From Thiobacillus sp. 0-1251 (GTDB lineage Bacteria; Pseudomonadota; Gammaproteobacteria; Burkholderiales; Thiobacillaceae): a DNA stretch of 64,000 nucleotides. The notes below the pieces were generated by a model, which worked only from the letters and a program-made list of their open reading frames with translations, was not told the origin of the DNA and made no database searches. The translations under genes and the position numbers were made by a program. Below, in pieces: positions 1 through 64,000 of this stretch. The stretch covers positions 124,001 through 188,000 of the forward strand of contig MKWL01000011.1 in assembly GCA_001899305.1 (NCBI GenBank). Reading direction: 5' to 3'. Position 1 is the stretch's first letter; each line of letters opens with the position of its first letter.

Positions 1-285
1 TCCAAGGATCCCGGCTCCGCCAAGAACGGCGGCGCACTGGACTGGTCCGACCGGCGTGCCTTCGTGCCCGAATTCTCCGACGCGCTGGCTGGCCTGAAAA
101 AAGGCGAAATCACCAAAACCCCGGTGAAGACGCAATTCGGCTACCACATCATCCGTCTCGACGATACGCGTACGCCCAAGCTGCCGCCGCTGGATGCCGT
201 GCGGAGTGAAATCGTCAAGCAGCTGCAGCAACAGCGCATCCGCGACGCCATCACGGCAGCGCGCGCCGATGCAAAAATCGAGTAA
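1..285 (+). CDS. Parvulin-type peptidylprolyl isomerase, C-terminal part (5' end cut by window)
   Basis: The reading frame is open from the first base to a TAA at 283-285 and gives about 94 residues. It contains the parvulin signature: an NGGALDW segment, then VPEF, then LKKGEI and a TQFGYHIIRL block. These proteins catalyse cis-trans isomerisation of prolyl bonds and are usually periplasmic folding catalysts (PrsA/SurA/PpiD type). The tail after the domain is short and charged, as in standalone PrsA/NifM-like isomerases. The N-terminus and any signal peptide lie outside the window, so location cannot be judged. A hairpin separates it from hfq. Confidence 0.85.
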   Translation, partial: SKDPGSAKNGGALDWSDRRAFVPEFSDALAGLKKGEITKTPVKTQFGYHIIRLDDTRTPKLPPLDAVRSEIVKQLQQQRIRDAITAARADAKIE

Positions 286-302
286 TCCGCTAATAATATT
301 AA

Positions 303-322
303 ACGGGGCTTCGCCCCGTCTT
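303..322 (+). terminator. Short GC-rich hairpin between the isomerase gene and hfq
   Basis: ACGGGGC (303-309), loop TTC, GCCCCGT (313-319), followed by CTT. The stem is perfect over 7 bp but the T tract is poor, so it may be a weak terminator or a transcript-end stabiliser. Confidence 0.5.
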
Positions 323-342
323 CACCTGATAGGGAGCCGATC

Positions 343-588
343 ATGGCCAGCAAAGAATACAACCACCTGCAAGACGTTTTCCTCAACACCCTGCGCAAGG
401 AACGCATCCCGGTTTCAGTGTTTCTCGTGAACGGGATCAAGCTCATGGGACGAATCGAATCGTTCGACCAGTTTGTGGTACTGCTGAAAGGTCAGGATCA
501 GGCCGCCCAGATGATCTTCAAGCACGCCATCTCGACCATTTCGCCCTCGCGCGAAGTGGTCCTGCCGCAACGCGACGCCGAGGCCTGA
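343..588 (+). CDS. hfq: RNA chaperone Hfq
   Basis: 81 residues with the Sm1 block [20 protein letters not shown] and the Sm2 block ending in MIFKHAIST. Hfq forms a hexameric ring that pairs small RNAs with mRNAs. Proximal-face residues (LQDVFLN, FKHA) and the basic rim (LRKER) are conserved relative to E. coli Hfq. The loop between beta 3 and beta 4 reads [11 protein letters not shown], two residues longer than E. coli LLKNTVSQM, and the C-terminal tail is very short. AGGGA lies 7 nt before the ATG. It stands without the usual hflX neighbour, so it could be a second hfq copy. Confidence 0.93.
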
Positions 589-594
589 GTCGCC

Positions 595-2199
595 TTATTC
601 AGTCGGGGCGGCCAGTAGTGCGGCCGCCGTTTGTGCGTTCACCAGGACTGCGCCGCCGCCGCGGTAGGGCTGCTTGTAGCGCGCCGAAACCCCGGTCAAC
701 TGACGGCTATTGTCCAGATACACCACGGCATAGCCTTCCGGATGGGTGGCCAGCCAATGCGCCGCGCTGGCCCCGGTCACTTCGGCCAAGGGCGTTTCCA
801 GCCTGCCGAGAAACTGGTATTGCGCATGGTAGGTCGCGATATTCGCCACCGGCCGTCCTTCATCCTGTACCTGTTTGATCGCCTGTGCCATCGACTTGAC
901 GTCGTACATGGGCTCGATCGAATGCATCGCAGCGATTTGCACCAGCGCCATCAGGGCCGCGCCGAGCAGGGCCAGATTCGGTATCGGCGCCACACCGCGC
1001 CGGCCCGCCACCCACGCGGCAAAAGCCAGCACAATCAGGACCCAACCCGGCCAGGCCGGCGGCAATGCCGTCACCTGACGATGCAAGGCTGCAATATGTC
1101 CTGTGGCAGCCAGGACCAGCACACCCCCAAGCACCGCCGCCAGCAAGGCCGGCAGCCCGACGCGCGCGTCCGCACGTCCCGCCATCAGCCGTGCCGTCAG
1201 CAAGGCGAAAGCGGGAAACAGGGGAACCAGATAATGCGGCTGCTTGCCGCTGATGAAGCAAAAAGCCACGAACACCGGCAGCATCCACGCCAGGCAGAAG
1301 CGAGAACCGCGATCCAGGCCCTCGCGACGCTGCTGGACCAGCGCCTTCCACCAGGCCGGCCAAACGAACCAGGGGAACAGCAACAAGGGCAGCAGGGGCA
1401 CATACCACCAGAACGGCCGCCGGTGCGCGAAGGACTCGACCATGCGGTTGGCGGTCTGACCCCAGAAAATCGCATTGCGATACGCCTCGCCCCCTGAAAA
1501 CCCGGCCGGCAGCGCCCACGCCAGCGCGATGGCCGCGCCCAGCAGTACTGCCATCAGCGTGCCGCCGAACCAGCGTTTCCACTTCAGGCCCGGATTCCAC
1601 CACGGCGTCAGCGCAACGACGGGCAGCAGATGCAGCAGGATGACCGGTCCCTTGGTCAGTACGCCCAGGCCGATCGCCACCCCCAGCATGACAAAGCCGC
1701 GGCGCTTTCCATCGGTGGCCGCCAACACGCCGTGGAGACCAATCAGTACCCAGAAGGTCAGCATCACGTCGAACATGACCGATGTGGAAAAGACGATCCA
1801 CAGCAAGGCGCTCACCAGCACCAGTGCGGCCCGTCCGCCGAGGCTTGCATGCTGGGGCCATAGGCGGGGGGCAAGTCGATAGGTCAGGAACAGTCCGCCG
1901 GCAGAAAACAAGGGGAGCACCAAGCGCGGCCACCAGTTATTGACGCCAAACAGCGCCCAGCCGGCCTGGAACATCCAGAACATGAACGGCGGCTTGTCGC
2001 TGTAGGGTGCGCCATTCTTGAACGGCACCAGAAAATCGCCGCGCAGCCACATCTCCCACGCTGCGCTGACGTAGCGCGTCTCGTCGATCGGGGTCAGGGG
2101 GCGTGTCAGAATCGCCACCGCAGCCAAGGCTGCCAGCAGCAGCAGGCTGAACAGCAACAGGTTGCGTCCGGAGAGATCAGATGTGCGTTGTGGATTCAT
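595..2199 (-). CDS. Glycosyltransferase family 39 (ArnT-like) integral membrane protein
   Basis: About 534 residues with many hydrophobic segments. The N-terminal loop motif TPIDETRYVSAAWEMW carries the Asp-Glu pair typical of GT39/GT83 ArnT-type enzymes, followed by YSDKPPFMFW. Such enzymes use a polyprenyl-phosphate sugar donor on the periplasmic side of the inner membrane to modify lipid A or other glycans. The frame stays open to 2229, but that start would overlap the upstream gene by 53 nt; the ATG at 2199 leaves 23 nt of overlap and begins MNPQRTS. It is last in a three-gene operon with a GT2 enzyme that could make the lipid-linked donor. Substrate is unknown. Confidence 0.85.
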   Translation of the reverse strand: MNPQRTSDLSGRNLLLFSLLLLAALAAVAILTRPLTPIDETRYVSAAWEMWLRGDFLVPFKNGAPYSDKPPFMFWMFQAGWALFGVNNWWPRLVLPLFSAGGLFLTYRLAPRLWPQHASLGGRAALVLVSALLWIVFSTSVMFDVMLTFWVLIGLHGVLAATDGKRRGFVMLGVAIGLGVLTKGPVILLHLLPVVALTPWWNPGLKWKRWFGGTLMAVLLGAAIALAWALPAGFSGGEAYRNAIFWGQTANRMVESFAHRRPFWWYVPLLPLLLFPWFVWPAWWKALVQQRREGLDRGSRFCLAWMLPVFVAFCFISGKQPHYLVPLFPAFALLTARLMAGRADARVGLPALLAAVLGGVLVLAATGHIAALHRQVTALPPAWPGWVLIVLAFAAWVAGRRGVAPIPNLALLGAALMALVQIAAMHSIEPMYDVKSMAQAIKQVQDEGRPVANIATYHAQYQFLGRLETPLAEVTGASAAHWLATHPEGYAVVYLDNSRQLTGVSARYKQPYRGGGAVLVNAQTAAALLAAPTE

Positions 2200-2893
2200 G
2201 GGCATCGATATTTTCGTCCAGTGCCGCATCGATCTGCGCGTCGAGGCTCTGGCCGTGGCGGAAATGTCTATACAGGTAGGCGCCCAGCGCGCCCGAGATC
2301 AGGAACAGACCAATGGCGAGCGCGAGTTTCAGGGCCGGCGCGAGGTGGACGCCGCTGCCGACCAGTGCGAACACCAGCGTTTGCGGCAGATAGCCGAGCA
2401 GCGTGCCGGCGAAGAAATGTATGGGGCGGATGCTGGAAATCCCCGCCGCCAGGTTGGTCAGCAGATTGTTGCCCACCGGCAGCAGGCGGACCAGCACCGT
2501 CATGGCAAACGGATGGTCGTGTATGAAGCGGTCGAAGCGCCCGGCGCGCTCGCCCAGCCGCGCACGCAGCAGTCCTTTGCCGAACAGGCGTGCATAGCCG
2601 AAGCTCAGCATGCAGCCCAGAAGTGCGGCCAGCGCGCCGAGCAGGGTGCCCAGCCCAATGCTGAAGGCATAGCCGCCGAGAAAGGCAATGATCTGGCGCG
2701 GCAGGCCGATGGCTGTAAAAATCCCGCCCATCAGCAGGAACAGCAGCGCCCCATTGATGCCATGCCCGCGCACCCGCGCATCGATCCAGGTTTCGTTGAT
2801 GCTGTTGCCGAGATCGCTTGACTCGAACAGGTAGCCCAACAGCGCCAGGCTCAATATCAGCGCCAGGCCTTTGACGATGACGCGCGCCCTCAT
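2177..2893 (-). CDS. TVP38/TMEM64 (VTT/DedA-like) membrane protein
   Basis: 238 residues with a hydrophobic N-terminus and the VTT core: LPRQIIAFLGGYAFSIGLGT, then a long hydrophobic stretch, then VRLLPVGNNLLTNLAAG and a GYLPQTLVF segment. VTT-domain proteins sit in the inner membrane; several DedA relatives flip or recycle phospholipids or undecaprenyl phosphate. Its ATG directly follows the TAA of the GT2 gene (TAAATG), so translation is likely coupled. Between a donor-making GT2 and a lipid-sugar-using GT39, a lipid-carrier transport role is plausible but inferred. Confidence 0.82.
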   Translation of the reverse strand: MRARVIVKGLALILSLALLGYLFESSDLGNSINETWIDARVRGHGINGALLFLLMGGIFTAIGLPRQIIAFLGGYAFSIGLGTLLGALAALLGCMLSFGYARLFGKGLLRARLGERAGRFDRFIHDHPFAMTVLVRLLPVGNNLLTNLAAGISSIRPIHFFAGTLLGYLPQTLVFALVGSGVHLAPALKLALAIGLFLISGALGAYLYRHFRHGQSLDAQIDAALDENIDAHESTTHI

Positions 2894-3643
2894 TTACAGA
2901 TCGGAATCGGACTCGATGACCGGCAGACGCACCCTGCGCTGCAGCCAGGCCACGCCGAACAGGTCGACGATCCCTACCCACAGCCGGTTGTGCACGCCGT
3001 ACTTGGAACTGCCGCGCTCGCGCGCACGATGATGGACCGGAACCGATACCACTGCGCCGCCATTGCGCATCACCAATGCCGGCAGGAAGCGGTGCATATG
3101 GTCGAAATTGGGGAGCTGCAGGAAGGTCTGGCGGGCAAATACCTTGAGGCCACAGCCGGTATCCGGGGTATTGTCCTTCAGCATGCGCGAGCGTACGCCA
3201 TTGGCGATTTTCGACGACAGCCTGCGCAGGAAGGTGTCGTTGCGGCGGGCTCGCCAACCTGCCAGAAGTTCCAGATTAGGCGGTTGTGCCGGATCGGCCA
3301 GCCGGGCCAGCAAGGCGGGAATGTCGGCAGGGTCGTTCTGCCCGTCCCCGTCGAGCGTCGCGATCCACTCATGGCGCGCTGCAGTCACGCCCGTCGTCAC
3401 GGCCCGGCTCTGCCCGCACGAACTGCGATGCCGAATCACCCGCAGCATGGGAAATTCGGTTTTCAGCGCATCCAGTCGTGCCTGCGTGGCATCGGTACTG
3501 CCATCGTTGACATAGATGATTTCAAATGTCGTGTTTCCGGACAGCGCCGCCGCGATTTCGCGCACCAGCGGTTCGACGTTGTCCTGTTCGTTCTTGACGG
3601 GAACGACTACGGAAAGCCTGCCATGGTAGGCGTATTTGGGCAT
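2894..3643 (-). CDS. Glycosyltransferase family 2 (DPM1/ArnC-like)
   Basis: 249 residues. The GT-A fold is marked by LSVVVPVKNEQDN at the N-terminus, IIYVNDGSTDAT, and the metal-binding region ATLDGDGQNDPADIP, where the DGDGQ/DP motif is typical of dolichyl- or undecaprenyl-phosphate sugar transferases. No C-terminal membrane helices are evident, unlike E. coli ArnC, so it resembles soluble DPM1-type enzymes. It is first in the operon GT2-VTT-GT39 and probably loads a sugar onto a polyprenyl phosphate for the GT39 enzyme. Confidence 0.88.
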   Translation of the reverse strand: MPKYAYHGRLSVVVPVKNEQDNVEPLVREIAAALSGNTTFEIIYVNDGSTDATQARLDALKTEFPMLRVIRHRSSCGQSRAVTTGVTAARHEWIATLDGDGQNDPADIPALLARLADPAQPPNLELLAGWRARRNDTFLRRLSSKIANGVRSRMLKDNTPDTGCGLKVFARQTFLQLPNFDHMHRFLPALVMRNGGAVVSVPVHHRARERGSSKYGVHNRLWVGIVDLFGVAWLQRRVRLPVIESDSDL

Positions 3644-3854
3644 TGCTGTATTTATAAGGGTCGCTTAGTGTTGGCGGCGCAAGGAGATATCTCCAGGCTG
3701 GGCCGCATCGACAGGCTTCCGAAGCTTGAAATTTCAGAAGCTTGGCATTCTAATTTATTTTCAACGCCGCGTATGCTCCGGACACCCCGGCATGCCCACC
3801 CCTTGCGCCGGCCTCTGATCCCTTCTGCCGGGATCCGAAGAACAGCCAGACAGG

Positions 3855-3881
3855 TGTCGATTTTCCCCGGCCTGCTTCGTC
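3855..3881 (+). promoter_or_regulatory. Predicted ECF42-type promoter 1
   Basis: TGTCGA (3855-3860), 17 nt, CGTC (3878-3881). The gap between the divergent gene starts (3644-3952) holds this site about 70 nt before the first DGPF gene. The same pattern with the same spacing recurs at 4403 and, with one change, at 5424. ECF42 sigma factors are reported to use a TGTCGA -35 and a CGA/TC -10 upstream of DGPF genes, and an ECF42-type gene lies at 6786-8099. Confidence 0.75.
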
Positions 3882-3952
3882 GTAGTGATGAAGGACCTGC
3901 GCTGACCTCAGACTATGGTCCGATTCCCACCCGAAACAACCAGGAGAAACCC

Positions 3953-4372
3953 ATGCGATTCATGATCATCGTCAAAGCCACCGCCGAATCCGAAACAGCA
4001 GCGCGCCCGGCTCCCGACGAAGCCCTGCTGGCCGAAATGGCCGATTACCACGAGAAACTGGCCAAGGCCGGCGTGCTGCTCGATGCGTCCGGCCTTAAGC
4101 CAAGCGCGCAAGGCTGGCGCATCCGCTATGACGGCGAGACGCGTAGCGTGCTCGACGGCCCATTCACCGAGACCAAGGAACTGATCGCGGGTTATACGCT
4201 GATCCAGGTGAAGACACGCGAAGAAGGCCTGGAATGGGCGCGCCGATTCCCCAATCCGGTCGGTGCGGGCAGGCCGGCAGAAATCGAAGTACGGCAATTG
4301 TACGAACTGGATGACTTCGCGCCGTCGGCCGCGATCGAGCGTTTCCGCGACATGGACACGGCCAAACAATAA
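3953..4372 (+). CDS. YciI/DGPF-domain protein
   Basis: 139 residues beginning MRFMIIVKA with the diagnostic DGPFTETKELIAGY segment near the middle and an EVRQLYELDDF tail. DGPF proteins are small alpha/beta-barrel dimers of unclear function and are the hallmark partners of ECF42 sigma factors. The frame extends upstream without a stop, but AGGAGA sits 7 nt before this ATG and an ECF42-like promoter lies upstream, so this start is preferred. First of six small genes preceding the sigma gene. Confidence 0.88.
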   Translation: MRFMIIVKATAESETAARPAPDEALLAEMADYHEKLAKAGVLLDASGLKPSAQGWRIRYDGETRSVLDGPFTETKELIAGYTLIQVKTREEGLEWARRFPNPVGAGRPAEIEVRQLYELDDFAPSAAIERFRDMDTAKQ

Positions 4373-4402
4373 CGACACCCCTGGACACCGCCAGCGGCAA
4401 TC

Positions 4403-4429
4403 TGTCGATTTGGCAGCACGCCATTCGTC
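4403..4429 (+). promoter_or_regulatory. Predicted ECF42-type promoter 2
   Basis: TGTCGA (4403-4408), 17 nt, CGTC (4426-4429), in the 120-nt gap before the VOC gene at 4493. Spacing is identical to the site at 3855. Confidence 0.75.
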
Positions 4430-4492
4430 GTACGAAGTGAAGCGCCGGATCGGAATCGTTTCCGTTCCCCTCAATCTGACAGGAGAAAGAAC

Positions 4493-4960
4493 ATGAGCCC
4501 CACCCAAGCAAGCCCCATCCCGAATGGCATGCATACAATCACCCCTCACCTGGTGTGCCGCGGTGCCGCCGATGCCATCGCGTTTTACGGCAAGGCTTTC
4601 GGCGCCGTCGAACTGGCTCGGCTACCCGGCCCGGAAGGCAAACTCATGCATGCGATGATACGCATCGGCGATTCCAACCTCATGCTGGTCGACGAATTTC
4701 CCGACTGCGGCTCGCTGGGGCCGCAACCCGGCCAAAGCTCACCCGTGACGATCCATCTCTATGTCACGGATGTCGACGCAACGTTCGAACGCGCCGTCGC
4801 CGCCGGTGCCAAAGTCACGATGCCGGTCGACGACATGTTCTGGGGCGACCGCTACGGCAGGATCGAAGATCCCTTCGGACACCAGTGGTCGATCGCCACC
4901 CATACCCGCGACCTCAGTCCGCAGGAAATCCAGGCTGCGGTTGCGGCACTCGGTCGCTGA
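4493..4960 (+). CDS. VOC-superfamily protein (glyoxalase/PhnB-like)
   Basis: 155 residues: ITPHLVCRGAADAIAFYGKAFGAVE at the start, IHLYVTDVDATFERAVAAGA in the middle and GDRYGRIEDPFGHQWSIATH near the end. This is the paired beta-alpha-beta-beta-beta pattern of PhnB-like vicinal-oxygen-chelate proteins. The metal ligands expected in true glyoxalase I are not all clear, so the substrate is unknown. GGAGA lies just before the ATG. It has its own ECF42-like promoter and is probably part of the ECF42 response. Confidence 0.87.
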   Translation: MSPTQASPIPNGMHTITPHLVCRGAADAIAFYGKAFGAVELARLPGPEGKLMHAMIRIGDSNLMLVDEFPDCGSLGPQPGQSSPVTIHLYVTDVDATFERAVAAGAKVTMPVDDMFWGDRYGRIEDPFGHQWSIATHTRDLSPQEIQAAVAALGR

Positions 4961-5076
4961 TCAACGCACCCGCATTAGTCGACATGTGGTGGAAAACCCT
5001 TCCCATATCGTGGTCCGACCCGGCCGCTCACCGGCAAACGGGGAGTCCCCGTGTCGATACCCACCCAGGAGAAACC

Positions 5077-5433
5077 ATGGCATATCTGCTTTTGATCGTC
5101 GAACCGCGCGGACAACGCGATACGCGCACCCAGGAAGAAGCCCGGCAGCTTTATGACGACATGCTGCGCTACGGCCAGGGACTCGCGGCGCGCGGGTTGC
5201 TGCGCGCCAGCGAATCGCTGCGCCCCGACCAACACGGCGTGCGGATCCAGCAACGCGACGGCAAGGCCATTTTGCGCGACGGGCCTTTTGCCGAGGCCAA
5301 GGAGATGGTCGGCGGCTTTTTCCTGATCGACTGCGCCACGCGCGAGGAGGCCATCGCCATCGCCAGCGCGTGCCCTGCTGCGCAATGGGCCACCGTCGAG
5401 GTGCGCGAGGTCGCGCCTTGTTATGTCGGCTAG
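5077..5433 (+). CDS. YciI/DGPF-domain protein
   Basis: 118 residues, MAYLLLIVEPRGQRD at the start and RDGPFAEAKEMVGGFFLIDC in the centre: a second DGPF protein in the same locus, somewhat shorter than the one at 3953. AGGAGA precedes the ATG. No canonical promoter with 17-nt spacing was found directly upstream: TGTCGA at 5052 is too close to the start. It may be transcribed from the promoter at 4403. Its stop overlaps the next predicted promoter. Confidence 0.87.
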   Translation: MAYLLLIVEPRGQRDTRTQEEARQLYDDMLRYGQGLAARGLLRASESLRPDQHGVRIQQRDGKAILRDGPFAEAKEMVGGFFLIDCATREEAIAIASACPAAQWATVEVREVAPCYVG

Positions 5434-5450
5434 GTCACTGGAAAAGCGTA
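5424..5450 (+). promoter_or_regulatory. Predicted ECF42-type promoter 3 (one mismatch)
   Basis: TGTCGG (5424-5429), 17 nt, CGTA (5447-5450). It overlaps the stop codon of the DGPF gene and precedes the VOC gene at 5527 by about 80 nt. Spacing matches the other two sites; the last -35 base and last -10 base differ. Confidence 0.55.
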
Positions 5451-5526
5451 TGCATTACCCATGCCCACCTCCCACGGAGTGCATGTGTCCTTCGCCTGGT
5501 TGAGCGTCCCTGTTTAGGAGAATTCC

Positions 5527-5919
5527 ATGTCCACCCAGATATTCGTCAATCTGCCCGTTGCCGACCTCAGGCGTTCGATCGCTTTCTTCACCCGGCTCGG
5601 CTTCAGTTTCAACGAGCAATTCACCGACGACACAGCAACTTGCATGGTCATCGGCGACAACATCTTCGTCATGCTGCTGGTACGCGATCGCTTCCAGAGC
5701 TTCACGCCCAAGCCGGTATGCGATGCCATGCGACATACGGAAGTGCTGGTCTGCCTGTCGCGCGACAGTCGGGCAGCGGTGGACGCCATGGTACGCACTG
5801 CCGTTGCTGCTGGCGGTTCGACCTACAACGAACCCCAGGACCATGGCTTCATGTACGGCCATGGCTTCCAGGACCCGGATGGGCACATCTGGGAACTGGT
5901 CCACATGCAGCCCGCATAA
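5527..5919 (+). CDS. VOC-superfamily protein (glyoxalase/bleomycin-resistance-like)
   Basis: 130 residues: IFVNLPVADLRRSIAFFTRLGFSF at the N-terminus and GFQDPDGHIWELVHM at the C-terminus, both classic VOC-fold landmarks. This matches the lactoylglutathione-lyase-like group often found with ECF42 genes. TTAGGAGAATTCC gives a strong ribosome site. No substrate can be assigned from sequence. Confidence 0.87.
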   Translation: MSTQIFVNLPVADLRRSIAFFTRLGFSFNEQFTDDTATCMVIGDNIFVMLLVRDRFQSFTPKPVCDAMRHTEVLVCLSRDSRAAVDAMVRTAVAAGGSTYNEPQDHGFMYGHGFQDPDGHIWELVHMQPA

Positions 5920-5932
5920 CAAGGAGATGTCC

Positions 5933-6292
5933 ATGCCCTACGTAGACGGTTTCGTCCTCCCCGTTCCCACCGCCAATCTGGCGGCCTATCGTCGCATGGC
6001 CCGCAAGGCAGGCAAGATATGGCGCGAGCACGGCGCGCTCGAATATATCGAATGCCTTGCCAACGACGTCCAGCCTGGCAAGCACACGTCGTTCCCGCAG
6101 AGCGTGAAGCTCAAGGACGGCGAAACCGTGATATTTGCCTGGATCGTGTACAAATCCCGCAAGGACCGCGACCGCATCAATAAAAAAGTCATGGCCGACC
6201 CGCGCCTGGGCAGCATGATGGATCCGGCGGCCCTGCCCTTCGACGGCGAGCGTATGTTCTGGGGCGGATTCAAGACCCTGATCAGCCTCTGA
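5933..6292 (+). CDS. DUF1428 (YbaA-like) protein
   Basis: 119 residues beginning MPYVDGFVLPVPTANLAAYR, with the family block FPQSVKLKDGETVIFAWIVYKSR and a GERMFWGGF end. DUF1428 proteins are ferredoxin-like-fold proteins of unknown role and recur in ECF42 loci. AAGGAG is 7 nt before the chosen ATG; the frame runs open upstream inside the VOC gene but has no supporting site there. It follows the VOC gene by 13 nt, so they are probably co-transcribed. Confidence 0.85.
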   Translation: MPYVDGFVLPVPTANLAAYRRMARKAGKIWREHGALEYIECLANDVQPGKHTSFPQSVKLKDGETVIFAWIVYKSRKDRDRINKKVMADPRLGSMMDPAALPFDGERMFWGGFKTLISL

Positions 6293-6319
6293 GACCACCA
6301 TGAAGCCCGGGGGAAATCC

Positions 6320-6799
6320 ATGCATACCCTGACGACCTGCCTGTGTTTCAAGGACCAGGCCGAAGAAGCCGTCCAGTTCTACGCGTCGGTTTTCAGTGAA
6401 TTGAAGATCACGGGACTCACGCGCTGTGGCGCCAACGAATTCGGCGGCCCCGCGGGCAGTGTCCGTACCGTGAGTTTCGAACTGTTCGGCCAGACCTGGC
6501 TGGCGGTCAACGGCGGACCGCACTTCGCCTTCAACGATGGCGTCTCCCTCATCGTCAACTGCGACACGCAGGACGAAATCGACCGTCTGTGGGCCGCGCT
6601 CGTGGCCGATGGGGGGGCGCCCGTGCAATGCGGCTGGCTCAAGGACAAATTCGGCCTGCCCTGGCAGATCGTGCCGCGCATATTGGGCGACATGATGAAC
6701 GATCCCGATGCCGACCGCACCAATCGGGCCATGCAGGCGCTGCTGCCGATGACCAAGCTTGATATTGCCGCGCTGAAACAGGCCTATGGGCACGCCTAG
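6320..6799 (+). CDS. VOC-family protein (PhnB / 3-demethylubiquinone methyltransferase-like fold)
   Basis: 159 residues starting MHTLTTCLCFKDQAEEAVQFY, with SFELFGQTWLAVNGGPHFAFNDGVSLIVNC and DKFGLPWQIVPRILGDMM. The WQIVP motif is typical of the PhnB-like group sometimes misnamed 3-demethylubiquinone-9 3-methyltransferase. No methyltransferase fold is present, so that name should not be used. It overlaps the sigma gene start by 14 nt, which suggests translational coupling. Confidence 0.87.
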   Translation: MHTLTTCLCFKDQAEEAVQFYASVFSELKITGLTRCGANEFGGPAGSVRTVSFELFGQTWLAVNGGPHFAFNDGVSLIVNCDTQDEIDRLWAALVADGGAPVQCGWLKDKFGLPWQIVPRILGDMMNDPDADRTNRAMQALLPMTKLDIAALKQAYGHA

Positions 6800-8099
6800 T
6801 CCGGGCAGCGAAGCCGCCCGCACCATCGAGGCGATCTGGCACATCGAAGCGGCCAGGGTCATTGCCAGCGTTGCACGCATGCTGCGCGACGTCGGCCTGG
6901 CCGAGGAGTTTGCGCAGGATGCGCTGGTCGCCGCGCTGGAACACTGGCCGGCGACAGGCGTGCCGGACAATCCCGGCGCCTGGCTGATGACCACCGCCAA
7001 GCGCCGTGCACTCGATCACCTGCGTCACGAGAAGCTGGCCGCGCCGAAACACGAGGCGCTCAGCCGCGAGCTCGACGCACAGCACGCAATGGCTATCGAC
7101 GACTTCAATGACCGGGTCGACGACGCGCTCAGCGACGACGTGGGCGACGACCTGCTGCGCCTGATCTTCACTGCCTGCCACCCCGTGCTTTCGCCCGAAG
7201 CGCGCAGCGCGTTGACACTGCGCATCATGGGCGGTCTCTCCACCGACGAGATCGCACGCGCCTACCTCAAGCCAGAAGCCACCATTGCGCAACGCATCGT
7301 GCGCGCAAAACGCACGCTCGCGGCCGCGCACGTGCCGTTCGAAGTGCCGCGTGGCGCGGAACTGGCGGACCGTCTCGCGTCGGTGATCGAGGTTCTGTAT
7401 CTCATCTTCAACGAAGGCTATTCGGCCACGGCAGGCGACGATTGGGTACGTCCGGCGCTGTGCGAGGAGGCGCTGCGCCTGGGCCGCGTGCTCGCCGGAC
7501 TCATGTCGTCCGAACCGGAAGTTCACGGTCTGGTCGCCCTGATGGAAATTCAGGCTTCGCGGCTTGCCGCGCGCATCGACGCGAAAGGCGAACCCATTCT
7601 GCTGCTCGACCAGGATCGCGCGCGCTGGGACCCTCTGCTCATCCGCCGCGGCCTGGCCGCGCTTGAGCACGCCGAATCCCAGCCTGGTCCGCTGGGCCCC
7701 TATACCCTGCAAGCGGCCATTGCGGCTTGCCACGCGCGTGCCGCCACCGCCGACGTCACCGACTGGGCACGTATTGCCGCCCTCTATGACGCGCTCGCCC
7801 AGGTTGCCCCCTCGCCGGTCGTCACGCTCAATCGCGCCGTGGCGGTGGCCATGGCCTTTGGTCCCGTAGCCGGGCTGGAAATCGTGGACACCTTGCTTGG
7901 CGAACCCAGCCTGGAAAATTACCATCTGCTGCCGAGCGTACGCGGCGATCTGCTGGCCCGCCTGGACCGCATCGCCGAAGCCCGTGCCGAGTTCGAACGC
8001 GCCGCCACCCTCACCCGCAACGCGCGTGAACGTGCGCTGCTGCTTGCCCGGGCTGCCGCATGCACCCGCGGTCGCCAGCCGGGAGCCGTCGACACCTAG
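6786..8099 (+). CDS. ECF42-type RNA polymerase sigma factor with C-terminal TPR-like extension
   Basis: 437 residues. Residues about 20-80 form region 2 (LAEEFAQDALVAALEHW, NPGAWLMTTAKRRALDHLRH). Residues about 125-180 form region 4 (LSPEARSALTLRIMGGLSTDEIA, IAQRIVRAKRTL). From about 200 to the end is the large helical extension typical of ECF42, including FNEGYSATAGDDW and a LLPSVRGDLLARLDRIAEARAEFERA repeat-like helix pair. No anti-sigma factor gene is adjacent, as is usual for this group, where the extension is thought to control activity. Three matching promoter motifs upstream suggest it drives the adjacent DGPF/VOC genes. Confidence 0.93.
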   Translation: MGTPSPGSEAARTIEAIWHIEAARVIASVARMLRDVGLAEEFAQDALVAALEHWPATGVPDNPGAWLMTTAKRRALDHLRHEKLAAPKHEALSRELDAQHAMAIDDFNDRVDDALSDDVGDDLLRLIFTACHPVLSPEARSALTLRIMGGLSTDEIARAYLKPEATIAQRIVRAKRTLAAAHVPFEVPRGAELADRLASVIEVLYLIFNEGYSATAGDDWVRPALCEEALRLGRVLAGLMSSEPEVHGLVALMEIQASRLAARIDAKGEPILLLDQDRARWDPLLIRRGLAALEHAESQPGPLGPYTLQAAIAACHARAATADVTDWARIAALYDALAQVAPSPVVTLNRAVAVAMAFGPVAGLEIVDTLLGEPSLENYHLLPSVRGDLLARLDRIAEARAEFERAATLTRNARERALLLARAAACTRGRQPGAVDT

Positions 8100-8156
8100 G
8101 TCATACGGTCTCTGTCGCTGATTAAGGGAAGCTGATAGGGGAAATGAAGGGAATGC

Positions 8157-8170
8157 TGGCGGAGAGGGGG
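8157..8170. repeat. Distal attachment repeat of element 1
   Basis: TGGCGGAGAGGGGG is identical to the tRNA-Ser 3' end at 18101-18114, including the encoded CCA on the minus strand. It is also one arm of a local inverted repeat: TGGCGGA (8157-8163) against TCCGCCA (8176-8182). Confidence 0.75.
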
Positions 8171-8275
8171 TCCTTTCCGCCATTATTCACAGCTTTTCAC
8201 AATTGCATATTTAATCAATACATTCAAAGCACTGCGATTCACAACATTCCATAACCAGCCGTTATTATTCATTCG

Positions 8276-8301
8276 AATATATGCTTAGAGGAATACTTAG
8301 A
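8276..8301. repeat. Subterminal direct repeat, left copy
   Basis: AATATATGCTTAG (8276-8288), six variable bases, ACTTAGA (8295-8301). The same arrangement occurs at 18024-18049 near the other end of element 1. AT-rich paired sites just inside the att repeats suit integrase arm-type or excisionase sites. The left copy lies directly before the integrase start. Confidence 0.6.
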
Positions 8302-8318
8302 TGAATGGATAATTTGAG

Positions 8319-9518
8319 ATGGCGAAGCAAATCGAAAAGCTGACGCCTGAGTTTGTCGCCACTGTGGACAAGCCCGGCATGTACCCGGACGGTCTTGGCT
8401 TGTATCTTCAGGTCAGTAAGTGGCAAACAAAGTCATGGCTGTTTCGCTACTCGCAAAACTACCGCCTGCGCTCACTCGGACTGGGCGCGTGCCACACCGT
8501 AACACTTACTGAAGCACGCAAGCGTGCAAAGCAGGCTCGCCAGCAGCTTCTGGACGGAAACGATCCAATCGACACCAAGCATGAGAAACGCCGGGCCGCG
8601 CTGGCGACGCGCGCAAGGATGATGACGTTTGATCAATGCGCGACAGCCTATATCGAGGCCCACAGACACGGCTGGAAAAACCCGAAGCACGCCGACCAGT
8701 GGACGAACACAATCAATACCTACGCATCGCCCACGATCGGCAGCCTGGCCGTCTCAGCGGTCGATACCGCGTTGGTGATGAAGGTGCTGCAGCCGATCTG
8801 GACGACGAAAACAGAAACCGCCACGCGGCTACGCGGCCGCATTGAGTCCATTCTCGGATGGGCGACCGTGAGCGGATACCGCAGCGGAGACAACCCCGCC
8901 CGCTGGCGTGGCCACCTCGATAACTTGCTTCCAAAACGCAGCAAGGTTGCGAAGGTTGCGCACCACCCTGCCCTGCCCTATTCGGAAATGGCCGGATTCA
9001 TCAAGCAATTGCGCGCGCAGGCTGGCGTGGCTGCGCTGGCACTGGAATTCACCATCCTGACCGCCACCCGCACCGGGGAGATTATCGGCGCGCGCTGGGA
9101 TGAGATCGACCTGGCCAGCAAAACTTTTACGATTCCATCCGAGCGCATGAAGGCAGAAAGGGAACATCGTGTTCCACTGTGCACCCGCGCCATCAAAATT
9201 TTGAAGGAACTACTACCGCTGGGCGGCGAGTTTGTTTTCCCTGGGCTCAAGCCCAAAAAACCATTGAGCAACATGGCGATGTTGAAAGTGCTGCAACGCA
9301 TGGGACGCGGCGATCTGACCGTGCATGGCTTCCGCTCTACCTTCCGCGACTGGGCGGCCGAGCGGACTGATTATCCGCACGAAATGGCCGAGATGGCCCT
9401 CGCCCACACCATCGACAACAAAGTCGAGGCCGCTTATCGCCGTGGCGACCTGTTCAAAAAACGAATTCGCATGATGCAGGACTGGCAGAAGCACTGCGAA
9501 ACAATATCGGCGCGATAA
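8319..9518 (+). CDS. int: P4-type tyrosine recombinase (integrase) of element 1
   Basis: 399 residues. The N-terminal DUF4102-like domain (KLTPEFVATVDKPGMYPDGLGLYLQV) is followed by a core-binding domain and a catalytic domain with Arg251 (TATRTGE), His336 and Arg339 (HGFR), His363 (LAHT) and the nucleophile Tyr373 (AAYRRGD). All catalytic residues are present. P4-type integrases recombine at the 3' ends of tRNA genes, matching the tRNA-Ser repeats that bound this element. The 220 bp upstream are AT-rich and carry the subterminal repeat. Confidence 0.95.
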   Translation: MAKQIEKLTPEFVATVDKPGMYPDGLGLYLQVSKWQTKSWLFRYSQNYRLRSLGLGACHTVTLTEARKRAKQARQQLLDGNDPIDTKHEKRRAALATRARMMTFDQCATAYIEAHRHGWKNPKHADQWTNTINTYASPTIGSLAVSAVDTALVMKVLQPIWTTKTETATRLRGRIESILGWATVSGYRSGDNPARWRGHLDNLLPKRSKVAKVAHHPALPYSEMAGFIKQLRAQAGVAALALEFTILTATRTGEIIGARWDEIDLASKTFTIPSERMKAEREHRVPLCTRAIKILKELLPLGGEFVFPGLKPKKPLSNMAMLKVLQRMGRGDLTVHGFRSTFRDWAAERTDYPHEMAEMALAHTIDNKVEAAYRRGDLFKKRIRMMQDWQKHCETISAR

Positions 9519-9556
9519 ATTTTTTTGCGGTCTGATCAATACCCGGAAAATCATTT

Positions 9557-9575
9557 ATTTTTGCAAAGCAAAAAT
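9557..9575. terminator. Symmetric AT-rich hairpin after the integrase gene
   Basis: ATTTTTGC (9557-9564), loop AAA, GCAAAAAT (9568-9575), about 40 nt past the integrase stop. It could end transcription on either strand, though the stem is low in GC; an operator is an alternative. Confidence 0.4.
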
Positions 9576-9697
9576 TTGATGGAACGCCCTACTGGCGTAG
9601 GTTTGCAGAGGCGCTGATACAAAGAATTTAGCCTGTGGTTAACCCCGAAAGTGTGAGTATTTGATTAGTGTTGGCACACCTTTTCAGGGAGTGTCAC

Positions 9698-9946
9698 ATG
9701 AATAAATTAGCCTTCACCATCGCGGAGTTTTGCGAAGCCTTCAAAATCAGCCGCGGCCGGCTTCATGAGTTGGATCAGGCCGGGCTGGGGCCGAAAACAT
9801 ACCGCATAGCATCCAGGCCATACGTCAGCATGAGTGCCGCGCACGAATGGCAGCAGCGCATGGAGTCGGGCGCGGCTGAGAACTTCAAACCGCTTCCGGC
9901 GAAGAATCCCGGCCGCCGCGGTCGTGTTCAAAGCGCGTCGGAATGA
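9698..9946 (+). CDS. Small AlpA/excisionase-like DNA-binding protein
   Basis: 82 residues beginning MNKLAFTIAEFCEAFKISRGRLHELDQAGLG, a MerR/AlpA-type helix-turn-helix at residues about 5-35, with a basic tail (KNPGRRGRV). Proteins of this kind act as excisionases or activators of the integrase in P4-like islands. CAGGGAG precedes the ATG. Position two genes into the element next to the integrase supports a control role. Confidence 0.65.
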   Translation: MNKLAFTIAEFCEAFKISRGRLHELDQAGLGPKTYRIASRPYVSMSAAHEWQQRMESGAAENFKPLPAKNPGRRGRVQSASE

Positions 9947-9991
9947 GCGCGCGAAACACAATACCCCTCCCCGCCTCAGTCGCGTGACACC

Positions 9992-10480
9992 GTGAGTGCT
10001 GCTGAACCATTGCACCACAGCAACCGGCTTGCGTGGCAAGCGCGGATGCAGCGAATTTGGCAGGCTGGCCGGGATGTCCAGCATGGCGTACGCCAGCTCG
10101 GGCAGCGGACACTCGTACCGGTCATGCGCGCCGGCGCGATGCGCAATTTGTGGGTGATCGAGGCAGACGGTCGCGCCCGCTTCCTAACGCCAGGCAAGAC
10201 CCGCGGGTGTTGCCACGTCATCGGGCAGCCTGGCGACCTGATCATCGTGGTCGCCGATTTTCATGATGCTGTCCGCTGGCACGATGAACTCGGCGTCGCG
10301 TGCGTGGTTGGCTTTGATGTCGAGAACATGTTGCACGTCATCCGGCGCATTTGGCTCGACCATAGTTCCGGGATCATCGTCCTGACCGAAGCATTCGACA
10401 GCCGCATTCAAATCGCCGTCCAGGCAGTGCGCGGCGCCTACCTTCGCTCAGACCTCACCGAGTGGGGAAGATGTTCATGA
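9992..10480 (+). CDS. Putative Toprim-like replication protein
   Basis: 162 residues, starting at a GTG, with LAWQARMQRIWQAG near the start, RNLWVIEADGRARFLTPGKTRG, GQPGDLIIVVADFHDAVRWHDELG and a FDVENMLHVIRRIW segment. The beta-strand plus ADFHDA pattern resembles the Toprim-like half of island primases, but the canonical zinc finger and full primase core are missing. It could be a degenerate primase or a stand-alone accessory. Its TGA overlaps the next start (ATGA), so the two are coupled. Confidence 0.4.
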   Translation: MSAAEPLHHSNRLAWQARMQRIWQAGRDVQHGVRQLGQRTLVPVMRAGAMRNLWVIEADGRARFLTPGKTRGCCHVIGQPGDLIIVVADFHDAVRWHDELGVACVVGFDVENMLHVIRRIWLDHSSGIIVLTEAFDSRIQIAVQAVRGAYLRSDLTEWGRCS

Positions 10481-11160
10481 GCGTGCGCGTTATGAGTCTG
10501 GTATGGGATGGATTTCCCCGTGGTGGCAGCGACAAGCTCGCCATGTTGGCGATGGCTGACTGGTGCAACGATCTTGGCGGAAGTCTTTATCCGTCAATTT
10601 CCGCCATTGCCAAAAAGATCGGCCGCACGGAAAAGCAGGCCAGGGTAATCATTCACCGCCTGATCGATGAGGGATGGATCGAAGTCGTCGGCAATGAGTT
10701 CGGGGGTGATCCGGGTCGGTCAAGGCGGTATCAGCTGATTGTCGAAAAGCTACGCCCTCCCGCTGGGGTTACCCCTCCCGCTGGGGTTACCCCTCCCGCT
10801 GGGGTTACCCCTCCCGCTGGGGTTACCCCTCCCGCTGTGGTTCGCGACCCCTCCCGCAGCGGTTCGCCGACCCCTCCCGTGGGGGTGAGCCAATCCACCA
10901 ATGAACCATCAGGATCCGCCATAAAAACACCGCGCGATGAATTCGACGCGCGATCTTTTCTGCTTAAAGCCGGCGTATCCGTCCGGATTGCCGACGACTG
11001 GCTCTCGCTATGCGAGACCCGAAAAGTGTCCATCACTCGTGCCGATCTGGTCAGCATCGATCGCGAGGCTGATCGGGCCGGGGTCACACTCGGCTATGCG
11101 CTGGGCGAACGCTGCCTCCCCTGCGGCTGGACTGATTTCAAGGCCGAGTGGGATGTATAG
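10477..11160 (+). CDS. Winged-helix replication-initiator-like protein (phage O-like) with PPAGVT repeats
   Basis: 227 residues from the ATG at 10477, which overlaps the preceding stop and has GGGGAAG 8 nt upstream. Residues about 20-75 form a winged helix (LAMADWCNDLGGSLYPSISAIAKKIG, RTEKQARVIIHRLIDEGWIEVVG) like the N-termini of phage O-type initiators. Residues about 95-120 are four copies of PPAGVT plus decayed copies. The C-terminal part (FLLKAGVSVRIADDWLSLCETRK) is unknown. As in lambda O, tandem 18-bp repeats lie inside the gene, so it may carry its own origin. Function is inferred. Confidence 0.6.
   Translation: MSVRVMSLVWDGFPRGGSDKLAMLAMADWCNDLGGSLYPSISAIAKKIGRTEKQARVIIHRLIDEGWIEVVGNEFGGDPGRSRRYQLIVEKLRPPAGVTPPAGVTPPAGVTPPAGVTPPAVVRDPSRSGSPTPPVGVSQSTNEPSGSAIKTPRDEFDARSFLLKAGVSVRIADDWLSLCETRKVSITRADLVSIDREADRAGVTLGYALGERCLPCGWTDFKAEWDV
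10755..10842 (+). repeat. Tandem 18-bp iteron-like repeats inside the O-like gene
   Basis: Four perfect head-to-tail copies of CCCTCCCGCTGGGGTTAC (10755-10826) and a partial fifth (10827-10842). Each junction contains the odd palindrome GGGGT-T-ACCCC (four copies, 18 bp apart). Degenerate copies continue to about 10890. Each unit encodes six residues, so the frame is kept. Confidence 0.85.
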
Positions 11161-11277
11161 AGGGGGGGGCGGTAGGTACTTCCGGAGACCCCCAGCATAC
11201 GGGTCAGCGACTCGCGAAAAATCTCTAGTCATGGCGTGTTTGCTAGGGGGTTATGACATGTTTCGAGGGGAAAGTCA

Positions 11278-11922
11278 TTGACTACTCACCAGAAGAACCA
11301 CGAAACCCTTGCCAGAGCAGCATCTGGCGACCCTGAAGCCGCAAGCGCGGCCGTTGGAATTCTGCTGCGCGGTATCCGCACTTATTTCCAGTGTGGAGGG
11401 CAAATTGACCTGGCGCGCTGCTGCGGGTTGCCGTCACCTACAGCCCGCCGCAAGTTCGATTTGCTGAATCGTGATTTGTGGCTGTGCGCAGCGGCCAGAC
11501 AGATCGAAGCGGATACGCCATGGGATAGGTCTGTCGCGCTGGGGCTGGAGTTGCGGAAATTTACAACGCGCATCTGGCCTGCATGGCAAGGTAAAGCCGA
11601 CCCGCCCCCCGGTGCATCGAAGTTGCACACCTGTCTGTTTCGCGCGGTATTGGCGACACCCGAGAAGATCCCAACCACCACCCGGCATCTGCATCGCATC
11701 GTTGGCGAAGCCGAAGCCAGCACGCAAAGGAGCTTGCACATGAAAACCATGGAAGTCATTGAAAGCGAGGCCAGCCTTGAATGGATGGCGTCGAGCTGGC
11801 TACGCGAAGAGTTCACAAGCCTGGAGGTCTATCTCGCATTTCGGCGCGCTGAAGCAAAGGGCCGGTTCAACTATGCCAGTGACAAAAACACGCCGTGCAA
11901 TGTCACGGGCCAGCAACCATGA
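11278..11922 (+). CDS. Unknown element protein, related to the 56206-56607 product
   Basis: 214 residues from a TTG with GAGGGGAAA upstream. Residues about 15-105 resemble most of the element 2 protein at 56206: a GDPEAASAAVGILLRGIR helix, a GLPSPTARRKFDLL segment, then WDRSVALGLELRKFTTRIWPAW. The C-terminal 40 residues (REEFTSLEVYLAFRRAEAKGRF) match a module in the next gene. No enzyme motif is visible. Being in both elements, it may be a core function such as regulation of packaging or replication; this is inference. Confidence 0.6.
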   Translation: MTTHQKNHETLARAASGDPEAASAAVGILLRGIRTYFQCGGQIDLARCCGLPSPTARRKFDLLNRDLWLCAAARQIEADTPWDRSVALGLELRKFTTRIWPAWQGKADPPPGASKLHTCLFRAVLATPEKIPTTTRHLHRIVGEAEASTQRSLHMKTMEVIESEASLEWMASSWLREEFTSLEVYLAFRRAEAKGRFNYASDKNTPCNVTGQQP

Positions 11923-11944
11923 TGTGATCAAAGGAGAGGCAACC

Positions 11945-12337
11945 ATGATGAACACTGACCAGGTACGAGCACAAGCCGCCCGCGAATTCGATTCGCGCCC
12001 CGCATTGGCTGAGGAGTTTTCGAGCAAAGAAGTCTATGTTGCCTTCAAGGCAGCCGAGGCCCGCGGCGCTTTCCGCATTTTCAGCAAACCGACCACAACG
12101 GCCCGCATTTTCAGCAAACCGGCCGCAACGGCCGCACCTGCCGCGCGCTCGAGCGCAGGTGTATCCAAGGCGCCGACCGGCACCATGTCGGTGCTTGATG
12201 CCATGGATGAGTTCAAGAGCGGCCGCCAAAGCTACTACCGGACCGATCTTGTCGCGCATGTGGCAAGCCGGACTGGCATGAGCCTTCACGATGCGTCTGA
12301 GGCAATTAAAGACACGGTGACGGGACATGGCCGATAA
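11945..12337 (+). CDS. Unknown protein with shared EEF-EVY-AF-AEA module and internal duplication
   Basis: 130 residues from the ATG at 11945, with AGGAGAGG upstream. Residues about 18-45 (LAEEFSSKEVYVAFKAAEARGAF) repeat the module at the end of the preceding protein. Next comes an internal duplication, ARIFSKPTTT / ARIFSKPAAT, and a low-complexity Ala-rich linker. The C-terminal domain (YRTDLVAHVASRTGMSLHDASEAIKDTV) is helical. No known function. Its end overlaps the tape-measure start by 11 nt. Confidence 0.6.
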   Translation: MMNTDQVRAQAAREFDSRPALAEEFSSKEVYVAFKAAEARGAFRIFSKPTTTARIFSKPAATAAPAARSSAGVSKAPTGTMSVLDAMDEFKSGRQSYYRTDLVAHVASRTGMSLHDASEAIKDTVTGHGR

Positions 12338-14813
12338 GAAACTGCGGTTCGACATAGAGGCCAACAGTGACGCCGCGCGGCGCGCGGTGGCCGATTTGCG
12401 GCGCGAATTCGACGCCACGCTGGCCGCGCTGAAAAAACAGCAGGGCGATATTGCGATTTTCAAGGCGGCGCAGCGAGATGCTGCCGCGCTTGAAAAACAG
12501 ATCAAGTCTCTGGGCAGGGCGGGCGGCGATACCACGGCGCTTAATGCCGCACTGGCGGCCCAGCGCGCCACGCTGGCGCAACTGTCCGCCTCATTGCAGC
12601 GGGCTGGCATTGATACCAATTCGCTGACCGCTGCGCAGGCCAGGCTTCGCGGGCAGGTCGAGCAGGTCAAACGGAATTTCGCCTCACAGGCGCAATCGGT
12701 AAACGATGAACTCGGCAATGTCGAGAAGCGATCGGCGGGCGTGGGCACCGCGCTGTCGGGCTTGTTCTCAAAGCTCGCATTCCAGCTTGGCGCCGTTCTC
12801 AGTGTCGGGAAAATCGCCGCGATGGCGGACGAATACAACAATTTGCAGGCCCGCCTGAAACTGGCCAGCCGCAACTCGGATGAGTTCGCCGCCGCGAATA
12901 CGGACGTCGTGCAGATTTCATCTGCAGCCCGTGTTCCGCTGGCACAGACCGCCGAGCTTTACGTGCGGATTGCCAGCAGTGTGAAAGACCTCGCCGTCTC
13001 GCAACGGGACGTTGCCGGCGTGACCGAGGCGGTTGCGCTGTCACTGAAACTATCCGGGGCCAGTGCGGCGGAATCCGCGGCTGCAATGCTCCAATTTTCA
13101 CAGGCTGTTGCGTCTGGCGTGCTGCGCGGCGATGAATTCAACTCGGTCAATGAGGCCGCGCCCCGGCTGCTGCAGGGTCTCGCTAGGTCGCTTGGCGTGC
13201 CAGTCGGTCAGCTGCGCGCAATGGCCCAGGCCGGCCAGCTTACCCGTGATGTTTTGATAGACGGCCTGTTGAAGGAACTGCCAACCCTGCGCAAAGAGGC
13301 CGCAAGCCTGCCGGATACCATCGGCAGCACGTTCACCAATCTGGGTAACAAGTTGCGCATTGTTGTCGGCCAGTTCGACCAGGCCACAGCCGCCAGCAAA
13401 GGTCTATCTGGCGTCATCAACGCGATCGGTACCACGGGAATCGAAACGTTGGCTGTTGTCGGTGCCAACGTCGTTTTTGTGTTCAAGGGAATCGGCGGCG
13501 AAATCGGCGGGATCGCCGCCCAACTCGTCGCGCTTGCCCATCTCGATTTCAAGGGATTCAAGTTCATCGGCGACTCGATGAAGAAGGATGCCGAAGAAGC
13601 ACGCCGGGAGCTCGATGCATTCGAAAAACGGGTACTCGAAGGCGGAAAGGCCGTCGTCAATTCGGCAGAAAAAACGACGCAGGCCACAGCGGCGGCGACA
13701 GTTGCCGTGGCTGCGTCGGTCAAGCAGCAGACCAAGGATCGCAAGGAAGCGGTGGGCGAGCAGATCAAGGATGCCGAGCGCCTGCGCGACGCGCTGATCG
13801 GCGCCTATGCCGATTCGCTGAAAACCGAAAAGGATTACCTGGCGCAGGCCAAAAAGCTGCGGGCGGAAGCGACGGCAACGCCGCGCGACAGATCAGTGGA
13901 AGGCCAGGCCGGCGCCACGCTCGGGCTGATTGCGGCCGAACAAAAGTTGCAGAACATTCGCGGCACCGGCTCGCTGGAAGAGGTACGCGCGCAGGTTGCT
14001 CTGGTGCAGCAGCTCGCCGCCGGTCTCGACGACCAGGCGCGCGCGACTGAAGCAGTCAACCGCGCCAAGCTGGCCGAGGCTGCTGCGCTTGAGCGCGCCG
14101 CAGCCGGCGAGGCTGAACAACAGGCAGCAATCACGAAACAACAGACGCTTAACGACGAACGCATCGGGCAACTCCAGGGCATTCTGAAGGCGCTGGAGGG
14201 TGGCAAGACCGTGACGCTCGACGCCAATGTCGAAGAGGCGCGCGTCGCGGTCGATCAGGTGAAGGAGTTGTGGGATGCGATCCAGGACAAGGCCGTGACG
14301 CTCACGATCAACCAGACCGGCACGGCCGCCGCGCTGCCCGCCAAGGCATCGGGCGGACTACTCCAGGGGCCTGGCACCGGCACCAGCGACGACATCCTGG
14401 CGCGGGTCTCAAACGGCGAATATGTGTTGCGCGCGGCGGCGGTGAAGAAGATCGGTCTTGCCCGCCTCAACCACATGAATCTCTACGGAAGTCTCCCCCG
14501 GTTTGCCGAAGGCGGTTTGGTCGAAGCCGCGCGCCGAGTGGTGGACAAGCAACGCGTCGACATCGCGGCAGCCGTCGACGCTGCTCGGGCTCGGTACAAC
14601 CCGCCTAAATTCGCCGGCGGTGGTCTCATTGCCTCCGCAGTTGGCAGCTTGCCGCGCCCTGCCGACTCTGGTGGCGCTGGTGGCAATGGCCAAGTGCTGA
14701 ACCTCACCCTGCCCGGCGTCGGCACGTTCGAGACACGCGCCAGCAGCGCCGTGGCCGCGGAACTTGAGCGCGCGGTGCGGATGGAAGCGCTTAAACATGG
14801 CAGGAGGGTTTGA
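12327..14813 (+). CDS. Phage tail tape-measure protein (element 1)
   Basis: 828 residues. An N-terminal coiled region is followed by the tape-measure core at about 160-340 (FSKLAFQLGAVLSVGKIAAMADEYNNLQ, SAARVPLAQTAELYVRIASS, SGVLRGDEFNSVNEAAPRLLQGLARSLG), matching the family named tape_meas_nterm. Long Ala/Lys-rich coiled coils fill about 400-650. The end has ASGGLLQGPGTGTSDDILARVSNGEYVL, usual for these proteins. In phages the length sets tail length, and tail-tube, chaperone and tip genes flank it; none is present here. Confidence 0.92.
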   Translation: MADKKLRFDIEANSDAARRAVADLRREFDATLAALKKQQGDIAIFKAAQRDAAALEKQIKSLGRAGGDTTALNAALAAQRATLAQLSASLQRAGIDTNSLTAAQARLRGQVEQVKRNFASQAQSVNDELGNVEKRSAGVGTALSGLFSKLAFQLGAVLSVGKIAAMADEYNNLQARLKLASRNSDEFAAANTDVVQISSAARVPLAQTAELYVRIASSVKDLAVSQRDVAGVTEAVALSLKLSGASAAESAAAMLQFSQAVASGVLRGDEFNSVNEAAPRLLQGLARSLGVPVGQLRAMAQAGQLTRDVLIDGLLKELPTLRKEAASLPDTIGSTFTNLGNKLRIVVGQFDQATAASKGLSGVINAIGTTGIETLAVVGANVVFVFKGIGGEIGGIAAQLVALAHLDFKGFKFIGDSMKKDAEEARRELDAFEKRVLEGGKAVVNSAEKTTQATAAATVAVAASVKQQTKDRKEAVGEQIKDAERLRDALIGAYADSLKTEKDYLAQAKKLRAEATATPRDRSVEGQAGATLGLIAAEQKLQNIRGTGSLEEVRAQVALVQQLAAGLDDQARATEAVNRAKLAEAAALERAAAGEAEQQAAITKQQTLNDERIGQLQGILKALEGGKTVTLDANVEEARVAVDQVKELWDAIQDKAVTLTINQTGTAAALPAKASGGLLQGPGTGTSDDILARVSNGEYVLRAAAVKKIGLARLNHMNLYGSLPRFAEGGLVEAARRVVDKQRVDIAAAVDAARARYNPPKFAGGGLIASAVGSLPRPADSGGAGGNGQVLNLTLPGVGTFETRASSAVAAELERAVRMEALKHGRRV

Positions 14814-14814
14814 T

Positions 14815-15765
14815 ATGGGTGCGCAATCGATCACCGAAAAAGGCGTAAAGGGCGAGTTCTTCTCCGCGTTGGAACGCAGCCTCGCCGGGCATTGGGTTAG
14901 CGATTTGGCACTGGCCACCGGCAGCGACCAGGCTTTAGAACAGCACGTCTGGATCTGGGGCGAGCCCATGCGCGAATGGGTAGCGGGGCGTTTTGCCAGG
15001 GCCGCCCGTGAGGACGGGATAGGCATTCGAAACCGCACGTTTGAGGGAACGATCGAGGCGTTTCTGGATGAAATCCGCCGCGACAAGACCAGCCAAGTGA
15101 TGCTGCGCGTGCGTGATCTCTCGGCGCGATCGGTTGAGCTTTGGGCGAAGATGATCGCGGAACTGGTCAGTGCTGGCGAGACTGAAACCTGCTACGACGG
15201 GCAGCCATTCTTCAACCCCGCGCATGTGCGGCAGCAGACTGGCCTCGACGCTAACCCGCAGTCGAATCGGTTTACCTCACCAGCAGCATCCCCGACAGCG
15301 CCCACTGGCGAAGAGATATTGGCCGCTGTGTGGGTAGGCATCCAGGCCATCCTGACCGTCGTCGACTATGACCTGGAGCATATGAACCTGGGGGCTACGC
15401 GCTTCACCGTGTTCATGCCTGCTGGTTATGCGGCCGCCGCTGGCCGTGCATTCAACTGCCCGGCGCTGATCCGGCGCGAAGGGCGCATTGTTGACGTGCA
15501 GGCGTCGCTCGGCGGCGGAATCATTGTGCGGTTGGTCCCGATGCCCAGCACGTGGCTTGGCTGGACCGACCGGATTGCGGTTTTCAGGGCAGACGGCGAT
15601 ACCGCCAAGGCTTTCATCCGCCAGGAGGAGCACATAACGATTTCAGAATCTCCCGCCGGTGGTCAGACTGCCTTTAACGAAGACAAGCGGTTGTATGGAG
15701 TCAGTTCCAGCCGTGGCGTCGGTTTCGGTCTTTGGGAGCATGCCGCTCTCGTACAGTTCACTTGA
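14815..15765 (+). CDS. Mu gpT-like major head (capsid) protein
   Basis: 316 residues from the ATG at 14815, with CAGGAGG upstream, directly after the tape-measure stop. The block HVWIWGEPMREWVAGR, the FEGTIEAFLDEIRRDK segment and CYDGQPFFNPAH match the Mu-like head subunit gpT family (HK97-type fold). It lacks the usual partners: no portal (gp29-like), protease/scaffold (gpI) or terminase gene is in the element. It may form a small shell, be incorporated into a helper's capsid, or interfere with its assembly. Confidence 0.82.
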   Translation: MGAQSITEKGVKGEFFSALERSLAGHWVSDLALATGSDQALEQHVWIWGEPMREWVAGRFARAAREDGIGIRNRTFEGTIEAFLDEIRRDKTSQVMLRVRDLSARSVELWAKMIAELVSAGETETCYDGQPFFNPAHVRQQTGLDANPQSNRFTSPAASPTAPTGEEILAAVWVGIQAILTVVDYDLEHMNLGATRFTVFMPAGYAAAAGRAFNCPALIRREGRIVDVQASLGGGIIVRLVPMPSTWLGWTDRIAVFRADGDTAKAFIRQEEHITISESPAGGQTAFNEDKRLYGVSSSRGVGFGLWEHAALVQFT

Positions 15766-15779
15766 TGGAGGTAGAAAAA

Positions 15780-16286
15780 ATGAGTCTGTTTGATTTTTCT
15801 GGCATTAAAAAATTGCTGGGCGACGCCGGCGCAATGATCCGATCCAAGCGTGCGGAGCTCGAATCCCTGAAGCGTGAGCGGGACATTCTCGCCGCCGCGC
15901 CGCTCTCGAAAGAGGATACGGTTAAGGCCATGCACCGCCGCATCGATGAAGAGGGCGCACGGCACATGGCGACGCTTTCTGCAACGGTTCGGCAGCTTGC
16001 CCTTGGCGGAAATCCTGACCGCATCGATATGCCTATCCTTGCCACGACGAAACCGGACTACATGCCTACTCCGCTCTCAATGGAGGCCGGCATGTGCCTC
16101 GCGTTTGCCGATCAAATGAAAGCCGCCGCAAGCCGAATCGTCGAGGCCATGTCATGGCCGGAACACGCAATGGACCACCGCGATAAAGTCGATCGCTTGG
16201 CCAAACTCGACGCCAAGATTGCGGCCGTTGAGAACGACGTTCGCGGCATGGTTCAATCTGCCCGCGGCGCCGGCCTGAATTTTTGA
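15780..16286 (+). CDS. Unknown coiled-coil protein
   Basis: 168 residues from the ATG at 15780, preceded by GGAGG. Residues about 20-40 (IRSKRAELESLKRERDILAA) and the C-terminal third (DRLAKLDAKIAAVENDVRGMV) are strongly helical with heptad spacing, suggesting a rod-like or scaffolding protein. It follows the capsid gene at once, where head-assembly or head-tail adaptor genes usually sit, but it matches no adaptor I recognise. Confidence 0.6.
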   Translation: MSLFDFSGIKKLLGDAGAMIRSKRAELESLKRERDILAAAPLSKEDTVKAMHRRIDEEGARHMATLSATVRQLALGGNPDRIDMPILATTKPDYMPTPLSMEAGMCLAFADQMKAAASRIVEAMSWPEHAMDHRDKVDRLAKLDAKIAAVENDVRGMVQSARGAGLNF

Positions 16287-16300
16287 TTGGGAGAAACCGC

Positions 16301-16579
16301 ATGTACTTTGATGGATACACACCGAAAAAAGCAATGCAGGATGTTTTTCAATTCCTGGCCTATCGCGTTCATAACCCCGAGGCTGAAATCACCGACGAAC
16401 TGATCGACGCCGAGACCCGCCTGCAGGACTTGAATGCCGTGGAGTTGCTCGACGCCGTGGGCGGCGCCTTGCGTTCAGGGATTGCCCCGGGCATTGCTCG
16501 GGCCGGCTCGAAAGTGAAAAATCCGTTCGAGGATGATCGCGGCCGGATCCCCGGTATGGCCCTGCGAAAACCTGATTGA
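16301..16579 (+). CDS. Unknown small protein
   Basis: 92 residues from the ATG at 16301, with GGGAGAAA upstream. It contains a helical N-terminal half (KKAMQDVFQFLAYRVHNPEAEITDELIDAETRL) and a glycine-rich, basic end. It is the last gene of the element's rightward structural operon; two terminator-like hairpins follow. Function unknown. Confidence 0.55.
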   Translation: MYFDGYTPKKAMQDVFQFLAYRVHNPEAEITDELIDAETRLQDLNAVELLDAVGGALRSGIAPGIARAGSKVKNPFEDDRGRIPGMALRKPD

Positions 16580-16786
16580 TTTAGCGAGCGGCGGGGAGAG
16601 AGCGCCGCCATACTCACCGCTCGCTGGTTTATGAGGGCTTCCATATTCTGGGAACCTCGTCAACCACCTCGCCTATGGCGGCGCACAGGCGTGTCTGCTC
16701 TCGGGGAGTTCTTTCCTTCCACCAGAGGACAATCTTTCACGTGGTCCCGTCTGCGCGCCCGGATGAAAGGCGTAGTACCGGTAGGA

Positions 16787-16815
16787 AAAGGCCAGGCTAA
16801 GTGTCTGGCCTTTTT
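16787..16815 (+). terminator. Rho-independent terminator
   Basis: AAGGCCAG (16789-16796), 8-nt loop, CTGGCCTTTTT: an 8-bp GC-rich stem followed by a T run. It ends the element 1 structural operon. Confidence 0.75.
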
Positions 16816-16831
16816 CATGCGCGCCGCTAGT

Positions 16832-16925
16832 TGAAAAACCGCCCCGCCAGAATTGCCGTGGCGCGGTTTTTTTCGGTCGGTTGTGCCCATGGCTTATGCA
16901 GCGTAAAAAAACCCGGCGCGCGGCT
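16832..16925 (+). repeat. Duplicated non-coding block, left copy (also terminator-like)
   Basis: Contains CCGCCAGAAT, CCGTGGCGCGGTT, CCCATG and AACCCGGCGCGCG in the same order as 17551-17642, on the other side of the membrane-protein gene. Within it, AAAACCGC pairs with GCGGTTTT followed by more T, giving a second terminator at about 16833-16873. Confidence 0.65.
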
Positions 16926-17020
16926 AGCGAGTTGCTGATCGTCGACGCAGTGTCGGCCCCTCGGGCGGCCAAATAGCCGTATAGTTCTCGAGCGACCAAA
17001 AAAACTACCAGGGAGAGACC

Positions 17021-17542
17021 ATGAACCCCCCGACCAGCCATCCCCCGCGGGCGGGCGACGCCGCCCCCATCGCCGTCGCGCTACTGATCATCACCCCGCC
17101 GCTGGCCGCGCTGGCAGCGTGGGCGGTGCCGCGGCTGCTGGCGCTAGGCGAACACCCACTCGGATGGCTGGCCGGCATCGCGGCTGCGGCAGTCGCCATC
17201 ACAGCGATCGCGGCGGCCGTGGAGTCGGCACCGCAGCGGGATCCGGCGCGTACCGTCTGGCCGCTGCTGCTGGCGTGGCCGCTGGCGTTTCCAGTTTATA
17301 TGAATAGCCGCGACCGCCTCGGCAGCGGCCTGGCTGGCGCGCTGCTGCTAGCGAGCGCGCTGGCGTATTCAGCTTGGCAGGTGCATCGCGGCGAGGATGC
17401 CGCCGCCTGGCTGCTGCACACCTCGGGCGAAGCAATCGACAGCACTCCCTCGGGCAAAGCAAAAATGAGCGACGACGAGCGCCTACGCATCATCCAGCAG
17501 CGTATCGACTCCACACTCGACGCCGAGCGGACCGAGCGGTAA
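17021..17542 (+). CDS. Unknown four-helix membrane protein (element 1 cargo)
   Basis: 173 residues with four hydrophobic segments: about 15-43, 47-68, 80-96 and 104-118. A charged C-terminal tail (KMSDDERLRIIQQRIDSTLDAERTER) is probably cytoplasmic. GC is very high. CAGGGAGAG precedes the ATG. The gene is isolated by terminators and flanked by two imperfect copies of a ~95-bp non-coding block, as if it moves as a cassette. Possible roles include superinfection exclusion or a holin-like function; neither is shown. Confidence 0.6.
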   Translation: MNPPTSHPPRAGDAAPIAVALLIITPPLAALAAWAVPRLLALGEHPLGWLAGIAAAAVAITAIAAAVESAPQRDPARTVWPLLLAWPLAFPVYMNSRDRLGSGLAGALLLASALAYSAWQVHRGEDAAAWLLHTSGEAIDSTPSGKAKMSDDERLRIIQQRIDSTLDAERTER

Positions 17543-17550
17543 GCCATCTG

Positions 17551-17642
17551 AGAAACTACCCGCCAGAATCTCCGTGGCGTGGTTCTTTCCTGGCGGTTGA
17601 CCCCCTTTTCCCATGCGGCATAAATAACCCGGCGCGCGTCCG
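17551..17642 (+). repeat. Duplicated non-coding block, right copy
   Basis: Shares CCGCCAGAAT, CCGTGGCG-GGTT, CGGTTG, CCCATG and AACCCGGCGCGCG in order with 16832-16925. Together the copies bracket the membrane-protein gene. Confidence 0.65.
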
Positions 17643-17662
17643 GGCTTGCCCTGGGGGGATAA

Positions 17663-17860
17663 CTATGCCCCTGCTGCTTCCATTTGTTCGACATCCCTAG
17701 CCGCTGTTTCTGTCATCTTCTGAATGCTCCAGAGCATCGACGTGCGGAGCTTGCTGTCATTGTCTTTGAGCTCCATTGCCGCAGCGGCAAGCTCCTCGAT
17801 CGTGACAAGTAGTGAGTGAATCGCGCTCAAATCGGTAAAGGTTGGGTTATGGACGGCCAT
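17663..17860 (-). CDS. Unknown small helical protein
   Basis: 65 residues, opposite in direction to the rest of element 1. AAAGGGAG lies 8 nt before the ATG, which supports it being real. The sequence (LSAIHSLLVTIEELAAAAMELKD, IQKMTETAARDVEQME) is helical with no membrane span. In size and character it resembles the last small gene of element 2 (61480-61725), although the sequences are not clearly homologous. Function unknown. Confidence 0.55.
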   Translation of the reverse strand: MAVHNPTFTDLSAIHSLLVTIEELAAAAMELKDNDSKLRTSMLWSIQKMTETAARDVEQMEAAGA

Positions 17861-18023
17861 GGTTTGGGACTCCCTTTCGCGTTGTGATTAAGGCCGGGGT
17901 GTTGCTGCACCTGCCCGGCCCGCTTGCCATAGAACGGCAGTTCAATCGTATCGGCAAAGGAATAAACACGCTGTTTGGCGGCAAAAAAACGTCTCGCCTT
18001 TCAATAGCGCGCTTGTGCAAATC

Positions 18024-18049
18024 AATATATGCTTAGGAAGTTACTTAGA
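18024..18049. repeat. Subterminal direct repeat, right copy
   Basis: AATATATGCTTAG (18024-18036), six variable bases, ACTTAGA (18043-18049), same layout as 8276-8301. It lies 52 bp from the right att repeat. Confidence 0.6.
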
Positions 18050-18051
18050 CA

Positions 18052-18085
18052 ATCTGATTTTATTATTAATCTATATAAATCAGAT
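18052..18085. repeat. Inverted repeat next to the right attachment site
   Basis: ATCTGATTT (18052-18060) and AAATCAGAT (18077-18085), perfect 9-bp arms with a 16-nt AT-only spacer apart from one C. It lies between the subterminal repeat and the tRNA end, and could be a binding site for the excision machinery. Confidence 0.55.
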
Positions 18086-18097
18086 ATTTATGAATAC

Positions 18098-18191
<94 letters not shown>

Positions 18192-18288
18192 GAGAGCGGC
18201 GCATCATACCGGAAGCGCCCACGCCCGGCAAATTGAATGCAGAATCCGTGGTTTCCCGCCGCAGGGGCAGAAAAAATGACTTTAGCCC

Positions 18289-18316
18289 CTTGAATCCCGG
18301 TCATTCGTCCCCAGTT
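18289..18316 (+). promoter_or_regulatory. Sigma-32 (RpoH) promoter of grpE
   Basis: CTTGAA (18289-18294), 14 nt, CCCCAGTT (18309-18316), close to the heat-shock consensus CTTGAA / CCCCATNT. It lies about 28 nt before the grpE ATG. Confidence 0.8.
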
Positions 18317-18343
18317 CTTCGCCAGTACCAATTGGGAGCCCAC

Positions 18344-18865
18344 ATGCAGGACGAACTCAACACCGATGCAAGCCCGGCCGCAACCCAGGCCGAGAAAGAA
18401 ACCATGCCCAGCCTGGAGGAGATGCTGAAAGCGGCCGAACTCCAGGCCGCCGAACATCACGACGCCTGGCTGCGTGCCAAGGCGGAGACCGAGAACATGC
18501 GCCGCCGCGCGGCGGACGACGTGGAGAAGGCGCGGAAGTTCGCGGTGGAAAACTTCGCCAATGAGTTGCTGGCGGTGAAGGACAGCTTGGAAGCCGCGCT
18601 GGCAGCGGAGTCGCCGAGCGTGGAAAACCTCAAGGATGGCGTCGAACTAACCTTGAAACAGCTGGTTTCCGCATTCGGCAAATTCAATCTGAACGACATC
18701 AACCCGATGGGCGAGAAATTCGACCCGCACCAGCACCAGGCCATCCAGATGATCGAATCCGAACAGCCGGCCAACACCGTGGTCACGGTGCTGCAGAAAG
18801 GCTACCGCCTGCACGACCGCACGCTGCGGCCGGCACTGGTGATGGTCGCCAAGGGCAAGGATTGA
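18344..18865 (+). CDS. grpE: Nucleotide exchange factor GrpE
   Basis: 173 residues from the ATG at 18344, with GGGAG upstream. A long N-terminal helix ([35 protein letters not shown]) leads to the beta domain with the signature [18 protein letters not shown] and [23 protein letters not shown]. GrpE releases ADP from DnaK in the cytoplasm. It precedes dnaK by 70 nt and sits directly behind a sigma-32 site. An in-frame extension to 18233 would run through the promoter and is rejected. Confidence 0.96.
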
Positions 18866-18871
18866 AACAGC

Positions 18872-18899
18872 CTTGAAATAGGCGCCGCCTCCCCCACAT
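18872..18899 (+). promoter_or_regulatory. Second sigma-32 promoter, upstream of dnaK
   Basis: CTTGAA (18872-18877), 14 nt, CCCCACAT (18892-18899), in the grpE-dnaK gap. Spacing is the same as in the grpE promoter. Confidence 0.7.
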
Positions 18900-18935
18900 T
18901 CGAATCAATTCAATCTCTTTAAGAAGGAACGCATC

Positions 18936-20861
<1,926 letters not shown>

Positions 20862-20878
20862 AATACGGCAAACGGTGG

Positions 20879-20911
20879 GCGGTGAGCGGCAACAGCCGTT
20901 CACCGCTTTTT
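20879..20911 (+). terminator. Hairpin with T run between dnaK and dnaJ
   Basis: GCGGTGA-GCGGC, loop, GCCG-TTCACCGC, then TTTTT (20907-20911). It could partly terminate after dnaK and so reduce dnaJ relative to dnaK. Confidence 0.7.
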
Positions 20912-20949
20912 GCCTTTCTGCTCACTGCTAACCGTTCACTGCACCCAAC

Positions 20950-22065
20950 ATGTCAAAACGCGACTACTACGAAGTCCTCGGCGTCACCAAGAACGCTTCG
21001 GACGAAGAAATCAAGAAGGCCTACCGCAAGCTGGCCATGAAACACCATCCCGACCGCAATCCTGACGACAAGAGCGCGGAGGAGAAATTCAAGGAAGCCA
21101 AGCAGGCCTACGAAATCCTGTCCGATTCGGACAAACGGGCCGCCTACGACCAGTTCGGCCATGCCGGGATCGACCAACAGGCCGGCATGGGCGGCGGCTT
21201 TGGCGGCGGCGGGTTCTCCGACGCCTTCTCGGATATCTTTGGCGACATCTTCGGAGGGGGCGGCGGCAACCGTCGCGACCGTGTCTATCGCGGCGCCGAT
21301 CTGCGCTACAACCTGGAAATCGAACTGGAGGAAGGCGCGCGCGGCACCGAAACCAAGATCCGCATTCCCACCCTGGAAGAATGCGGCACCTGCCACGGCA
21401 GCGGCGCCAAGCCCGGTACCCAGCCGACCACCTGCACCACCTGCGGTGGACACGGGCAGGTCCGCATCCAGCAAGGTTTTTTCTCGGTGCAGCAGACCTG
21501 CCCGCGCTGTGGCGGCACCGGCAAGATGGTGGCCGACCCCTGCACCAGCTGCCATGGCGAAGGCCGCGTCAAGAAACACAAGACGCTGTCGGTCAAGATT
21601 CCCGCTGGCGTCGACAGCGGGGACCGCATCCGTCTGGCCGGCGAAGGCGAAGCCGGCGTCAACGGCGGCCCGCCGGGCGATCTCTATGTGGTGATCCACC
21701 TCAAGGAGCACCCGGTGTTCAAGCGCGACGGCGACGACCTGCATTGCGAAATGCCGATCAGCTTCGCCACCGCCGCGCTCGGCGGCGAGGTCGAGATTCC
21801 CACGCTGGACGGCCACGCCAAGATCAAGATCCCCGCCGAAACGCAGTCAGGCAAGGTGTTCCGCCTGCGCGGCAAGGGGATCAAGGGCGTGCGCAGCCAC
21901 GCGCCGGGCGATTTGATGTGCCACATGCTGGTGGAGACGCCGGTGAACCTGTCCGAGCGCCAACGCGAACTGCTGCGCGAGTTTGATGACTTGAGCCCGG
22001 GGCGCAACAATAATCCCCGCGCACAGTCGTTCATGGATAAGGTGAAGTCGTTCTTCGGACAATAG
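20950..22065 (+). CDS. dnaJ: Chaperone DnaJ (Hsp40)
   Basis: 371 residues: a J domain with the HPD triad ([10 protein letters not shown]) at about 33-42, a Gly/Phe-rich linker at about 77-105, and four zinc-binding CXXCXGXG repeats ([32 protein letters not shown]) at about 145-205. Two beta-barrel substrate domains follow. It is a full type I DnaJ that stimulates the DnaK ATPase and delivers substrates. No strong ribosome site is visible (CACCCAAC precedes the ATG). It follows the attenuator-like hairpin. Confidence 0.97.
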
Positions 22066-22075
22066 TCTGATTCCA

Positions 22076-22104
22076 CTCCGTATGTGGCATCCTTCCATAC
22101 GGAG
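22076..22104 (+). other. Hairpin after dnaJ
   Basis: CTCCGTATG (22076-22084) pairs with CATACGGAG (22096-22104), 9-bp stem, 11-nt loop, no T run. It may protect the dnaJ 3' end or act in the leader of the next gene. Confidence 0.4.
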
Positions 22105-22177
22105 AGAGATGGCTGCCTGCGGCCTTTTCCGGATGGCCGCAGCACATTCCCCGCATCAACCAACTGGAGGACATCCC

Positions 22178-22681
22178 ATGCGCAAACTCCCTTTGATCGC
22201 TGCAAGCTGTGCCGTATTGTTCGCCTCGCCTACGATCGCCGCGGAAGAACCCGTCATCGTCAAAATTCCCAGGCTCACCGTCGAGGCATCCGGAAAACTC
22301 GCCCATGCCGCGATGGAGGCCTGCCGCAAGCAGGGTATCCAGATCGGGGTGACCGTGGTCGATCGCAGTGGCGATGCCATGGTGGTATTGCGCGACACGC
22401 TGGCGCCGCGCATCACCCTGGAGATCAGCAAGCAGAAGGCCTATACGGCGGTCAACTTCAACGCTGCCACCTCGGCGATGGTTGATCGTTTTACCCAACC
22501 GTTCTCGGTCGGCAAGGTCGAAGGACTCGTGTTTTCTGCTGGCGGCGTGCCGATCGAGGCTGCCGGCAACATCGTCGGCGCGGTCGGCGTCTCTGGCGCT
22601 GCAACGGGCGAACAGGACGAGGCCTGCGCACGCGCGGGCATCCAGGCAATCCAGTTCGAACTGGAAACCGCCGGCCTCTGA
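22178..22681 (+). CDS. Exported GlcG/HbpS-family (heme-binding-like) protein
   Basis: 167 residues with a clear Sec signal peptide (MRKLPLIAASCAVLFASPTIAAEE, cleavage after about residue 22). The mature part has the GlcG/HbpS pattern: MEACRKQGIQIGVTVVDRSGDAMVVLRDTLA, then KAYTAVNF and a long loop ending GNIVGAVGVSGA. HbpS-like proteins bind heme or other small ligands outside the cytoplasm; here the role is unknown. TGGAGG precedes the ATG. It is separate from the chaperone operon by position and probable function. Confidence 0.85.
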   Translation: MRKLPLIAASCAVLFASPTIAAEEPVIVKIPRLTVEASGKLAHAAMEACRKQGIQIGVTVVDRSGDAMVVLRDTLAPRITLEISKQKAYTAVNFNAATSAMVDRFTQPFSVGKVEGLVFSAGGVPIEAAGNIVGAVGVSGAATGEQDEACARAGIQAIQFELETAGL

Positions 22682-22689
22682 CGCCTTGG

Positions 22690-22760
22690 CTTGGGGGGTT
22701 CGCCCCCAGCTACTTGAGCCGAGCCAGCCAGGCTTGCCCCTATTTCTTGCCCCCGGGTTG
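22690..22760. terminator. GC-rich hairpins between convergent genes
   Basis: TGGGGG / CCCCCA around 22692-22708 and CCCCC / GGGGG around 22751-22765 lie between the HbpS-like gene and the convergent tatD. They lack T runs, so termination is only possible. Confidence 0.3.
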
Positions 22761-22794
22761 GGGGTCTCGGCCGCGCAGTACCGGAAATGGGGAA

Positions 22795-23565
22795 TCAGGC
22801 TCGGGCTGCGGCAAACAGATGAAAGAAATTCCGCGTCGTGGCTTCACCCACCGCTTCGGCCGTCATGCCACGCACCCGCGCGATTTCTTCCGCAACATGC
22901 TTCACGAATCCCGGCTGATTGGTCTGCCCGCGGTGCGGCACCGGCGCCAGATAAGGCGAATCGGTCTCGATCAGCATGCGTTCCAGCGGAATGGAGGCTG
23001 CCACTTCGCGCAGCGCAGCGGCGTTCTTGAAGGTGACGATACCGGAAAACGAAATGTAGAAACCCAGCTCGATCGCCGCTTCGGCCACCGCCAGGCTCTC
23101 GGTGAAGCAGTGCATCACGCCGCCCGCCTCGCCCGCCTGTTCCTCGCGCATGATGCGCAGGGTGTCGTCGGCTGCTGAACGGGTATGGATGACCAGCGGC
23201 TTGCGACAGGCACGCGCGGCGCGGATGTGGGTACGGAAGCGCTCGCGCTGCCATTCGAGATCGCCGGTCAGGCGGAAATAATCCAGCCCGGTCTCGCCGA
23301 TCGCCACCACCTTGGGATGGTCGGCCAGCGCGACCAATTCCTCCACGGTCGGCTCGGTGCAGTCTTCATGATCCGGATGCACGCCCACGGATGCATAGAC
23401 GTTCGGATGCGCCTCGGCCAGCGTACGGATTTCAGGGAATTTTTCCAGCTCCACGCTGATGCAGAGCGCGTGGCTCACCTGGTTGGCCGCCATCAGGTCG
23501 AAGACCTCCGGCAGTTTGCCGGCGAGATCGGGGAAATTGATGTGGCAGTGGGAATCGATATACAT
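22795..23565 (-). CDS. tatD: TatD-family metal-dependent hydrolase
   Basis: 256 residues starting MYIDSHCHINF, the first metal-binding His pair. Further landmarks are VGVHPDH, VAIGETGLDYFR (Glu ligand), KPLVIHTR, MHCFTES and IETDSPYLAP (Asp ligand). Members are 3'-5' DNA exonucleases or related metal hydrolases in the cytoplasm. It is last in the run holB-pilZ-tatD, a common betaproteobacterial order. The gene name is used for the family; YcfH/TatD subgroups cannot be separated by eye. Confidence 0.92.
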   Translation of the reverse strand: MYIDSHCHINFPDLAGKLPEVFDLMAANQVSHALCISVELEKFPEIRTLAEAHPNVYASVGVHPDHEDCTEPTVEELVALADHPKVVAIGETGLDYFRLTGDLEWQRERFRTHIRAARACRKPLVIHTRSAADDTLRIMREEQAGEAGGVMHCFTESLAVAEAAIELGFYISFSGIVTFKNAAALREVAASIPLERMLIETDSPYLAPVPHRGQTNQPGFVKHVAEEIARVRGMTAEAVGEATTRNFFHLFAAARA

Positions 23566-23591
23566 GCGGCTCGGGAACGCCGCAGACGGCG

Positions 23592-23966
23592 TTACATGGT
23601 GTGAGTGGGACGCACCGATTTTAACGAACCGCCGAGCAAACCTTCAATCTTGTTTTGCGCCGCCTTGCCGCTCTCGTTGAAAGCGAACTGCACGCCCACA
23701 CCCTGGGTACGGCTGCCATGGGCGCCGGAAGGCGTCACCCATACCACTTTTCCGGACACCGGCAGCTTGGCGGGATCGTCCATCAGCGTCAACAGCATGA
23801 ACACTTCCTCGCCCATCTTGTATTGCTTGTTGGTAGGAATGAACAGTCCGCCGCCCTTGATGAATGGCATGTAGGCGGCAAAAAGCGCGGACTTTTCCTT
23901 GATGGACAGGGATAGCACGCCAGGGCGCACCTGTCCTGCGACATCGTTGACTGCTGCATTCATCAT
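23592..23966 (-). CDS. pilZ: PilZ-domain protein
   Basis: 124 residues: PGVLSLSIKEKSALFAAYMPFIKGGGLFIPTNKQYKMGEEVFMLLTL and KVVWVTPSGAHGSRTQGVGVQF. This is the short form of the type IV pilus PilZ, which lacks the RXXXR c-di-GMP motif seen in YcgR-type proteins. It is needed for type IV pilus assembly and twitching in relatives. Position directly after holB is conserved in Beta- and Gammaproteobacteria. AAAAGGA precedes the start. Confidence 0.9.
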   Translation of the reverse strand: MMNAAVNDVAGQVRPGVLSLSIKEKSALFAAYMPFIKGGGLFIPTNKQYKMGEEVFMLLTLMDDPAKLPVSGKVVWVTPSGAHGSRTQGVGVQFAFNESGKAAQNKIEGLLGGSLKSVRPTHTM

Positions 23967-23975
23967 CGATCCTTT

Positions 23976-24959
23976 TCAATCAAACAGGTGCCGGTACTGG
24001 ATCAGCCAGGCCTCGAGCTGCAACGCCCGATTGAGCGGATGCGCCAGCGTTCGGCCTTCGTTCGCCTGCGTTCTGGCAAGCGCCAGCAATCCAGCCAGAT
24101 CGGCCTTGCCACCCAATCGCACCAACACTTCCGCAAAATCGCGGTTGAACTGTACGCTGCCCTGCAACCTGACCGACAGCAAATCACCCAGCCACTTGTA
24201 TGCCACGTTGTGCCAGATCTGCGGATTGACCGTCTTCCAGCGCTCGCCCAGGGTGACCGGATCGAGCCGGCCGGGATCTGCCAAGCCTTCCAGCACGCCG
24301 CGCCGCTCGTCCAGCTCGGCCCCCTCTGCCCAGCGCTGCGCGTCGAGCGGCGTACCGCCAGACAGCGCCAGCAGGTCCATCGCGTCATCCACACCCTGCC
24401 CGGCCAGCCATTGCGCTGACTGATCGGCCGGCGGCAGGCCGATGTCGATCCGGGTGCAGCGGCTGCGTATGGTCGGCAGCAGTCGGCGCGGTTGATCCGA
24501 AACCAGCACGAATACCGTATTTAACGGCGGTTCCTCGAGCACCTTTAACAGCGCGTTAGCCGCCGCCAGATTGAGGCCGTCCGCCGGATCGACCAGCACC
24601 ACGCGAAACCCCGCCCGGTAGGTGGAGAGCTGCACGAAGTCGACCGCCTCGCGCGCCTGGTCGACCTCGATCGCGGTCGCCATGCGGGTTTCCCCCTCCT
24701 TGCCGGTTTTCTCCTGCAGCGTGAGCAGCCGGAAGTCAGGATGCGCGTCCGTCCCGAACCAGTGGCAGGCCGGACATTCGCCACAGGCCGCGCCATCCGG
24801 CTGCGGCGCCTCGCACAGCAGCGCTTGCGCCCATGCCCGCGCCAACGCGCCTTTCCCCACCCCGCGCGGTCCCGCCAGCAGCAAGGCCTGCGCCGGGTGC
24901 GCCCGGGTCGCCAGCAATCGCTGCCAGGACGCATCCAGCCAGGGATAGGGCGCGCTCAC
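23976..24959 (-). CDS. holB: DNA polymerase III delta' subunit
   Basis: 327 residues from a GTG at 24959 that overlaps the tmk stop (GTGA). AAA+ landmarks: a P-loop [11 protein letters not shown] near residue 30; zinc-binding cysteines in [14 protein letters not shown] at about 50-65; sensor region LKVLEEPP; and the SRC arginine-finger motif (IRSRCTRID). It is part of the clamp loader, which opens the sliding clamp at the replication fork. The frame extends upstream through tmk with no support. Confidence 0.93.
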
Positions 24960-25567
24960 CCCAGTTCCTTCAACAATGCGCCGATCTCGGCTTGCAGGTC
25001 GGCGATACTGTGACGCGCATCCAGCACGCGAATACGCGCGGGTTCGGCCCGTGCCCGCTCGAGATAGGCGTTGCGCACGCGACTGAAGAAGCTGTCGGCC
25101 TCGCGTTCGAAGCGGTCGGCGGTACGCGCAGCCGAGCGGCGCGCTTCCGCCACGTCGGGCGGCACGTCGAACAGCAGGGTGAGATCGGGCGCAAAGCCGC
25201 GTTGCACCCAGGCTTCCAGCGCGGCGATCCGTTCCGCGGCGATGCCGCGCCCGCCGCACTGGTAGGCGTAGCTGGCATCGGTGAAACGGTCGGACACGAC
25301 CCAAGCGCCGCGCGCAAGCGCAGGCTGGATCAGTTCGGCCAGATGTTGCTGCCGGGCGGCGAACATCAGCAGCAGTTCGGTGTCGGCATCCATGTCACGG
25401 TGCAGCAGCAGTTCACGCAAGGTCTCGCCGAGCGGGGTCCCACCCGGTTCGCGGGTGACGACGATCTCCCTGCCCTGCCGGCGCAGCCAGTCGGCGACGA
25501 ATCCCAGGTGCGTGCTTTTACCGGCGCCGTCAACGCCTTCGAGCGTGATGAATTTTCCGTGGATCAT
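24956..25567 (-). CDS. tmk: Thymidylate kinase
   Basis: 203 residues: P-loop [14 protein letters not shown] at the start, [11 protein letters not shown] (the DR/E-P region), and the [16 protein letters not shown] dTMP-binding and lid segment. It phosphorylates dTMP to dTDP. Its start overlaps the mltG stop (25564-25567) and its end overlaps holB, so all three are translationally coupled. Confidence 0.96.
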
Positions 25568-26562
25568 CGTTGATAGCGTTGGTAGCGATTTACCGCGCGG
25601 TTGTGCGCGTCGAGCGTGCTTGAGAATACATGGGTGCCGTCGCCCCGCGCAACGAAGTACAGCGCATCCGTCCTGGCCGGATTGAGCGCAGCCTGGATGG
25701 CTGCCTCGCTCGGCATGGCGATGGGCGTGGGCGGCAGCCCGGCGCGCGTATAGGTGTTGTATGGGGTATCGCGCTGCAGATCGACCTTGCGCAGGTTGCC
25801 GTCGAAGCGCTCGCCCAGGCCATAGATCACGGTGGGGTCGGTCTGCAGGCGCATGCCCAGTCGGAGCCGGTTCAGGAAGACGCCGGCGATCCTGGGGCGC
25901 TCGAATGCCACGCCGGTTTCCTTTTCCACGATCGATGCCATGATCAATGCCTCATACGGCGTGCGGTATGGCAGCCCGGGGGCACGGGTCTCCCAGGCGG
26001 CCATGAGCTTCTCATGCTGCCGGCGATAGGCGCGGCGCAGCACACTGAGATCGGAGGTATGAGGCGCATAAAAATAGGTATCGGGAAACAGCAGTCCTTC
26101 GATGTGATCCTCCCCGGCGCCGATGGCCTGCAGGATTTCGGTATCGCTCATGCTGGCGCTTTCATTCTTCAGCATGGGCTGGGCGGCAAGCGCAGCACGC
26201 ACCTCGCGCCAGTTCCAGCCCTCGATGAACTGCACCATGGCCTGCGAGACCTCTCCGCGCTGGATCATCGCGTACAGTTCCAGCGGTGTCAGCGGTCTGT
26301 CAAGGGTATACACGCCCACCTTGAGGGTCCCGGCCTTGCCCAGTATGCGTCCAAGCAGCCAGAACACCTGCGCATTGCCGACCACGCCCTCGCGTTCGAG
26401 CATGGCGCTCAGGCTGCGCAAATTCGTGCCGGGTACCACGTTGAGCGTCTTCGGCAGGGGCTCGATCTGCAAGGGCCGGTTGCCATACCATGCCAGTCCG
26501 CCTGCCCCCATGAGCGCAAGCAGCGCAGCGAGCGCAATCAATCGTTTAATCGACGTCTTCAT
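25564..26562 (-). CDS. mltG: Endolytic murein transglycosylase MltG
   Basis: 332 residues: an N-terminal membrane anchor ([20 protein letters not shown]), a LysM-like region ([22 protein letters not shown]), then the YceG core with [30 protein letters not shown] (catalytic Glu) and [12 protein letters not shown]. MltG cuts nascent glycan strands in the periplasm and sets their length. It overlaps pabC by 17 nt and tmk by 4 nt. Confidence 0.95.
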
Positions 26563-27355
26563 CCAAGGCCTTACTCAAAAGCGCAGCCCAACCCGCAGGT
26601 GGCCATATTGCGTCATCCAGCCTGGCCACACGGCGCACGCCGATGACACTGTTGCAGACCATCACTTCGTCGGCAGCACATATAGCCGCGGGCAACAGAC
26701 GGCCGACATGGACCGGAATACCGAGACGCGGCGCAGCCCGCAGCAGGCGCGTCCTGGCCACGCCCGCCACGCCGCATTCGCTCAGGTCCGGCGTGAACAG
26801 CTCGCCGTCCTTCACGAGCAGCAGATTGCTCATCACCCCGCCAATCACCGCGCCAAGGTCATCGCACAGCAGCCCCTCGAGAATCGCCGGATCGGCCCAT
26901 TCGGCACGCGCGAGCACGTTCTCCAGGCGGTTCAGATGCTTGATCCCGGCCAGCCGGGGCTGCCGTGCCAGCCGTAGGGTGCACCAGCGCGCCACAATTG
27001 CGTCCGGCGCACCGGCCTGCGCATACGCCGGTAACGGCGCAGAGAAAACGATCCGGGTGGCCGCCTGGCTTGGCGGCGGCGCATAGCCGCGTGCGCCGGT
27101 GCCGCGCGTCAGCACGATCTTGACGACCCCCTCCCCGGTCTCGGCCACACGGCAGACTTCCCCATACAGCACGGCTTCGTCGGGGCAGTCCAGCATCAGT
27201 GCCGCACAGTCGGCCACCAGCTTGACGTAGTGATCGCGCCACCACAACGGCCGTCCGCCCTGCGTGCGCAGGGTGCGGAACACACCGTCGCCATAGGCCA
27301 GCCCACGATCACGGGCATCGACCGAATCGGCCGGCTGGCCATTGACGAGCATCAT
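26546..27355 (-). CDS. pabC: Aminodeoxychorismate lyase (PLP fold IV)
   Basis: About 269 residues from the ATG at 27355 (MMLVNGQ). DRGLAYGDGVFRTLR, GIKHLNRLENVLAR (PLP lysine) and GGVMSNLLLVKDG are the class IV aminotransferase landmarks. The enzyme releases pyruvate from aminodeoxychorismate to give 4-aminobenzoate for folate. The chosen start overlaps the stop of a small upstream frame (ATGATG context). The pabC-mltG-tmk-holB order is typical. Confidence 0.92.
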   Translation of the reverse strand: MMLVNGQPADSVDARDRGLAYGDGVFRTLRTQGGRPLWWRDHYVKLVADCAALMLDCPDEAVLYGEVCRVAETGEGVVKIVLTRGTGARGYAPPPSQAATRIVFSAPLPAYAQAGAPDAIVARWCTLRLARQPRLAGIKHLNRLENVLARAEWADPAILEGLLCDDLGAVIGGVMSNLLLVKDGELFTPDLSECGVAGVARTRLLRAAPRLGIPVHVGRLLPAAICAADEVMVCNSVIGVRRVARLDDAIWPPAGWAALLSKALDEDVD

Positions 27356-27495
27356 GCGATTTCCAGTAGGTGCCACAGACCGCGCAGCAGGATGCTGCGC
27401 GTCCGGACATTGAAAACGAAGCGGCCGTCACGGCTGATATCGCTGCCGGTGCGGTTGCAGCGCGATACCCGCTGCGGTTCATGGATAATCGGCAT
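27352..27495 (-). CDS. Possible small protein between fabF and pabC
   Basis: 47 residues (starts MPIIHEPQRVSRC, ends LRGLWHLLEIA), rich in Arg. AAGGGA lies 7 nt before the ATG and its stop overlaps the pabC start by 4 nt, the pattern of a coupled leader or small gene. A longer GTG start at 27567 exists but is weaker. No family recognised; it may also be only a leader frame. Confidence 0.35.
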   Translation of the reverse strand: MPIIHEPQRVSRCNRTGSDISRDGRFVFNVRTRSILLRGLWHLLEIA

Positions 27496-27618
27496 GGTGT
27501 GTCCCTTGGAACAGCCGCTCATGGTGCCGTCTGGACACACCGCACGCAAGGCATCAAGCACGGCCACGTCAGGCAGCCGGCTTGATCGGATGCGATGGGG
27601 CGCGGTCCACCGCGGAGG

Positions 27619-28851
27619 TCAGGCGCGCTTGAAAACCAGCGAGCCGTTGGTGCCGCCAAACCCGAAATTGTTCTTGAGCGCAAAGTCGATCTTCATGTCG
27701 CGCGCCGTGTTGGCGCAGTAATCGAGATCGCATTCCGGATCTTGCGAGAAGATGTTGATGGTCGGCGGCGACAGTTGGTGATGCACCGCCAGCACCGTGA
27801 ACACCGATTCCACGCCACCGGCGCCGCCCAGCAGGTGACCGGTCATCGACTTGGTCGAGTTGACCACGGTCTTGTAGGCCGCATCGCCCAGGGCAAGCTT
27901 GATCGCGTCGGTTTCGTTCTTGTCGCCCAACGGGGTCGAAGTACCGTGCGCGTTGATGTAGTTGATCTGGTCGGGATTCACGCCAGCGTCGCGCATCGCA
28001 TTCAGCATGGCACGACGGGGACCATCGGTACTCGGCGCCGTCATGTGATAGGCATCGCCGCTCATGCCGAAACCCGTCACCTCAGCGTAGATCTTCGCAC
28101 CACGCGCCTTGGCGTGTTCGTATTCCTCGAGCACCAGCACACCGGCGCCCTCACCCAGCACAAAGCCGTCACGATCCTTGTCCCACGGGCGACTGGCAGT
28201 GGCCGGGTCGTCGTTGCGGGTGGACAGCGCACGCGCGGCGGCAAAACCGCCCACGCCGAGCGGTGAAGTGGCGCACTCGGCGCCGCCGGCGACCATCACG
28301 TCCGCGTCACCATGCTCAATCAGGCGGGCCGACAGGCCAATGGCATGCAGACCAGTGGTGCAAGCGGTGACGACCCCCAGGTTGGGGCCTTTCATCCCAT
28401 ACAGGATCGAAAGGTTGCCGGAAATCATGTTGATGATGGACCCCGGAATGAAGAAGGGAGAAATCTTCCGCGGGCCGGATTCCATCAGCAGGGAATGCGT
28501 CTCCTCGATCAGCGGTAAACCGCCGATTCCGGAGCCGATGTTGATGCCGATGCGTTCGGCATTGGCTTCGGTGACTTCGAGGCCCGAATCACGGATTGCC
28601 TGGATGCCGGCGGCCATGCCGAACTGGATGAAGACATCCATGCGGCGTGCTTCCTTGGGATTGAGATATTGCTCGACGTCAAAACCCTTCACCTCGCCCG
28701 CCATATGGGAGGCGAAAGGCGAAGGATCGAAACGGGTAATCCGGGCGATCCCGGTGCGACCGGCAACCAGATTGTCCCAGGCCTCCGGGATGGTATTGCC
28801 GACGGGGGAGATGATTCCCAGGCCGGTCACGACAACGCGACGCTTGGACAA
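27619..28851 (-). CDS. fabF: 3-oxoacyl-ACP synthase II
   Basis: 410 residues from a TTG preceded by AAAAAGGACTGA. The thiolase-fold catalytic residues are present: Cys164 ([12 protein letters not shown]), the first His in [11 protein letters not shown] and the second in [13 protein letters not shown]. It extends acyl-ACP chains with malonyl-ACP. It follows acpP by 167 nt and is followed by pabC. Confidence 0.97.
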
Positions 28852-29018
28852 AAGTCAGTCCTTTTTAGTGATCCGACACGATACGGGTGTACGCCGAATC
28901 ATTGAACATTGAAAAGCGCACTATTGGACGACCAGCGAACCCCGCCAAGCAAGCGGGCTGGCAACGCGCACGCGCAGCTTCGCACATGGCCGGATCGACT
29001 CAATAGCCGGGTGAACGA
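28852..29018. other. acpP-fabF spacer
   Basis: 167 nt without a gene or a clear terminator. An imperfect CCAGCCCG/CGGGGTTCGCTGG dyad is visible on the minus strand. It may process or attenuate the acpP message, which is usually needed in excess over fabF. Confidence 0.3.
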
Positions 29019-29252
29019 TCAGCTCGAGTGGCTGTTGACGTAGTCGATCGCCTGCTGGACGGTGGTGATCTTTTCCGCATCTTCGTCGGGGATTTCACAG
29101 CCGAACTCTTCTTCCAGCGCCATCACCAGCTCAACCGTGTCGAGCGAGTCGGCGCCCAGGTCGCCGACGAAGGAGGACTCATTCTTGATGTCCGCTTCGT
29201 TGACGCCCAATTGCTCGGCGACGACCTTAATTACACGCTGTACGTTATCCAT
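29019..29252 (-). CDS. acpP: Acyl carrier protein
   Basis: 77 residues from the ATG at 29252, with AGAGAGGA upstream. It is very acidic, with the phosphopantetheine attachment site [20 protein letters not shown] (Ser36). It carries growing acyl chains for the Fab enzymes encoded around it. Confidence 0.98.
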
Positions 29253-29324
29253 TACTGATCCTCTCTTGAAATAAGGCTTCAACAAAATTGAAGCCGGACG
29301 ATTTTACCAAACTTTCGGGGGCGG

Positions 29325-30095
29325 TCACGCCATGTACATGCCGCCGTTTACGTGCAGGGTGGTGCCGGAAATGTAACCTGCGGCCGGCGATGCCAGGAAA
29401 GCGACAGCCTGCGCGATATCTTCGGCGGCGCCCAACCGGCCCAGCGGGATATGGGCAAGCAGCGCCTCGCGCTGTGCGTCCGGCAAGGCGCGCGTCATGT
29501 CGGTGTCGATGAAACCCGGGGCCACGCAGTTCACCGTGATATTACGGCTGCCGACCTCGCGCGCCAGCGACTTGGTGAAGCCCATGATGCCGGCCTTGGC
29601 CGCGCTGTAGTTGGTCTGACCGGCATTGCCCATCGCGCCCACCACCGACGCGATGGAAATGATGCGGCCGGCGCGCGCCTTCATCATCGCGCGCAGCACC
29701 GCGCGCGACAGACGGAAGACAGAAGTCAGGTTGGTCGCCAGGATATCGTCCCATTCCTCGTCCTTCATCCGCATCAACAGGTTGTCGCGAGTGATGCCGG
29801 CGTTGTTGACCAGAATGCCGATGGCGCCGAAGTTCTTTTCAATCGCCGCGATGACCGCGTCAACCTCGGCCGCGTCGGTGACGTTGAGCTTCATCCCGCT
29901 GCCCTTGATGCTGGCCGCGGCGAGGTAATCGCTGATCGCCCGTGCGCCCTTGTCACTGGTGGCGGTCCCTATGACGGTGGCGCCGGCTTGGCCAAGCGCC
30001 AGCGCGATCGCCTGGCCGATTCCGCGGCTGGCACCGGTGACCAGTGCCACCTGCCCTTCAAGATTCGCGCCGTGCGCGAGGCGTCCTTGCAGCAT
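29325..30095 (-). CDS. fabG: 3-oxoacyl-ACP reductase
   Basis: 256 residues. A Rossmann NADPH motif (VTGASRGIGQAIALALGQAG) starts near residue 20; NNAGITRDNLLMRM and the catalytic YSAAKAG follow, and the end is GTTLHVNGGMYMA. It is about 10 residues longer at the N-terminus than E. coli FabG (MLQGRLAHGANLEGQ), supported by ACAGGAGAC before the ATG. Confidence 0.96.
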   Translation of the reverse strand: MLQGRLAHGANLEGQVALVTGASRGIGQAIALALGQAGATVIGTATSDKGARAISDYLAAASIKGSGMKLNVTDAAEVDAVIAAIEKNFGAIGILVNNAGITRDNLLMRMKDEEWDDILATNLTSVFRLSRAVLRAMMKARAGRIISIASVVGAMGNAGQTNYSAAKAGIMGFTKSLAREVGSRNITVNCVAPGFIDTDMTRALPDAQREALLAHIPLGRLGAAEDIAQAVAFLASPAAGYISGTTLHVNGGMYMA

Positions 30096-30106
30096 GTTGT
30101 CTCCTG

Positions 30107-31030
30107 TCAGTTGTTCAATGCAGCCTGCAGGCTGGCTTCGTCGACCAGCGCCACGGCCGGCAGGCTGTCGTCGATGCGTTTATTGAGGCCTGCCAGTACC
30201 TTGCCAGGGCCGCATTCGATCACCCGCTCGATACCGGCGGCTTTCAGGGCCTGCACGGTCTCGACCCAGCGCACCGGGGTATGCAACTGCTTTGCCAGCG
30301 CGGCACGGATCGCATCCGCATCGGCATGGCTTTGCACGTCGGTATTGTGCAGCACGGGGATGGTCGGCGCCGCAATCTCCACACCCTGCAGATGCGCCAG
30401 CAGCTTGTCCGCAGCCGGCCGCATCAACGAGGAATGCGACGGCACGCTGACCGGCAGCGGCAGGGCACGCTTGGCGCCCTTTTCCTTCGCCAGCGCCATC
30501 GCGCGTTCGACTGCGGCCTTGTTGCCTGCGATCACGACCTGGCCGGGCGAGTTGAGATTGACCGCCTCGACGACTTCGCCTGCCGCCGCGTCGGCGCAGA
30601 CCGCACGTACGGCATCGTCGTCCAGTCCCAGAATCGCCGCCATCGCGCCGACACCTTCGGGCACTGCAGCCTGCATGGCCTCGGCGCGGAAGCGCACCAG
30701 CCTGATCGCGTCGGCGAAGCCCAACGAACCCGCCGCGACCAAAGCCGCGTATTCGCCCAGGCTATGGCCGGCCAGCAACGCGGGCGCCGCGCCGTCCGCT
30801 CCCTGCCACACACGCCAGGCGGCGATATCGGCCGCGAGCATCGCGGGCTGAGTGTTGATGGTCTGGTTCAGCAGATCAGTCGGGCCGTCGGTCACCAGTG
30901 CCCACAAGTCCAGGCCGAGCGCGTCGGAGGCTTCGGAAAAGGTGGCACGCACTTCGGCACGCCCGCCCCAGCCCTGCATCATGCCGACCGATTGCGAGCC
31001 CTGCCCGGGAAATACGAATGCGAGTTTCAT
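30107..31030 (-). CDS. fabD: Malonyl-CoA-ACP transacylase
   Basis: 307 residues: FVFPGQGSQSVGM at the start, the nucleophile elbow GHSLGEYAAL (Ser90), and LPVSVPSHSSLM with the catalytic His. It loads malonyl onto ACP. The ATG at 31030 has AAGGA 6 nt upstream; a GTG codon precedes it in frame. Confidence 0.96.
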   Translation of the reverse strand: MKLAFVFPGQGSQSVGMMQGWGGRAEVRATFSEASDALGLDLWALVTDGPTDLLNQTINTQPAMLAADIAAWRVWQGADGAAPALLAGHSLGEYAALVAAGSLGFADAIRLVRFRAEAMQAAVPEGVGAMAAILGLDDDAVRAVCADAAAGEVVEAVNLNSPGQVVIAGNKAAVERAMALAKEKGAKRALPLPVSVPSHSSLMRPAADKLLAHLQGVEIAAPTIPVLHNTDVQSHADADAIRAALAKQLHTPVRWVETVQALKAAGIERVIECGPGKVLAGLNKRIDDSLPAVALVDEASLQAALNN

Positions 31031-31042
31031 CACATGTCCTTC

Positions 31043-32002
31043 TTAATACTTGAGCAGCGCCGAGCCCCAGGTGAAGCCGCCGCCGAAGGCTTCCATCAGC
31101 ACGGTCTGACCGCGCTGGATGCGGCCGTCGCGCACCGCCACGTCGAACGCCAGCGGCACCGAGGCCGCCGAGGTATTGCCATGGCCGGCGACCGTGGTGA
31201 CGACGTTGTCCATGCTCATGCCGAGCTTTTTCGCGGTGGCCGAAATGATGCGGATATTGGCCTGGTGCGGCACCAGCCAGTCGATGTCGGATTTGGAAAG
31301 ACCGTTGGCTTCCAGCGTTTCGTCGACGATGCGGTCGAGCGTATTGACCGCCATCTTGAACACGGCGTTGCCTTCCATCCGCATCAGTGCCGGTTCGCGC
31401 ATACCGGTCGAAGCGCCGGTGGTGGTGCGCAGCAATTCCTTGTGGCGACCGTCGGCATGGATATGGGTGGCGATGATGCCCGGCTCGGCAGACGCCCCCA
31501 GCACCACGGCACCCGCGCCGTCCCCCCACAAGATGCAGTTGCTACGGTCGTTCCAGTCGGTGATGCGCGACAGCGTTTCGGCACCGATCACCAGCACGTG
31601 CCGGGCCGCGCCGGTCTTGATGAACTGGTCGGCCACTGACAAGGCGTATACGAAACCGCTGCATACCGCCTGCAGGTCGAAAGCGGGCTTGCCGTTGGTC
31701 ATCCCCAGTTTGGACTGCACGATGCAGGCCGTGCTGGGGAACACCAGGTCGGGCGTCGTGGTGGCAACCAGCAGCAGATCGATGTCGTCGGGCTTCAGAC
31801 CTGCCACGTCGAGTGCGGCGCGTGCCGCCTGGATGGCGAGGTCGCTGGTGAATTCGCCTTCGGCGGCGATATGGCGTTCGCGGATGCCGGTGCGTTCGAC
31901 GATCCATTGATCGTTCGTCTCGACCAGTTTTTCGAGATCGGCGTTGGTGAGGATGCGCGCAGGCAGATAGCTGCCGGTGCCGAGAATGCGGGAATAGGTC
32001 AA
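31043..32002 (-). CDS. fabH: 3-oxoacyl-ACP synthase III
   Basis: 319 residues from a TTG at 32002 that overlaps the plsX stop (TTGA); this gives the family's usual length and start ([15 protein letters not shown]). The catalytic triad is Cys114 (QAVCSGF), His in [11 protein letters not shown] and Asn in [11 protein letters not shown]. It starts fatty-acid synthesis by condensing acetyl-CoA with malonyl-ACP. Confidence 0.96.
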
Positions 32003-33018
32003 GCGGCTACCCGTTGCAGGAGTTGGATCTGATCGGTAATGCGTTTCAGCACGTTGTTGCGGACTTCGTCGCTGGCGGTTTCGATCGCGTGTTCGAAGGC
32101 AAAGCGGTCGGCCGAACCATGGCTCTTCACCACGACCCCCTTGAGCCCCAGCAGCGTGGCACCGTTGTAGCGGCGCGGGTCCATCCGGCGTTTGAAAGCG
32201 CTCAGCACCGGCATGGCCAGCAGGCCGGCCAGGCGAGTCAGCCAGTTGCGGCGGAATTCGGCACGCAGGGTCGTGGAAATCATCTTGGCAAGCCCCTCGG
32301 AGGCCTTCAACGTCACGTTGCCGACAAAGCCGTCGCACACCACCACGTCGGTCGTGCCTTTGAAAATGTCGTTGCCTTCGACGTTACCGTAGAAATTCAG
32401 GTGGCTGTCGCGCAGCAGTTCGGCAGCCTGCTTCACCATTTCGTTGCCCTTGATGTCTTCCTCGCCGATGTTCAGCAGGCCGACACTCGGGTTCGGCTTG
32501 TGCTCCACGGCCGATACCAGCATCGCGCCCATGATGCCGAACTGCAGCAGGTGTTCGGCCGAGCAATCGACGTTGGCGCCCATGTCGAGCACCAGAGCAT
32601 GCCCCGTGGTCGTCGGCATGACGGCAGCAATGGCGGGACGGTCGATGCCGGGGAGGGTTTTCAGGACGAAGCGCGCGGTCGCCATCAGGGCGCCGGTATT
32701 GCCCGCCGACACGCAGGCATCGGCCTCGCCGGACTTGACGAGGTCGATGGCCACGCGCATCGAGGAATCCTTCTTGCCGCGCAGGGCCAATGCCGGCGCC
32801 TCGTCCATCGCCACTACCTGGCTGGCGTGGCGCACGATGAGACGGGGACCGGTCTTGGCCCGGCGCGCCTTGAGTTCGGCCGCGACAATGTCCTGCGGCC
32901 CGACCAGAATCACGTTCAGGTCAGGATGACGCGCAAGACAACGGATCGCCGCCGGGACCGTGACATGGGGGCCGTGATCGCCCCCCATGACATCAATGGC
33001 GACTGTGATGTTTCTCAT
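31999..33018 (-). CDS. plsX: Phosphate acyltransferase PlsX
   Basis: 339 residues from the ATG at 33018 ([17 protein letters not shown]). Family blocks [23 protein letters not shown] and [13 protein letters not shown] are intact. It makes acyl-phosphate from acyl-ACP, linking fatty-acid and phospholipid synthesis. No clear Shine-Dalgarno; a longer in-frame start at 33060 is less conserved. Confidence 0.95.
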
Positions 33019-33086
33019 ACAGCCGGAATCGTTGGCTGAGTGGATCGCGCCGGGCGGCAACCATCACGCCATGACGCGCAAATGAA

Positions 33087-33266
33087 TTATTCGCCTTTGG
33101 CCTTGACGACTTTGCGACCGCGATAAAAGCCGTTGGGGCTGATATGGTGGCGCAGGTGCGCTTCACCCGTGGTCGGCTCGACGGCCAGCGGCGGGTTGGT
33201 CAGAAAATCGTGCGAGCGGTGCATGCCACGCTTGGACGGGGATTTTTTGTTCTGCTGGACTGCCAT
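33087..33266 (-). CDS. rpmF: Ribosomal protein bL32
   Basis: 59 residues: [22 protein letters not shown], then [23 protein letters not shown]. It has the normal basic N-terminus. The zinc cysteines of some L32 proteins are absent, as in many proteobacteria. AAGGAG precedes the ATG. Placed between yceD and plsX as usual. Confidence 0.97.
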
Positions 33267-33312
33267 TTCATACTCCTTAAAAATCGTGGCGCCGGATTCC
33301 GGCACCCAAAAC

Positions 33313-33744
33313 CTATTGCGCTCCACGTAGGGAGCATTCACCTTCTGCGTGCATGGGTGCAAGCGGCAGGCTCAACAACACTTCATCCTCAACCAGCTCG
33401 ACCAGACTCAATCGCTCGCCTGCCTGAATCGCATCACTGCCAGGCAACGCGTCCAATCGTTCCAGCTCGGCCTCGTTGCGCGCCAGATACAACGTGCGCT
33501 CAAGCCCGACCGTATAAGGCATGTTTCCCAGGCAACGCTGGCAGGTCAGCCCCACCTCGCCGCTGATCGACACGTGCAGGGACAAGCTGCCACGCTGGTC
33601 CACACGCCCGACAACTCGACAGAACAGCGCGCCTTGCGTAAATTCACGGGCGAGCCGCGGAAACGCAGCCACATCGGACTGGATTTCCCACGACTGCGCA
33701 TCCCTGCAAAAACGCCATGGATCGACCTCAACAAACGGAAGCAT
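33313..33744 (-). CDS. yceD: YceD/DUF177 protein
   Basis: 143 residues with the family motif [12 protein letters not shown] in the middle and an acidic [19 protein letters not shown] near the end. In plants and bacteria DUF177 proteins are linked to 23S rRNA accumulation; the operon with rpmF agrees. It is the first gene of the long minus-strand fatty-acid cluster and is divergent from the carboxylase gene. Confidence 0.92.
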
Positions 33745-33850
33745 GGCGACGCACCCCGGTGGATATGGTCAACAACATTAGCCCGCAATGATATGATTTC
33801 GCGTTCTTTTTGTCAAAGAAACCCTAGCCATCCCAACTTCAGGCGAACCC
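33745..33850. promoter_or_regulatory. Divergent promoter region for yceD and the carboxylase operon
   Basis: 106 nt between divergent starts. It contains an AT-rich stretch with TATGAT (33790-33795), a plausible -10 for the rightward genes, and a minus-strand TTGACC that could serve as a -35 for yceD. No operator is recognised. Confidence 0.4.
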
Positions 33851-35269
33851 ATGCTTAAGAAAATACTGGTCGCCAACCGGGGCGAGATCGCCGTCCGCAT
33901 CGTGCGCGCCTGCGCCGAACTGGGCATCAAGTCGGTCGCTATCTACACCGATGCCGATCGTCACGCCCTCCATGTGAAGAAGGCCGATGAGGCCTACCAC
34001 ATCGGCAAGGACCCGATTCTCGGCTACCTGAACGCGCACACGCTGGTCAACCTGGCGGCTGCATCGGGCTGCGACGCGCTGCACCCCGGCTACGGTTTTC
34101 TCTCCGAGAACCCTGACCTGGCGACCATCTGCGCACGCCGCGGCATCCGCTTCATCGGCCCCTCGCCCGAGGTGATCCGCCGCATGGGCGACAAGATCCA
34201 GGCCCGCAATGCCATGATCGCCGCCGGCATCCCGGTGGTGCCGGGCTCCGATCACAACCTGGAAAACGTCGAGGAAGCGCGCGCGCTGGCCAACAGGATC
34301 GGCTATCCGGTCATGCTCAAGGCCACGAACGGCGGCGGCGGCCGCGGCATCCGCCGCTGCGACAGCGAGGAAGACTTGCTGAAGAACTACGACCGCGTGG
34401 TATCCGAGGCCAGCAAGGCCTTCGGCAAGCCCGAGGTCTTCGTCGAGAAATGCGTGGTGCAGCCCAAGCACATCGAGGTGCAGATCCTGGGCGACACCCA
34501 GGGCAACATCATCCACCTGTTCGAGCGCGACTGCTCGATCCAGCGGCGCAACCAGAAGCTCATCGAAATCGCGCCGAGCCCGCAGCTGACCGAGGCGCAG
34601 CGCCAGTACATCGGCAAGCTCGCGGTACGCGCCGCCAAGGCAGTCGGCTACGTCAATGCCGGCACGGTGGAGTTCCTGCTCGACCAGGACAACCAGTTCT
34701 ATTTCATGGAAATGAACACCCGGCTGCAGGTCGAGCATCCCATCACCGAGACCATCACCGGCGTCGACATCGTGCAGGAGCAGATCCGCATCGCCTCCGG
34801 CCTGCCGCTGCAATACAAGCAGGAAAACATCGCGCATCGCGGCTACGCCATCGAATTCCGCGTCAACGCCGAAGACCCGAAAAACGAGTTCCTCCCCAGC
34901 CTGGGCCGCATCACGCGCTATTATTCGCCGGGCGGCCCAGGCGTACGGGTGGACGCGGCGATCTACACCGACTACGTGATCCCGCCCTACTTCGATTCGA
35001 TGTGCGCGAAGCTCACGGTGTGGAACCTGACCTGGGAATCCGCCGTCGAGCGCGGCCGCCGCGCGCTGTCCGACATGCTCGTGTATGGCGTGAAGACGAC
35101 GATTCCGTATTACCAGGAAATCCTCAAGAATCCCGAGTTCCGCAGCGGGCGTTTCAACACCAGTTTCGTCGAAACGCACCCCGAACTCACCCAGTACACC
35201 GAAAAGAAACCGCCGGAAGTGATCGCCGCCGCCATCGCCGCCGCCATCGCCGCCCACCAGGGACTCTGA
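33851..35269 (+). CDS. pycA: Pyruvate carboxylase subunit A (biotin carboxylase)
   Basis: 472 residues, biotin-carboxylase fold: GEIAVRIVRACAELG, HPGYGFLSENP, the ATP-grasp loop KATNGGGGRGIR, and EMNTRLQVEHPITE near 300. Alone it could be the AccC of acetyl-CoA carboxylase, but the next gene, 1 nt away, encodes the transcarboxylase/biotin subunit. That makes a two-subunit pyruvate carboxylase more likely. It carboxylates biotin with bicarbonate and ATP. Confidence 0.88.
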   Translation: MLKKILVANRGEIAVRIVRACAELGIKSVAIYTDADRHALHVKKADEAYHIGKDPILGYLNAHTLVNLAAASGCDALHPGYGFLSENPDLATICARRGIRFIGPSPEVIRRMGDKIQARNAMIAAGIPVVPGSDHNLENVEEARALANRIGYPVMLKATNGGGGRGIRRCDSEEDLLKNYDRVVSEASKAFGKPEVFVEKCVVQPKHIEVQILGDTQGNIIHLFERDCSIQRRNQKLIEIAPSPQLTEAQRQYIGKLAVRAAKAVGYVNAGTVEFLLDQDNQFYFMEMNTRLQVEHPITETITGVDIVQEQIRIASGLPLQYKQENIAHRGYAIEFRVNAEDPKNEFLPSLGRITRYYSPGGPGVRVDAAIYTDYVIPPYFDSMCAKLTVWNLTWESAVERGRRALSDMLVYGVKTTIPYYQEILKNPEFRSGRFNTSFVETHPELTQYTEKKPPEVIAAAIAAAIAAHQGL

Positions 35270-35270
35270 C

Positions 35271-37118
35271 ATGACCAAAGTTTTCGTTACCGACCTCGTC
35301 CTGCGCGACGGCCACCAGTCGCTCATCGCCACCCGCATGCGCACCGAGGACATGCTGCCGATCTGCGCCAAGCTCGACTCAGTCGGCTTCTGGTCGCTGG
35401 AAGCCTGGGGCGGCGCCACGTTCGATGCCTGCGTGCGCTTCCTGCGCGAAGACCCGTGGGAACGCCTGCGCAAGCTCAGGAAGGCCTTGCCCAACACGCG
35501 CATCCAGATGCTGCTACGCGGCCAGAACCTGCTGGGCTACCGCAATTATTCCGACGACGTGGTGCGGGCCTTCGTACAGAAGTCGGCCGACAACGGCGTC
35601 GACGTCTTCCGCGTGTTCGACGCGATGAATGACCTGCGCAACCTCAAGGTCTCGGTCGAGGCGGTGAAAACCGCCGGCAAGCACGCCGAAGGCGCGATCT
35701 GCTACACTACTAGCCCGGTGCACGACATCCCGCATTTCGTCGAACTCGCCAAGGGACTGACCGAGATGGGCTGCGACACCATCGCGATCAAGGACATGGC
35801 GGGCCTGCTCACGCCCTACACCGCATACGATCTGGTGTGCGCGATCCGCGAAGCCACCCACCTGCCCATTCACACACACAGCCACGCCACCTCGGGACTG
35901 GCGCACATGACGCACCTGAAGGCCGTGGAAGCCGGCGCCACGATCATCGACACCAGCGTCGGCGCGTTTGCCGAGGGCGCCAGCCACCCCACCACGCAGA
36001 GCCTGGTCGCCGCGCTCGCCGGCACCGCCTACGACACCGGCCTGTCGCTGCCGCTGATCGAGGAAATCTCGGCCTATTTCAAGGAGGTGCGCAAGAAGTA
36101 CTGGCAGTTCGAATCGGCCTTCACCGGCACCGATACCCGCGTGTTGATCAACCAGGTGCCGGGCGGGATGATTTCCAACCTGGCCAACCAGATGAAGGAA
36201 CAGGGCGCGCTCGATCGCATGGACGCGGTGCTCGACGAAATCCCGCGCGTGCGCCAGGATCTCGGCTACCCGCCGCTGGTCACGCCCACCTCGCAGATCG
36301 TCGGCACCCAGGCCGCGTTGAACGTGCTCACGGGCGAACGCTACAAGTCGGTCACCAACGAGGTGAAGCTCTACCTACAGGGCCGCTACGGCAAGGCACC
36401 GGGGCACGTCAACGAGGAAGTGCGCAAGCTCGCCATCGGCGACCTCGAGGTCACCACCTGCCGTCCGGCCGACCTGATCGCCGACGAGCTCGACAAGCTG
36501 CGCAGCGAAATCGAAGGCCTGGCCAAGTCCGACGAGGACGTGCTGACCTATGCCATGTTCCCTGAAATCGGCAAGACCTGGCTGCAAGAACGCGCGGCCG
36601 GCAGCCTCAAGCCCGAACAGCTGTTGCCGCCGGGCGCGTCGCAGCAGGAATCCGCCCAGCACTATGCGGCCGACGAGTTCAAGATCACGCTGCACGGCGA
36701 GACCTACCACATCAAGCTGTCCGGCAGCGGCCGCAGCGATGCTGCCCAGCGCCCCTATTTCGTATCGATCGACGGCGTCTCGGAAGAAGTATTGGTCGAG
36801 CCGCTGAACGAGGTCATGGTGTCTGCGGGGGGCGACAGTACACCGCGCAAGGCTGCCGCCGCGCCGACCGCGCCTGGCCAGAAGCCGCGCGCCAGCCACC
36901 CTGGCCACGTCACCGCCGCCATGCCCGGCACCATCGTCGACGTGCTGGTGAGCATCGGCCAGACCGTCAAGGCTGGCGACGGCGTCCTGGTGATCGAGGC
37001 GATGAAAATGGAAAACGAAGTGCAGGCACCGATCGCCGGCGTCGTCATCAGCATCTTCGCGAAAAAAGGCGATGCGGTCACACCGGACATGGCACTGGTC
37101 GAGATTCAGCCGGAATGA
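35271..37118 (+). CDS. pycB: Pyruvate carboxylase subunit B / oxaloacetate decarboxylase alpha-type
   Basis: 615 residues: an N-terminal HMGL-like carboxyltransferase domain (LVLRDGHQSLIATRM, AIKDMAGLLTPY, HTHSHATSGLAH with metal His residues), the PYC/OADA conserved domain, a flexible linker near 520-545, and a biotinyl domain with the lysine in EAMKMENEV. Without beta and gamma decarboxylase subunits nearby, and next to a biotin carboxylase, it most likely makes oxaloacetate from pyruvate (anaplerosis). Confidence 0.88.
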   Translation: MTKVFVTDLVLRDGHQSLIATRMRTEDMLPICAKLDSVGFWSLEAWGGATFDACVRFLREDPWERLRKLRKALPNTRIQMLLRGQNLLGYRNYSDDVVRAFVQKSADNGVDVFRVFDAMNDLRNLKVSVEAVKTAGKHAEGAICYTTSPVHDIPHFVELAKGLTEMGCDTIAIKDMAGLLTPYTAYDLVCAIREATHLPIHTHSHATSGLAHMTHLKAVEAGATIIDTSVGAFAEGASHPTTQSLVAALAGTAYDTGLSLPLIEEISAYFKEVRKKYWQFESAFTGTDTRVLINQVPGGMISNLANQMKEQGALDRMDAVLDEIPRVRQDLGYPPLVTPTSQIVGTQAALNVLTGERYKSVTNEVKLYLQGRYGKAPGHVNEEVRKLAIGDLEVTTCRPADLIADELDKLRSEIEGLAKSDEDVLTYAMFPEIGKTWLQERAAGSLKPEQLLPPGASQQESAQHYAADEFKITLHGETYHIKLSGSGRSDAAQRPYFVSIDGVSEEVLVEPLNEVMVSAGGDSTPRKAAAAPTAPGQKPRASHPGHVTAAMPGTIVDVLVSIGQTVKAGDGVLVIEAMKMENEVQAPIAGVVISIFAKKGDAVTPDMALVEIQPE

Positions 37119-37744
37119 CACTGGGCCACGCCCAATCCGGACAAGTCAAGCTTGTCCTGGCTTCGACTTCCCGCTATCGGCGCGAACTGTTGTCGCGCCT
37201 GCACCTGCCCTTCGAGGTGATGTCGCCCGACGTCGACGAAACGCCGCTGCCTGAAGAACCCCCCTCGGCCACCGCGCTGCGCCTGTCGGTGCTCAAGGCG
37301 CAGGCCGCCGCATCGGCCTATCCCGACGCCCTGATCATCGGTTCGGACCAGGTGCTGATGCTGGACAGCGAACAACTCGGCAAGCCCGGTGGTTTCGACA
37401 AGGCCTTCGCCCAGCTGAAGAAAATGCAGGGCAAGGCCATGGTGTTCCACACCGCCCTGACGCTGCTCAATAGCCGTACCGGCCGCACGCAGACGCGCGA
37501 CGTGCCCACCGTGGTGCACATCCGCCCGCTCAGCGACGCGCAGATCACGGCTTATCTCCATAAGGAACAGCCCTATGACTGCGCTGGCTCCGCCAAGAGC
37601 GAATCGCTCGGCATCGCGCTGATGGAACGCATGGACAGCCCCGACCCCACTGCCCTGATCGGCCTGCCGCTGATGGCGCTGACCGGGATGCTGCTGAACG
37701 AAGGCGTCGACGTCCTCACATGCCAGCCGGCACCCTCTACCTGA
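37115..37744 (+). CDS. Maf-family nucleoside triphosphate pyrophosphatase (YceF-like)
   Basis: 209 residues: LVLASTSRYRRELLSRLHLPFEVMSPDVDE is the Maf signature, with IIGSDQVLM and YDCAGSAKSESLGIAL. The CAGSxKSExLGI form is characteristic of the YceF branch, which hydrolyses N7-methyl-GTP. It overlaps the carboxylase stop by 4 nt (ATGA). In many relatives maf lies beside yceD-rpmF; here it is about 3 kb away on the other strand. Confidence 0.9.
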   Translation: MTLGHAQSGQVKLVLASTSRYRRELLSRLHLPFEVMSPDVDETPLPEEPPSATALRLSVLKAQAAASAYPDALIIGSDQVLMLDSEQLGKPGGFDKAFAQLKKMQGKAMVFHTALTLLNSRTGRTQTRDVPTVVHIRPLSDAQITAYLHKEQPYDCAGSAKSESLGIALMERMDSPDPTALIGLPLMALTGMLLNEGVDVLTCQPAPST

Positions 37745-38427
37745 TCCCGGTCCCGCTGGGCCCGGTCAGCCCGGAAGCCTGCCTGCCACCCGACACCCTC
37801 GCGGTCGCGCGCCGGCTCGACCACTTCGTCGTCGAGCGCGCCAAGACCGCGCGCGCGCACCTGAAGGCGATGGGCCATCCGCAGCCGCTGCAGTCGCTGA
37901 ACCTCGAAGAGCTCAACGAACACACCCCGCATGCCGCCATTGCCTCGCTGTTGGCGCCACTCAGGGCCGGACACGATGTCGGCCTGCTGTCCGAGGCAGG
38001 CTGCCCGGCGGTCGCTGATCCCGGCGCGGCGCTGGTCATGGCTGCGCATCGCGCGAACATTCCTGTGGTGCCGCTGATCGGTCCGTCGTCGATCCTGCTG
38101 GCGCTGATGGCCTCGGGCCTGGGCGGGCAACGCTTCGCCTTCCACGGCTACCTGCCCGCCAAGGAACCCGAGCGCAGCCAGGCCATCCGCGAACTGGAAA
38201 AAACCGCGCGCCGCGACAAGGCGACCCAACTCTTCATCGAAACGCCCTACCGCAGCTCGGCCCTGCTGGACGCCTTGGCCACCACCCTGTCGCCCGACAC
38301 CCTGGTCAGCATCGGCGCGGATCTCAGCCTGCCGAGCCAGTTGATCCAGACGCGTAGCGCCAAGGACTGGCGCGACAAGACCGATGCGGTCAAGGATCGT
38401 CTGGTCGTATTCGGGGTCGCTGCCTAG
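37720..38427 (+). CDS. SAM-dependent methyltransferase, RsmI-like (tetrapyrrole-methylase fold)
   Basis: 235 residues: GTLYLIPVPLG at the start, HDVGLLSEAGCPAVADPGAALV, PLIGPSSILLALMASGLGGQRFAFHGYLP, and FIETPYRS. These are RsmI landmarks, but the early catalytic-site sequence differs (VVERAKTARAHLKAMG), and it is shorter than RsmI (about 280). It is probably the paralogous group often found with maf, of unknown substrate, rather than RsmI itself. It overlaps maf by 25 nt. Confidence 0.82.
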   Translation: MPAGTLYLIPVPLGPVSPEACLPPDTLAVARRLDHFVVERAKTARAHLKAMGHPQPLQSLNLEELNEHTPHAAIASLLAPLRAGHDVGLLSEAGCPAVADPGAALVMAAHRANIPVVPLIGPSSILLALMASGLGGQRFAFHGYLPAKEPERSQAIRELEKTARRDKATQLFIETPYRSSALLDALATTLSPDTLVSIGADLSLPSQLIQTRSAKDWRDKTDAVKDRLVVFGVAA

Positions 38428-38438
38428 AACGCAGGCAA

Positions 38439-38648
38439 TCAGAATGTCAGCGTATCGAGCCTGAGCGTGACGACGTCACCCACCTCGGTTTGCGCCTGCA
38501 ACCATTCGGCGCCATCGCGGGTGTACACGTCAAGCGGCAGCAACTGCTGCGCAATACCGTCCACCGTCACCTCAAGCCACTGCTTCGTGAGTGCGGCGAA
38601 CTCCAGGCGTTCGTGCTGCGCGCAGGCGATCGGCCGGTAATCGCTCAA
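38439..38648 (-). CDS. rof: Rho-binding antiterminator (Rof)-like protein
   Basis: 69 residues: YRPIACAQHERLEFAALTKQWLEVTV matches the start of E. coli Rof (Y-PI-C---D-LE-A), followed by a small beta barrel ending TLRLDTLTF. Rof binds Rho and inhibits termination. It overlaps the S49 peptidase stop by 4 nt, so it is read as the downstream, coupled gene. Confidence 0.7.
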   Translation of the reverse strand: MSDYRPIACAQHERLEFAALTKQWLEVTVDGIAQQLLPLDVYTRDGAEWLQAQTEVGDVVTLRLDTLTF

Positions 38649-39595
38649 CGCAGCGTGACACCCGCTTTTTCGAACGGCGTCAGCGCCTTCGCCATCGATG
38701 CCCCCAGGCGTCCGGCAAGGCGTTCTGCCAGACCTTCATGCTGGGTGAAGTCGACAATGTCCTTGGCCTTGATGACGTCGCGCGCAACCGATTCGACATT
38801 GCCCAGGCCGTCGGCCAGGCCCAACTGGATGCTCTTCTCGCCGCTCCACACCAGGCCGCTGAACATCTCGGGCGTTTCCTTCAGGCGCTTGCCGCGGCCT
38901 TCGCGAACCACGCTGATGAACTGGCCGTGGATCTCCTCCAGCATCTGTTTGGCATAGGCCTCCTGCTTGGGATCGACCGGTGAGAAGGGATCGAGGAAAC
39001 CCTTGTTTTCGCCTGCGGTCAGCAGGCGGCGCTCGACACCGAGTTTCTGCATGGTCTGGGTGAAGCCGAAGCCGTCCATCAGTACGCCAATGGAGCCGAC
39101 GATGCTGGCCTTGTCGACGAAAATCTTGTCGGCCCCGACGGCGACGTAATAGCCGCCCGAGGCGCAGATGTCGTCCACCACGACATACAGGGGAATGTCC
39201 GGATGCAGGCCACGCAGGCGCTTGATCTCGTCGTGGATCTGGCCGGCCTGGACCGGGCTGCCGCCGGGGCTGTTGATACGCAGGATCACACCCTTGGTTT
39301 TCTTGTCGTCGAACGCGCTCTGCAGACTGGCGATCACGGTATCGGCACTGGCCTTGTCGGATGCGATCTCGCCCTGCAGATCGACCAGCGCGGTGTGTTC
39401 CTTGATCGACACGCCGTCCGATCCGAACCAGCCCGCCGCGAGAAACAGTATGATGAATAGATACAGGAAGCCCAGCGTCTTGAACAGGATGCTCCAGTGG
39501 CGGCTGCGGCGCTGTTCCTGGATGGCCGACAGCGCCAATTTTTCCAGGACGCCACGTTCCCAGTTTGCCGGGGCGGATTTTTCTGGTTCGCTCAT
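38645..39595 (-). CDS. S49 family signal-peptide peptidase (SppA-like), membrane-anchored
   Basis: 316 residues: one membrane helix at about 38-57, then the ClpP-like fold. ILRINSPGGSPVQAGQI, the serine nucleophile in ICASGGYYVAVGADKI and the region of the catalytic lysine (VDKASIVGSIGV) are visible. It is a short form with one protease domain, which digests signal peptides or membrane proteins on the outer face of the inner membrane. It heads no operon of its own; Rieske, HAD and rluC lie upstream on the same strand. Confidence 0.9.
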   Translation of the reverse strand: MSEPEKSAPANWERGVLEKLALSAIQEQRRSRHWSILFKTLGFLYLFIILFLAAGWFGSDGVSIKEHTALVDLQGEIASDKASADTVIASLQSAFDDKKTKGVILRINSPGGSPVQAGQIHDEIKRLRGLHPDIPLYVVVDDICASGGYYVAVGADKIFVDKASIVGSIGVLMDGFGFTQTMQKLGVERRLLTAGENKGFLDPFSPVDPKQEAYAKQMLEEIHGQFISVVREGRGKRLKETPEMFSGLVWSGEKSIQLGLADGLGNVESVARDVIKAKDIVDFTQHEGLAERLAGRLGASMAKALTPFEKAGVTLR

Positions 39596-39605
39596 TCTTT
39601 TTCCA

Positions 39606-39956
39606 TCAGGCTGTTTCTAATACATACACATGGCCGTCGCGTTCGACGACCGGGATCGGGATCAGGCCGCGTCCGGCACACCGCCCACCGACGCAGTGCC
39701 CGCTTGCCGGATGGTACAGCGCGCCGTGGGTGGAGCAGATCAAGTATAGCCGCGAGTCGTCGAAGAACTCGCCTTCCTGCCAGTCGAGTTCAACCGGCAC
39801 ATGGCCGCACTGGTTGAGAAAGGCACGTGGCTGGCCGTCATAACGTACCACGAACGCCTGCTGCGGCTGACCGAAACGCATCAGCTCGAAGCGCACGCCA
39901 CGGCCCAGTTCGACGAGATCGCTGGCGGCGCAGATCAGGCGTTCGCGCTCAGCCAT
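39606..39956 (-). CDS. Rieske 2Fe-2S protein (ferredoxin-type)
   Basis: 116 residues with Cys50-x-His52 (CGHVPVEL) and Cys74-x2-His77 (CSTHGALY), the Rieske cluster ligands. No membrane helix or signal peptide, so it is soluble. The Cys-rich turn HCVGGRC after the second pair is typical of this subfamily. The electron partner is unknown. It overlaps the HAD gene by 22 nt and is placed just before the peptidase, a combination common in betaproteobacteria. Confidence 0.9.
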   Translation of the reverse strand: MAERERLICAASDLVELGRGVRFELMRFGQPQQAFVVRYDGQPRAFLNQCGHVPVELDWQEGEFFDDSRLYLICSTHGALYHPASGHCVGGRCAGRGLIPIPVVERDGHVYVLETA

Positions 39957-40591
39957 GCGTGTACCTCGACAAAACTGTCCATCAGTGCGAGCGGCGCGTG
40001 TGGATGCAGGTCGCCCGCCTCGTGTGCGCCATAGGTCACCCCCAGGCTGGCGACGCCGGCATTCGACGCCATCAGGAGATCGTGGCTGGTGTCGCCGATC
40101 ACCAGCGCGCGCGCGGGGTCGGCGCCAAGTTCGTCGAGCAGCTCCAGCACCATGGCCGGGTGCGGCTTGGAGTGCGTCTGGTCGGCGCAGCGGGTGGCAG
40201 CGAACCAGTGCCCCAGGCCGCTGGCGTCGAGCGCACGGTTCAGGCCGAGCCGGCTCTTGCCGGTGGCCACCGCGAGCGTAAAGCCGCTGTCATGCAGTTC
40301 GCGGATCCCGCTTGCCACCCCGTCGAACAGCGGCAGGTCGGCGTCGCGGCCGAGGTAATGGTGGCGGTAGCGCTCGACCAGGCGCGGATAATCGTCCGCC
40401 GGCAGATCCGGCAGCAGGGTCTGCAGCGCCTGGATCAACCCGAGGCCGATGATCTGGCGCGATGCGCGATCGCTCGGTGCGGCCAAACCGATATCCTCGC
40501 AGGCACGCTGGATCGAGTCGACGATCACCCCGGCGGAATCCATCAGGGTGCCGTCCCAGTCAAAAATCAACAAATCAAACTGCTTGGGCAT
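39935..40591 (-). CDS. HAD-superfamily phosphatase (phosphoglycolate phosphatase-like)
   Basis: 218 residues: motif I FDWDGTLMDS, motif II/III LAVATGKSR and the KPHPAMVLELLDELG region, motif IV VIGDTSHDLLMASNAG. The alpha-helical cap matches Gph-like enzymes. Being tied to rluC (17-nt overlap) is common in this class, and the substrate is not certain. Confidence 0.9.
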   Translation of the reverse strand: MPKQFDLLIFDWDGTLMDSAGVIVDSIQRACEDIGLAAPSDRASRQIIGLGLIQALQTLLPDLPADDYPRLVERYRHHYLGRDADLPLFDGVASGIRELHDSGFTLAVATGKSRLGLNRALDASGLGHWFAATRCADQTHSKPHPAMVLELLDELGADPARALVIGDTSHDLLMASNAGVASLGVTYGAHEAGDLHPHAPLALMDSFVEVHAWLSANA

Positions 40592-41543
40592 GCTTCAAGG
40601 TATCCAGAAAAGAAGTCAGATCGGCGGGAAGCGGCGCTTCGACCGTCATGCGCTCGCCAGTGATCGGGTGGTCGAAGACGAGCTTCGCCGCGTGGAGGAA
40701 CATGCGCTTCAGTCCCTGCTTCATCAGGCGCTTGTTGAGCTCGAAATCGCCGTACTTGTCGTCCCCCGCGATCGGAAACCCCAGATGCGAAGTGTGCACG
40801 CGTATCTGATGGGTGCGTCCGGTCTTCAGTTCCGCCTCCAGCAGGGTGAACGCATCGAACTGCTGCAGGCGGCGGAAGATGGTGTGGGCGGTCTGCCCCT
40901 CGTCGCGCACCGTCACTCGTTTCTCGCCCTCGTCGGTGACGCGTTTGTGCAATGGCAGTTTCACATGCTGCACCGGATTCGGCCAGCGTCCCGCGACCAG
41001 CGTCAGGTAGCGCTTCTCGATCCTGCCGTCGCGCATCGCGGCATGCAGGCCGGTGAGCGCACGTCGCTTCAGCGCGATCAGCAGCACGCCCGAGGTCTCG
41101 CGGTCGAGCCGGTGCACCAGCTCCATGTAGCGGCATTCCGGCAGTTCCAGCCGCATCTGCTCGATCACCCCGCGCGAAATGCCGCTGCCGCCGTGCACCG
41201 CCATGCCGGCTGGCTTGTTCAGCGCGATCAGGGCGTCGTCTCGATAGAGAATGTTAGGCACCAGGCGGATTCCGCCGTGCGGCAGGTGGGTGGCGGGGGT
41301 GATGACCGGCGTGGCCACGCGCACCGGCGGAATGCGCACCTCGTCGCCCAGCTTCAGGCGGTAGCCGACGTCGACCCGGCCGCCGTTGATACGCACCTCG
41401 CCGCCCCGCACCAGCTTGTAAATGCGACTTTTCGGCACGCCTTTCAGGCGCGCCATCAGAAAGTTGTCCAGCCGCTGGCTGTCCGCGCTGTCGTCGATCT
41501 TCAACCGCCTGACCGAATCTTTCTCTAAGTCCTTCATTTTCAT
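40575..41543 (-). CDS. rluC: 23S rRNA pseudouridine synthase RluC
   Basis: About 322 residues from the ATG at 41543: an S4 RNA-binding domain (QRLDNFLMARLKGVPKSRIYKLVRGGEVRING), then the RluA-fold core with the catalytic Asp in HRLDRETSGVLL, and GRTHQIRVHTSHLGFPI near the end. It modifies U955, U2504 and U2580 in 23S rRNA in E. coli. It is divergent from rne, a pairing conserved across proteobacteria. An in-frame start at 41594 is possible but unsupported. Confidence 0.94.
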   Translation of the reverse strand: MKMKDLEKDSVRRLKIDDSADSQRLDNFLMARLKGVPKSRIYKLVRGGEVRINGGRVDVGYRLKLGDEVRIPPVRVATPVITPATHLPHGGIRLVPNILYRDDALIALNKPAGMAVHGGSGISRGVIEQMRLELPECRYMELVHRLDRETSGVLLIALKRRALTGLHAAMRDGRIEKRYLTLVAGRWPNPVQHVKLPLHKRVTDEGEKRVTVRDEGQTAHTIFRRLQQFDAFTLLEAELKTGRTHQIRVHTSHLGFPIAGDDKYGDFELNKRLMKQGLKRMFLHAAKLVFDHPITGERMTVEAPLPADLTSFLDTLKHAQAV

Positions 41544-41960
41544 ATACACTACCGCCGGTTCAGGCCAAGTTTTGCCTGTCCAATTGCCCGGCATCCATGC
41601 CGGAGATTTTAGAGATCACGCCGGTTAAAACGCTCACCGGCCGCCGCCAGCCCGGCCCGTCTGGATTCCTGCCGCCCAGCCAACCTCACGTTGGCGCGAG
41701 CAGTCGAAGCCACCCGCCCCGCGCAATCGGCAAAGCAGCGATGTTATCAATGACGCGACAAGAAGCATACGAAATCAGCATTCACGCTCGGCTCCGTGCC
41801 AGCGGGAATCGGAAAGACCGCCCCGGCCATGCCGGCGACCCTCTCCAGGAACAGGACACCTCACCCATGCCATTTCACTCAATCCAACCCGTGATCGCAT
41901 GAGCCGCCCGCTTTAGGCGGCAGTCTGGCCTGTCCCGTATGCACGCGCGCGGGAGTAAAT
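41544..41960 (+). promoter_or_regulatory. Divergent rluC/rne control region with probable rne leader
   Basis: 417 nt without a convincing gene. In relatives rne has a long structured 5' leader through which RNase E controls its own message. Here GC-rich and AT-rich patches alternate, and CGCCGGCCG-type dyads occur around 41620-41650. No base-by-base leader structure could be verified. Confidence 0.45.
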
Positions 41961-44552
41961 ATGAAGCGCATGCTTTTCAACGCAACCCAGGCGGAAGAAC
42001 TCCGGGTTGCCATCGTCGACGGACAGAAGCTAGTCGACCTTGACATCGAGTCCGCCAGCAAGGAACAACGCAAGGGCAACATCTACAAGGGTGTCATCAC
42101 CCGCGTCGAGCCCAGCCTGGAAGCCGCATTCGTCGATTACGGCTGCGAGCGCCACGGTTTCCTGCCGTTCAAGGAAATCTCCCGCGCCTGCCTGCCCAAC
42201 GGCGGTCGTGTCCCCGAGAACCTGAAGGAAGGCCAGGAACTGCTGGTCCAGGTGGAGAAGGACGAACGCGGCAACAAGGGCGCCGCCCTCACCACCTACG
42301 TCTCGCTGGCCGGCCGCTACGTCGTGCTGATGCCGACCAACCCGCGCGGCGGTGGCGTGTCGCGCCGCATCGAAGGCGAAGAGCGCAACGAACTGCGCGA
42401 CACCCTGGCGCAACTCGACATCCCCGAAGGCATGAGCCTGATCGCCCGCACCGCCGGCATCGGCCGCAGCGCCGAAGAATTCCAGTGGGATCTGAACTAT
42501 TTGCTGAGCCTGTGGAAAGCCATCGACGGCGCCTCCACCTCGCAGCCTGGCGCCTTTCTGATCTATCAGGAAGGCAGCCTCGTGATCCGCGCCATCCGCG
42601 ACTACTTCTCGGCCGACATCGGCGAAATCCTGATCGACACCGAAGACATCTACGAACAGGCGCAGCAGTTCATGGCGCACGTGATGCCGACCAACGTCAA
42701 CAAGGTCAAGCTCTATCGCGACGACGTGCCGCTGTTCTCGCGCTTCCAGATCGAGCACCAGATCGAATCGGCGTTCTCGCGTCAGGTCAACCTGCCGTCC
42801 GGCGGCGCCATCGTGATCGACCACACCGAAGCGCTGGTGTCGGTCGACGTCAACTCGGCGCGCGCCACCAAGGGCAGCGATGTCGAGCAGACCGCCTACA
42901 ACACCAACCTCGAAGCGGCGGACGAAATCGCCCGCCAGATGCGACTGCGCGACCTCGGCGGCCTGATCGTGATCGATTTCATCGACATGGAAAACCCCAA
43001 GCATCAGCGCGAGGTCGAGAACCGCCTGCGCGATGCCCTGCATCACGACCGCGCCCGCGTGCAGACCGGCAAGATCTCGCGCTTCGGCCTGCTCGAAATG
43101 TCGCGCCAGCGGCTGCAACCCTCGCTCGGCGAGACCAGCTACACGCCCTGTCCGCGCTGCCACGGCACCGGCCACATCCGCGGCACCGAATCGTCGGCAC
43201 TGCACATCCTGCGCATCCTGCAGGAAGAGGCCATGAAAGAGAACACCGGCGCCGTACACGTGCAGCTGCCGGTCGACGTCGCCACCTTCCTGTTGAACGA
43301 GAAGCGCGTCGACATCCATACCGTCGAATCGCGTCTCAAGGTCAATGTGGTGTTGATCCCCAACATCCATATGGAGACCCCGCACTACACCATCACCCGC
43401 CTGCGTCATGACGAACTGAACCTGACTGGCTCGGCCGAGCCCAGCTACAAGATGGCGGTCGTGCCGGAAACCGAATCGGTCTACCAGACCGCCCAGGCTG
43501 CCGCGCCCGCACGCCAGGAAGCCGCCGTCAAATCCATCGCACCGCCGCAACCGGCCCCCGCAGCACGCCCAGTGGTGCCAGCCGCGCCGCCAGCAGCCCA
43601 GGGGGGCCTGTTCGAACGCATCTTCGGCTGGTTCAAGAAACGGGCTGAAGAACCTGCTGCAGCCGAAACCGCCCCCGCGGCCGAACCGGTTCCCGCCATC
43701 GCGCGCAGCGAACGCCCGAGCGAGCGCCGGGGCGAGCGCGAGCGCAAACCCGGCCAGCGCCGCGGCCGCGGCGAAGGACGGGGCGAGCCTCGCAACGGCG
43801 AAACCCGCCAGCAGGAGCCGCGCCAGAGCGAAGGCCGTGAGGCTCGCGAGCCCCGGGAAGCCCGCGGCAACGAGCAACCCAAACAGCCGCGTCCGCCGCG
43901 CCAGCCGAAGCCGCGCCCCGAAGCCGAAGCCGCACCGCGCGCAGTGGAAACGGCCGAGGCGCCACGTGAAGCCGGCACCGAGGAAAAACGCGAGCCGCGC
44001 AGCCGCCGCGGACGCGGCAATCGCCGCCCGCGCGATGCCCGTCCGGATACGGCCGAGGCAGGCAGCGCGGCCGCGCCGCACGCCGTCATCGAAACCGCCG
44101 GTTATCGCGCCATCATCGAAATCGCGCGCAAACCCAAGCCAGCACCCGCCCCGGTAGCGGTCGTTGCCCCTGCGCAGCAGGCCCTGCAACTGGAAACCGT
44201 GGCCGTGCCGAGCGTACCTTTGCCCGGTGCGGTCACCGCATCGCCGGCCACCATCCTGGCAGATCTGGCAGCCAGCAAGGCCGATCTGCAACAGGTGGAA
44301 ACCCAGGGAGTTGCCGTCGACACGGCTGAGCGCAGCGAACCGTCTCGCTCACGTCGGCGTCGCCGTCCCGCGGTCAAGGCCGAAGCCGAAGCCGCCAGCC
44401 TGATGCAGGTGGAAACCACGGCGCCCGTGACGAGCGCCACCGAGATGCCGGCACCGGCTGCAACGGCTCCGCACCCCACGCGCCGACGTACCCGTCCGCA
44501 AGTGACGCCGGCCCAGGAACCGCTGGTGCAGGTGGAAACGCAGTCGAATTAA
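41961..44552 (+). CDS. rne: Ribonuclease E
   Basis: 863 residues. The N-terminal catalytic half has an S1 domain (GNIYKGVITRVEPSLEAAFVDYG), the 5' sensor, the DNase I-like core with VDVNSARATKG and IVIDFIDM (catalytic Asp residues), and the zinc-link CPRCHGTGH. From about 520 onward is a disordered Arg/Pro/Ala-rich tail (GERERKPGQRRGRGEG and others) that scaffolds the degradosome. Several VQVETQ-like repeats lie near the end. Confidence 0.97.
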   Translation: MKRMLFNATQAEELRVAIVDGQKLVDLDIESASKEQRKGNIYKGVITRVEPSLEAAFVDYGCERHGFLPFKEISRACLPNGGRVPENLKEGQELLVQVEKDERGNKGAALTTYVSLAGRYVVLMPTNPRGGGVSRRIEGEERNELRDTLAQLDIPEGMSLIARTAGIGRSAEEFQWDLNYLLSLWKAIDGASTSQPGAFLIYQEGSLVIRAIRDYFSADIGEILIDTEDIYEQAQQFMAHVMPTNVNKVKLYRDDVPLFSRFQIEHQIESAFSRQVNLPSGGAIVIDHTEALVSVDVNSARATKGSDVEQTAYNTNLEAADEIARQMRLRDLGGLIVIDFIDMENPKHQREVENRLRDALHHDRARVQTGKISRFGLLEMSRQRLQPSLGETSYTPCPRCHGTGHIRGTESSALHILRILQEEAMKENTGAVHVQLPVDVATFLLNEKRVDIHTVESRLKVNVVLIPNIHMETPHYTITRLRHDELNLTGSAEPSYKMAVVPETESVYQTAQAAAPARQEAAVKSIAPPQPAPAARPVVPAAPPAAQGGLFERIFGWFKKRAEEPAAAETAPAAEPVPAIARSERPSERRGERERKPGQRRGRGEGRGEPRNGETRQQEPRQSEGREAREPREARGNEQPKQPRPPRQPKPRPEAEAAPRAVETAEAPREAGTEEKREPRSRRGRGNRRPRDARPDTAEAGSAAAPHAVIETAGYRAIIEIARKPKPAPAPVAVVAPAQQALQLETVAVPSVPLPGAVTASPATILADLAASKADLQQVETQGVAVDTAERSEPSRSRRRRRPAVKAEAEAASLMQVETTAPVTSATEMPAPAATAPHPTRRRTRPQVTPAQEPLVQVETQSN

Positions 44553-44572
44553 TCGACCGCACCGCCACACAG

Positions 44573-44604
44573 AACATGGGCCGCTTGAAGCGGCCCATGT
44601 TCTT
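44573..44604. terminator. Strong bidirectional terminator after rne
   Basis: AACATGGGCCGC (44573-44584), loop TTGAA, GCGGCCCATGTT (44590-44601): a perfect 12-bp stem with a partial T tract, placed between convergent rne and the cytochrome gene. Confidence 0.85.
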
Positions 44605-44633
44605 GCTGCACCCGAGACAACCGGCAATTCGAC

Positions 44634-45032
44634 TCAACGCGCGCGGCAGACCTCGGAACGGCCCGCCTGTTCGATATAGGCGATCAGATCGGCACGCTCC
44701 TGCCTGTCTTTCACGCCGGCATATCCCATCGTGGTTCCAGGCACGGCCTTCAACGGATCGGCCAGAAAACGATCGAGGGTTTGCCTGTTCCAGACCCAGT
44801 TCGCGCGCTTCATCGCCGCCGAATACTCAAAGCCCGCTACGCTGCCTGCGCGCCGTCCCAGCAAGCCACAATGTTTCGGACCGGTACGGTTGTAAGCGAG
44901 CGCATGGCAGGCAAAGCAGCGCGCATAGATCGCTTCGCCTGCTTTCGGATCACCGGTCAATTCGCCTTTCGCCGCAGCCGCGCCGACGACAACGGCGAGC
45001 ACGGCAGCGGCCGACATAGGCGCCAGCTTCAC
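44634..45032 (-). CDS. Exported class I cytochrome c
   Basis: 132 residues from a GTG at 45032 overlapping the stop of the upstream gene (GTGA). The N-terminal signal peptide is KLAPMSAAAVLAVVVGAAAAKG. One heme site, CFACH (Cys39, Cys42, His43), and a distal Met in TTMGYAG. It resembles mitochondrial-type cytochrome c2 of the periplasm. The coupling with a ferritin-like gene and a sigma factor suggests a shared stress or iron-related redox role. Confidence 0.85.
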   Translation of the reverse strand: MKLAPMSAAAVLAVVVGAAAAKGELTGDPKAGEAIYARCFACHALAYNRTGPKHCGLLGRRAGSVAGFEYSAAMKRANWVWNRQTLDRFLADPLKAVPGTTMGYAGVKDRQERADLIAYIEQAGRSEVCRAR

Positions 45033-45628
45033 GACATGAACGCAGCAGGCACCGGCGCGTCGCCCAGCGCGTTGCGCAGGATCGCCCAATGCATGGCCTC
45101 GTCGCCCAGGATACTGGCTGCGGCCTTGGCCAGATCGCGATTCTCGAAGACCGGTACCGCGCCTAGATAGGCACTGACTGCGCCCTTTTCGAGCATGGCG
45201 GCAAAACGCAATACATCGGACTGGGTTTTCAAAGTCTCCACCGGGAAGGTGTACTTCTCTTTTGCCGACACGGGCTGGCCGCCCAGCTTGATGATGGTTT
45301 TTGTGAGCACGTCGGCATGCTCCTTGTGATGCCCCTGGAACGTCACGGCCAGGTTGAGTACGGGCTTCTGCAGCAGGCCGCTTTCCGCCCCTACCTGGTA
45401 TGCGGCGATGGCCTCGAGCTCTGCGCCCAATGCGCTGTTCAGCACGTTCACATCGGAGCCGGCAGGCCGGTTCCCTTTTGCCAGCACATCCCGGCCGGCC
45501 AGCAACGCGACCGCCGCACCGGAGAGCACAAGCCCAGATTTCCCGAGGAAGGAACGGCGTGTTTCCAGGTTCGGCGCGTCAGAGGCGAGGGAGAGTGAAG
45601 CATCCGGGGATTGAATGCGTGAAGACAT
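45029..45628 (-). CDS. Tat-exported ferritin-like domain protein
   Basis: 199 residues from the ATG at 45628, with AAAAGGA upstream. Tat signal ETRRSFLGKSG (Arg24-Arg25), then a hydrophobic stretch. The mature part is a four-helix ferritin-like domain: LGAELEAIAAYQVGAESGLL, FQGHHKEHADVL and LEKGAVSAYLGAV, with Glu/His ligands spaced for a di-iron site. Tat export fits a cofactor inserted before export. Lies between an ECF sigma factor and a cytochrome c. Confidence 0.82.
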   Translation of the reverse strand: MSSRIQSPDASLSLASDAPNLETRRSFLGKSGLVLSGAAVALLAGRDVLAKGNRPAGSDVNVLNSALGAELEAIAAYQVGAESGLLQKPVLNLAVTFQGHHKEHADVLTKTIIKLGGQPVSAKEKYTFPVETLKTQSDVLRFAAMLEKGAVSAYLGAVPVFENRDLAKAAASILGDEAMHWAILRNALGDAPVPAAFMS

Positions 45629-45715
45629 GGTGTTTTTCCTTTTCAAAAGTGCTGCGAACAAACCTGCATGCCCAGCCGCGGCCCAGCTGCGCCGTGTGCC
45701 GGACAGCTAGGCGAA

Positions 45716-46432
45716 TCAAATACCAGGGGATGAATTGCCGAGCTGGCGCAACACGCCAGCGACGATGCGATCGCAACGATCGCCGGCAAACGAGAATGCC
45801 TCGCTCAGGCTGAAGTCGATTTCGCGTGCCAGGGCTTCACGCAACAAGCCTTTCGCCCGGAAATAGCGCGTGCGTACTGTGGCTTCTGGAATATCCAGGC
45901 AAATCGCCGTCTCGGTCACTGACATTTCCTCGATTGCACGCATGACGAATACCGTGCGGAAGGCATCCGGCAGCCGGCTGATCTTGTCCTCGATCAACCG
46001 CCGGGTTTCCGCGCGCAAGGCGGCACGTTCAGGTTGCTCAGGCGTGTGTTCATTCATCTCGGCTCCCTGCGCCATCCCCCCGGTCTCGCGGAAATCCGCC
46101 GGATCAGCAACCAGGTCGATCACCTTGGCGCTGCGGTTGAGCTTGCGTGCGCGCCGGATCGACACATTGACCGCAATACGGATCAGCCAGGTCGACAATT
46201 TCGCATCGCCGCGGAAATGATCCATTGCGTGATAGGCCAGCACATAGGCCTCCTGAACGGCATCCTCGGCTTCGGCATCGTCTTTCAGGATGCTGCGTGC
46301 GGTACGGTAGAGCGTCTGGTTGTAGCGGCGCATCAGGCACTGAAGCGCAAGCCTGTCTCCCGATGCAATGCGTCCCGCCAATTCGGCGTCCGTCAAATCC
46401 TTGATGGGTACTTGCGGCACAGGCTGCTGCAT
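45716..46432 (-). CDS. ECF-subfamily RNA polymerase sigma factor
   Basis: 238 residues: region 2 (MRRYNQTLYRTARSILKDDAEAEDAVQEAYVLAYHAMDHFRGDAKLSTWL is the span, about 35-85) and region 4 (LPDAFRTVFVMRAIEEMSVTETA, IPEATVRTRYFRAKGLLREAL). It has a short C-terminal extension with a single Cys. No zinc anti-sigma factor is next to it. The downstream ferritin-like and cytochrome genes, 87 nt away, are likely targets. Confidence 0.9.
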   Translation of the reverse strand: MQQPVPQVPIKDLTDAELAGRIASGDRLALQCLMRRYNQTLYRTARSILKDDAEAEDAVQEAYVLAYHAMDHFRGDAKLSTWLIRIAVNVSIRRARKLNRSAKVIDLVADPADFRETGGMAQGAEMNEHTPEQPERAALRAETRRLIEDKISRLPDAFRTVFVMRAIEEMSVTETAICLDIPEATVRTRYFRAKGLLREALAREIDFSLSEAFSFAGDRCDRIVAGVLRQLGNSSPGI

Positions 46433-46586
46433 GAATGTCTCCTGATGTGCGATTTGCTGTCACGCCATTAGATGACAGCACAACACATCCCGTTCCCGCT
46501 GGCGATACCCAGCCTGGAATAACGGTGATCACGGAGAGGAGACAAGCCGGGCAATCAGCAGCCCGGCCTTGCAAGTCGACGAAGCG
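46433..46586. other. Spacer with no recognised feature
   Basis: 154 nt between the phosphatase stop and the sigma factor start, on the minus strand. It must contain the sigma factor promoter, but no clear motif was found. Confidence 0.3.
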
Positions 46587-47073
46587 CTAAACGGATTTTC
46601 GGGTGTTTACGCTTGAAGCTGAGGTGATTTCGCGGATCAGGCCCTGTACCGCATCCGCGATCATGTCGAGGTTTTCCTCGAATCCCTGCGGACCACCGTA
46701 ATACGGATCGACCACATCGAGGTTGGGGTATTTGCGGCTGAACGACAGCAGTCGGCGGATCTTGCCGTGGTGGCGCGCCGGCGCGCGCTTGATCAGCTTG
46801 TCGTAATTGTCGCCATCCATCACCAGGATGTAGTCGAAGCGTTCGAAATCCTCGTCCGCCACCTTGCGCCCGCGCAATTGGCTGATATCGATGCCGCGCT
46901 GGCGAATGGCCTGCTGCGCACGCGGATCGGGTGCCGAGCCGATGTGGTAGGCATGCGTGCCGGCCGAATCCACCTCGACATGCCGGTCCAGACCGGCGTC
47001 CAAGACAGCCTGGCGAAGCATGCCCTCCGCCATCGGAGACCTGCAGATATTGCCCATGCACACCATCAGTACC

Positions 47074-47081
<8 letters not shown>
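46587..47081 (-). CDS. Low-molecular-weight protein tyrosine phosphatase
   Basis: 164 residues from the ATG at 47081: [19 protein letters not shown] is the P-loop (Cys-x4-Asn-x-Cys-Arg-Ser), and [19 protein letters not shown] carries the general-acid Asp. These enzymes dephosphorylate tyrosine or arginine residues in the cytoplasm. It overlaps the end of uvrB by 8 nt, so its expression is tied to uvrB. Confidence 0.92.
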
Positions 47082-49101
<2,020 letters not shown>

Positions 49102-49336
49102 CAGAACCCGAATATTTCATAAATTGCCGCGCGCCCTCGCCGGCATTTTGTTCCGTAAGGAAACTTTTCTCCGTCGGGCGTATGAATCACTACGCTCTCC
49201 CTCCAAAAATTCCCCTACAAAACAAAATCCTGCGCGATCATCACGCGAATTTATGAAACATTCGGGTTAAAATCGCGCGGCTAAAACTTGTCGATAGTAG
49301 CACTTCCGCTCCAGCGGATGCTCTGAAGGAACCATA
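49102..49336. promoter_or_regulatory. Divergent uvrB/aminotransferase promoter region
   Basis: 235 nt, noticeably AT-rich compared with its flanks (for example around 49190-49270). It contains several candidate -10 elements but no palindromic operator that I can name. Confidence 0.4.
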
Positions 49337-50530
49337 GTGGAACTCTCCCGCCGCGTACAGGCCATCAAACCCTCGCCCACCCTGGCCGTCACTGCCCGCG
49401 CCGCCGCGCTCAAGGCGAGCGGCCGCGACATCATCGGCCTCGGCGCCGGCGAGCCCGATTTCGACACGCCACAGCACATCAAGGACGCGGCGATCAAGGC
49501 GATCAACGCAGGCTTCACCAAATACACGGCAGTCGACGGCACGCCCAGCCTGAAGGCCGCGATCATCGCCAAGTTCAAGCGCGACAACGGCCTCGACTAT
49601 GGCCCCAAGCAGATCCTGGTGTCGTGCGGCGGCAAGCAGAGCTTCTTCAACCTGGTGCAGGCGGTGATCAATCCCGGCGACGAGGTCATCATCCCGGCGC
49701 CGTACTGGGTGTCGTATCCCGACATCGTCATCCTCGCCGACGGCAAGCCGGTGATCGTCGAGGCCGGCATCGAGCAGGGCTTCAAGATCACCGCGGCGCA
49801 GCTGGAAGCGGCGATCACGCCGAAGACCCGACTGGTCGTCATCAACAGCCCGTCCAACCCCACCGGCGCAGTCTACAGCGGCGACGAACTTGCGGCGCTC
49901 GGCGACGTGCTGCGCAAGCATCCGCAGGTGCTGATCGCCTCCGACGACATGTACGAGCACATCCGGCTGAACGACGTGCCCTTCGTCAACATCCTCAATG
50001 TCTGCCCCGACCTCTATGACCGCACCCTGGTGCTGAACGGCGTGTCGAAGGCCTACTCGATGACAGGCTGGCGCATCGGCTATGCGGCGGGGCCCGAGGC
50101 GATCCTGCGCGCGATGACCAACGTGCAGTCGCAGTCCACGTCCAACCCCACCTCGATCTCGCAGATGGCTGCCGAGGCCGCGCTGACCGGCGACCAGGGC
50201 TGCATCACGCCGATGCTCGACGCCTTCAAGGAACGCCACCGCCTCGTCGTCGACGGGCTCAACGCCATCCCCGGCTTCAGCTGCGTCGACAGCGGCGGCG
50301 CGTTCTATGCCTTCCCCTACGTACGCCCCGCGATCCTGAACCTGCTGGCGCGCGATGTCATCGAGGAAGCGACCGACATCGCCTTCTCCGAATACCTGCT
50401 CGAAAGCGCCGACGTCGCCGTCGTCCCCGGCTCGGCCTTCGGCGCCGAAGGCTATATCCGCCTGTCGTTCGCCACCTCGCACGCCAACCTGGAAAAGGCG
50501 CTGAAACGCATCGCCGCCGCGCTGGCCTAG
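49337..50530 (+). CDS. Pyridoxal-phosphate aminotransferase (aspartate aminotransferase type, class Ib)
   Basis: 397 residues from a GTG with GAAGGA upstream. Fold-type I landmarks: GAGEPDFDTPQHI, NSPSNPTGAVYS, and the PLP lysine in NGVSKAYSMTGWRIGYAAGP. The class Ib aspartate/prephenate aminotransferase group fits best. The original substrate cannot be decided from sequence alone. Confidence 0.93.
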   Translation: MELSRRVQAIKPSPTLAVTARAAALKASGRDIIGLGAGEPDFDTPQHIKDAAIKAINAGFTKYTAVDGTPSLKAAIIAKFKRDNGLDYGPKQILVSCGGKQSFFNLVQAVINPGDEVIIPAPYWVSYPDIVILADGKPVIVEAGIEQGFKITAAQLEAAITPKTRLVVINSPSNPTGAVYSGDELAALGDVLRKHPQVLIASDDMYEHIRLNDVPFVNILNVCPDLYDRTLVLNGVSKAYSMTGWRIGYAAGPEAILRAMTNVQSQSTSNPTSISQMAAEAALTGDQGCITPMLDAFKERHRLVVDGLNAIPGFSCVDSGGAFYAFPYVRPAILNLLARDVIEEATDIAFSEYLLESADVAVVPGSAFGAEGYIRLSFATSHANLEKALKRIAAALA

Positions 50531-50557
50531 CGCGCCGGGCGCGGGTAGGCTAGCGGC

Positions 50558-51856
50558 ATGTCCCCACCCTCCGCCCTGCACTCCCCGCGCGGGACTGTTT
50601 CCCTTCCGGGAACGCTGAGCTGGCTGCTCCAGCTCGGCTACACCACCGCGCGCCTGTTCAAGCAGAACAGCCTGCAGAACCACGCCGCGGCAACCTCGTT
50701 CTACTTCCTGCTGTCCGCCACCCCGCTGCTGCTGTTGCTGAGCTACGCCCTGCAGCTGCTGGGCCACATCGCCGAGAACTCGGTGCCTGCCACCATCCTG
50801 ATGGCCGCGCTCTACAGCCAGATGCAACTGGACACGCTCACCTCGCTCGGCTTCATTCCACGCCAGACCCAGCTCGCCGCCGGCGGCGTCGGCCTCGTCA
50901 CCCTGCTGCTGTCGTCGCGCGGGCTGGTGAACACGATGCAGGGCGCGTTCCGCATCATTTTTCCCGACCAGACCAAGCGCAACCTGGTGGTGTCGTGGGT
51001 GCTGCCGCTGATCATCCTGCCAGTGCTGTTCCTGCTGATGGGCGTGGCCGCCCTGGCGCAGGTGACGCTGAGCTTCCTGGCGCAGAACGACTTCATCGGC
51101 ATCGGCAACGCGCTGGTCCTGAAGGCGCTCAACTCGCTGTTCGGCTTCGCCATGATCTGGGCGCTGCTGTTTGCCGCCTACTGGCGGCTGCCGCGCAGGC
51201 ATCCGCGCGCGCGCGTCGCCGCCGCGTTCGCGCTGGCCGCGACGGTCAGCCTGGGACTGCTGTTCGCCCTGTTCGGCGCCTTCTTCAAGCTGGAGAACTA
51301 TCACAGCCTGTACGGCGCACTCGGCGGCGTGGTATTCGTGCTGATCGGCGCCTATTTCGCCTTCCTGTTGCTCTATCTGTGGGCGCAGGCGCTGTACGCC
51401 TGCGGCAAGGCCGACATCACGGCACTGGAGAAGCTGTTCCTCGCCGCCACCGACGAAGGGACCAGCAAGCTCGAAAGCTACGTCTTCGGCAGCGCCCATC
51501 GCCTGCTGGAGAAATACGGCCAGACCTACCCGGCCGGCCATGTGCTGATCGCGGAAGGCGACGACTCGCGCATCGCCTACTTCCTCTACGCCGGCCGCGC
51601 CGGCGTCTACAAGGACACTGCCGAAGGCCGCCGAAGGCTGAGCGAACTCAACGAAGGCCAGCTGTTCGGGGAAATGGCCTACCTGCTGAACGAAAAGCGC
51701 ACCGCCTCGGTCGTCGCCGACAGCGAGATCACCGTGCTGGCCTTGCCGCCCCATCTCCTCGAAGAACTGATGCGCCATTCCGCCCCGCTGTCGCGCCGCA
51801 TCATCGACACGCTCTGCCAGCGGCTGGAGCGGATGAACCTGGCAAACCCGGGCTGA
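50558..51856 (+). CDS. YihY-family membrane protein fused to a cyclic-nucleotide-binding domain
   Basis: 432 residues. Residues 1 to about 285 form the YihY/UPF0761 membrane part: NHAAATSFYFLLSATPLLLLLSYAL, an EKFN-like re-entrant zone and six or so hydrophobic stretches. Residues about 320-425 form a Crp-like cNMP-binding domain (YPAGHVLIAEGDDSRIAYFLYAGRAGVYKD, LNEGQLFGEMAYLLNEKRTASVVADSE). The phosphate-binding GEMAxL..RxA motif is present. No DNA-binding domain. This suggests ligand-gated control of a membrane protein. Confidence 0.88.
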   Translation: MSPPSALHSPRGTVSLPGTLSWLLQLGYTTARLFKQNSLQNHAAATSFYFLLSATPLLLLLSYALQLLGHIAENSVPATILMAALYSQMQLDTLTSLGFIPRQTQLAAGGVGLVTLLLSSRGLVNTMQGAFRIIFPDQTKRNLVVSWVLPLIILPVLFLLMGVAALAQVTLSFLAQNDFIGIGNALVLKALNSLFGFAMIWALLFAAYWRLPRRHPRARVAAAFALAATVSLGLLFALFGAFFKLENYHSLYGALGGVVFVLIGAYFAFLLLYLWAQALYACGKADITALEKLFLAATDEGTSKLESYVFGSAHRLLEKYGQTYPAGHVLIAEGDDSRIAYFLYAGRAGVYKDTAEGRRRLSELNEGQLFGEMAYLLNEKRTASVVADSEITVLALPPHLLEELMRHSAPLSRRIIDTLCQRLERMNLANPG

Positions 51857-51866
51857 ATTGATCAAA

Positions 51867-51890
51867 AATAGTGTATGGATATACACTATT
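51867..51890. promoter_or_regulatory. Perfect palindromic operator upstream of the Y-family polymerase
   Basis: AATAGTGTAT (51867-51876), GGAT, ATACACTATT (51881-51890), 62 nt before the ATG. Its core GTGT-N8-ACAC has the geometry of a LexA box (CTGT-N8-ACAG) with G for C. It is likely the operator of the polymerase gene. Confidence 0.65.
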
Positions 51891-51952
51891 CCAATCGCAA
51901 TCCCAGCCCGGCCTGACCCCTCATCCGGGAACGCCGGGATATCGCAGCCGCC

Positions 51953-53188
51953 ATGTCCCTGCAGTCGCTCTACGTCGATCTCAATTCCTTTTTCGCCTCG
52001 GTCGAGCAGCAGCTGCGCCCCGAACTGCGCGGCCGGCCCATCGGCGTGTTGCCGGTGATGGCCGACACCACCTGCTGCATCGCCGCCAGCATCGACGCCA
52101 AGCGCTTCGGCATCCGGACCGGCACCCCGGTGTGGCAGGCCAGGAAGCTCTGCAAGGACATCGTCTTCGTGCAGGCACGGCCCTCGATCTATGTGGAGAT
52201 CCACCATCGCATCATCGCTGCGGTGGAATCCTGCACCCCCGTCGGCGACGTGCTCTCCATCGACGAAATGGCTTGCGAGCTGATGGGCAGCGACCGCGAG
52301 GAAACCAACGCCATCCGCCTCGGCAGGCAGATCAAGCGGGCGATCTACGACCAGGTCGGCGAAGTCCTGCACAGCTCGATCGGCATCGCGCCCAACCGCT
52401 TCCTCGCCAAGACCGCGTCCAACATGCAAAAGCCCGATGGCCTCGTCGTCATCCGCCAGGACGAACTGCCCGGGCGGCTGTATCGCCTCAAGCTCGGTGC
52501 GCTGACCGGCATCGGCCGCGCCATGGAACACCGCCTCAACCAGCTTGGCATCCACACCGTCGAGCAGCTCTGCACCGCCAGCAAGGAGACCCTGCGCCAT
52601 GCCTGGGGCGGCATCGAAGGCGAACGCTTTTATGCCAAGCTGCGCGGCGACGCGACAGCCGCCGCCCCCACCCATCGCGCCAGCATCGGCCATTCGCACG
52701 TGCTTGCCCCCGAACTGCGCGACCCGGCCTCCGCCCTCGCCGTGCTCAAGCGCCTGCTGCACAAGGCGGCGATGCGGCTGCGCCATTACGGCTACTGCGC
52801 GGGCACCCTGAGCCTGCACCTGCAATACATGAAGACCGGCGCCGGCCATCCCCGCTGGGTCGACCAGGCGCGCTTCTCGCCGCACGCCGACACCTTCAAG
52901 TTCAACCCTGTGCTGGCCGAACTGTGGCAGCGTCGTCCATCCGACCCCGGGCCCATCCTCAAGGTCGGCGTCACCCTGTCCGACCTCGTCGAACACGGCC
53001 AGGTCACACGCGACCTGTTCGACCCCGAGGACCAACACGAGCCCCTCAACAACGTGCTCGACCAGATCAACCAGCGCTACGGCCCCAACACCCTGTATTT
53101 CGGCGGCGCCCACAGCAGCCGCGGCGCCGCGCCGATGCGCATCGCCTTCAGCCACGTGCCCGAATTGCAGGTGGAAAATGACGGCTGA
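51953..53188 (+). CDS. Y-family (DinB-like) translesion DNA polymerase
   Basis: 411 residues. Palm motif YVDLNSFFASVEQ (Asp9) and SIDEMACEL (Asp104-Glu105) give the catalytic carboxylates; HSSIGIAPNRFLAKTASNMQKP and an HhH motif (LGALTGIGRAMEHRLNQLGIHT) follow. The C-terminal little-finger region is present but no beta-clamp motif is obvious. It is longer than E. coli DinB (351). It belongs to a separate Y-family branch rather than true Pol IV. The upstream palindrome suggests damage control. Confidence 0.9.
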   Translation: MSLQSLYVDLNSFFASVEQQLRPELRGRPIGVLPVMADTTCCIAASIDAKRFGIRTGTPVWQARKLCKDIVFVQARPSIYVEIHHRIIAAVESCTPVGDVLSIDEMACELMGSDREETNAIRLGRQIKRAIYDQVGEVLHSSIGIAPNRFLAKTASNMQKPDGLVVIRQDELPGRLYRLKLGALTGIGRAMEHRLNQLGIHTVEQLCTASKETLRHAWGGIEGERFYAKLRGDATAAAPTHRASIGHSHVLAPELRDPASALAVLKRLLHKAAMRLRHYGYCAGTLSLHLQYMKTGAGHPRWVDQARFSPHADTFKFNPVLAELWQRRPSDPGPILKVGVTLSDLVEHGQVTRDLFDPEDQHEPLNNVLDQINQRYGPNTLYFGGAHSSRGAAPMRIAFSHVPELQVENDG

Positions 53189-53233
53189 GGGTTGACCGAA
53201 TCGCCCGCCATCTCTAGAATGCGCGCTTCCCAT

Positions 53234-53309
53234 TCCCCGATAGCTCAGTCGGTAGAGCGACGGACTGTTAATCCGCAGGTCCCTGGTTCGAGCCCAGGTC
53301 GGGGAGCCA
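53234..53309 (+). tRNA. tRNA-Asn (anticodon GTT)
   Basis: 76 nt: acceptor TCCCCGA pairs with TCGGGGA, then G and an encoded CCA. D-arm AGCTCAGTCGGTAGAGC, anticodon loop CTGTTAA, T-loop GTTCGAGCC. From the anticodon loop to past the 3' end (53265-53312) the sequence is repeated at 61834-61881, marking it as the attachment site of element 2. It is intact. Confidence 0.97.
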
Positions 53310-53312
53310 AAT
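53265..53312. repeat. attL of element 2 (inside tRNA-Asn)
   Basis: 48 bp from the anticodon loop (CTGTTAATCC) to GGAGCCAAAT just past the tRNA. Identical to 61834-61881. Confidence 0.95.
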
Positions 53313-53386
53313 TCCTTTAGTTTCAAGCCCTTGTCGGGCCTCTGCTAAGACCGCCGATCTAAATCGGCACCACTTAGGAGCCTGAC

Positions 53387-54343
53387 ATGAAAGAAGCTGA
53401 ACATGCCCAAGCTGTTGCCGCAGCCGGCACCACCCTCGCGGAGATCGCGGAGGCCTATCTCGACGCCTACAAGGGCCGGGACAGTTCGCGCTATCACCGC
53501 CTCAACACCTGGAAACGCCTGCTCGGCGGCAAGGTGCTGAGCGAGATCACTCCAGACGATATCGACGACGCCATGCGCGTGCTGGCCAGCGAGCCCGCGC
53601 GCGTATACGGTGGCCGCGACGCCGACGACAATCCCATCTTCCGCAAGAAATCAGGCCAGCGCAGCGGCGCGACCCTGAACCGTTACCAGGTCGCGCTCGC
53701 CGCGCTGTTCACCTGGGCGAAGCGGCAGCGCCTGGTGCCGCGCGGCTTCGACGCCCCCACTCGCCACGTCGAGAAGCGCACCGAAACGCGCGGTCGCGTG
53801 CGCTACCTCACTGACGACGAACGCACCCGTCTGCTCGCCGCCTGCCTCGAATCGCCGTGGCCGCGGCTTTATGTGTTCGTGCTGATGGCGCTTACCACGG
53901 GCGCACGGCGCGGCGAACTGCTCGGGCTGCGCTGGTGCGACGTTGATCTGGAGCGCGCCGAGGCCATACTACACGACACGAAAAACGGCGACCGGCGCGT
54001 CCTGGTGCTGCTACCGCAAGTGGTCGCCGAACTGGTGCGCTTCGCCCCCAAGGATGTGCCGACGTCGCAGGCGCTGGTCTTCCGCAGCCGCCTGCGGCCA
54101 TCGCAGCCCTACGCCACAGCCAAGGTCTTCAACGAAGCCGTGGCCATCGCCGGCATAAAGGACTTCCGCTTTCACGATTGCCGGCATTGCACGGCGTCTT
54201 ACATGGCGCAGAGCGGCGCGTCACTGCTTGAGATCGCCGACACCCTCGGGCATCGCCAACTGCGCATGGTGCAACGGTATGCGCACCTGAATACGGACAG
54301 CCGGCGGCGCCTGATGGCGCGGGTTTTCGAGGGCAAGATGTGA
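53387..54343 (+). CDS. int: Tyrosine recombinase (integrase) of element 2
   Basis: 318 residues, AGGAG upstream of the ATG. The catalytic set is complete: Arg174 (TGARRGELLGLRW), Lys199 region, HDCRH (His263, Arg266), His289 (LGHRQ) and Tyr298 (QRYAHL). It lacks the DUF4102 domain of the element 1 enzyme and is not closely related to it. It starts 74 nt after tRNA-Asn. Its stop overlaps the next start (GTGA). Confidence 0.96.
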   Translation: MKEAEHAQAVAAAGTTLAEIAEAYLDAYKGRDSSRYHRLNTWKRLLGGKVLSEITPDDIDDAMRVLASEPARVYGGRDADDNPIFRKKSGQRSGATLNRYQVALAALFTWAKRQRLVPRGFDAPTRHVEKRTETRGRVRYLTDDERTRLLAACLESPWPRLYVFVLMALTTGARRGELLGLRWCDVDLERAEAILHDTKNGDRRVLVLLPQVVAELVRFAPKDVPTSQALVFRSRLRPSQPYATAKVFNEAVAIAGIKDFRFHDCRHCTASYMAQSGASLLEIADTLGHRQLRMVQRYAHLNTDSRRRLMARVFEGKM

Positions 54344-54633
54344 AAAAGTCAAATGATCTCTTCGAGATTATTGAGCGCGTAGGAAAGCGAGAAAAGATGT
54401 CGGACGAAGACATCAAACGCGTGATTGATACAACCCGTACCGTATTCGGTGGAAAGCACATTTCGATTCCGGGAGGCACGAAGGAAGCCGCAGACAAGCG
54501 CAACAGCAGCATTATCCGGGACCGTGAAAATGGAGTCCCGGTGGATGTCATCATGACCAAGCACGGGTTGAGCCGCGCGGCCGTCTATAAAATTCTCAAG
54601 CTCAAAAAAATGCAACCAATCCGGCCTAAATAG
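54340..54633 (+). CDS. Mor-like transcriptional regulator
   Basis: 97 residues from a GTG overlapping the integrase stop. A C-terminal helix-turn-helix (NSSIIRDRENGVPVDVIMTKHGLSRAAVYKILK, about residues 55-88) follows an N-terminal helical part. This resembles the Mor/middle-operon regulator family of Mu-like phages. It probably controls element genes; the target is unknown. Confidence 0.6.
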   Translation: MKKSNDLFEIIERVGKREKMSDEDIKRVIDTTRTVFGGKHISIPGGTKEAADKRNSSIIRDRENGVPVDVIMTKHGLSRAAVYKILKLKKMQPIRPK

Positions 54634-54702
54634 TAGACAGATTCTCCTTACGCTTAGTCACGTAGGCGCACGGCAAGGCGCTTGAAGCAAAAGGAGAATG
54701 AA

Positions 54703-54933
54703 ATGCAGCACACCGAGTTACCACCCCTCGACGAATACGTCGACCTCAAGAGCCTACTCGATAACGTAAAGCAGGCGTTCCCAACCGAAGATAGCGTGCG
54801 CTGGTTCGTGCGTCGGCGCCGGGACGCGCTGGCAGAGTCCGGCGCGGTAATCATCATCGCCGGGCGCATGCGTTTCCACCCACAGCGATTCAAGCAAGCT
54901 GCCGTCGAAATCGGGCAGCGCGCAGCCGGTTGA
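54703..54933 (+). CDS. Small basic protein, probably DNA-binding
   Basis: 76 residues from the ATG at 54703, preceded by AAGGAG. The helices LKSLLDNVKQAF and EDSVRWFVRRRRDALAESGAVI then GRMRFHPQRFKQAAVEIG look like a small winged-helix or excisionase-type fold found in integrative elements. Family not firmly recognised. Confidence 0.55.
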   Translation: MQHTELPPLDEYVDLKSLLDNVKQAFPTEDSVRWFVRRRRDALAESGAVIIIAGRMRFHPQRFKQAAVEIGQRAAG

Positions 54934-54944
54934 AAAGGCACCCA

Positions 54945-55055
54945 ATGAAATCCCCGCCCCCCACGTTGAACGCATGCGGTGACGCCGTTGCGCGTGCAAC
55001 GACGCAACAACAACCATGCAACGGGTCCTCCCCAGCGAAAAGCATATGCGGATAA
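54945..55055 (+). CDS. Possible 36-residue frame
   Basis: ATG at 54945 to TAA at 55053-55055, starting MKSPPPTLNACGD, with AAAAGG upstream. Rich in Pro, Ser and Cys; no family. Probably not functional. Confidence 0.2.
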   Translation: MKSPPPTLNACGDAVARATTQQQPCNGSSPAKSICG

Positions 55056-55130
55056 AAGGACCGCGTGTTTTTTCTAGGGCGTGGGGTGGCTGCATAGGCA
55101 ACCAGCAACAGCTTGAACCGAAAGGATGAT

Positions 55131-55457
55131 ATGAGATCCGCATTGCACCAGGCGCGCCGACAGGCGGCCGGCTTCAAAACCACCGGCAAACCACGTGGCG
55201 AACCACTTGCAAACCACGGGCAAACATCGCTGGAACCCGCGCCAGCACTTATCCTAGAAAAAACCACGGGGACGCCACCGTCACATGCGCACATGCGCAC
55301 ATGCGTACACATGCGCACGCGCGCCCCCGTGCACGTACCTCCCCTGTATGTGCCGTGGTGTGAGTTGTATCAATGCCTTAGCGGTGGTTTTGCCGTGGTT
55401 TCCAAGTGGCTTGCCCGTGGTTTTCCCCTTGCGCTCACTTCTCGGGTGGCCAAATGA
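55131..55457 (+). CDS. Uncertain frame spanning the iteron region
   Basis: 108 codons starting MRSALHQARR, with AAAGGATG before the ATG; its stop overlaps the next gene's ATG (ATGA), as a coupled gene would. But the composition is odd, with repeated THA/HMR residues produced by the DNA repeats, and it contains both iteron arrays. It may be a non-functional passage through an origin region. Confidence 0.3.
   Translation: MRSALHQARRQAAGFKTTGKPRGEPLANHGQTSLEPAPALILEKTTGTPPSHAHMRTCVHMRTRAPVHVPPLYVPWCELYQCLSGGFAVVSKWLARGFPLALTSRVAK
55178..55422. repeat. Two opposed arrays of 11-bp-phased AACCAC motifs (candidate origin)
   Basis: AACCAC starts at 55178, 55189, 55201, 55212 and 55262; its complement GTGGTT/GTGGCT starts at 55384, 55395, 55406 and 55417. 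Spacing is 11-12 bp, one helical turn. The two arrays form an imperfect inverted repeat of about 45 nt around a central alternating purine-pyrimidine tract. Confidence 0.75.
55282..55324. repeat. 43-bp perfectly alternating pyrimidine-purine tract
   Basis: Strict Y-R alternation over 43 bases, made of four CACATGCG units and a CGCGCGC end. Such tracts can adopt left-handed DNA and melt easily. It lies between the two iteron arrays. Confidence 0.85.
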
Positions 55458-56074
55458 GCGCCGGCGACAAGACCGATCCGGCCGCGATGACGCGAGGCGT
55501 GCAGGTTGCTGGCCGGGCTTTCAGCTCTCTGCTGCGCGTTGCCAACGCTGCAGGCCTACCGCGCGATGTGGCGATTCAGTGCGCCAGCCGCGGGGCGGCC
55601 GCGATCACAGGGGTGGATCTGCTCGCCGTGCTCGGCATAGCCGAGACCCGGCCGGCCGGGCTTGGACTTGGATCCGATCTCGATACGACACCACGTCAGC
55701 CAAAAACAGGCGGGCGCATTTCAAACGCGCAATCCCGCGAGTATGGAATCCCCGCGTTCGTCGCAGCATGGAAAGAAAACCGCCTGCCCGTTCCCCATAC
55801 CGTGTGTCGGACGAGTGAGCTGTATCGCGCGTACCTGCTTTGGTGTCAGGGCACGGACACTGATCCGATCAGCATCCGGAACTTCCTGCGGAAAATCGAA
55901 CAGGGCGATCCGGAAGTGTCGCGGGCGTCGATGAAAGTGGACGGCCGCACAGCCCGGCTGCTCGTGCCAGGTGGATATCGCCGAAAGATTCCCATGGACA
56001 TGTGGACGGCGCACGCCGCCGTGGAGGCCACCCGCTTTCGCACTTCGCTCCTGACCTGGGAGAGTGCGGACTGA
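55454..56074 (+). CDS. Replication-associated protein with primase-tail-like region
   Basis: 206 residues from the ATG at 55454, overlapping the previous stop. Residues about 110-150 (VCRTSELYRAYLLWCQGTDTDPISIRNFLRKIEQG) match the small winged-helix tail found at the end of D5/P4-type primase-helicases. The helicase and primase parts are absent. The protein may bind the neighbouring iterons. This is inference from position and a short similarity. Confidence 0.5.
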   Translation: MSAGDKTDPAAMTRGVQVAGRAFSSLLRVANAAGLPRDVAIQCASRGAAAITGVDLLAVLGIAETRPAGLGLGSDLDTTPRQPKTGGRISNAQSREYGIPAFVAAWKENRLPVPHTVCRTSELYRAYLLWCQGTDTDPISIRNFLRKIEQGDPEVSRASMKVDGRTARLLVPGGYRRKIPMDMWTAHAAVEATRFRTSLLTWESAD

Positions 56075-56187
56075 TGTGCGGGCGTCATCGCTATTCAAGG
56101 GGGGCGGGGGCGCGGCGGCTTAGTGCCGACATTGGTTCGCTCAAGGCACTGGGCCCCCTTCGCGCCATCGAAGGGGGCGGGGAATAG
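56074..56187 (+). CDS. Possible 37-residue frame
   Basis: ATG overlapping the previous stop (TGATG), starting MCGRHRYSRGAG. Very G-rich DNA. It ends beside a strong hairpin. Weak evidence as a gene. Confidence 0.2.
   Translation: MCGRHRYSRGAGARRLSADIGSLKALGPLRAIEGGGE
56154..56177 (+). promoter_or_regulatory. Strong hairpin upstream of the shared unknown gene
   Basis: CCCCCTTCG (56154-56162), 6-nt loop, CGAAGGGGG (56169-56177): a perfect 9-bp stem, about 28 nt before the GTG start at 56206. There is no T run, so it is not a standard terminator. Confidence 0.55.
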
Positions 56188-56205
56188 CGCCCCGGCCAGC
56201 TTCGC

Positions 56206-56607
56206 GTGGATCTTATTCTGGCATTCATGCGCGGAGACGCATCACCCGAGGCCGTTGCGGAGGTCGCAGCTGGCATGCGGCGCTGGGTCAGCCAAACGTC
56301 GGACGATCCGCTGCCACTCAACCGAATGCACGGCCTTGGTAGTCCACTCGCGACCCGAATGGAACTGCGCAATTCGCTGGTGACCGATGCCTCAATGCTG
56401 CTCGAAGGAAGTCGCTGGAGCCGATGCAAGCAACTGGCCGAACTCGCCCGCAAATTTCACGCTGGTCGATACGACGTTTGGCGCCGCCTGGGCATACCTG
56501 CCGGCACGAGCGACGTCGATAGATTGCTGTTCGATGCGTGCGATTTGGGCGAGCCGTTGCCACGTACGCCAGAGAGTTACCTAAGCATTTTGCCCCCGCC
56601 TACTTAG
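56206..56607 (+). CDS. Unknown element protein, related to the 11278-11922 product
   Basis: 133 residues from a GTG. MRGDASPEAVAEVAAGMRRWV, HGLGSPLATRMELRNSLV and SRWSRCKQLAELARKFHAG align with GDPEAASAAVGILLRGIR, CGLPSPTARRKFDLL and WDRSVALGLELRKF in the element 1 protein. It lacks the other's C-terminal 40-residue module. It lies directly before the capsid gene. Function unknown; it is one of the few proteins common to both elements. Confidence 0.6.
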   Translation: MDLILAFMRGDASPEAVAEVAAGMRRWVSQTSDDPLPLNRMHGLGSPLATRMELRNSLVTDASMLLEGSRWSRCKQLAELARKFHAGRYDVWRRLGIPAGTSDVDRLLFDACDLGEPLPRTPESYLSILPPPT

Positions 56608-56655
56608 TGCGCGCTGCGATACGGTGCAGATACCCAAACAGACACGAGGCGAATC

Positions 56656-57654
56656 ATGGCAGACCAACTCTGGACCTCCCGCGAGATCAAAGAATTCTCG
56701 ATGCGGCGCGCACTAATCGGCGCAGCCGAAGGCACTCTCGCCAAAACCTACGAAGGCGGCATGCTGCGCGAATTCTCACAGGTCACCGGCAAGCCGGTTA
56801 CCGAAAATGGTTTCGTTCTGCCGTTCGAAGTGATGCGGCGTGACCTGACGGCGGCCAGTGCCTCCGGCGCGGCGCTGATCGGAACCGAGGCACCTTTTGC
56901 GCTCGACGTGTTGCGGCCTTACACCGCAACGCTGCGCAGCGGCGCGCAGATGATGCGTTTCAAGGGCGACGTCTCCGTTCCAAAGGTCGCGGCCCCTTCT
57001 ACCGTCACCTGGCTGCCGGATGAGTTTTCCGCGATCACCGAGAGCCAGGCCACCCTCGGCGAGATGGCGCTGTCTCCCAAGGATGCCGCCATTCTGACCC
57101 AGGTGAGCGCAAAGCTGACGCGACAGACCGATATCGACGCCTTCCTGCGGCGCGAGTTGCTCCGCTCCATGGGCACCGGGCTGGACCAGGCGATTTTTAG
57201 CGGCTCCGGCACCAGCGGCCAGCCCCAGGGCATCATCGGCACAACCGGTGTTCTCGGCGTATCTGGCACCTCGCTCGATTGGGATGGCGTGACGGACATG
57301 CTGTACACCGTTGCGGAGGCAGACGGCCAGGAGGGTGTAGCTTGGTTCGCGCCTCCCGCCGTTCGGCGCCTACTGTCGCGGCGCGAGCGCATAACTGGGG
57401 GCGGGTTTTCGATCTGGCATGACAACGTGCTGGCGGGCTATCCGGCCATTGCCTCGAGGGTCGCGCCGGCCGATACCCTGATCGTCGGGGCGTTTGGCGA
57501 AGTTGTGATTGCGCTATTTATGGATGGCATCGAGATCATGGTTAACCCTTACAGCGATTTCACCCGCGGGATCATTTCGTACCGGGCTTGGCTGTCGGTC
57601 GATATTGCGGTCACCGCACCCGGTGCCTTCTGCGTTGCGGAAAGCATCACGTGA
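56656..57654 (+). CDS. HK97-family major capsid protein (element 2)
   Basis: 332 residues, ATG at 56656, with GAGGCGA upstream. HK97-fold landmarks: an N-terminal arm, VLRPYTATLRSGAQMMRFKGDVSVPKVAAPSTVTWLPDEFSA, RELLRSMGTGLDQAIFSGSGTSGQPQGI, and VNPYSDFTRGIISYRAWLSVDIAV. No scaffold domain or protease gene precedes it, and the usual portal/protease/capsid order is absent. Of a different branch from the gpT-like protein of element 1. Confidence 0.9.
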   Translation: MADQLWTSREIKEFSMRRALIGAAEGTLAKTYEGGMLREFSQVTGKPVTENGFVLPFEVMRRDLTAASASGAALIGTEAPFALDVLRPYTATLRSGAQMMRFKGDVSVPKVAAPSTVTWLPDEFSAITESQATLGEMALSPKDAAILTQVSAKLTRQTDIDAFLRRELLRSMGTGLDQAIFSGSGTSGQPQGIIGTTGVLGVSGTSLDWDGVTDMLYTVAEADGQEGVAWFAPPAVRRLLSRRERITGGGFSIWHDNVLAGYPAIASRVAPADTLIVGAFGEVVIALFMDGIEIMVNPYSDFTRGIISYRAWLSVDIAVTAPGAFCVAESIT

Positions 57655-57920
57655 TCGCGCCGGGGCTTTTCCGTGCGGTTCGCCGGTTCTATATGGACGG
57701 CAAACCTGTTGAAGTCGGCACCCTGCTCGAACTCGCCGATAACGAGCTGATCGGCGACCTCATGAGCGGGCAACGCATCGAGCCTGCCAACGTCGCCACG
57801 AAGGAGCGCGTTCACTGCGAGCCGACGCTGGCGTTCAAGGAAGCGGGCGGGGTCAGCAGACACGGCGTAGCGAAAGATGACACGCGGCGTGTCTCTCACC
57901 TGGGCTTGGTCCGTAAATGA
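57651..57920 (+). CDS. Small unknown protein next to the capsid gene
   Basis: 89 residues from a GTG overlapping the capsid stop (GTGA). It includes FYMDGKPVEVGTLLELADNELIGDLMSGQRIEPAN, a fold often seen in small phage genes near the head-tail region. It may be a capsid decoration or connector-like protein. No firm family. Confidence 0.55.
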   Translation: MIAPGLFRAVRRFYMDGKPVEVGTLLELADNELIGDLMSGQRIEPANVATKERVHCEPTLAFKEAGGVSRHGVAKDDTRRVSHLGLVRK

Positions 57921-58116
57921 ATTCCGACTGCCGGCAGGGCGAGGTGCCCACGTTCATAGCCTGTCCGGCTTTAGTCACCAGCGATGACGTGGACTGCAGC
58001 CGATAACGCCGTCGGCTGGGCGGATACAGGTAGACCCGCGGCCTCCTTACCACCCATGCGTGGGTAAATAAGGTCTGCGAAAACCGCCACCCCTATTCAA
58101 TATTGGAGGCCGTGAA
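57921..58116. other. 196-bp spacer
   Basis: No gene. It contains a weak CCACCCATGCGTGGGT dyad near 58053. The end carries the ribosome site GGAGG of the tape-measure gene. Confidence 0.3.
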
Positions 58117-60123
58117 ATGGCAGCTGAATTTGCCCAAATTCTCATCCGCGCCAAGGATGACACCAAGTCCGCTTTCGATAGCGCGCAGCGGAATATGCGC
58201 GGGCTCGAATCGAGCGCCGCAAAACTCTCAGGCCTGCTGAGCACGATCGGCATCGGCGCCGGGCTCTCGGTGGTGGGTCTCGCCGCCTTCGCCAAGTCCG
58301 GAATCGATGCGGCCGACGGCCTCAACGACATGAGCCAGCGCCTCGGCGTCTCGGTCAAGGATCTCGCCTCGTTCAAGCTCGCCGCCGAGCAGAGCGGCAC
58401 CAGCCTCGACAGCGTCGGCAAGGGAATCCAGAAGCTGACCCTGTCGATCGGTCAGGCCGAGCAGGGCCTGTCCACTCAGGCCAAGGCGCTCAAAACCCTG
58501 GGCATCACCTCGCGTGATTCCAAGGAAGCATTTTTCCAGCTGGCGGATGCCGTTGCCAGTTCGAATGACCCGATCAAGACCAACGCCGCGCTCAACGATG
58601 TGCTGGGCAAGCGCTACGCCGAACTGCTGCCCTTGCTGAGCCAGGGCGGCGACGCCCTGCGCGAGTCTGCGCGCCAGTCCGAGACGTTTGCCGAGGCCAT
58701 GTCGCGGCTCGCGCCGAATGCCGACAAATTCAACGATAGTCTCGCCACGCTTAAGATCAACGCTGCTGGAGCTGCGGCAAATGGGCTGATCCCCCTGGTT
58801 GATGCAATCAATCGAGTAGTTGAGCGATTTGAGACCATCAGCAAATTGAAAAGCGCAACCCTGGGTGAGATTCTCACAGGTCAATTCAGCGCTGATCTAC
58901 CTGCTAGCATTGCACGTGTAAATCGCGAGATAGCAACCACGCAAAAAGAACTCAGTCTTATTCCAAAGGGCGGTTTTGATCCGTTCGGAGATCGCGCAGC
59001 CCTGGACGAGAAACTTTCCCGCCTGCAAAAACTCAAGGCAGAATATCGCGCGATTTCTATGCAAGGTGCTCTGGTTCTCGCTGAACAGCAATACAAAAAG
59101 ACACCATCTGGCGCTGACAACAGCATAAAACTACCCGCATCGATGACGACTAAGGCCGATCCGCTGGCCGGCCTGCTTCGCTCCACCGACATCGGACGCC
59201 TGCAGGAATTCGACAAGCAGGTGGCGCTGCTCAACCAGCGTTTCGACGGCGGGCGCAAGAATACCGAACTCTATACCCAGGCCATGACCAAGCTGGTCGA
59301 GTCGACCTTTTCCAACAACTTCAAACAGGCGGCGGACGATGCCGAATTCTTCCGCCTGGTCGAGGCGGATGGAATCAAGACCACGCTGGAATGGAAACAA
59401 AACCTGGACGACCTGGCCAACATCGACATGAGCCGGCTCAACGATCTGCTGGCCAATACCGATTTCTCGAAGCTCCAGAAAAGCCAGGAAGACATGATCC
59501 TGCTGGCACGGGCCTTCAGCGAAGGCATCAAGGATGCCGACGGCAACCTGCGCAAGCTGTCCGAATCGGAATACCTGGACGCCGTGGCGACGCGCCTGGG
59601 TTTGGCCAAGGACAAGGTGGCAGAGCTCGACACCTTCGCCAAGACCGCCGCCGAGAACATCCAGAACAGTTTCGCCGACTTCCTGTTCGATCCTTTCGAC
59701 AAGGGTCTCAAGGGCATGGCGCAGAGCTTCGGCCAAACGGTCCAGCGCATGATCGCCAATGCCGTCGCCGCCGATCTCGCCAAAAATCTGTTCGGCGGCC
59801 TGGCTGACAATGGCGCCACCAGCGGTAGCGGCTGGGCTGGGTCCGCGCTGAACTGGATTGGCGATCTGCTTAAATTCGATGGCGGCGGCTACACAGGCGA
59901 CGGCGCGCGCGCTGGCGGGATCGACGGCAAGGGTGGGTTTCTCGCCGTGATGCACCCGCGCGAAACCGTCGTCGACCATACGCGCGGGCAAAGCGCTGGC
60001 AGCGGCCACACCGTGATCGTCAACGTCTACGGCAGCAACAACGCGCCGGACGTGCGCCGCGCTGCAGGGCAGGGCGCGCGCGAAGCGCTCGCCCTGCTAG
60101 AAGGGGCGCGCCGCTATGGATGA
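58117..60123 (+). CDS. Phage tail tape-measure protein (element 2, lambda-like)
   Basis: 668 residues. The start FAQILIRAKDDTKSAFDSAQRNMRGLE and membrane-like segment LSTIGIGAGLSVVGLAAFAKSG are typical of tape-measure N-termini, and a conserved alpha-helical middle follows (LGVSVKDLASFKLAAEQSGTS). The C-terminus (FDGGGYTGDGARAGGIDGKGGFLAVMHPRETVV) is the usual glycine-rich end. It is shorter than the element 1 protein by 160 residues, so it would specify a shorter tail if it acts as a ruler. Preceded by GGAGG. Confidence 0.93.
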   Translation: MAAEFAQILIRAKDDTKSAFDSAQRNMRGLESSAAKLSGLLSTIGIGAGLSVVGLAAFAKSGIDAADGLNDMSQRLGVSVKDLASFKLAAEQSGTSLDSVGKGIQKLTLSIGQAEQGLSTQAKALKTLGITSRDSKEAFFQLADAVASSNDPIKTNAALNDVLGKRYAELLPLLSQGGDALRESARQSETFAEAMSRLAPNADKFNDSLATLKINAAGAAANGLIPLVDAINRVVERFETISKLKSATLGEILTGQFSADLPASIARVNREIATTQKELSLIPKGGFDPFGDRAALDEKLSRLQKLKAEYRAISMQGALVLAEQQYKKTPSGADNSIKLPASMTTKADPLAGLLRSTDIGRLQEFDKQVALLNQRFDGGRKNTELYTQAMTKLVESTFSNNFKQAADDAEFFRLVEADGIKTTLEWKQNLDDLANIDMSRLNDLLANTDFSKLQKSQEDMILLARAFSEGIKDADGNLRKLSESEYLDAVATRLGLAKDKVAELDTFAKTAAENIQNSFADFLFDPFDKGLKGMAQSFGQTVQRMIANAVAADLAKNLFGGLADNGATSGSGWAGSALNWIGDLLKFDGGGYTGDGARAGGIDGKGGFLAVMHPRETVVDHTRGQSAGSGHTVIVNVYGSNNAPDVRRAAGQGAREALALLEGARRYG

Positions 60124-60412
60124 GATCGACAAGATGGTTTTCTTGAAACTCGCCAAGGGTCAGCAGGATGCAACTTTGCATTTATGGCAAGCGCTTGTCG
60201 GGGTATTGCTAGCCACTGGGGCGCTGCGGCCTGATGTCTTGCGCGCCATGCTGGTTTACTGCGCTGATCATGTGCCGACCGAATCACCGTCCCAAGGAAT
60301 TCTGATTCGTGCCCGCCAGGACCTCGATGCCGCGCTGGCTCAGCAAGACACTAGCGGCAAACCAGCGTGGTTTCGGGGAGTGATAGACGGCGATAAGGGG
60401 CGGTCGATTTAA
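60116..60412 (+). CDS. Small unknown protein after the tape measure
   Basis: 98 residues, starting MDEIDKMVFLKLAKGQQDATLHLWQALVGVLLATG. Overlaps the tape-measure end by 8 nt. A hydrophobic helix (LWQALVGVLLATGAL) may be a membrane or tail-tip segment. No family known. Confidence 0.55.
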   Translation: MDEIDKMVFLKLAKGQQDATLHLWQALVGVLLATGALRPDVLRAMLVYCADHVPTESPSQGILIRARQDLDAALAQQDTSGKPAWFRGVIDGDKGRSI

Positions 60413-60495
60413 AACGCGCTGTGACGATTTTGGCGTGTGCGCTACACTCCCCGCGACGCTAAGAACGAGTTACATCCGAAAACCACGAACTCCCC

Positions 60496-61347
60496 ATGAA
60501 AGAACAGCTTTCTCTCAAATACTCCGGCCCGGCAGTGGATGACGGACAAATGGATGCCTATGAAGCGGCAGCCGGAATTATTGCTTTTGCCGACTTTATC
60601 TCCTTGGCGGCTCGCGCCGCATATGGTGAACAGGCCAAGATCAAAACAGAGGTTCGAGCTTTCGAGCATGGCTCATTCATGGTGCAGTTCGCGCTCGATT
60701 TTGGCGGCATTTTGGCGACGCTTTTTTCTGGCGTAGTAAGCCCCAAGGAGATGTACGAATTGATCCGCCAAAGCTTTGAAGCCTGGAAGCATCTTCAAGG
60801 CGAGAACCCGGCCAGCACCACGACGCTACAAGACGGCTCAATTCGGGTGGAGAACACACACGGGCAGGTTGCGATCTACCGCGCAGAGACCATCAATATC
60901 ATCACCAATCCAGACGCGGCAAATGCGGCGCAGCGTTTCGCTGCGAAGCCTTTGTTGCAGGGTATGGATTCTGTTTCCATTTCGCATGGCAATGAACAGA
61001 TTGCCGATGCGAATACCTCGGACGCGTCCTATATCGGCGTTCTCATCGCCCGTGAAACCTTAACTGAAAACCTGATTACTCAGTGGGTCCTACTTGAGTC
61101 TCCCGTATTCAGGGACGGGAATAAGTGGCGTTTTTCGGATGGCAGTACAAGCTTTTGGGCGGATGTTGAAGACCGCGATTTCCTGGCACAGGTTGAGTCG
61201 GGACGAAGATTCGGCAAAGGCGACCGAATGCTTGTGGAAATGCGGCTAAGACAGTCTGGCACGATTACCGCCCTCAAACAGGAGCGGTCAGTTGTGCGCG
61301 TTATTGATCACAAGCCACCTGCAACGCAGCACCCCTTGAGTATCTGA
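60496..61347 (+). CDS. Unknown accessory protein (element 2 cargo)
   Basis: 283 residues, lower in GC than the structural genes. N-terminal half: LSLKYSGPAVDDGQMDAYEAAAGIIAFADFISLAARAAYGEQAKIKTEVRAFEHGSFMVQFALDFGGILATLF, a pattern seen in a family of hypothetical proteins in mobile islands. Middle: INIITNPDAANAAQRFAAKPLLQGMDSVSI. C-terminal beta-rich part: FWADVEDRDFLAQVESGRRFGKGDRMLVEMRL. Position between the tape measure and the end of the element marks it as cargo; a defence role is possible but not shown. Confidence 0.6.
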   Translation: MKEQLSLKYSGPAVDDGQMDAYEAAAGIIAFADFISLAARAAYGEQAKIKTEVRAFEHGSFMVQFALDFGGILATLFSGVVSPKEMYELIRQSFEAWKHLQGENPASTTTLQDGSIRVENTHGQVAIYRAETINIITNPDAANAAQRFAAKPLLQGMDSVSISHGNEQIADANTSDASYIGVLIARETLTENLITQWVLLESPVFRDGNKWRFSDGSTSFWADVEDRDFLAQVESGRRFGKGDRMLVEMRLRQSGTITALKQERSVVRVIDHKPPATQHPLSI

Positions 61348-61479
61348 ACAAGGTCGTGCGCTGTTTGCTTTTTGTGCGACTGCGCGTAGGATGAATGCGC
61401 CGGCATTGTGTCGGTGCGGGGCGATCCAAGTGTTGTAGCACGAGGCCCGCCCCTGACCACCACGTTAAAGGAGAACGCA

Positions 61480-61725
61480 ATGGCTTCCAGTATTCTACCC
61501 CGCAGCAATCCGACTCAATTAGCCGACGACGTCGAGTATCAGGTTTCGTCGATCAATGCCGCGATCAGAATGATCCGAGATGAACTCGCCGTTTCACGTG
61601 ACGACCAAGAGAAAGTTGCAGAAGCCGTCGACAGACTTTTTTACCTGACGGATGGACTAGAGGCAGTTCAGGCCAGACTTCAGCGGATTGCTGATTCAGC
61701 TCGTGAGCTTGCCTTGGCGGATTGA
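61480..61725 (+). CDS. Small coiled-coil protein at the end of element 2
   Basis: 81 residues from the ATG at 61480, with AAAGGAG upstream (an in-frame start at 61408 is less likely). The helices VEYQVSSINAAIRMIRDEL and DRLFYLTDGLEAVQARLQRIADSAREL are strongly amphipathic. Terminator 15 nt after the stop. No function known. Confidence 0.6.
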   Translation: MASSILPRSNPTQLADDVEYQVSSINAAIRMIRDELAVSRDDQEKVAEAVDRLFYLTDGLEAVQARLQRIADSARELALAD

Positions 61726-61740
61726 CTGACTACCAAACCA

Positions 61741-61779
61741 AGCACACAAAACCCGGCCGCGTGTCGGGTTTTTTGTGCT
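61741..61779 (+). terminator. Rho-independent terminator at the end of element 2
   Basis: AGCACACAAAACCCG (61741-61755), loop, CGGGTTTTTTGTGCT (61765-61779): 15-bp stem with one mismatch and a T run inside the right arm. It separates element genes from attR. Confidence 0.85.
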
Positions 61780-61833
61780 TTCAGTCACGCGCCTAAATGT
61801 GTCAAAATGCGGCTAGTAGAGGCTCCGATAGGC

Positions 61834-61881
61834 CTGTTAATCCGCAGGTCCCTGGTTCGAGCCCAGGTCGGGGAGCCAAAT
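61834..61881. repeat. attR of element 2
   Basis: 48 bp identical to 53265-53312 (tRNA-Asn 3' half). The upstream half of the tRNA is absent here, so this is not a second tRNA gene. Confidence 0.95.
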
Positions 61882-62244
61882 ACAGAAAGGCCCGCAGAGA
61901 TGTGGGCCTTTTGCTTTTGTGGCGCTAGTAGCCCCATAGTAGCCAGCCTACGTCTTCTCCCTTGAGCAATTCACTCACCTTTACTAGCAGCCAAACTAAG
62001 AGCCCGTCCGGTCTGACATTTAGGCTCCGTGCCGCAGACAAGGAATGGTCAGTGGTCGCCTGGCTAAAGTCTGTATTATTCCGACAGCCGTTAGACTCAA
62101 GCAGATGCATAAATAATCGATTATCTGCTTCTAACGATAGACGGTAGTCGCCCATAACTGCCGCCATTACTACACACGACATGTCCGCAACTGGGGATGA
62201 TGAATCACTAAGCTTTCCACATAGCTAGGCAAAACATTTCACTT
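61882..62244. other. 363-bp spacer after attR
   Basis: AT-richer than the core. It contains repeated TAGTAG words near 61928-61945 and an ATCGATTAT-type AT patch near 62110. No convincing gene; both strands show only short frames without ribosome sites. It probably holds the promoter for the next gene. Confidence 0.4.
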
Positions 62245-64000
62245 ATGTCTCTCGAACTTAAAGGTTGGACCCGCCCACGCCCATTGAGAGTTGCATTCCT
62301 GGTTGAGGATAGCGTACATGCGGATCTCATGTTGGATGGTATTTTCGCGGATTGCTACAACCGTTGGGGTGGCCGCTTTAGCCTGATCGTTCCCTGCGTT
62401 AATGGACGAATTGCGACCGCCTACTGGTCATGGCTAGAAACTTACGATCCAGACGTTGTTTATTCTTATGTATCGCTCAGTAGGACAGATATCCTAGAGA
62501 TTCATGAGCGGCTTTCTCCTTCCAAATATTCGTTTCATAAGCTGGAAAGCGAACCAAGACTGGATGTATTTGGTTTCAAGCCATCCTACGATTTTCCGCC
62601 ACTTTCATCCCTATCCACCATCTTCAAACAGGCACGTTACAGCCCGCGGACAGGTGACGGAGCGCCAGTCACCATTATTGACAGCTGGCATACCGAACGG
62701 CCGACCCGTTTTTTGACGGACAATTTTGGCACCTACCACCATAGTCTAGGTAGCGGAATCTATCCGCCCGACGCTGCCACTGCAGCACGCCTGCTAACTA
62801 TTGTTTCACCAGAAAAGCAGGCTGATCGCAGATATGGCGTTCCGCTTGATCTTCATACGGTTCCTGACGAAATGGCAGCCTTTAATGAGTTCGCTGAGAA
62901 ACGAGCTACCAGTCTGTCACTTGCCTCCGCACTTTACGCATCCAAACTCGACATACCCACCGGCCACTGGGGCTCTTCGTTCAATCTTGTAGTCGGAGAC
63001 AGCTTCTCCGACCGTGTCTTATTTTGGAACGTCCGTTTATTAATACCGGCATGGCTTGATAGCGATCTTTGTTGCTTTCGCGTTGAATTTGATCGGATCA
63101 AGGATCCTAAATTTTTGGCTGTTCTTATCCATATGCTGAATCGCCGAAACCACGTTAATGGTGGCTCTGGCGGTCAGCCCCAGATAACCGTTCGCTCCAC
63201 ATCACACAGCTCGAAAGAACTAGCCGAAGTTCAACAGCTTCTCCAAGCTAACAGGATATGGAGCACGGTCGCAATTGAAACAGTTTCCGAATTAGACAGT
63301 ATCGTTCCCTCGGACAAGGCACTCGGGATGGCAAGAGAGGGCAACAGATTCGGCGGTGGGCTGTTTCAGTTTCAGCAACCAGACTGGAGTAGGTATACCT
63401 GGTCACCACCAGCGGCTCATCCACCAGCGATTGCACCAGGCCACCTTTCAGATGCCCCTCCGCGACAGGTATTCACCAATGGCTACTGGGGCGCGGATTT
63501 CATCTTTGAGTATGACGGTCCAAATTCGCGATTTGGTGCCGAAAATCGCTGGGTACTACCTCGCCGTTGGCGAATGGCTCGTGCATTTAACGTGACTTTT
63601 GTTGGAAACAGCCCCCACGTTCTTCCACCGGAGTCGCGGCGAAGTCGCGATGGAAACCTAGCAATTTTTGTAAACCGCGACAATCCAATCGAAACAATTG
63701 TTGTCCCAACTGCCTATGAAGCAATGCAATATGCCCTAGCTTCGGACGGTGCATGGATTGATCCCAACTGCGAAGATTGGAAGGTTTATCCACCTAGCAA
63801 GATTGCCTGGATGCAGCCATCCAACGAGGCCCGCTATTTGACCGGTGTTCTTGGTATGGCCGGCGGACTTCGGCGAGCTACACAGTTTCTCCTACACCCC
63901 TTCCTCCGTGAGAACTTTGCCAAGCTTGGGGGTACACCAAGCCTCCCGATGGACCAAATGATGCCCACTGTTAACCGGCTTCAAAAGAAATCTCGGGGTC
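62245..64000 (+). CDS. Large unrecognised protein, C-terminus beyond window
   Basis: At least 585 codons from the ATG at 62245 with no stop before the window end. The N-terminus reads LRVAFLVEDSVHADLMLDGIFADCYNRWG, an alpha/beta start; then LLIPAWLDSDLCCFRVEFDRIKD, RYLTGVLGMAGGLRRATQFLLHPFLREN and others. No known enzyme motif seen. GC is visibly lower than the core and than element 2's structural genes, which points to recent acquisition. It begins 364 bp from the tRNA-Asn attachment repeat, where a second island could sit. Defence is plausible but unproven. Confidence 0.7.
   Translation, partial: MSLELKGWTRPRPLRVAFLVEDSVHADLMLDGIFADCYNRWGGRFSLIVPCVNGRIATAYWSWLETYDPDVVYSYVSLSRTDILEIHERLSPSKYSFHKLESEPRLDVFGFKPSYDFPPLSSLSTIFKQARYSPRTGDGAPVTIIDSWHTERPTRFLTDNFGTYHHSLGSGIYPPDAATAARLLTIVSPEKQADRRYGVPLDLHTVPDEMAAFNEFAEKRATSLSLASALYASKLDIPTGHWGSSFNLVVGDSFSDRVLFWNVRLLIPAWLDSDLCCFRVEFDRIKDPKFLAVLIHMLNRRNHVNGGSGGQPQITVRSTSHSSKELAEVQQLLQANRIWSTVAIETVSELDSIVPSDKALGMAREGNRFGGGLFQFQQPDWSRYTWSPPAAHPPAIAPGHLSDAPPRQVFTNGYWGADFIFEYDGPNSRFGAENRWVLPRRWRMARAFNVTFVGNSPHVLPPESRRSRDGNLAIFVNRDNPIETIVVPTAYEAMQYALASDGAWIDPNCEDWKVYPPSKIAWMQPSNEARYLTGVLGMAGGLRRATQFLLHPFLRENFAKLGGTPSLPMDQMMPTVNRLQKKSRG

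What the first reader, a model, noticed from the sequence alone, without database searches (positions are those of the whole stretch)
53265..61881. Element 2: tRNA-Asn element with capsid and tape-measure genes but no portal, terminase or tail
Seen: 48-bp flanking repeats, an intact integrase, an HK97-type capsid gene (56656-57654) and a full tape-measure gene (58117-60123) with only an 89-residue frame and a spacer between them. Known: capsid-forming phage satellites keep head genes and borrow tails, and tape-measure length fixes tail length. A satellite that brings its own shell and its own tail ruler but nothing else would be a new arrangement: it could change both particle size and tail length of a helper phage. 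An alternative is interference with helper assembly.
Basis: partly seen in the sequence, partly recalled or inferred. Interest (0 to 1): 0.9.

Follow-up and report, generated by a model that had tools for sequence, protein, structure and literature searches.

The report
Satellite carrying capsid and tail ruler
A small mobile DNA element in a Thiobacillus-like bacterium appears to be a phage parasite that brings its own shell protein and its own tail-length protein and would have to take the other virion parts from a helper phage; related elements repeat this odd two-part kit.

Summary
Confirmed: an 8.57-kb element sits in tRNA-Asn (51-bp repeats, 50/51; integrase; the tRNA's terminator hairpin now lies beyond the far repeat). 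It has one HK97-type capsid gene, one full-length tape-measure gene, and no recognisable portal, terminase, protease or other tail gene. A lone decaying prophage is unlikely: five other species of the genus carry elements at the same tRNA with 83-90% identical integrases, each with a capsid gene; the window's capsid falls in a satellite-only clade (support 100/99.9) that keeps the shell domain, while four of five long capsid frames tested carry a fused protease domain. Capsid plus tape measure without other tail genes seen nearby recurs in seven elements found here, including the window's other element. Most likely a phage satellite that supplies its own shell and tape measure to a helper's virion. 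Satellite tape measures are not new: Nature 2026 (PMC12987554) showed PLE satellites building chimeric tails with their own and lists putative tmp genes in cf-PICIs. New here is the minimal kit and its recurrence. Against autonomy: no replication or TerS gene was identified in this copy, unlike its five sisters. No experiment exists.

The parts
53234..53309 (+). tRNA-Asn (gtt), integration target
   Evidence: ARAGORN; Rfam
53262..53312 (+). left attachment repeat (att), inside the tRNA 3' part
   Evidence: 51-nt direct repeat, 50/51; a 98% copy lies downstream in three other genomes with sister elements (G055, G066, G103)
53387..54343 (+). tyrosine integrase, 318 aa
   Evidence: Pfam 1e-26; 83-90% identical in sister elements L022, L026, L065, L070, L134
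54340..54633 (+). Mor-like HTH regulator, 97 aa
   Evidence: Pfam Mor 3.5e-6; PHROG late transcriptional activator 1e-8; 38% homologue in satellite L023
54703..54933 (+). o83, small conserved satellite protein of unknown function (start set by homologues)
   Evidence: 72-80% identity in L022, L026, L065; 41-61% in L070, L134, L144, L239, L241, L246
55454..56074 (+). o206, unknown; not related by profile comparison to the TerS-like proteins or helicases of sister elements
56206..56607 (+). o133, conserved protein just upstream of the capsid gene in related satellites
   Evidence: alignments A1, A3; profile hits 7 of 399 order genomes, incl. the window's other element
56656..57654 (+). major capsid protein (HK97 type), shell domain only, no fused protease, 332 aa
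   Evidence: tree
57693..57920 (+). small ORF after the capsid gene (75 aa; 110 aa from an earlier TTG)
   Evidence: gene; similar small ORFs follow the capsid gene in satellite L023 (31%) and in phage contigs L303, L315
58117..60123 (+). tail tape measure protein, 668 aa
   Evidence: 55% identity over aa 1-286 to the tape measure of phage contig L294
60116..60412 (+). o98, overlaps the tape-measure end; 13-residue C-terminal match to the ORF after the tape measure in L061
60496..61347 (+). cargo: candidate anti-phage defence protein, 283 aa
   Evidence: PADLOC PDC-S42 4.1e-52; PHROG 3243 5.7e-42
61408..61725 (+). 105-aa ORF, unknown
61748..61772 (+). terminator-like hairpin at the end of the element
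   Evidence: 11 such sites found against 9.4 expected by chance, so weak alone
61831..61881 (+). right attachment repeat (att)
61885..61912 (+). the tRNA's own terminator hairpin, displaced by the insertion
   Evidence: a similar hairpin directly follows tRNA-Asn in several genomes without this element there
11290..15765 (+). comparison only: the window's other element (near tRNA-Ser) with o133-like ORF 11290-11721, tape measure 12327-14813 and major head protein 14815-15765 (PHROG 371)

Best explanation
The element is a phage satellite. On infection by a suitable siphophage it would be excised by its integrase, copied, and packaged in particles whose shell is built from its own major capsid protein and whose tail is built around its own tape measure, while portal, terminase, prohead protease, tail tube and tail tip come from the helper. 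Shown: the insertion, the intact genes, the absence of recognisable other structural genes, the repeated occurrence of the same kit in relatives, and a satellite-only capsid lineage. Inferred: helper dependence, particle composition and transfer. The likely gain is that a satellite-specific shell fits and favours the satellite genome, while a satellite-specific tape measure lets its particles form when the helper's tape measure is blocked or outcompeted, as shown for PLE11. Tape measures are the reported targets of at least two tail-blocking proteins, Tab and Rta.
For: att repeats, tRNA target and displaced terminator. Capsid and tape measure intact, no other structural family matched, with Pfam detecting portal and TerL in cf-PICI-like elements of the same survey. 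Five other species carry elements at the same tRNA with 83-90% identical integrase and an o83 homologue, each with a capsid gene and a TerS-like gene. Capsid in a 6-row satellite-only clade, 100/99.9, against 49 other rows. Shell domain without fused protease, whereas annotated phage homologues are frames of 602-836 aa and four of five long frames tested carry a Peptidase_S78 domain before the capsid domain. Seven elements with capsid plus tape measure and no other tail gene seen nearby, with capsids of different best families (PHROGs 617, 10, 4523, 371). Six phage/satellite switches forced on the tape-measure tree. No portal (PF05136, PF04860) or GpA terminase (PF05876) in the host genome, so no resident helper of those types. 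Precedent of a satellite tape measure in chimeric tails.
Against: This copy has no recognisable primase, helicase or TerS-like gene, although the other five elements at the site have both; it may be partly decayed or fully dependent on the helper. No helper is known and no particle, excision or transfer has been seen. Of the six elements at this site only two have a tape measure (a third, L026, is cut by its contig end just past the capsid gene), so it is optional. The tape measure's closest relative is a phage gene (L294, 64% over 229 columns), so in this element it is a rather recent capture; outside aa 1-286 no significant similarity to it was found. PLE carries a tail assembly chaperone and a baseplate hub with its tape measure; here neither is recognisable.
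Confidence: 0.6

Rival explanations
1. Interference element: the orphan capsid and tape measure are dominant-negative parts that poison the assembly of an infecting phage and protect the population, together with the PDC-S42 candidate defence gene; no transfer is needed.
For: Cargo matches a candidate defence family. Tail assembly is a known point of attack, and the tape measure is the reported target of Tab and Rta. Orphan assembly parts could act in this way.
Against: Integrase, att sites and site-specific relatives point to a mobile element. The capsid lineage is kept intact over large divergence (31-44% identity to the window's) inside mobile elements. A poison role does not explain why sister elements pair the capsid with TerS-like and replication genes.
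Confidence: 0.2
2. Remnant of a prophage that lost portal, terminase and tail genes and by chance kept capsid and tape measure.
For: Gene order capsid - small ORF - tape measure agrees with phage late modules. The tape measure has a close phage relative. This copy lacks the replication module.
Against: The same kit recurs in seven elements of different sites, hosts and capsid families. The capsid sits in a satellite-only clade. In the four sister elements seen on both sides of the capsid gene (L022, L065, L070, L134) I noted no fragment of portal or large terminase in the gene calls. Frames are open end to end, and no tblastn trace of relatives' replication genes remains.
Confidence: 0.12
3. 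Domesticated particle: the host uses the shell and tape measure for a gene-transfer-agent-like or compartment function, without a helper.
For: The capsid profile also matches capsid Rcc01687 (5e-5), which from recall is that of the Rhodobacter gene transfer agent.
Against: No terminase, portal, tube or lysis gene recognised here, and none of the three portal or terminase families searched in the host genome. Patchy distribution: tRNA-Asn sites without this element in the genus.
Confidence: 0.05

Closest known systems
PLE satellites of Vibrio cholerae (PLE11, PLE1, PLE4; Nature 2026, PMC12987554)
   Same: Satellite-encoded tape measure; for PLE11 shown by blot and mass spectrometry to replace the helper's in chimeric tails about 10 nm shorter; tmp deletion cuts transduction of the three PLEs by 96-99.9% (section 8 read).
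   Different: PLE11 virions hold the helper's capsid proteins, PLE carries a TAC (PLE11 also a baseplate hub) with the tape measure, and ICP1 has a contractile tail. The present element has its own capsid gene, no recognisable TAC or hub, and its nearest tape-measure relative lies in a tail module without a sheath gene in view. Sequence relation to PLE proteins was not tested.
Capsid-forming PICIs (cf-PICI)
   Same: Integrated satellite with its own HK97-type capsid gene and a borrowed tail; the 2026 paper notes putative tmp genes in a sampling of cf-PICIs.
   Different: cf-PICIs carry capsid, protease, portal, connectors, TerS, TerL and HNH (definition as quoted in PMC10690885). This element has only the capsid. 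Four cf-PICI-like elements found here have capsids in a separate clade (100/99).
P4-like satellites, PICI and PICMI
   Same: Small integrated elements that depend on a helper.
   Different: They are not known to encode a capsid or tape measure of their own; P4 resizes the helper's shell (passage), PICMIs have no capsid-remodelling genes (abstract in listing); the rest from recall.
Tab, Tai and Rta tail-assembly defences
   Same: Tail assembly as a control point; Tab and Rta act on the phage's tape measure (passages; Tai from the start of an abstract).
   Different: Those are inhibitor proteins; here the element encodes a full tape measure.

Membership tests
Integrated mobile element (site-specific, tyrosine integrase) | integrase, att repeats, tRNA target, empty site in relatives | tested here: met
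cf-PICI | HK97-type major capsid gene | tested here: met
cf-PICI | portal | tested here: not met
   no portal family among the element's frames; portals of cf-PICI-like L285 and L287 are detected by Pfam
cf-PICI | large and small terminase | tested here: not met
   the five sister elements have a TerS-like protein (PHROG 57, 1.3e-4 to 1.3e-22) but no large terminase seen
cf-PICI | head maturation protease | tested here: not met
   capsid matches only positions 273-624 of 626 of PHROG 617; no Peptidase_S78 in it while four of five long capsid frames show it; no other protease frame
cf-PICI | capsid falls with cf-PICI capsids | tested here: not met
   cf-PICI-like capsids form their own clade, 100/99; the window's is elsewhere
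PLE-like tail-remodelling satellite | own tape measure | tested here: met
PLE-like tail-remodelling satellite | own tail assembly chaperone and baseplate hub | tested here: not met
   no tail PHROG for any other frame scanned; o98 after the tape measure has no match and could hide one
PLE-like tail-remodelling satellite | tape measure incorporated in satellite virions | not testable with these tools
   needs particles
Phage satellite (functional sense) | mobilised by a helper phage | not testable with these tools
   no helper identified; none of three portal/terminase families in the host genome
Phage satellite (functional sense) | own replication module | tested here: not met
   not identified in this copy, present in the other five elements at the site

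The most novel reading that the evidence does not exclude
There is a class of satellites whose structural kit is reduced to two proteins, the shell protein stripped of its protease and the tape measure, which together set head and tail dimensions. It has arisen repeatedly: the trees need six phage/satellite switches for the tape measure and about three for the protease-free capsid, and the two are paired in at least seven elements with capsids of different families. Such satellites would make doubly chimeric virions, their own shell and own tape measure mounted on helper portal, packaging motor, tube and tip.
Probability: 0.4. Interest if true: 0.8.

Novelty: new variant of a known kind. Interest (0 to 1): 0.62.

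Why it matters
Satellite control of tails was reported only in 2026 and its benefit is not settled. Elements that keep just a shell protein and a tape measure, gained repeatedly, separate what a satellite must own from what it can borrow. They make two questions directly testable: how one capsid protein without protease or portal of its own is matured on helper parts, and why a satellite should own the tape measure. They also widen tail-remodelling satellites to environmental betaproteobacteria, and predict chimeric particles that virion proteomics would reveal.

Tried and rejected
Close relatives of the capsid in genome and viral collections by short peptide patterns of the window protein: none; whole-genome and profile searches were needed. 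Idea that o206 is a TerS or a remnant of the D5-type helicase: profile comparison gave no relation, in spite of a weak D5-like Pfam hit (0.17). Idea that satellite tape measures are always shorter: in the family survey six satellites have 558-668 aa and 23 others 473-1419, Mann-Whitney p 0.0016, but the nearest phage tape measure to the window's has 656 aa, so I do not rest the case on length. Of the 32 places, 29 entered that comparison (one of the 23, L074, is of unclear kind); two had no locus, and L073 (821 aa, a prophage by context) was left out by oversight. Idea that all protease-free satellite capsids are one clade: not rejected in the smaller tree (AU 0.54), rejected at p 0.046 once viral contigs were added; only the six-row clade with the window is claimed. 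Promoter scan: nothing. PDB profile search for o133: nothing convincing. Structure prediction of o133 and of the capsid was never run: the machine was busy each time.

Limits of labels: satellite or phage was decided from my own gene calls, BLAST against a small reference set made from these loci, and reading; Pfam and PHROGs were run on a subset. In the tape-measure trees 'phage' means 'not shown to be a satellite'. Eighteen of those rows were then known only from about 4-kb stretches (looked at, where L227 gave no gene call), and one, L229, proved satellite-like when its surroundings were fetched (L317: primase by PHROG, no tail neighbour seen) after the trees were built. Six rows (L066, L067, L086, L087, L090, L091) were dropped from the second tape-measure tree; with them in, and without L294, the count is also six but starred branches force only two. 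For order-level context I fetched mainly the shorter tape measures: 19 such places, of which four (L239, L241, L246, L257) looked satellite-like and four (L243, L251, L252, L253) stayed unclear, so frequencies there are not unbiased. Only 10 of 22 viral capsid loci were read for context and 19 of 22 entered the tree. Of five long capsid frames tested for the protease domain, L070 (itself a satellite at the same tRNA) did not show it at 0.001.

Papers: PMC12987554, passages and section 8 read; PMC10884400, PMC10690885, PMC11389934, PMC10872708, PMC4936722, passages; PMC11364771 and PMC10803314, start of abstract in listings only. Searches for prior reports of capsid plus tape-measure satellites; nothing beyond the 2026 paper was seen, in a library that misses most subscription journals and holds no bioRxiv collection.
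Full report
THE OBSERVATION. The element is real. A 51-nt repeat (50/51) at 53262-53312 and 61831-61881 overlaps the 3' part of tRNA-Asn(gtt), 53234-53309. Of 29 tRNA-Asn loci of other genomes of the genus given to, 26 could be scored: four have the element's left end after the tRNA (52-57 of 60 positions; these are genomes with sister elements), nine have a flank that matches the window's flank beyond the right repeat better than any of 200 shuffles, and the other 13 match neither clearly. In several of the nine the tRNA is followed at once by a G+C-rich hairpin of the type GGCCCGC...GCGGGCC; in the window such a terminator (61885-61912) lies beyond the right repeat. The tRNA terminator has therefore been pushed 8.57 kb away by an insertion.

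GENES. Integrase, Mor-like regulator, o83, o206, o133, capsid, small ORF, tape measure, o98, a 283-aa protein matching candidate defence family PDC-S42, and a 105-aa ORF, all on the + strand. The capsid matches Pfam Phage_capsid at 3.3e-25; the tape measure matches four tape-measure PHROGs at 1e-13 or better. None of the 13 frames scanned matches a portal, terminase, protease, tube, terminator, chaperone or tip family. The method is not blind to these: the portals and large terminases of two cf-PICI-like elements met in the same survey are called by Pfam at 1e-36 or better.

SISTER ELEMENTS AT THE SAME SITE. Five other species of the genus have an element at the same tRNA-Asn with an integrase 83-90% identical and an o83 homologue: L022, L026, L065, L070 and L134. 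Named relatives from the integrase search with the highest identity are mostly Thiobacillus assemblies, so the host is probably a Thiobacillus (inference). Each sister element has a capsid gene, of several types: L022 and L026 like the window's, L065 a short member of the 'head and protease' family (PHROG 4523, 2.7e-32; Pfam Phage_capsid_4), L070 a 605-aa long form, L134 another major head protein (PHROG 10, 2.4e-28). All five have a primase or helicase module and a TerS-like gene (PHROG 57, 1.3e-4 to 1.3e-22); in the window's copy neither was found, nor any trace of the relatives' replication genes by tblastn. In none of these gene calls did I see a portal, large terminase or tail tube; L026 is cut by its contig end 269 bases beyond the capsid gene. 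L065 also has a tape measure (562 aa).

CAPSID PLUS TAPE MEASURE RECURS. Counting elements in which both were found and no other tail gene was seen nearby: the window element; the window's other element near tRNA-Ser (828-aa tape measure, PHROG 3519 6e-78, directly followed by a 316-aa major head protein, PHROG 371 6e-28), whose tape measure is unrelated by BLAST to the first; L065; L064 (tape measure, capsid 39% identical to L065's); L239 in another family of the order (capsid PHROG 617 9.5e-75; order integrase fragment - o83 - CHC2-like primase - D5 helicase - capsid - 77 aa - tape measure); L246 in a further family, again at a tRNA-Asn(gtt); and L257, which also carries a Mu-type transposase and is the least certain. 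That is seven. L061, L062 (which also has TerS, TerL and one minor tail gene), L241 and L317 have a tape measure but no capsid gene in the stretch seen; L088 is cut by its contig. L021, L022, L023, L070, L134, L144 and L237 have a capsid but no tape measure in the stretch seen; L025 and L026 are cut after the capsid. In numbers, the window's tape measure has matches in 22 of 117 genomes of the family (32 places; 23 of the 29 places examined were not satellites) and its profile in 57 of 399 of the order (not all examined); the capsid in 17 of 117 and its profile in 26 of 399; the o133 profile in 7 of 399.

TREES. In the capsid tree (55 rows) the window's protein sits with L021, L023, L025, L026 and L284 on a branch with support 100/99.9 that holds no phage or prophage. 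L284 starts 60 bases from a contig end, so its upstream genes are unknown. The other short satellite capsids (L022, L237, L239) do not join that clade; L239 sits with two viral contigs. Short capsids in satellites thus need about three changes on the tree, while the four cf-PICI-like capsids form their own clade. Annotated phage homologues are long frames, 632 aa in VP882, 836 in S-CBS3, 602 in phiHAP-1, 674 in Mica; a portal was seen beside the long capsid frame in 8 of 10 viral contigs examined. A prohead protease domain (Peptidase_S78) was found in four of five long frames tested, L070 being the exception. In the tape-measure tree (52 rows) the nine satellite rows need six changes, all forced by well-supported branches, and a single satellite clade is rejected (AU 4e-41); L064, L065 and L088 form one satellite clade (100/100), while the window's gene lies beside L061 and viral contig L294, a phage tail module. 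L229, counted there as phage, later looked satellite-like. The simplest reading is repeated exchange of tape measures from phages into satellites, and in the window a fairly young one.

MECHANISM. Shown: insertion, gene content, recurrence, separate capsid lineage. Inferred: use of helper portal, packaging motor, protease, tube and tip. The precedent is direct: PLE11 puts its own tape measure into helper tails, its tails are about 10 nm shorter, and tmp deletion costs the three PLEs tested 96-99.9% of transduction (PMC12987554, section 8). The same paper reports putative tmp genes in other satellites, a sampling of cf-PICIs included. Two tail-blocking proteins act on the phage's tape measure (Rta; Tab), which gives a reason for a satellite to own a different one. 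Tail length is not needed for the argument: the nearest phage tape measure compared has almost the same length (656 against 668 aa).

AGAINST. This copy lacks an identified replication and TerS gene; the host genome has no portal of PF05136 or PF04860 and no GpA terminase, so a helper would have to come from outside; only two of six elements at this site have a tape measure (one of the others is cut); and nothing has been seen to move. A pure interference role is the main rival.

NOVELTY. Tail control by satellites is known since 2026, own capsids since cf-PICIs. New is the reduced kit, one protease-free shell protein plus one tape measure, in betaproteobacteria, repeated with different capsid families. 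In the literature searches made I saw no report of it. I file it as a new variant of a known kind: it works like a tail-remodelling, capsid-supplying satellite, but fails the cf-PICI definition on portal, terminases and protease.

Noticed in passing
window 8319-18191: A second element near tRNA-Ser carries a tape measure (12327-14813), a major head protein of PHROG 371 (14815-15765), an o133 homologue (11290-11721) and only a primase fragment; no att repeat of 25 nt or more was found around it.
   Followed up: partly
window 10737-10844: Tandem 18-nt repeats (CCCTCCCGCTGGGGTTAC units) inside the tRNA-Ser element, possibly iterons of an origin.
   Followed up: no
window 60496-61347: Cargo gene matches PADLOC candidate defence family PDC-S42 (4e-52) and PHROG 3243; distant relatives in Listeria and Lactobacillus phages.
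   Followed up: partly
L062 (G013:C4), 4325-9431: A satellite-like element with tape measure, minor tail protein, TerS and TerL but no capsid or portal in the stretch: nearly the complement of the window's kit.
   Followed up: partly
L257 (G080:C46), 7724-15906: Mu-type transposase and AAA protein next to a PHROG-371 head protein and a tape measure related to that of the window's tRNA-Ser element: perhaps a transposing satellite or a Mu remnant.
   Followed up: partly
tRNA-Asn of the genus: The tRNA-Asn site looks like a hotspot: several genomes have one or more further partial copies of the att repeat downstream at about 1.3 to 11.4 kb; small unexplored elements may lie there (L136-L138 fetched, not read).
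   Followed up: no
L285-L288 (G462, G489, G212, G376): Four cf-PICI-like elements by reading (portal and TerL confirmed by Pfam in L285 and L287 only), without a tape measure in the stretches listed.
   Followed up: partly
o133 family (alignment A3): A small protein found in satellites with capsids of several types, mostly just upstream of the capsid gene; no known family, no convincing PDB match; function unknown.
   Followed up: partly
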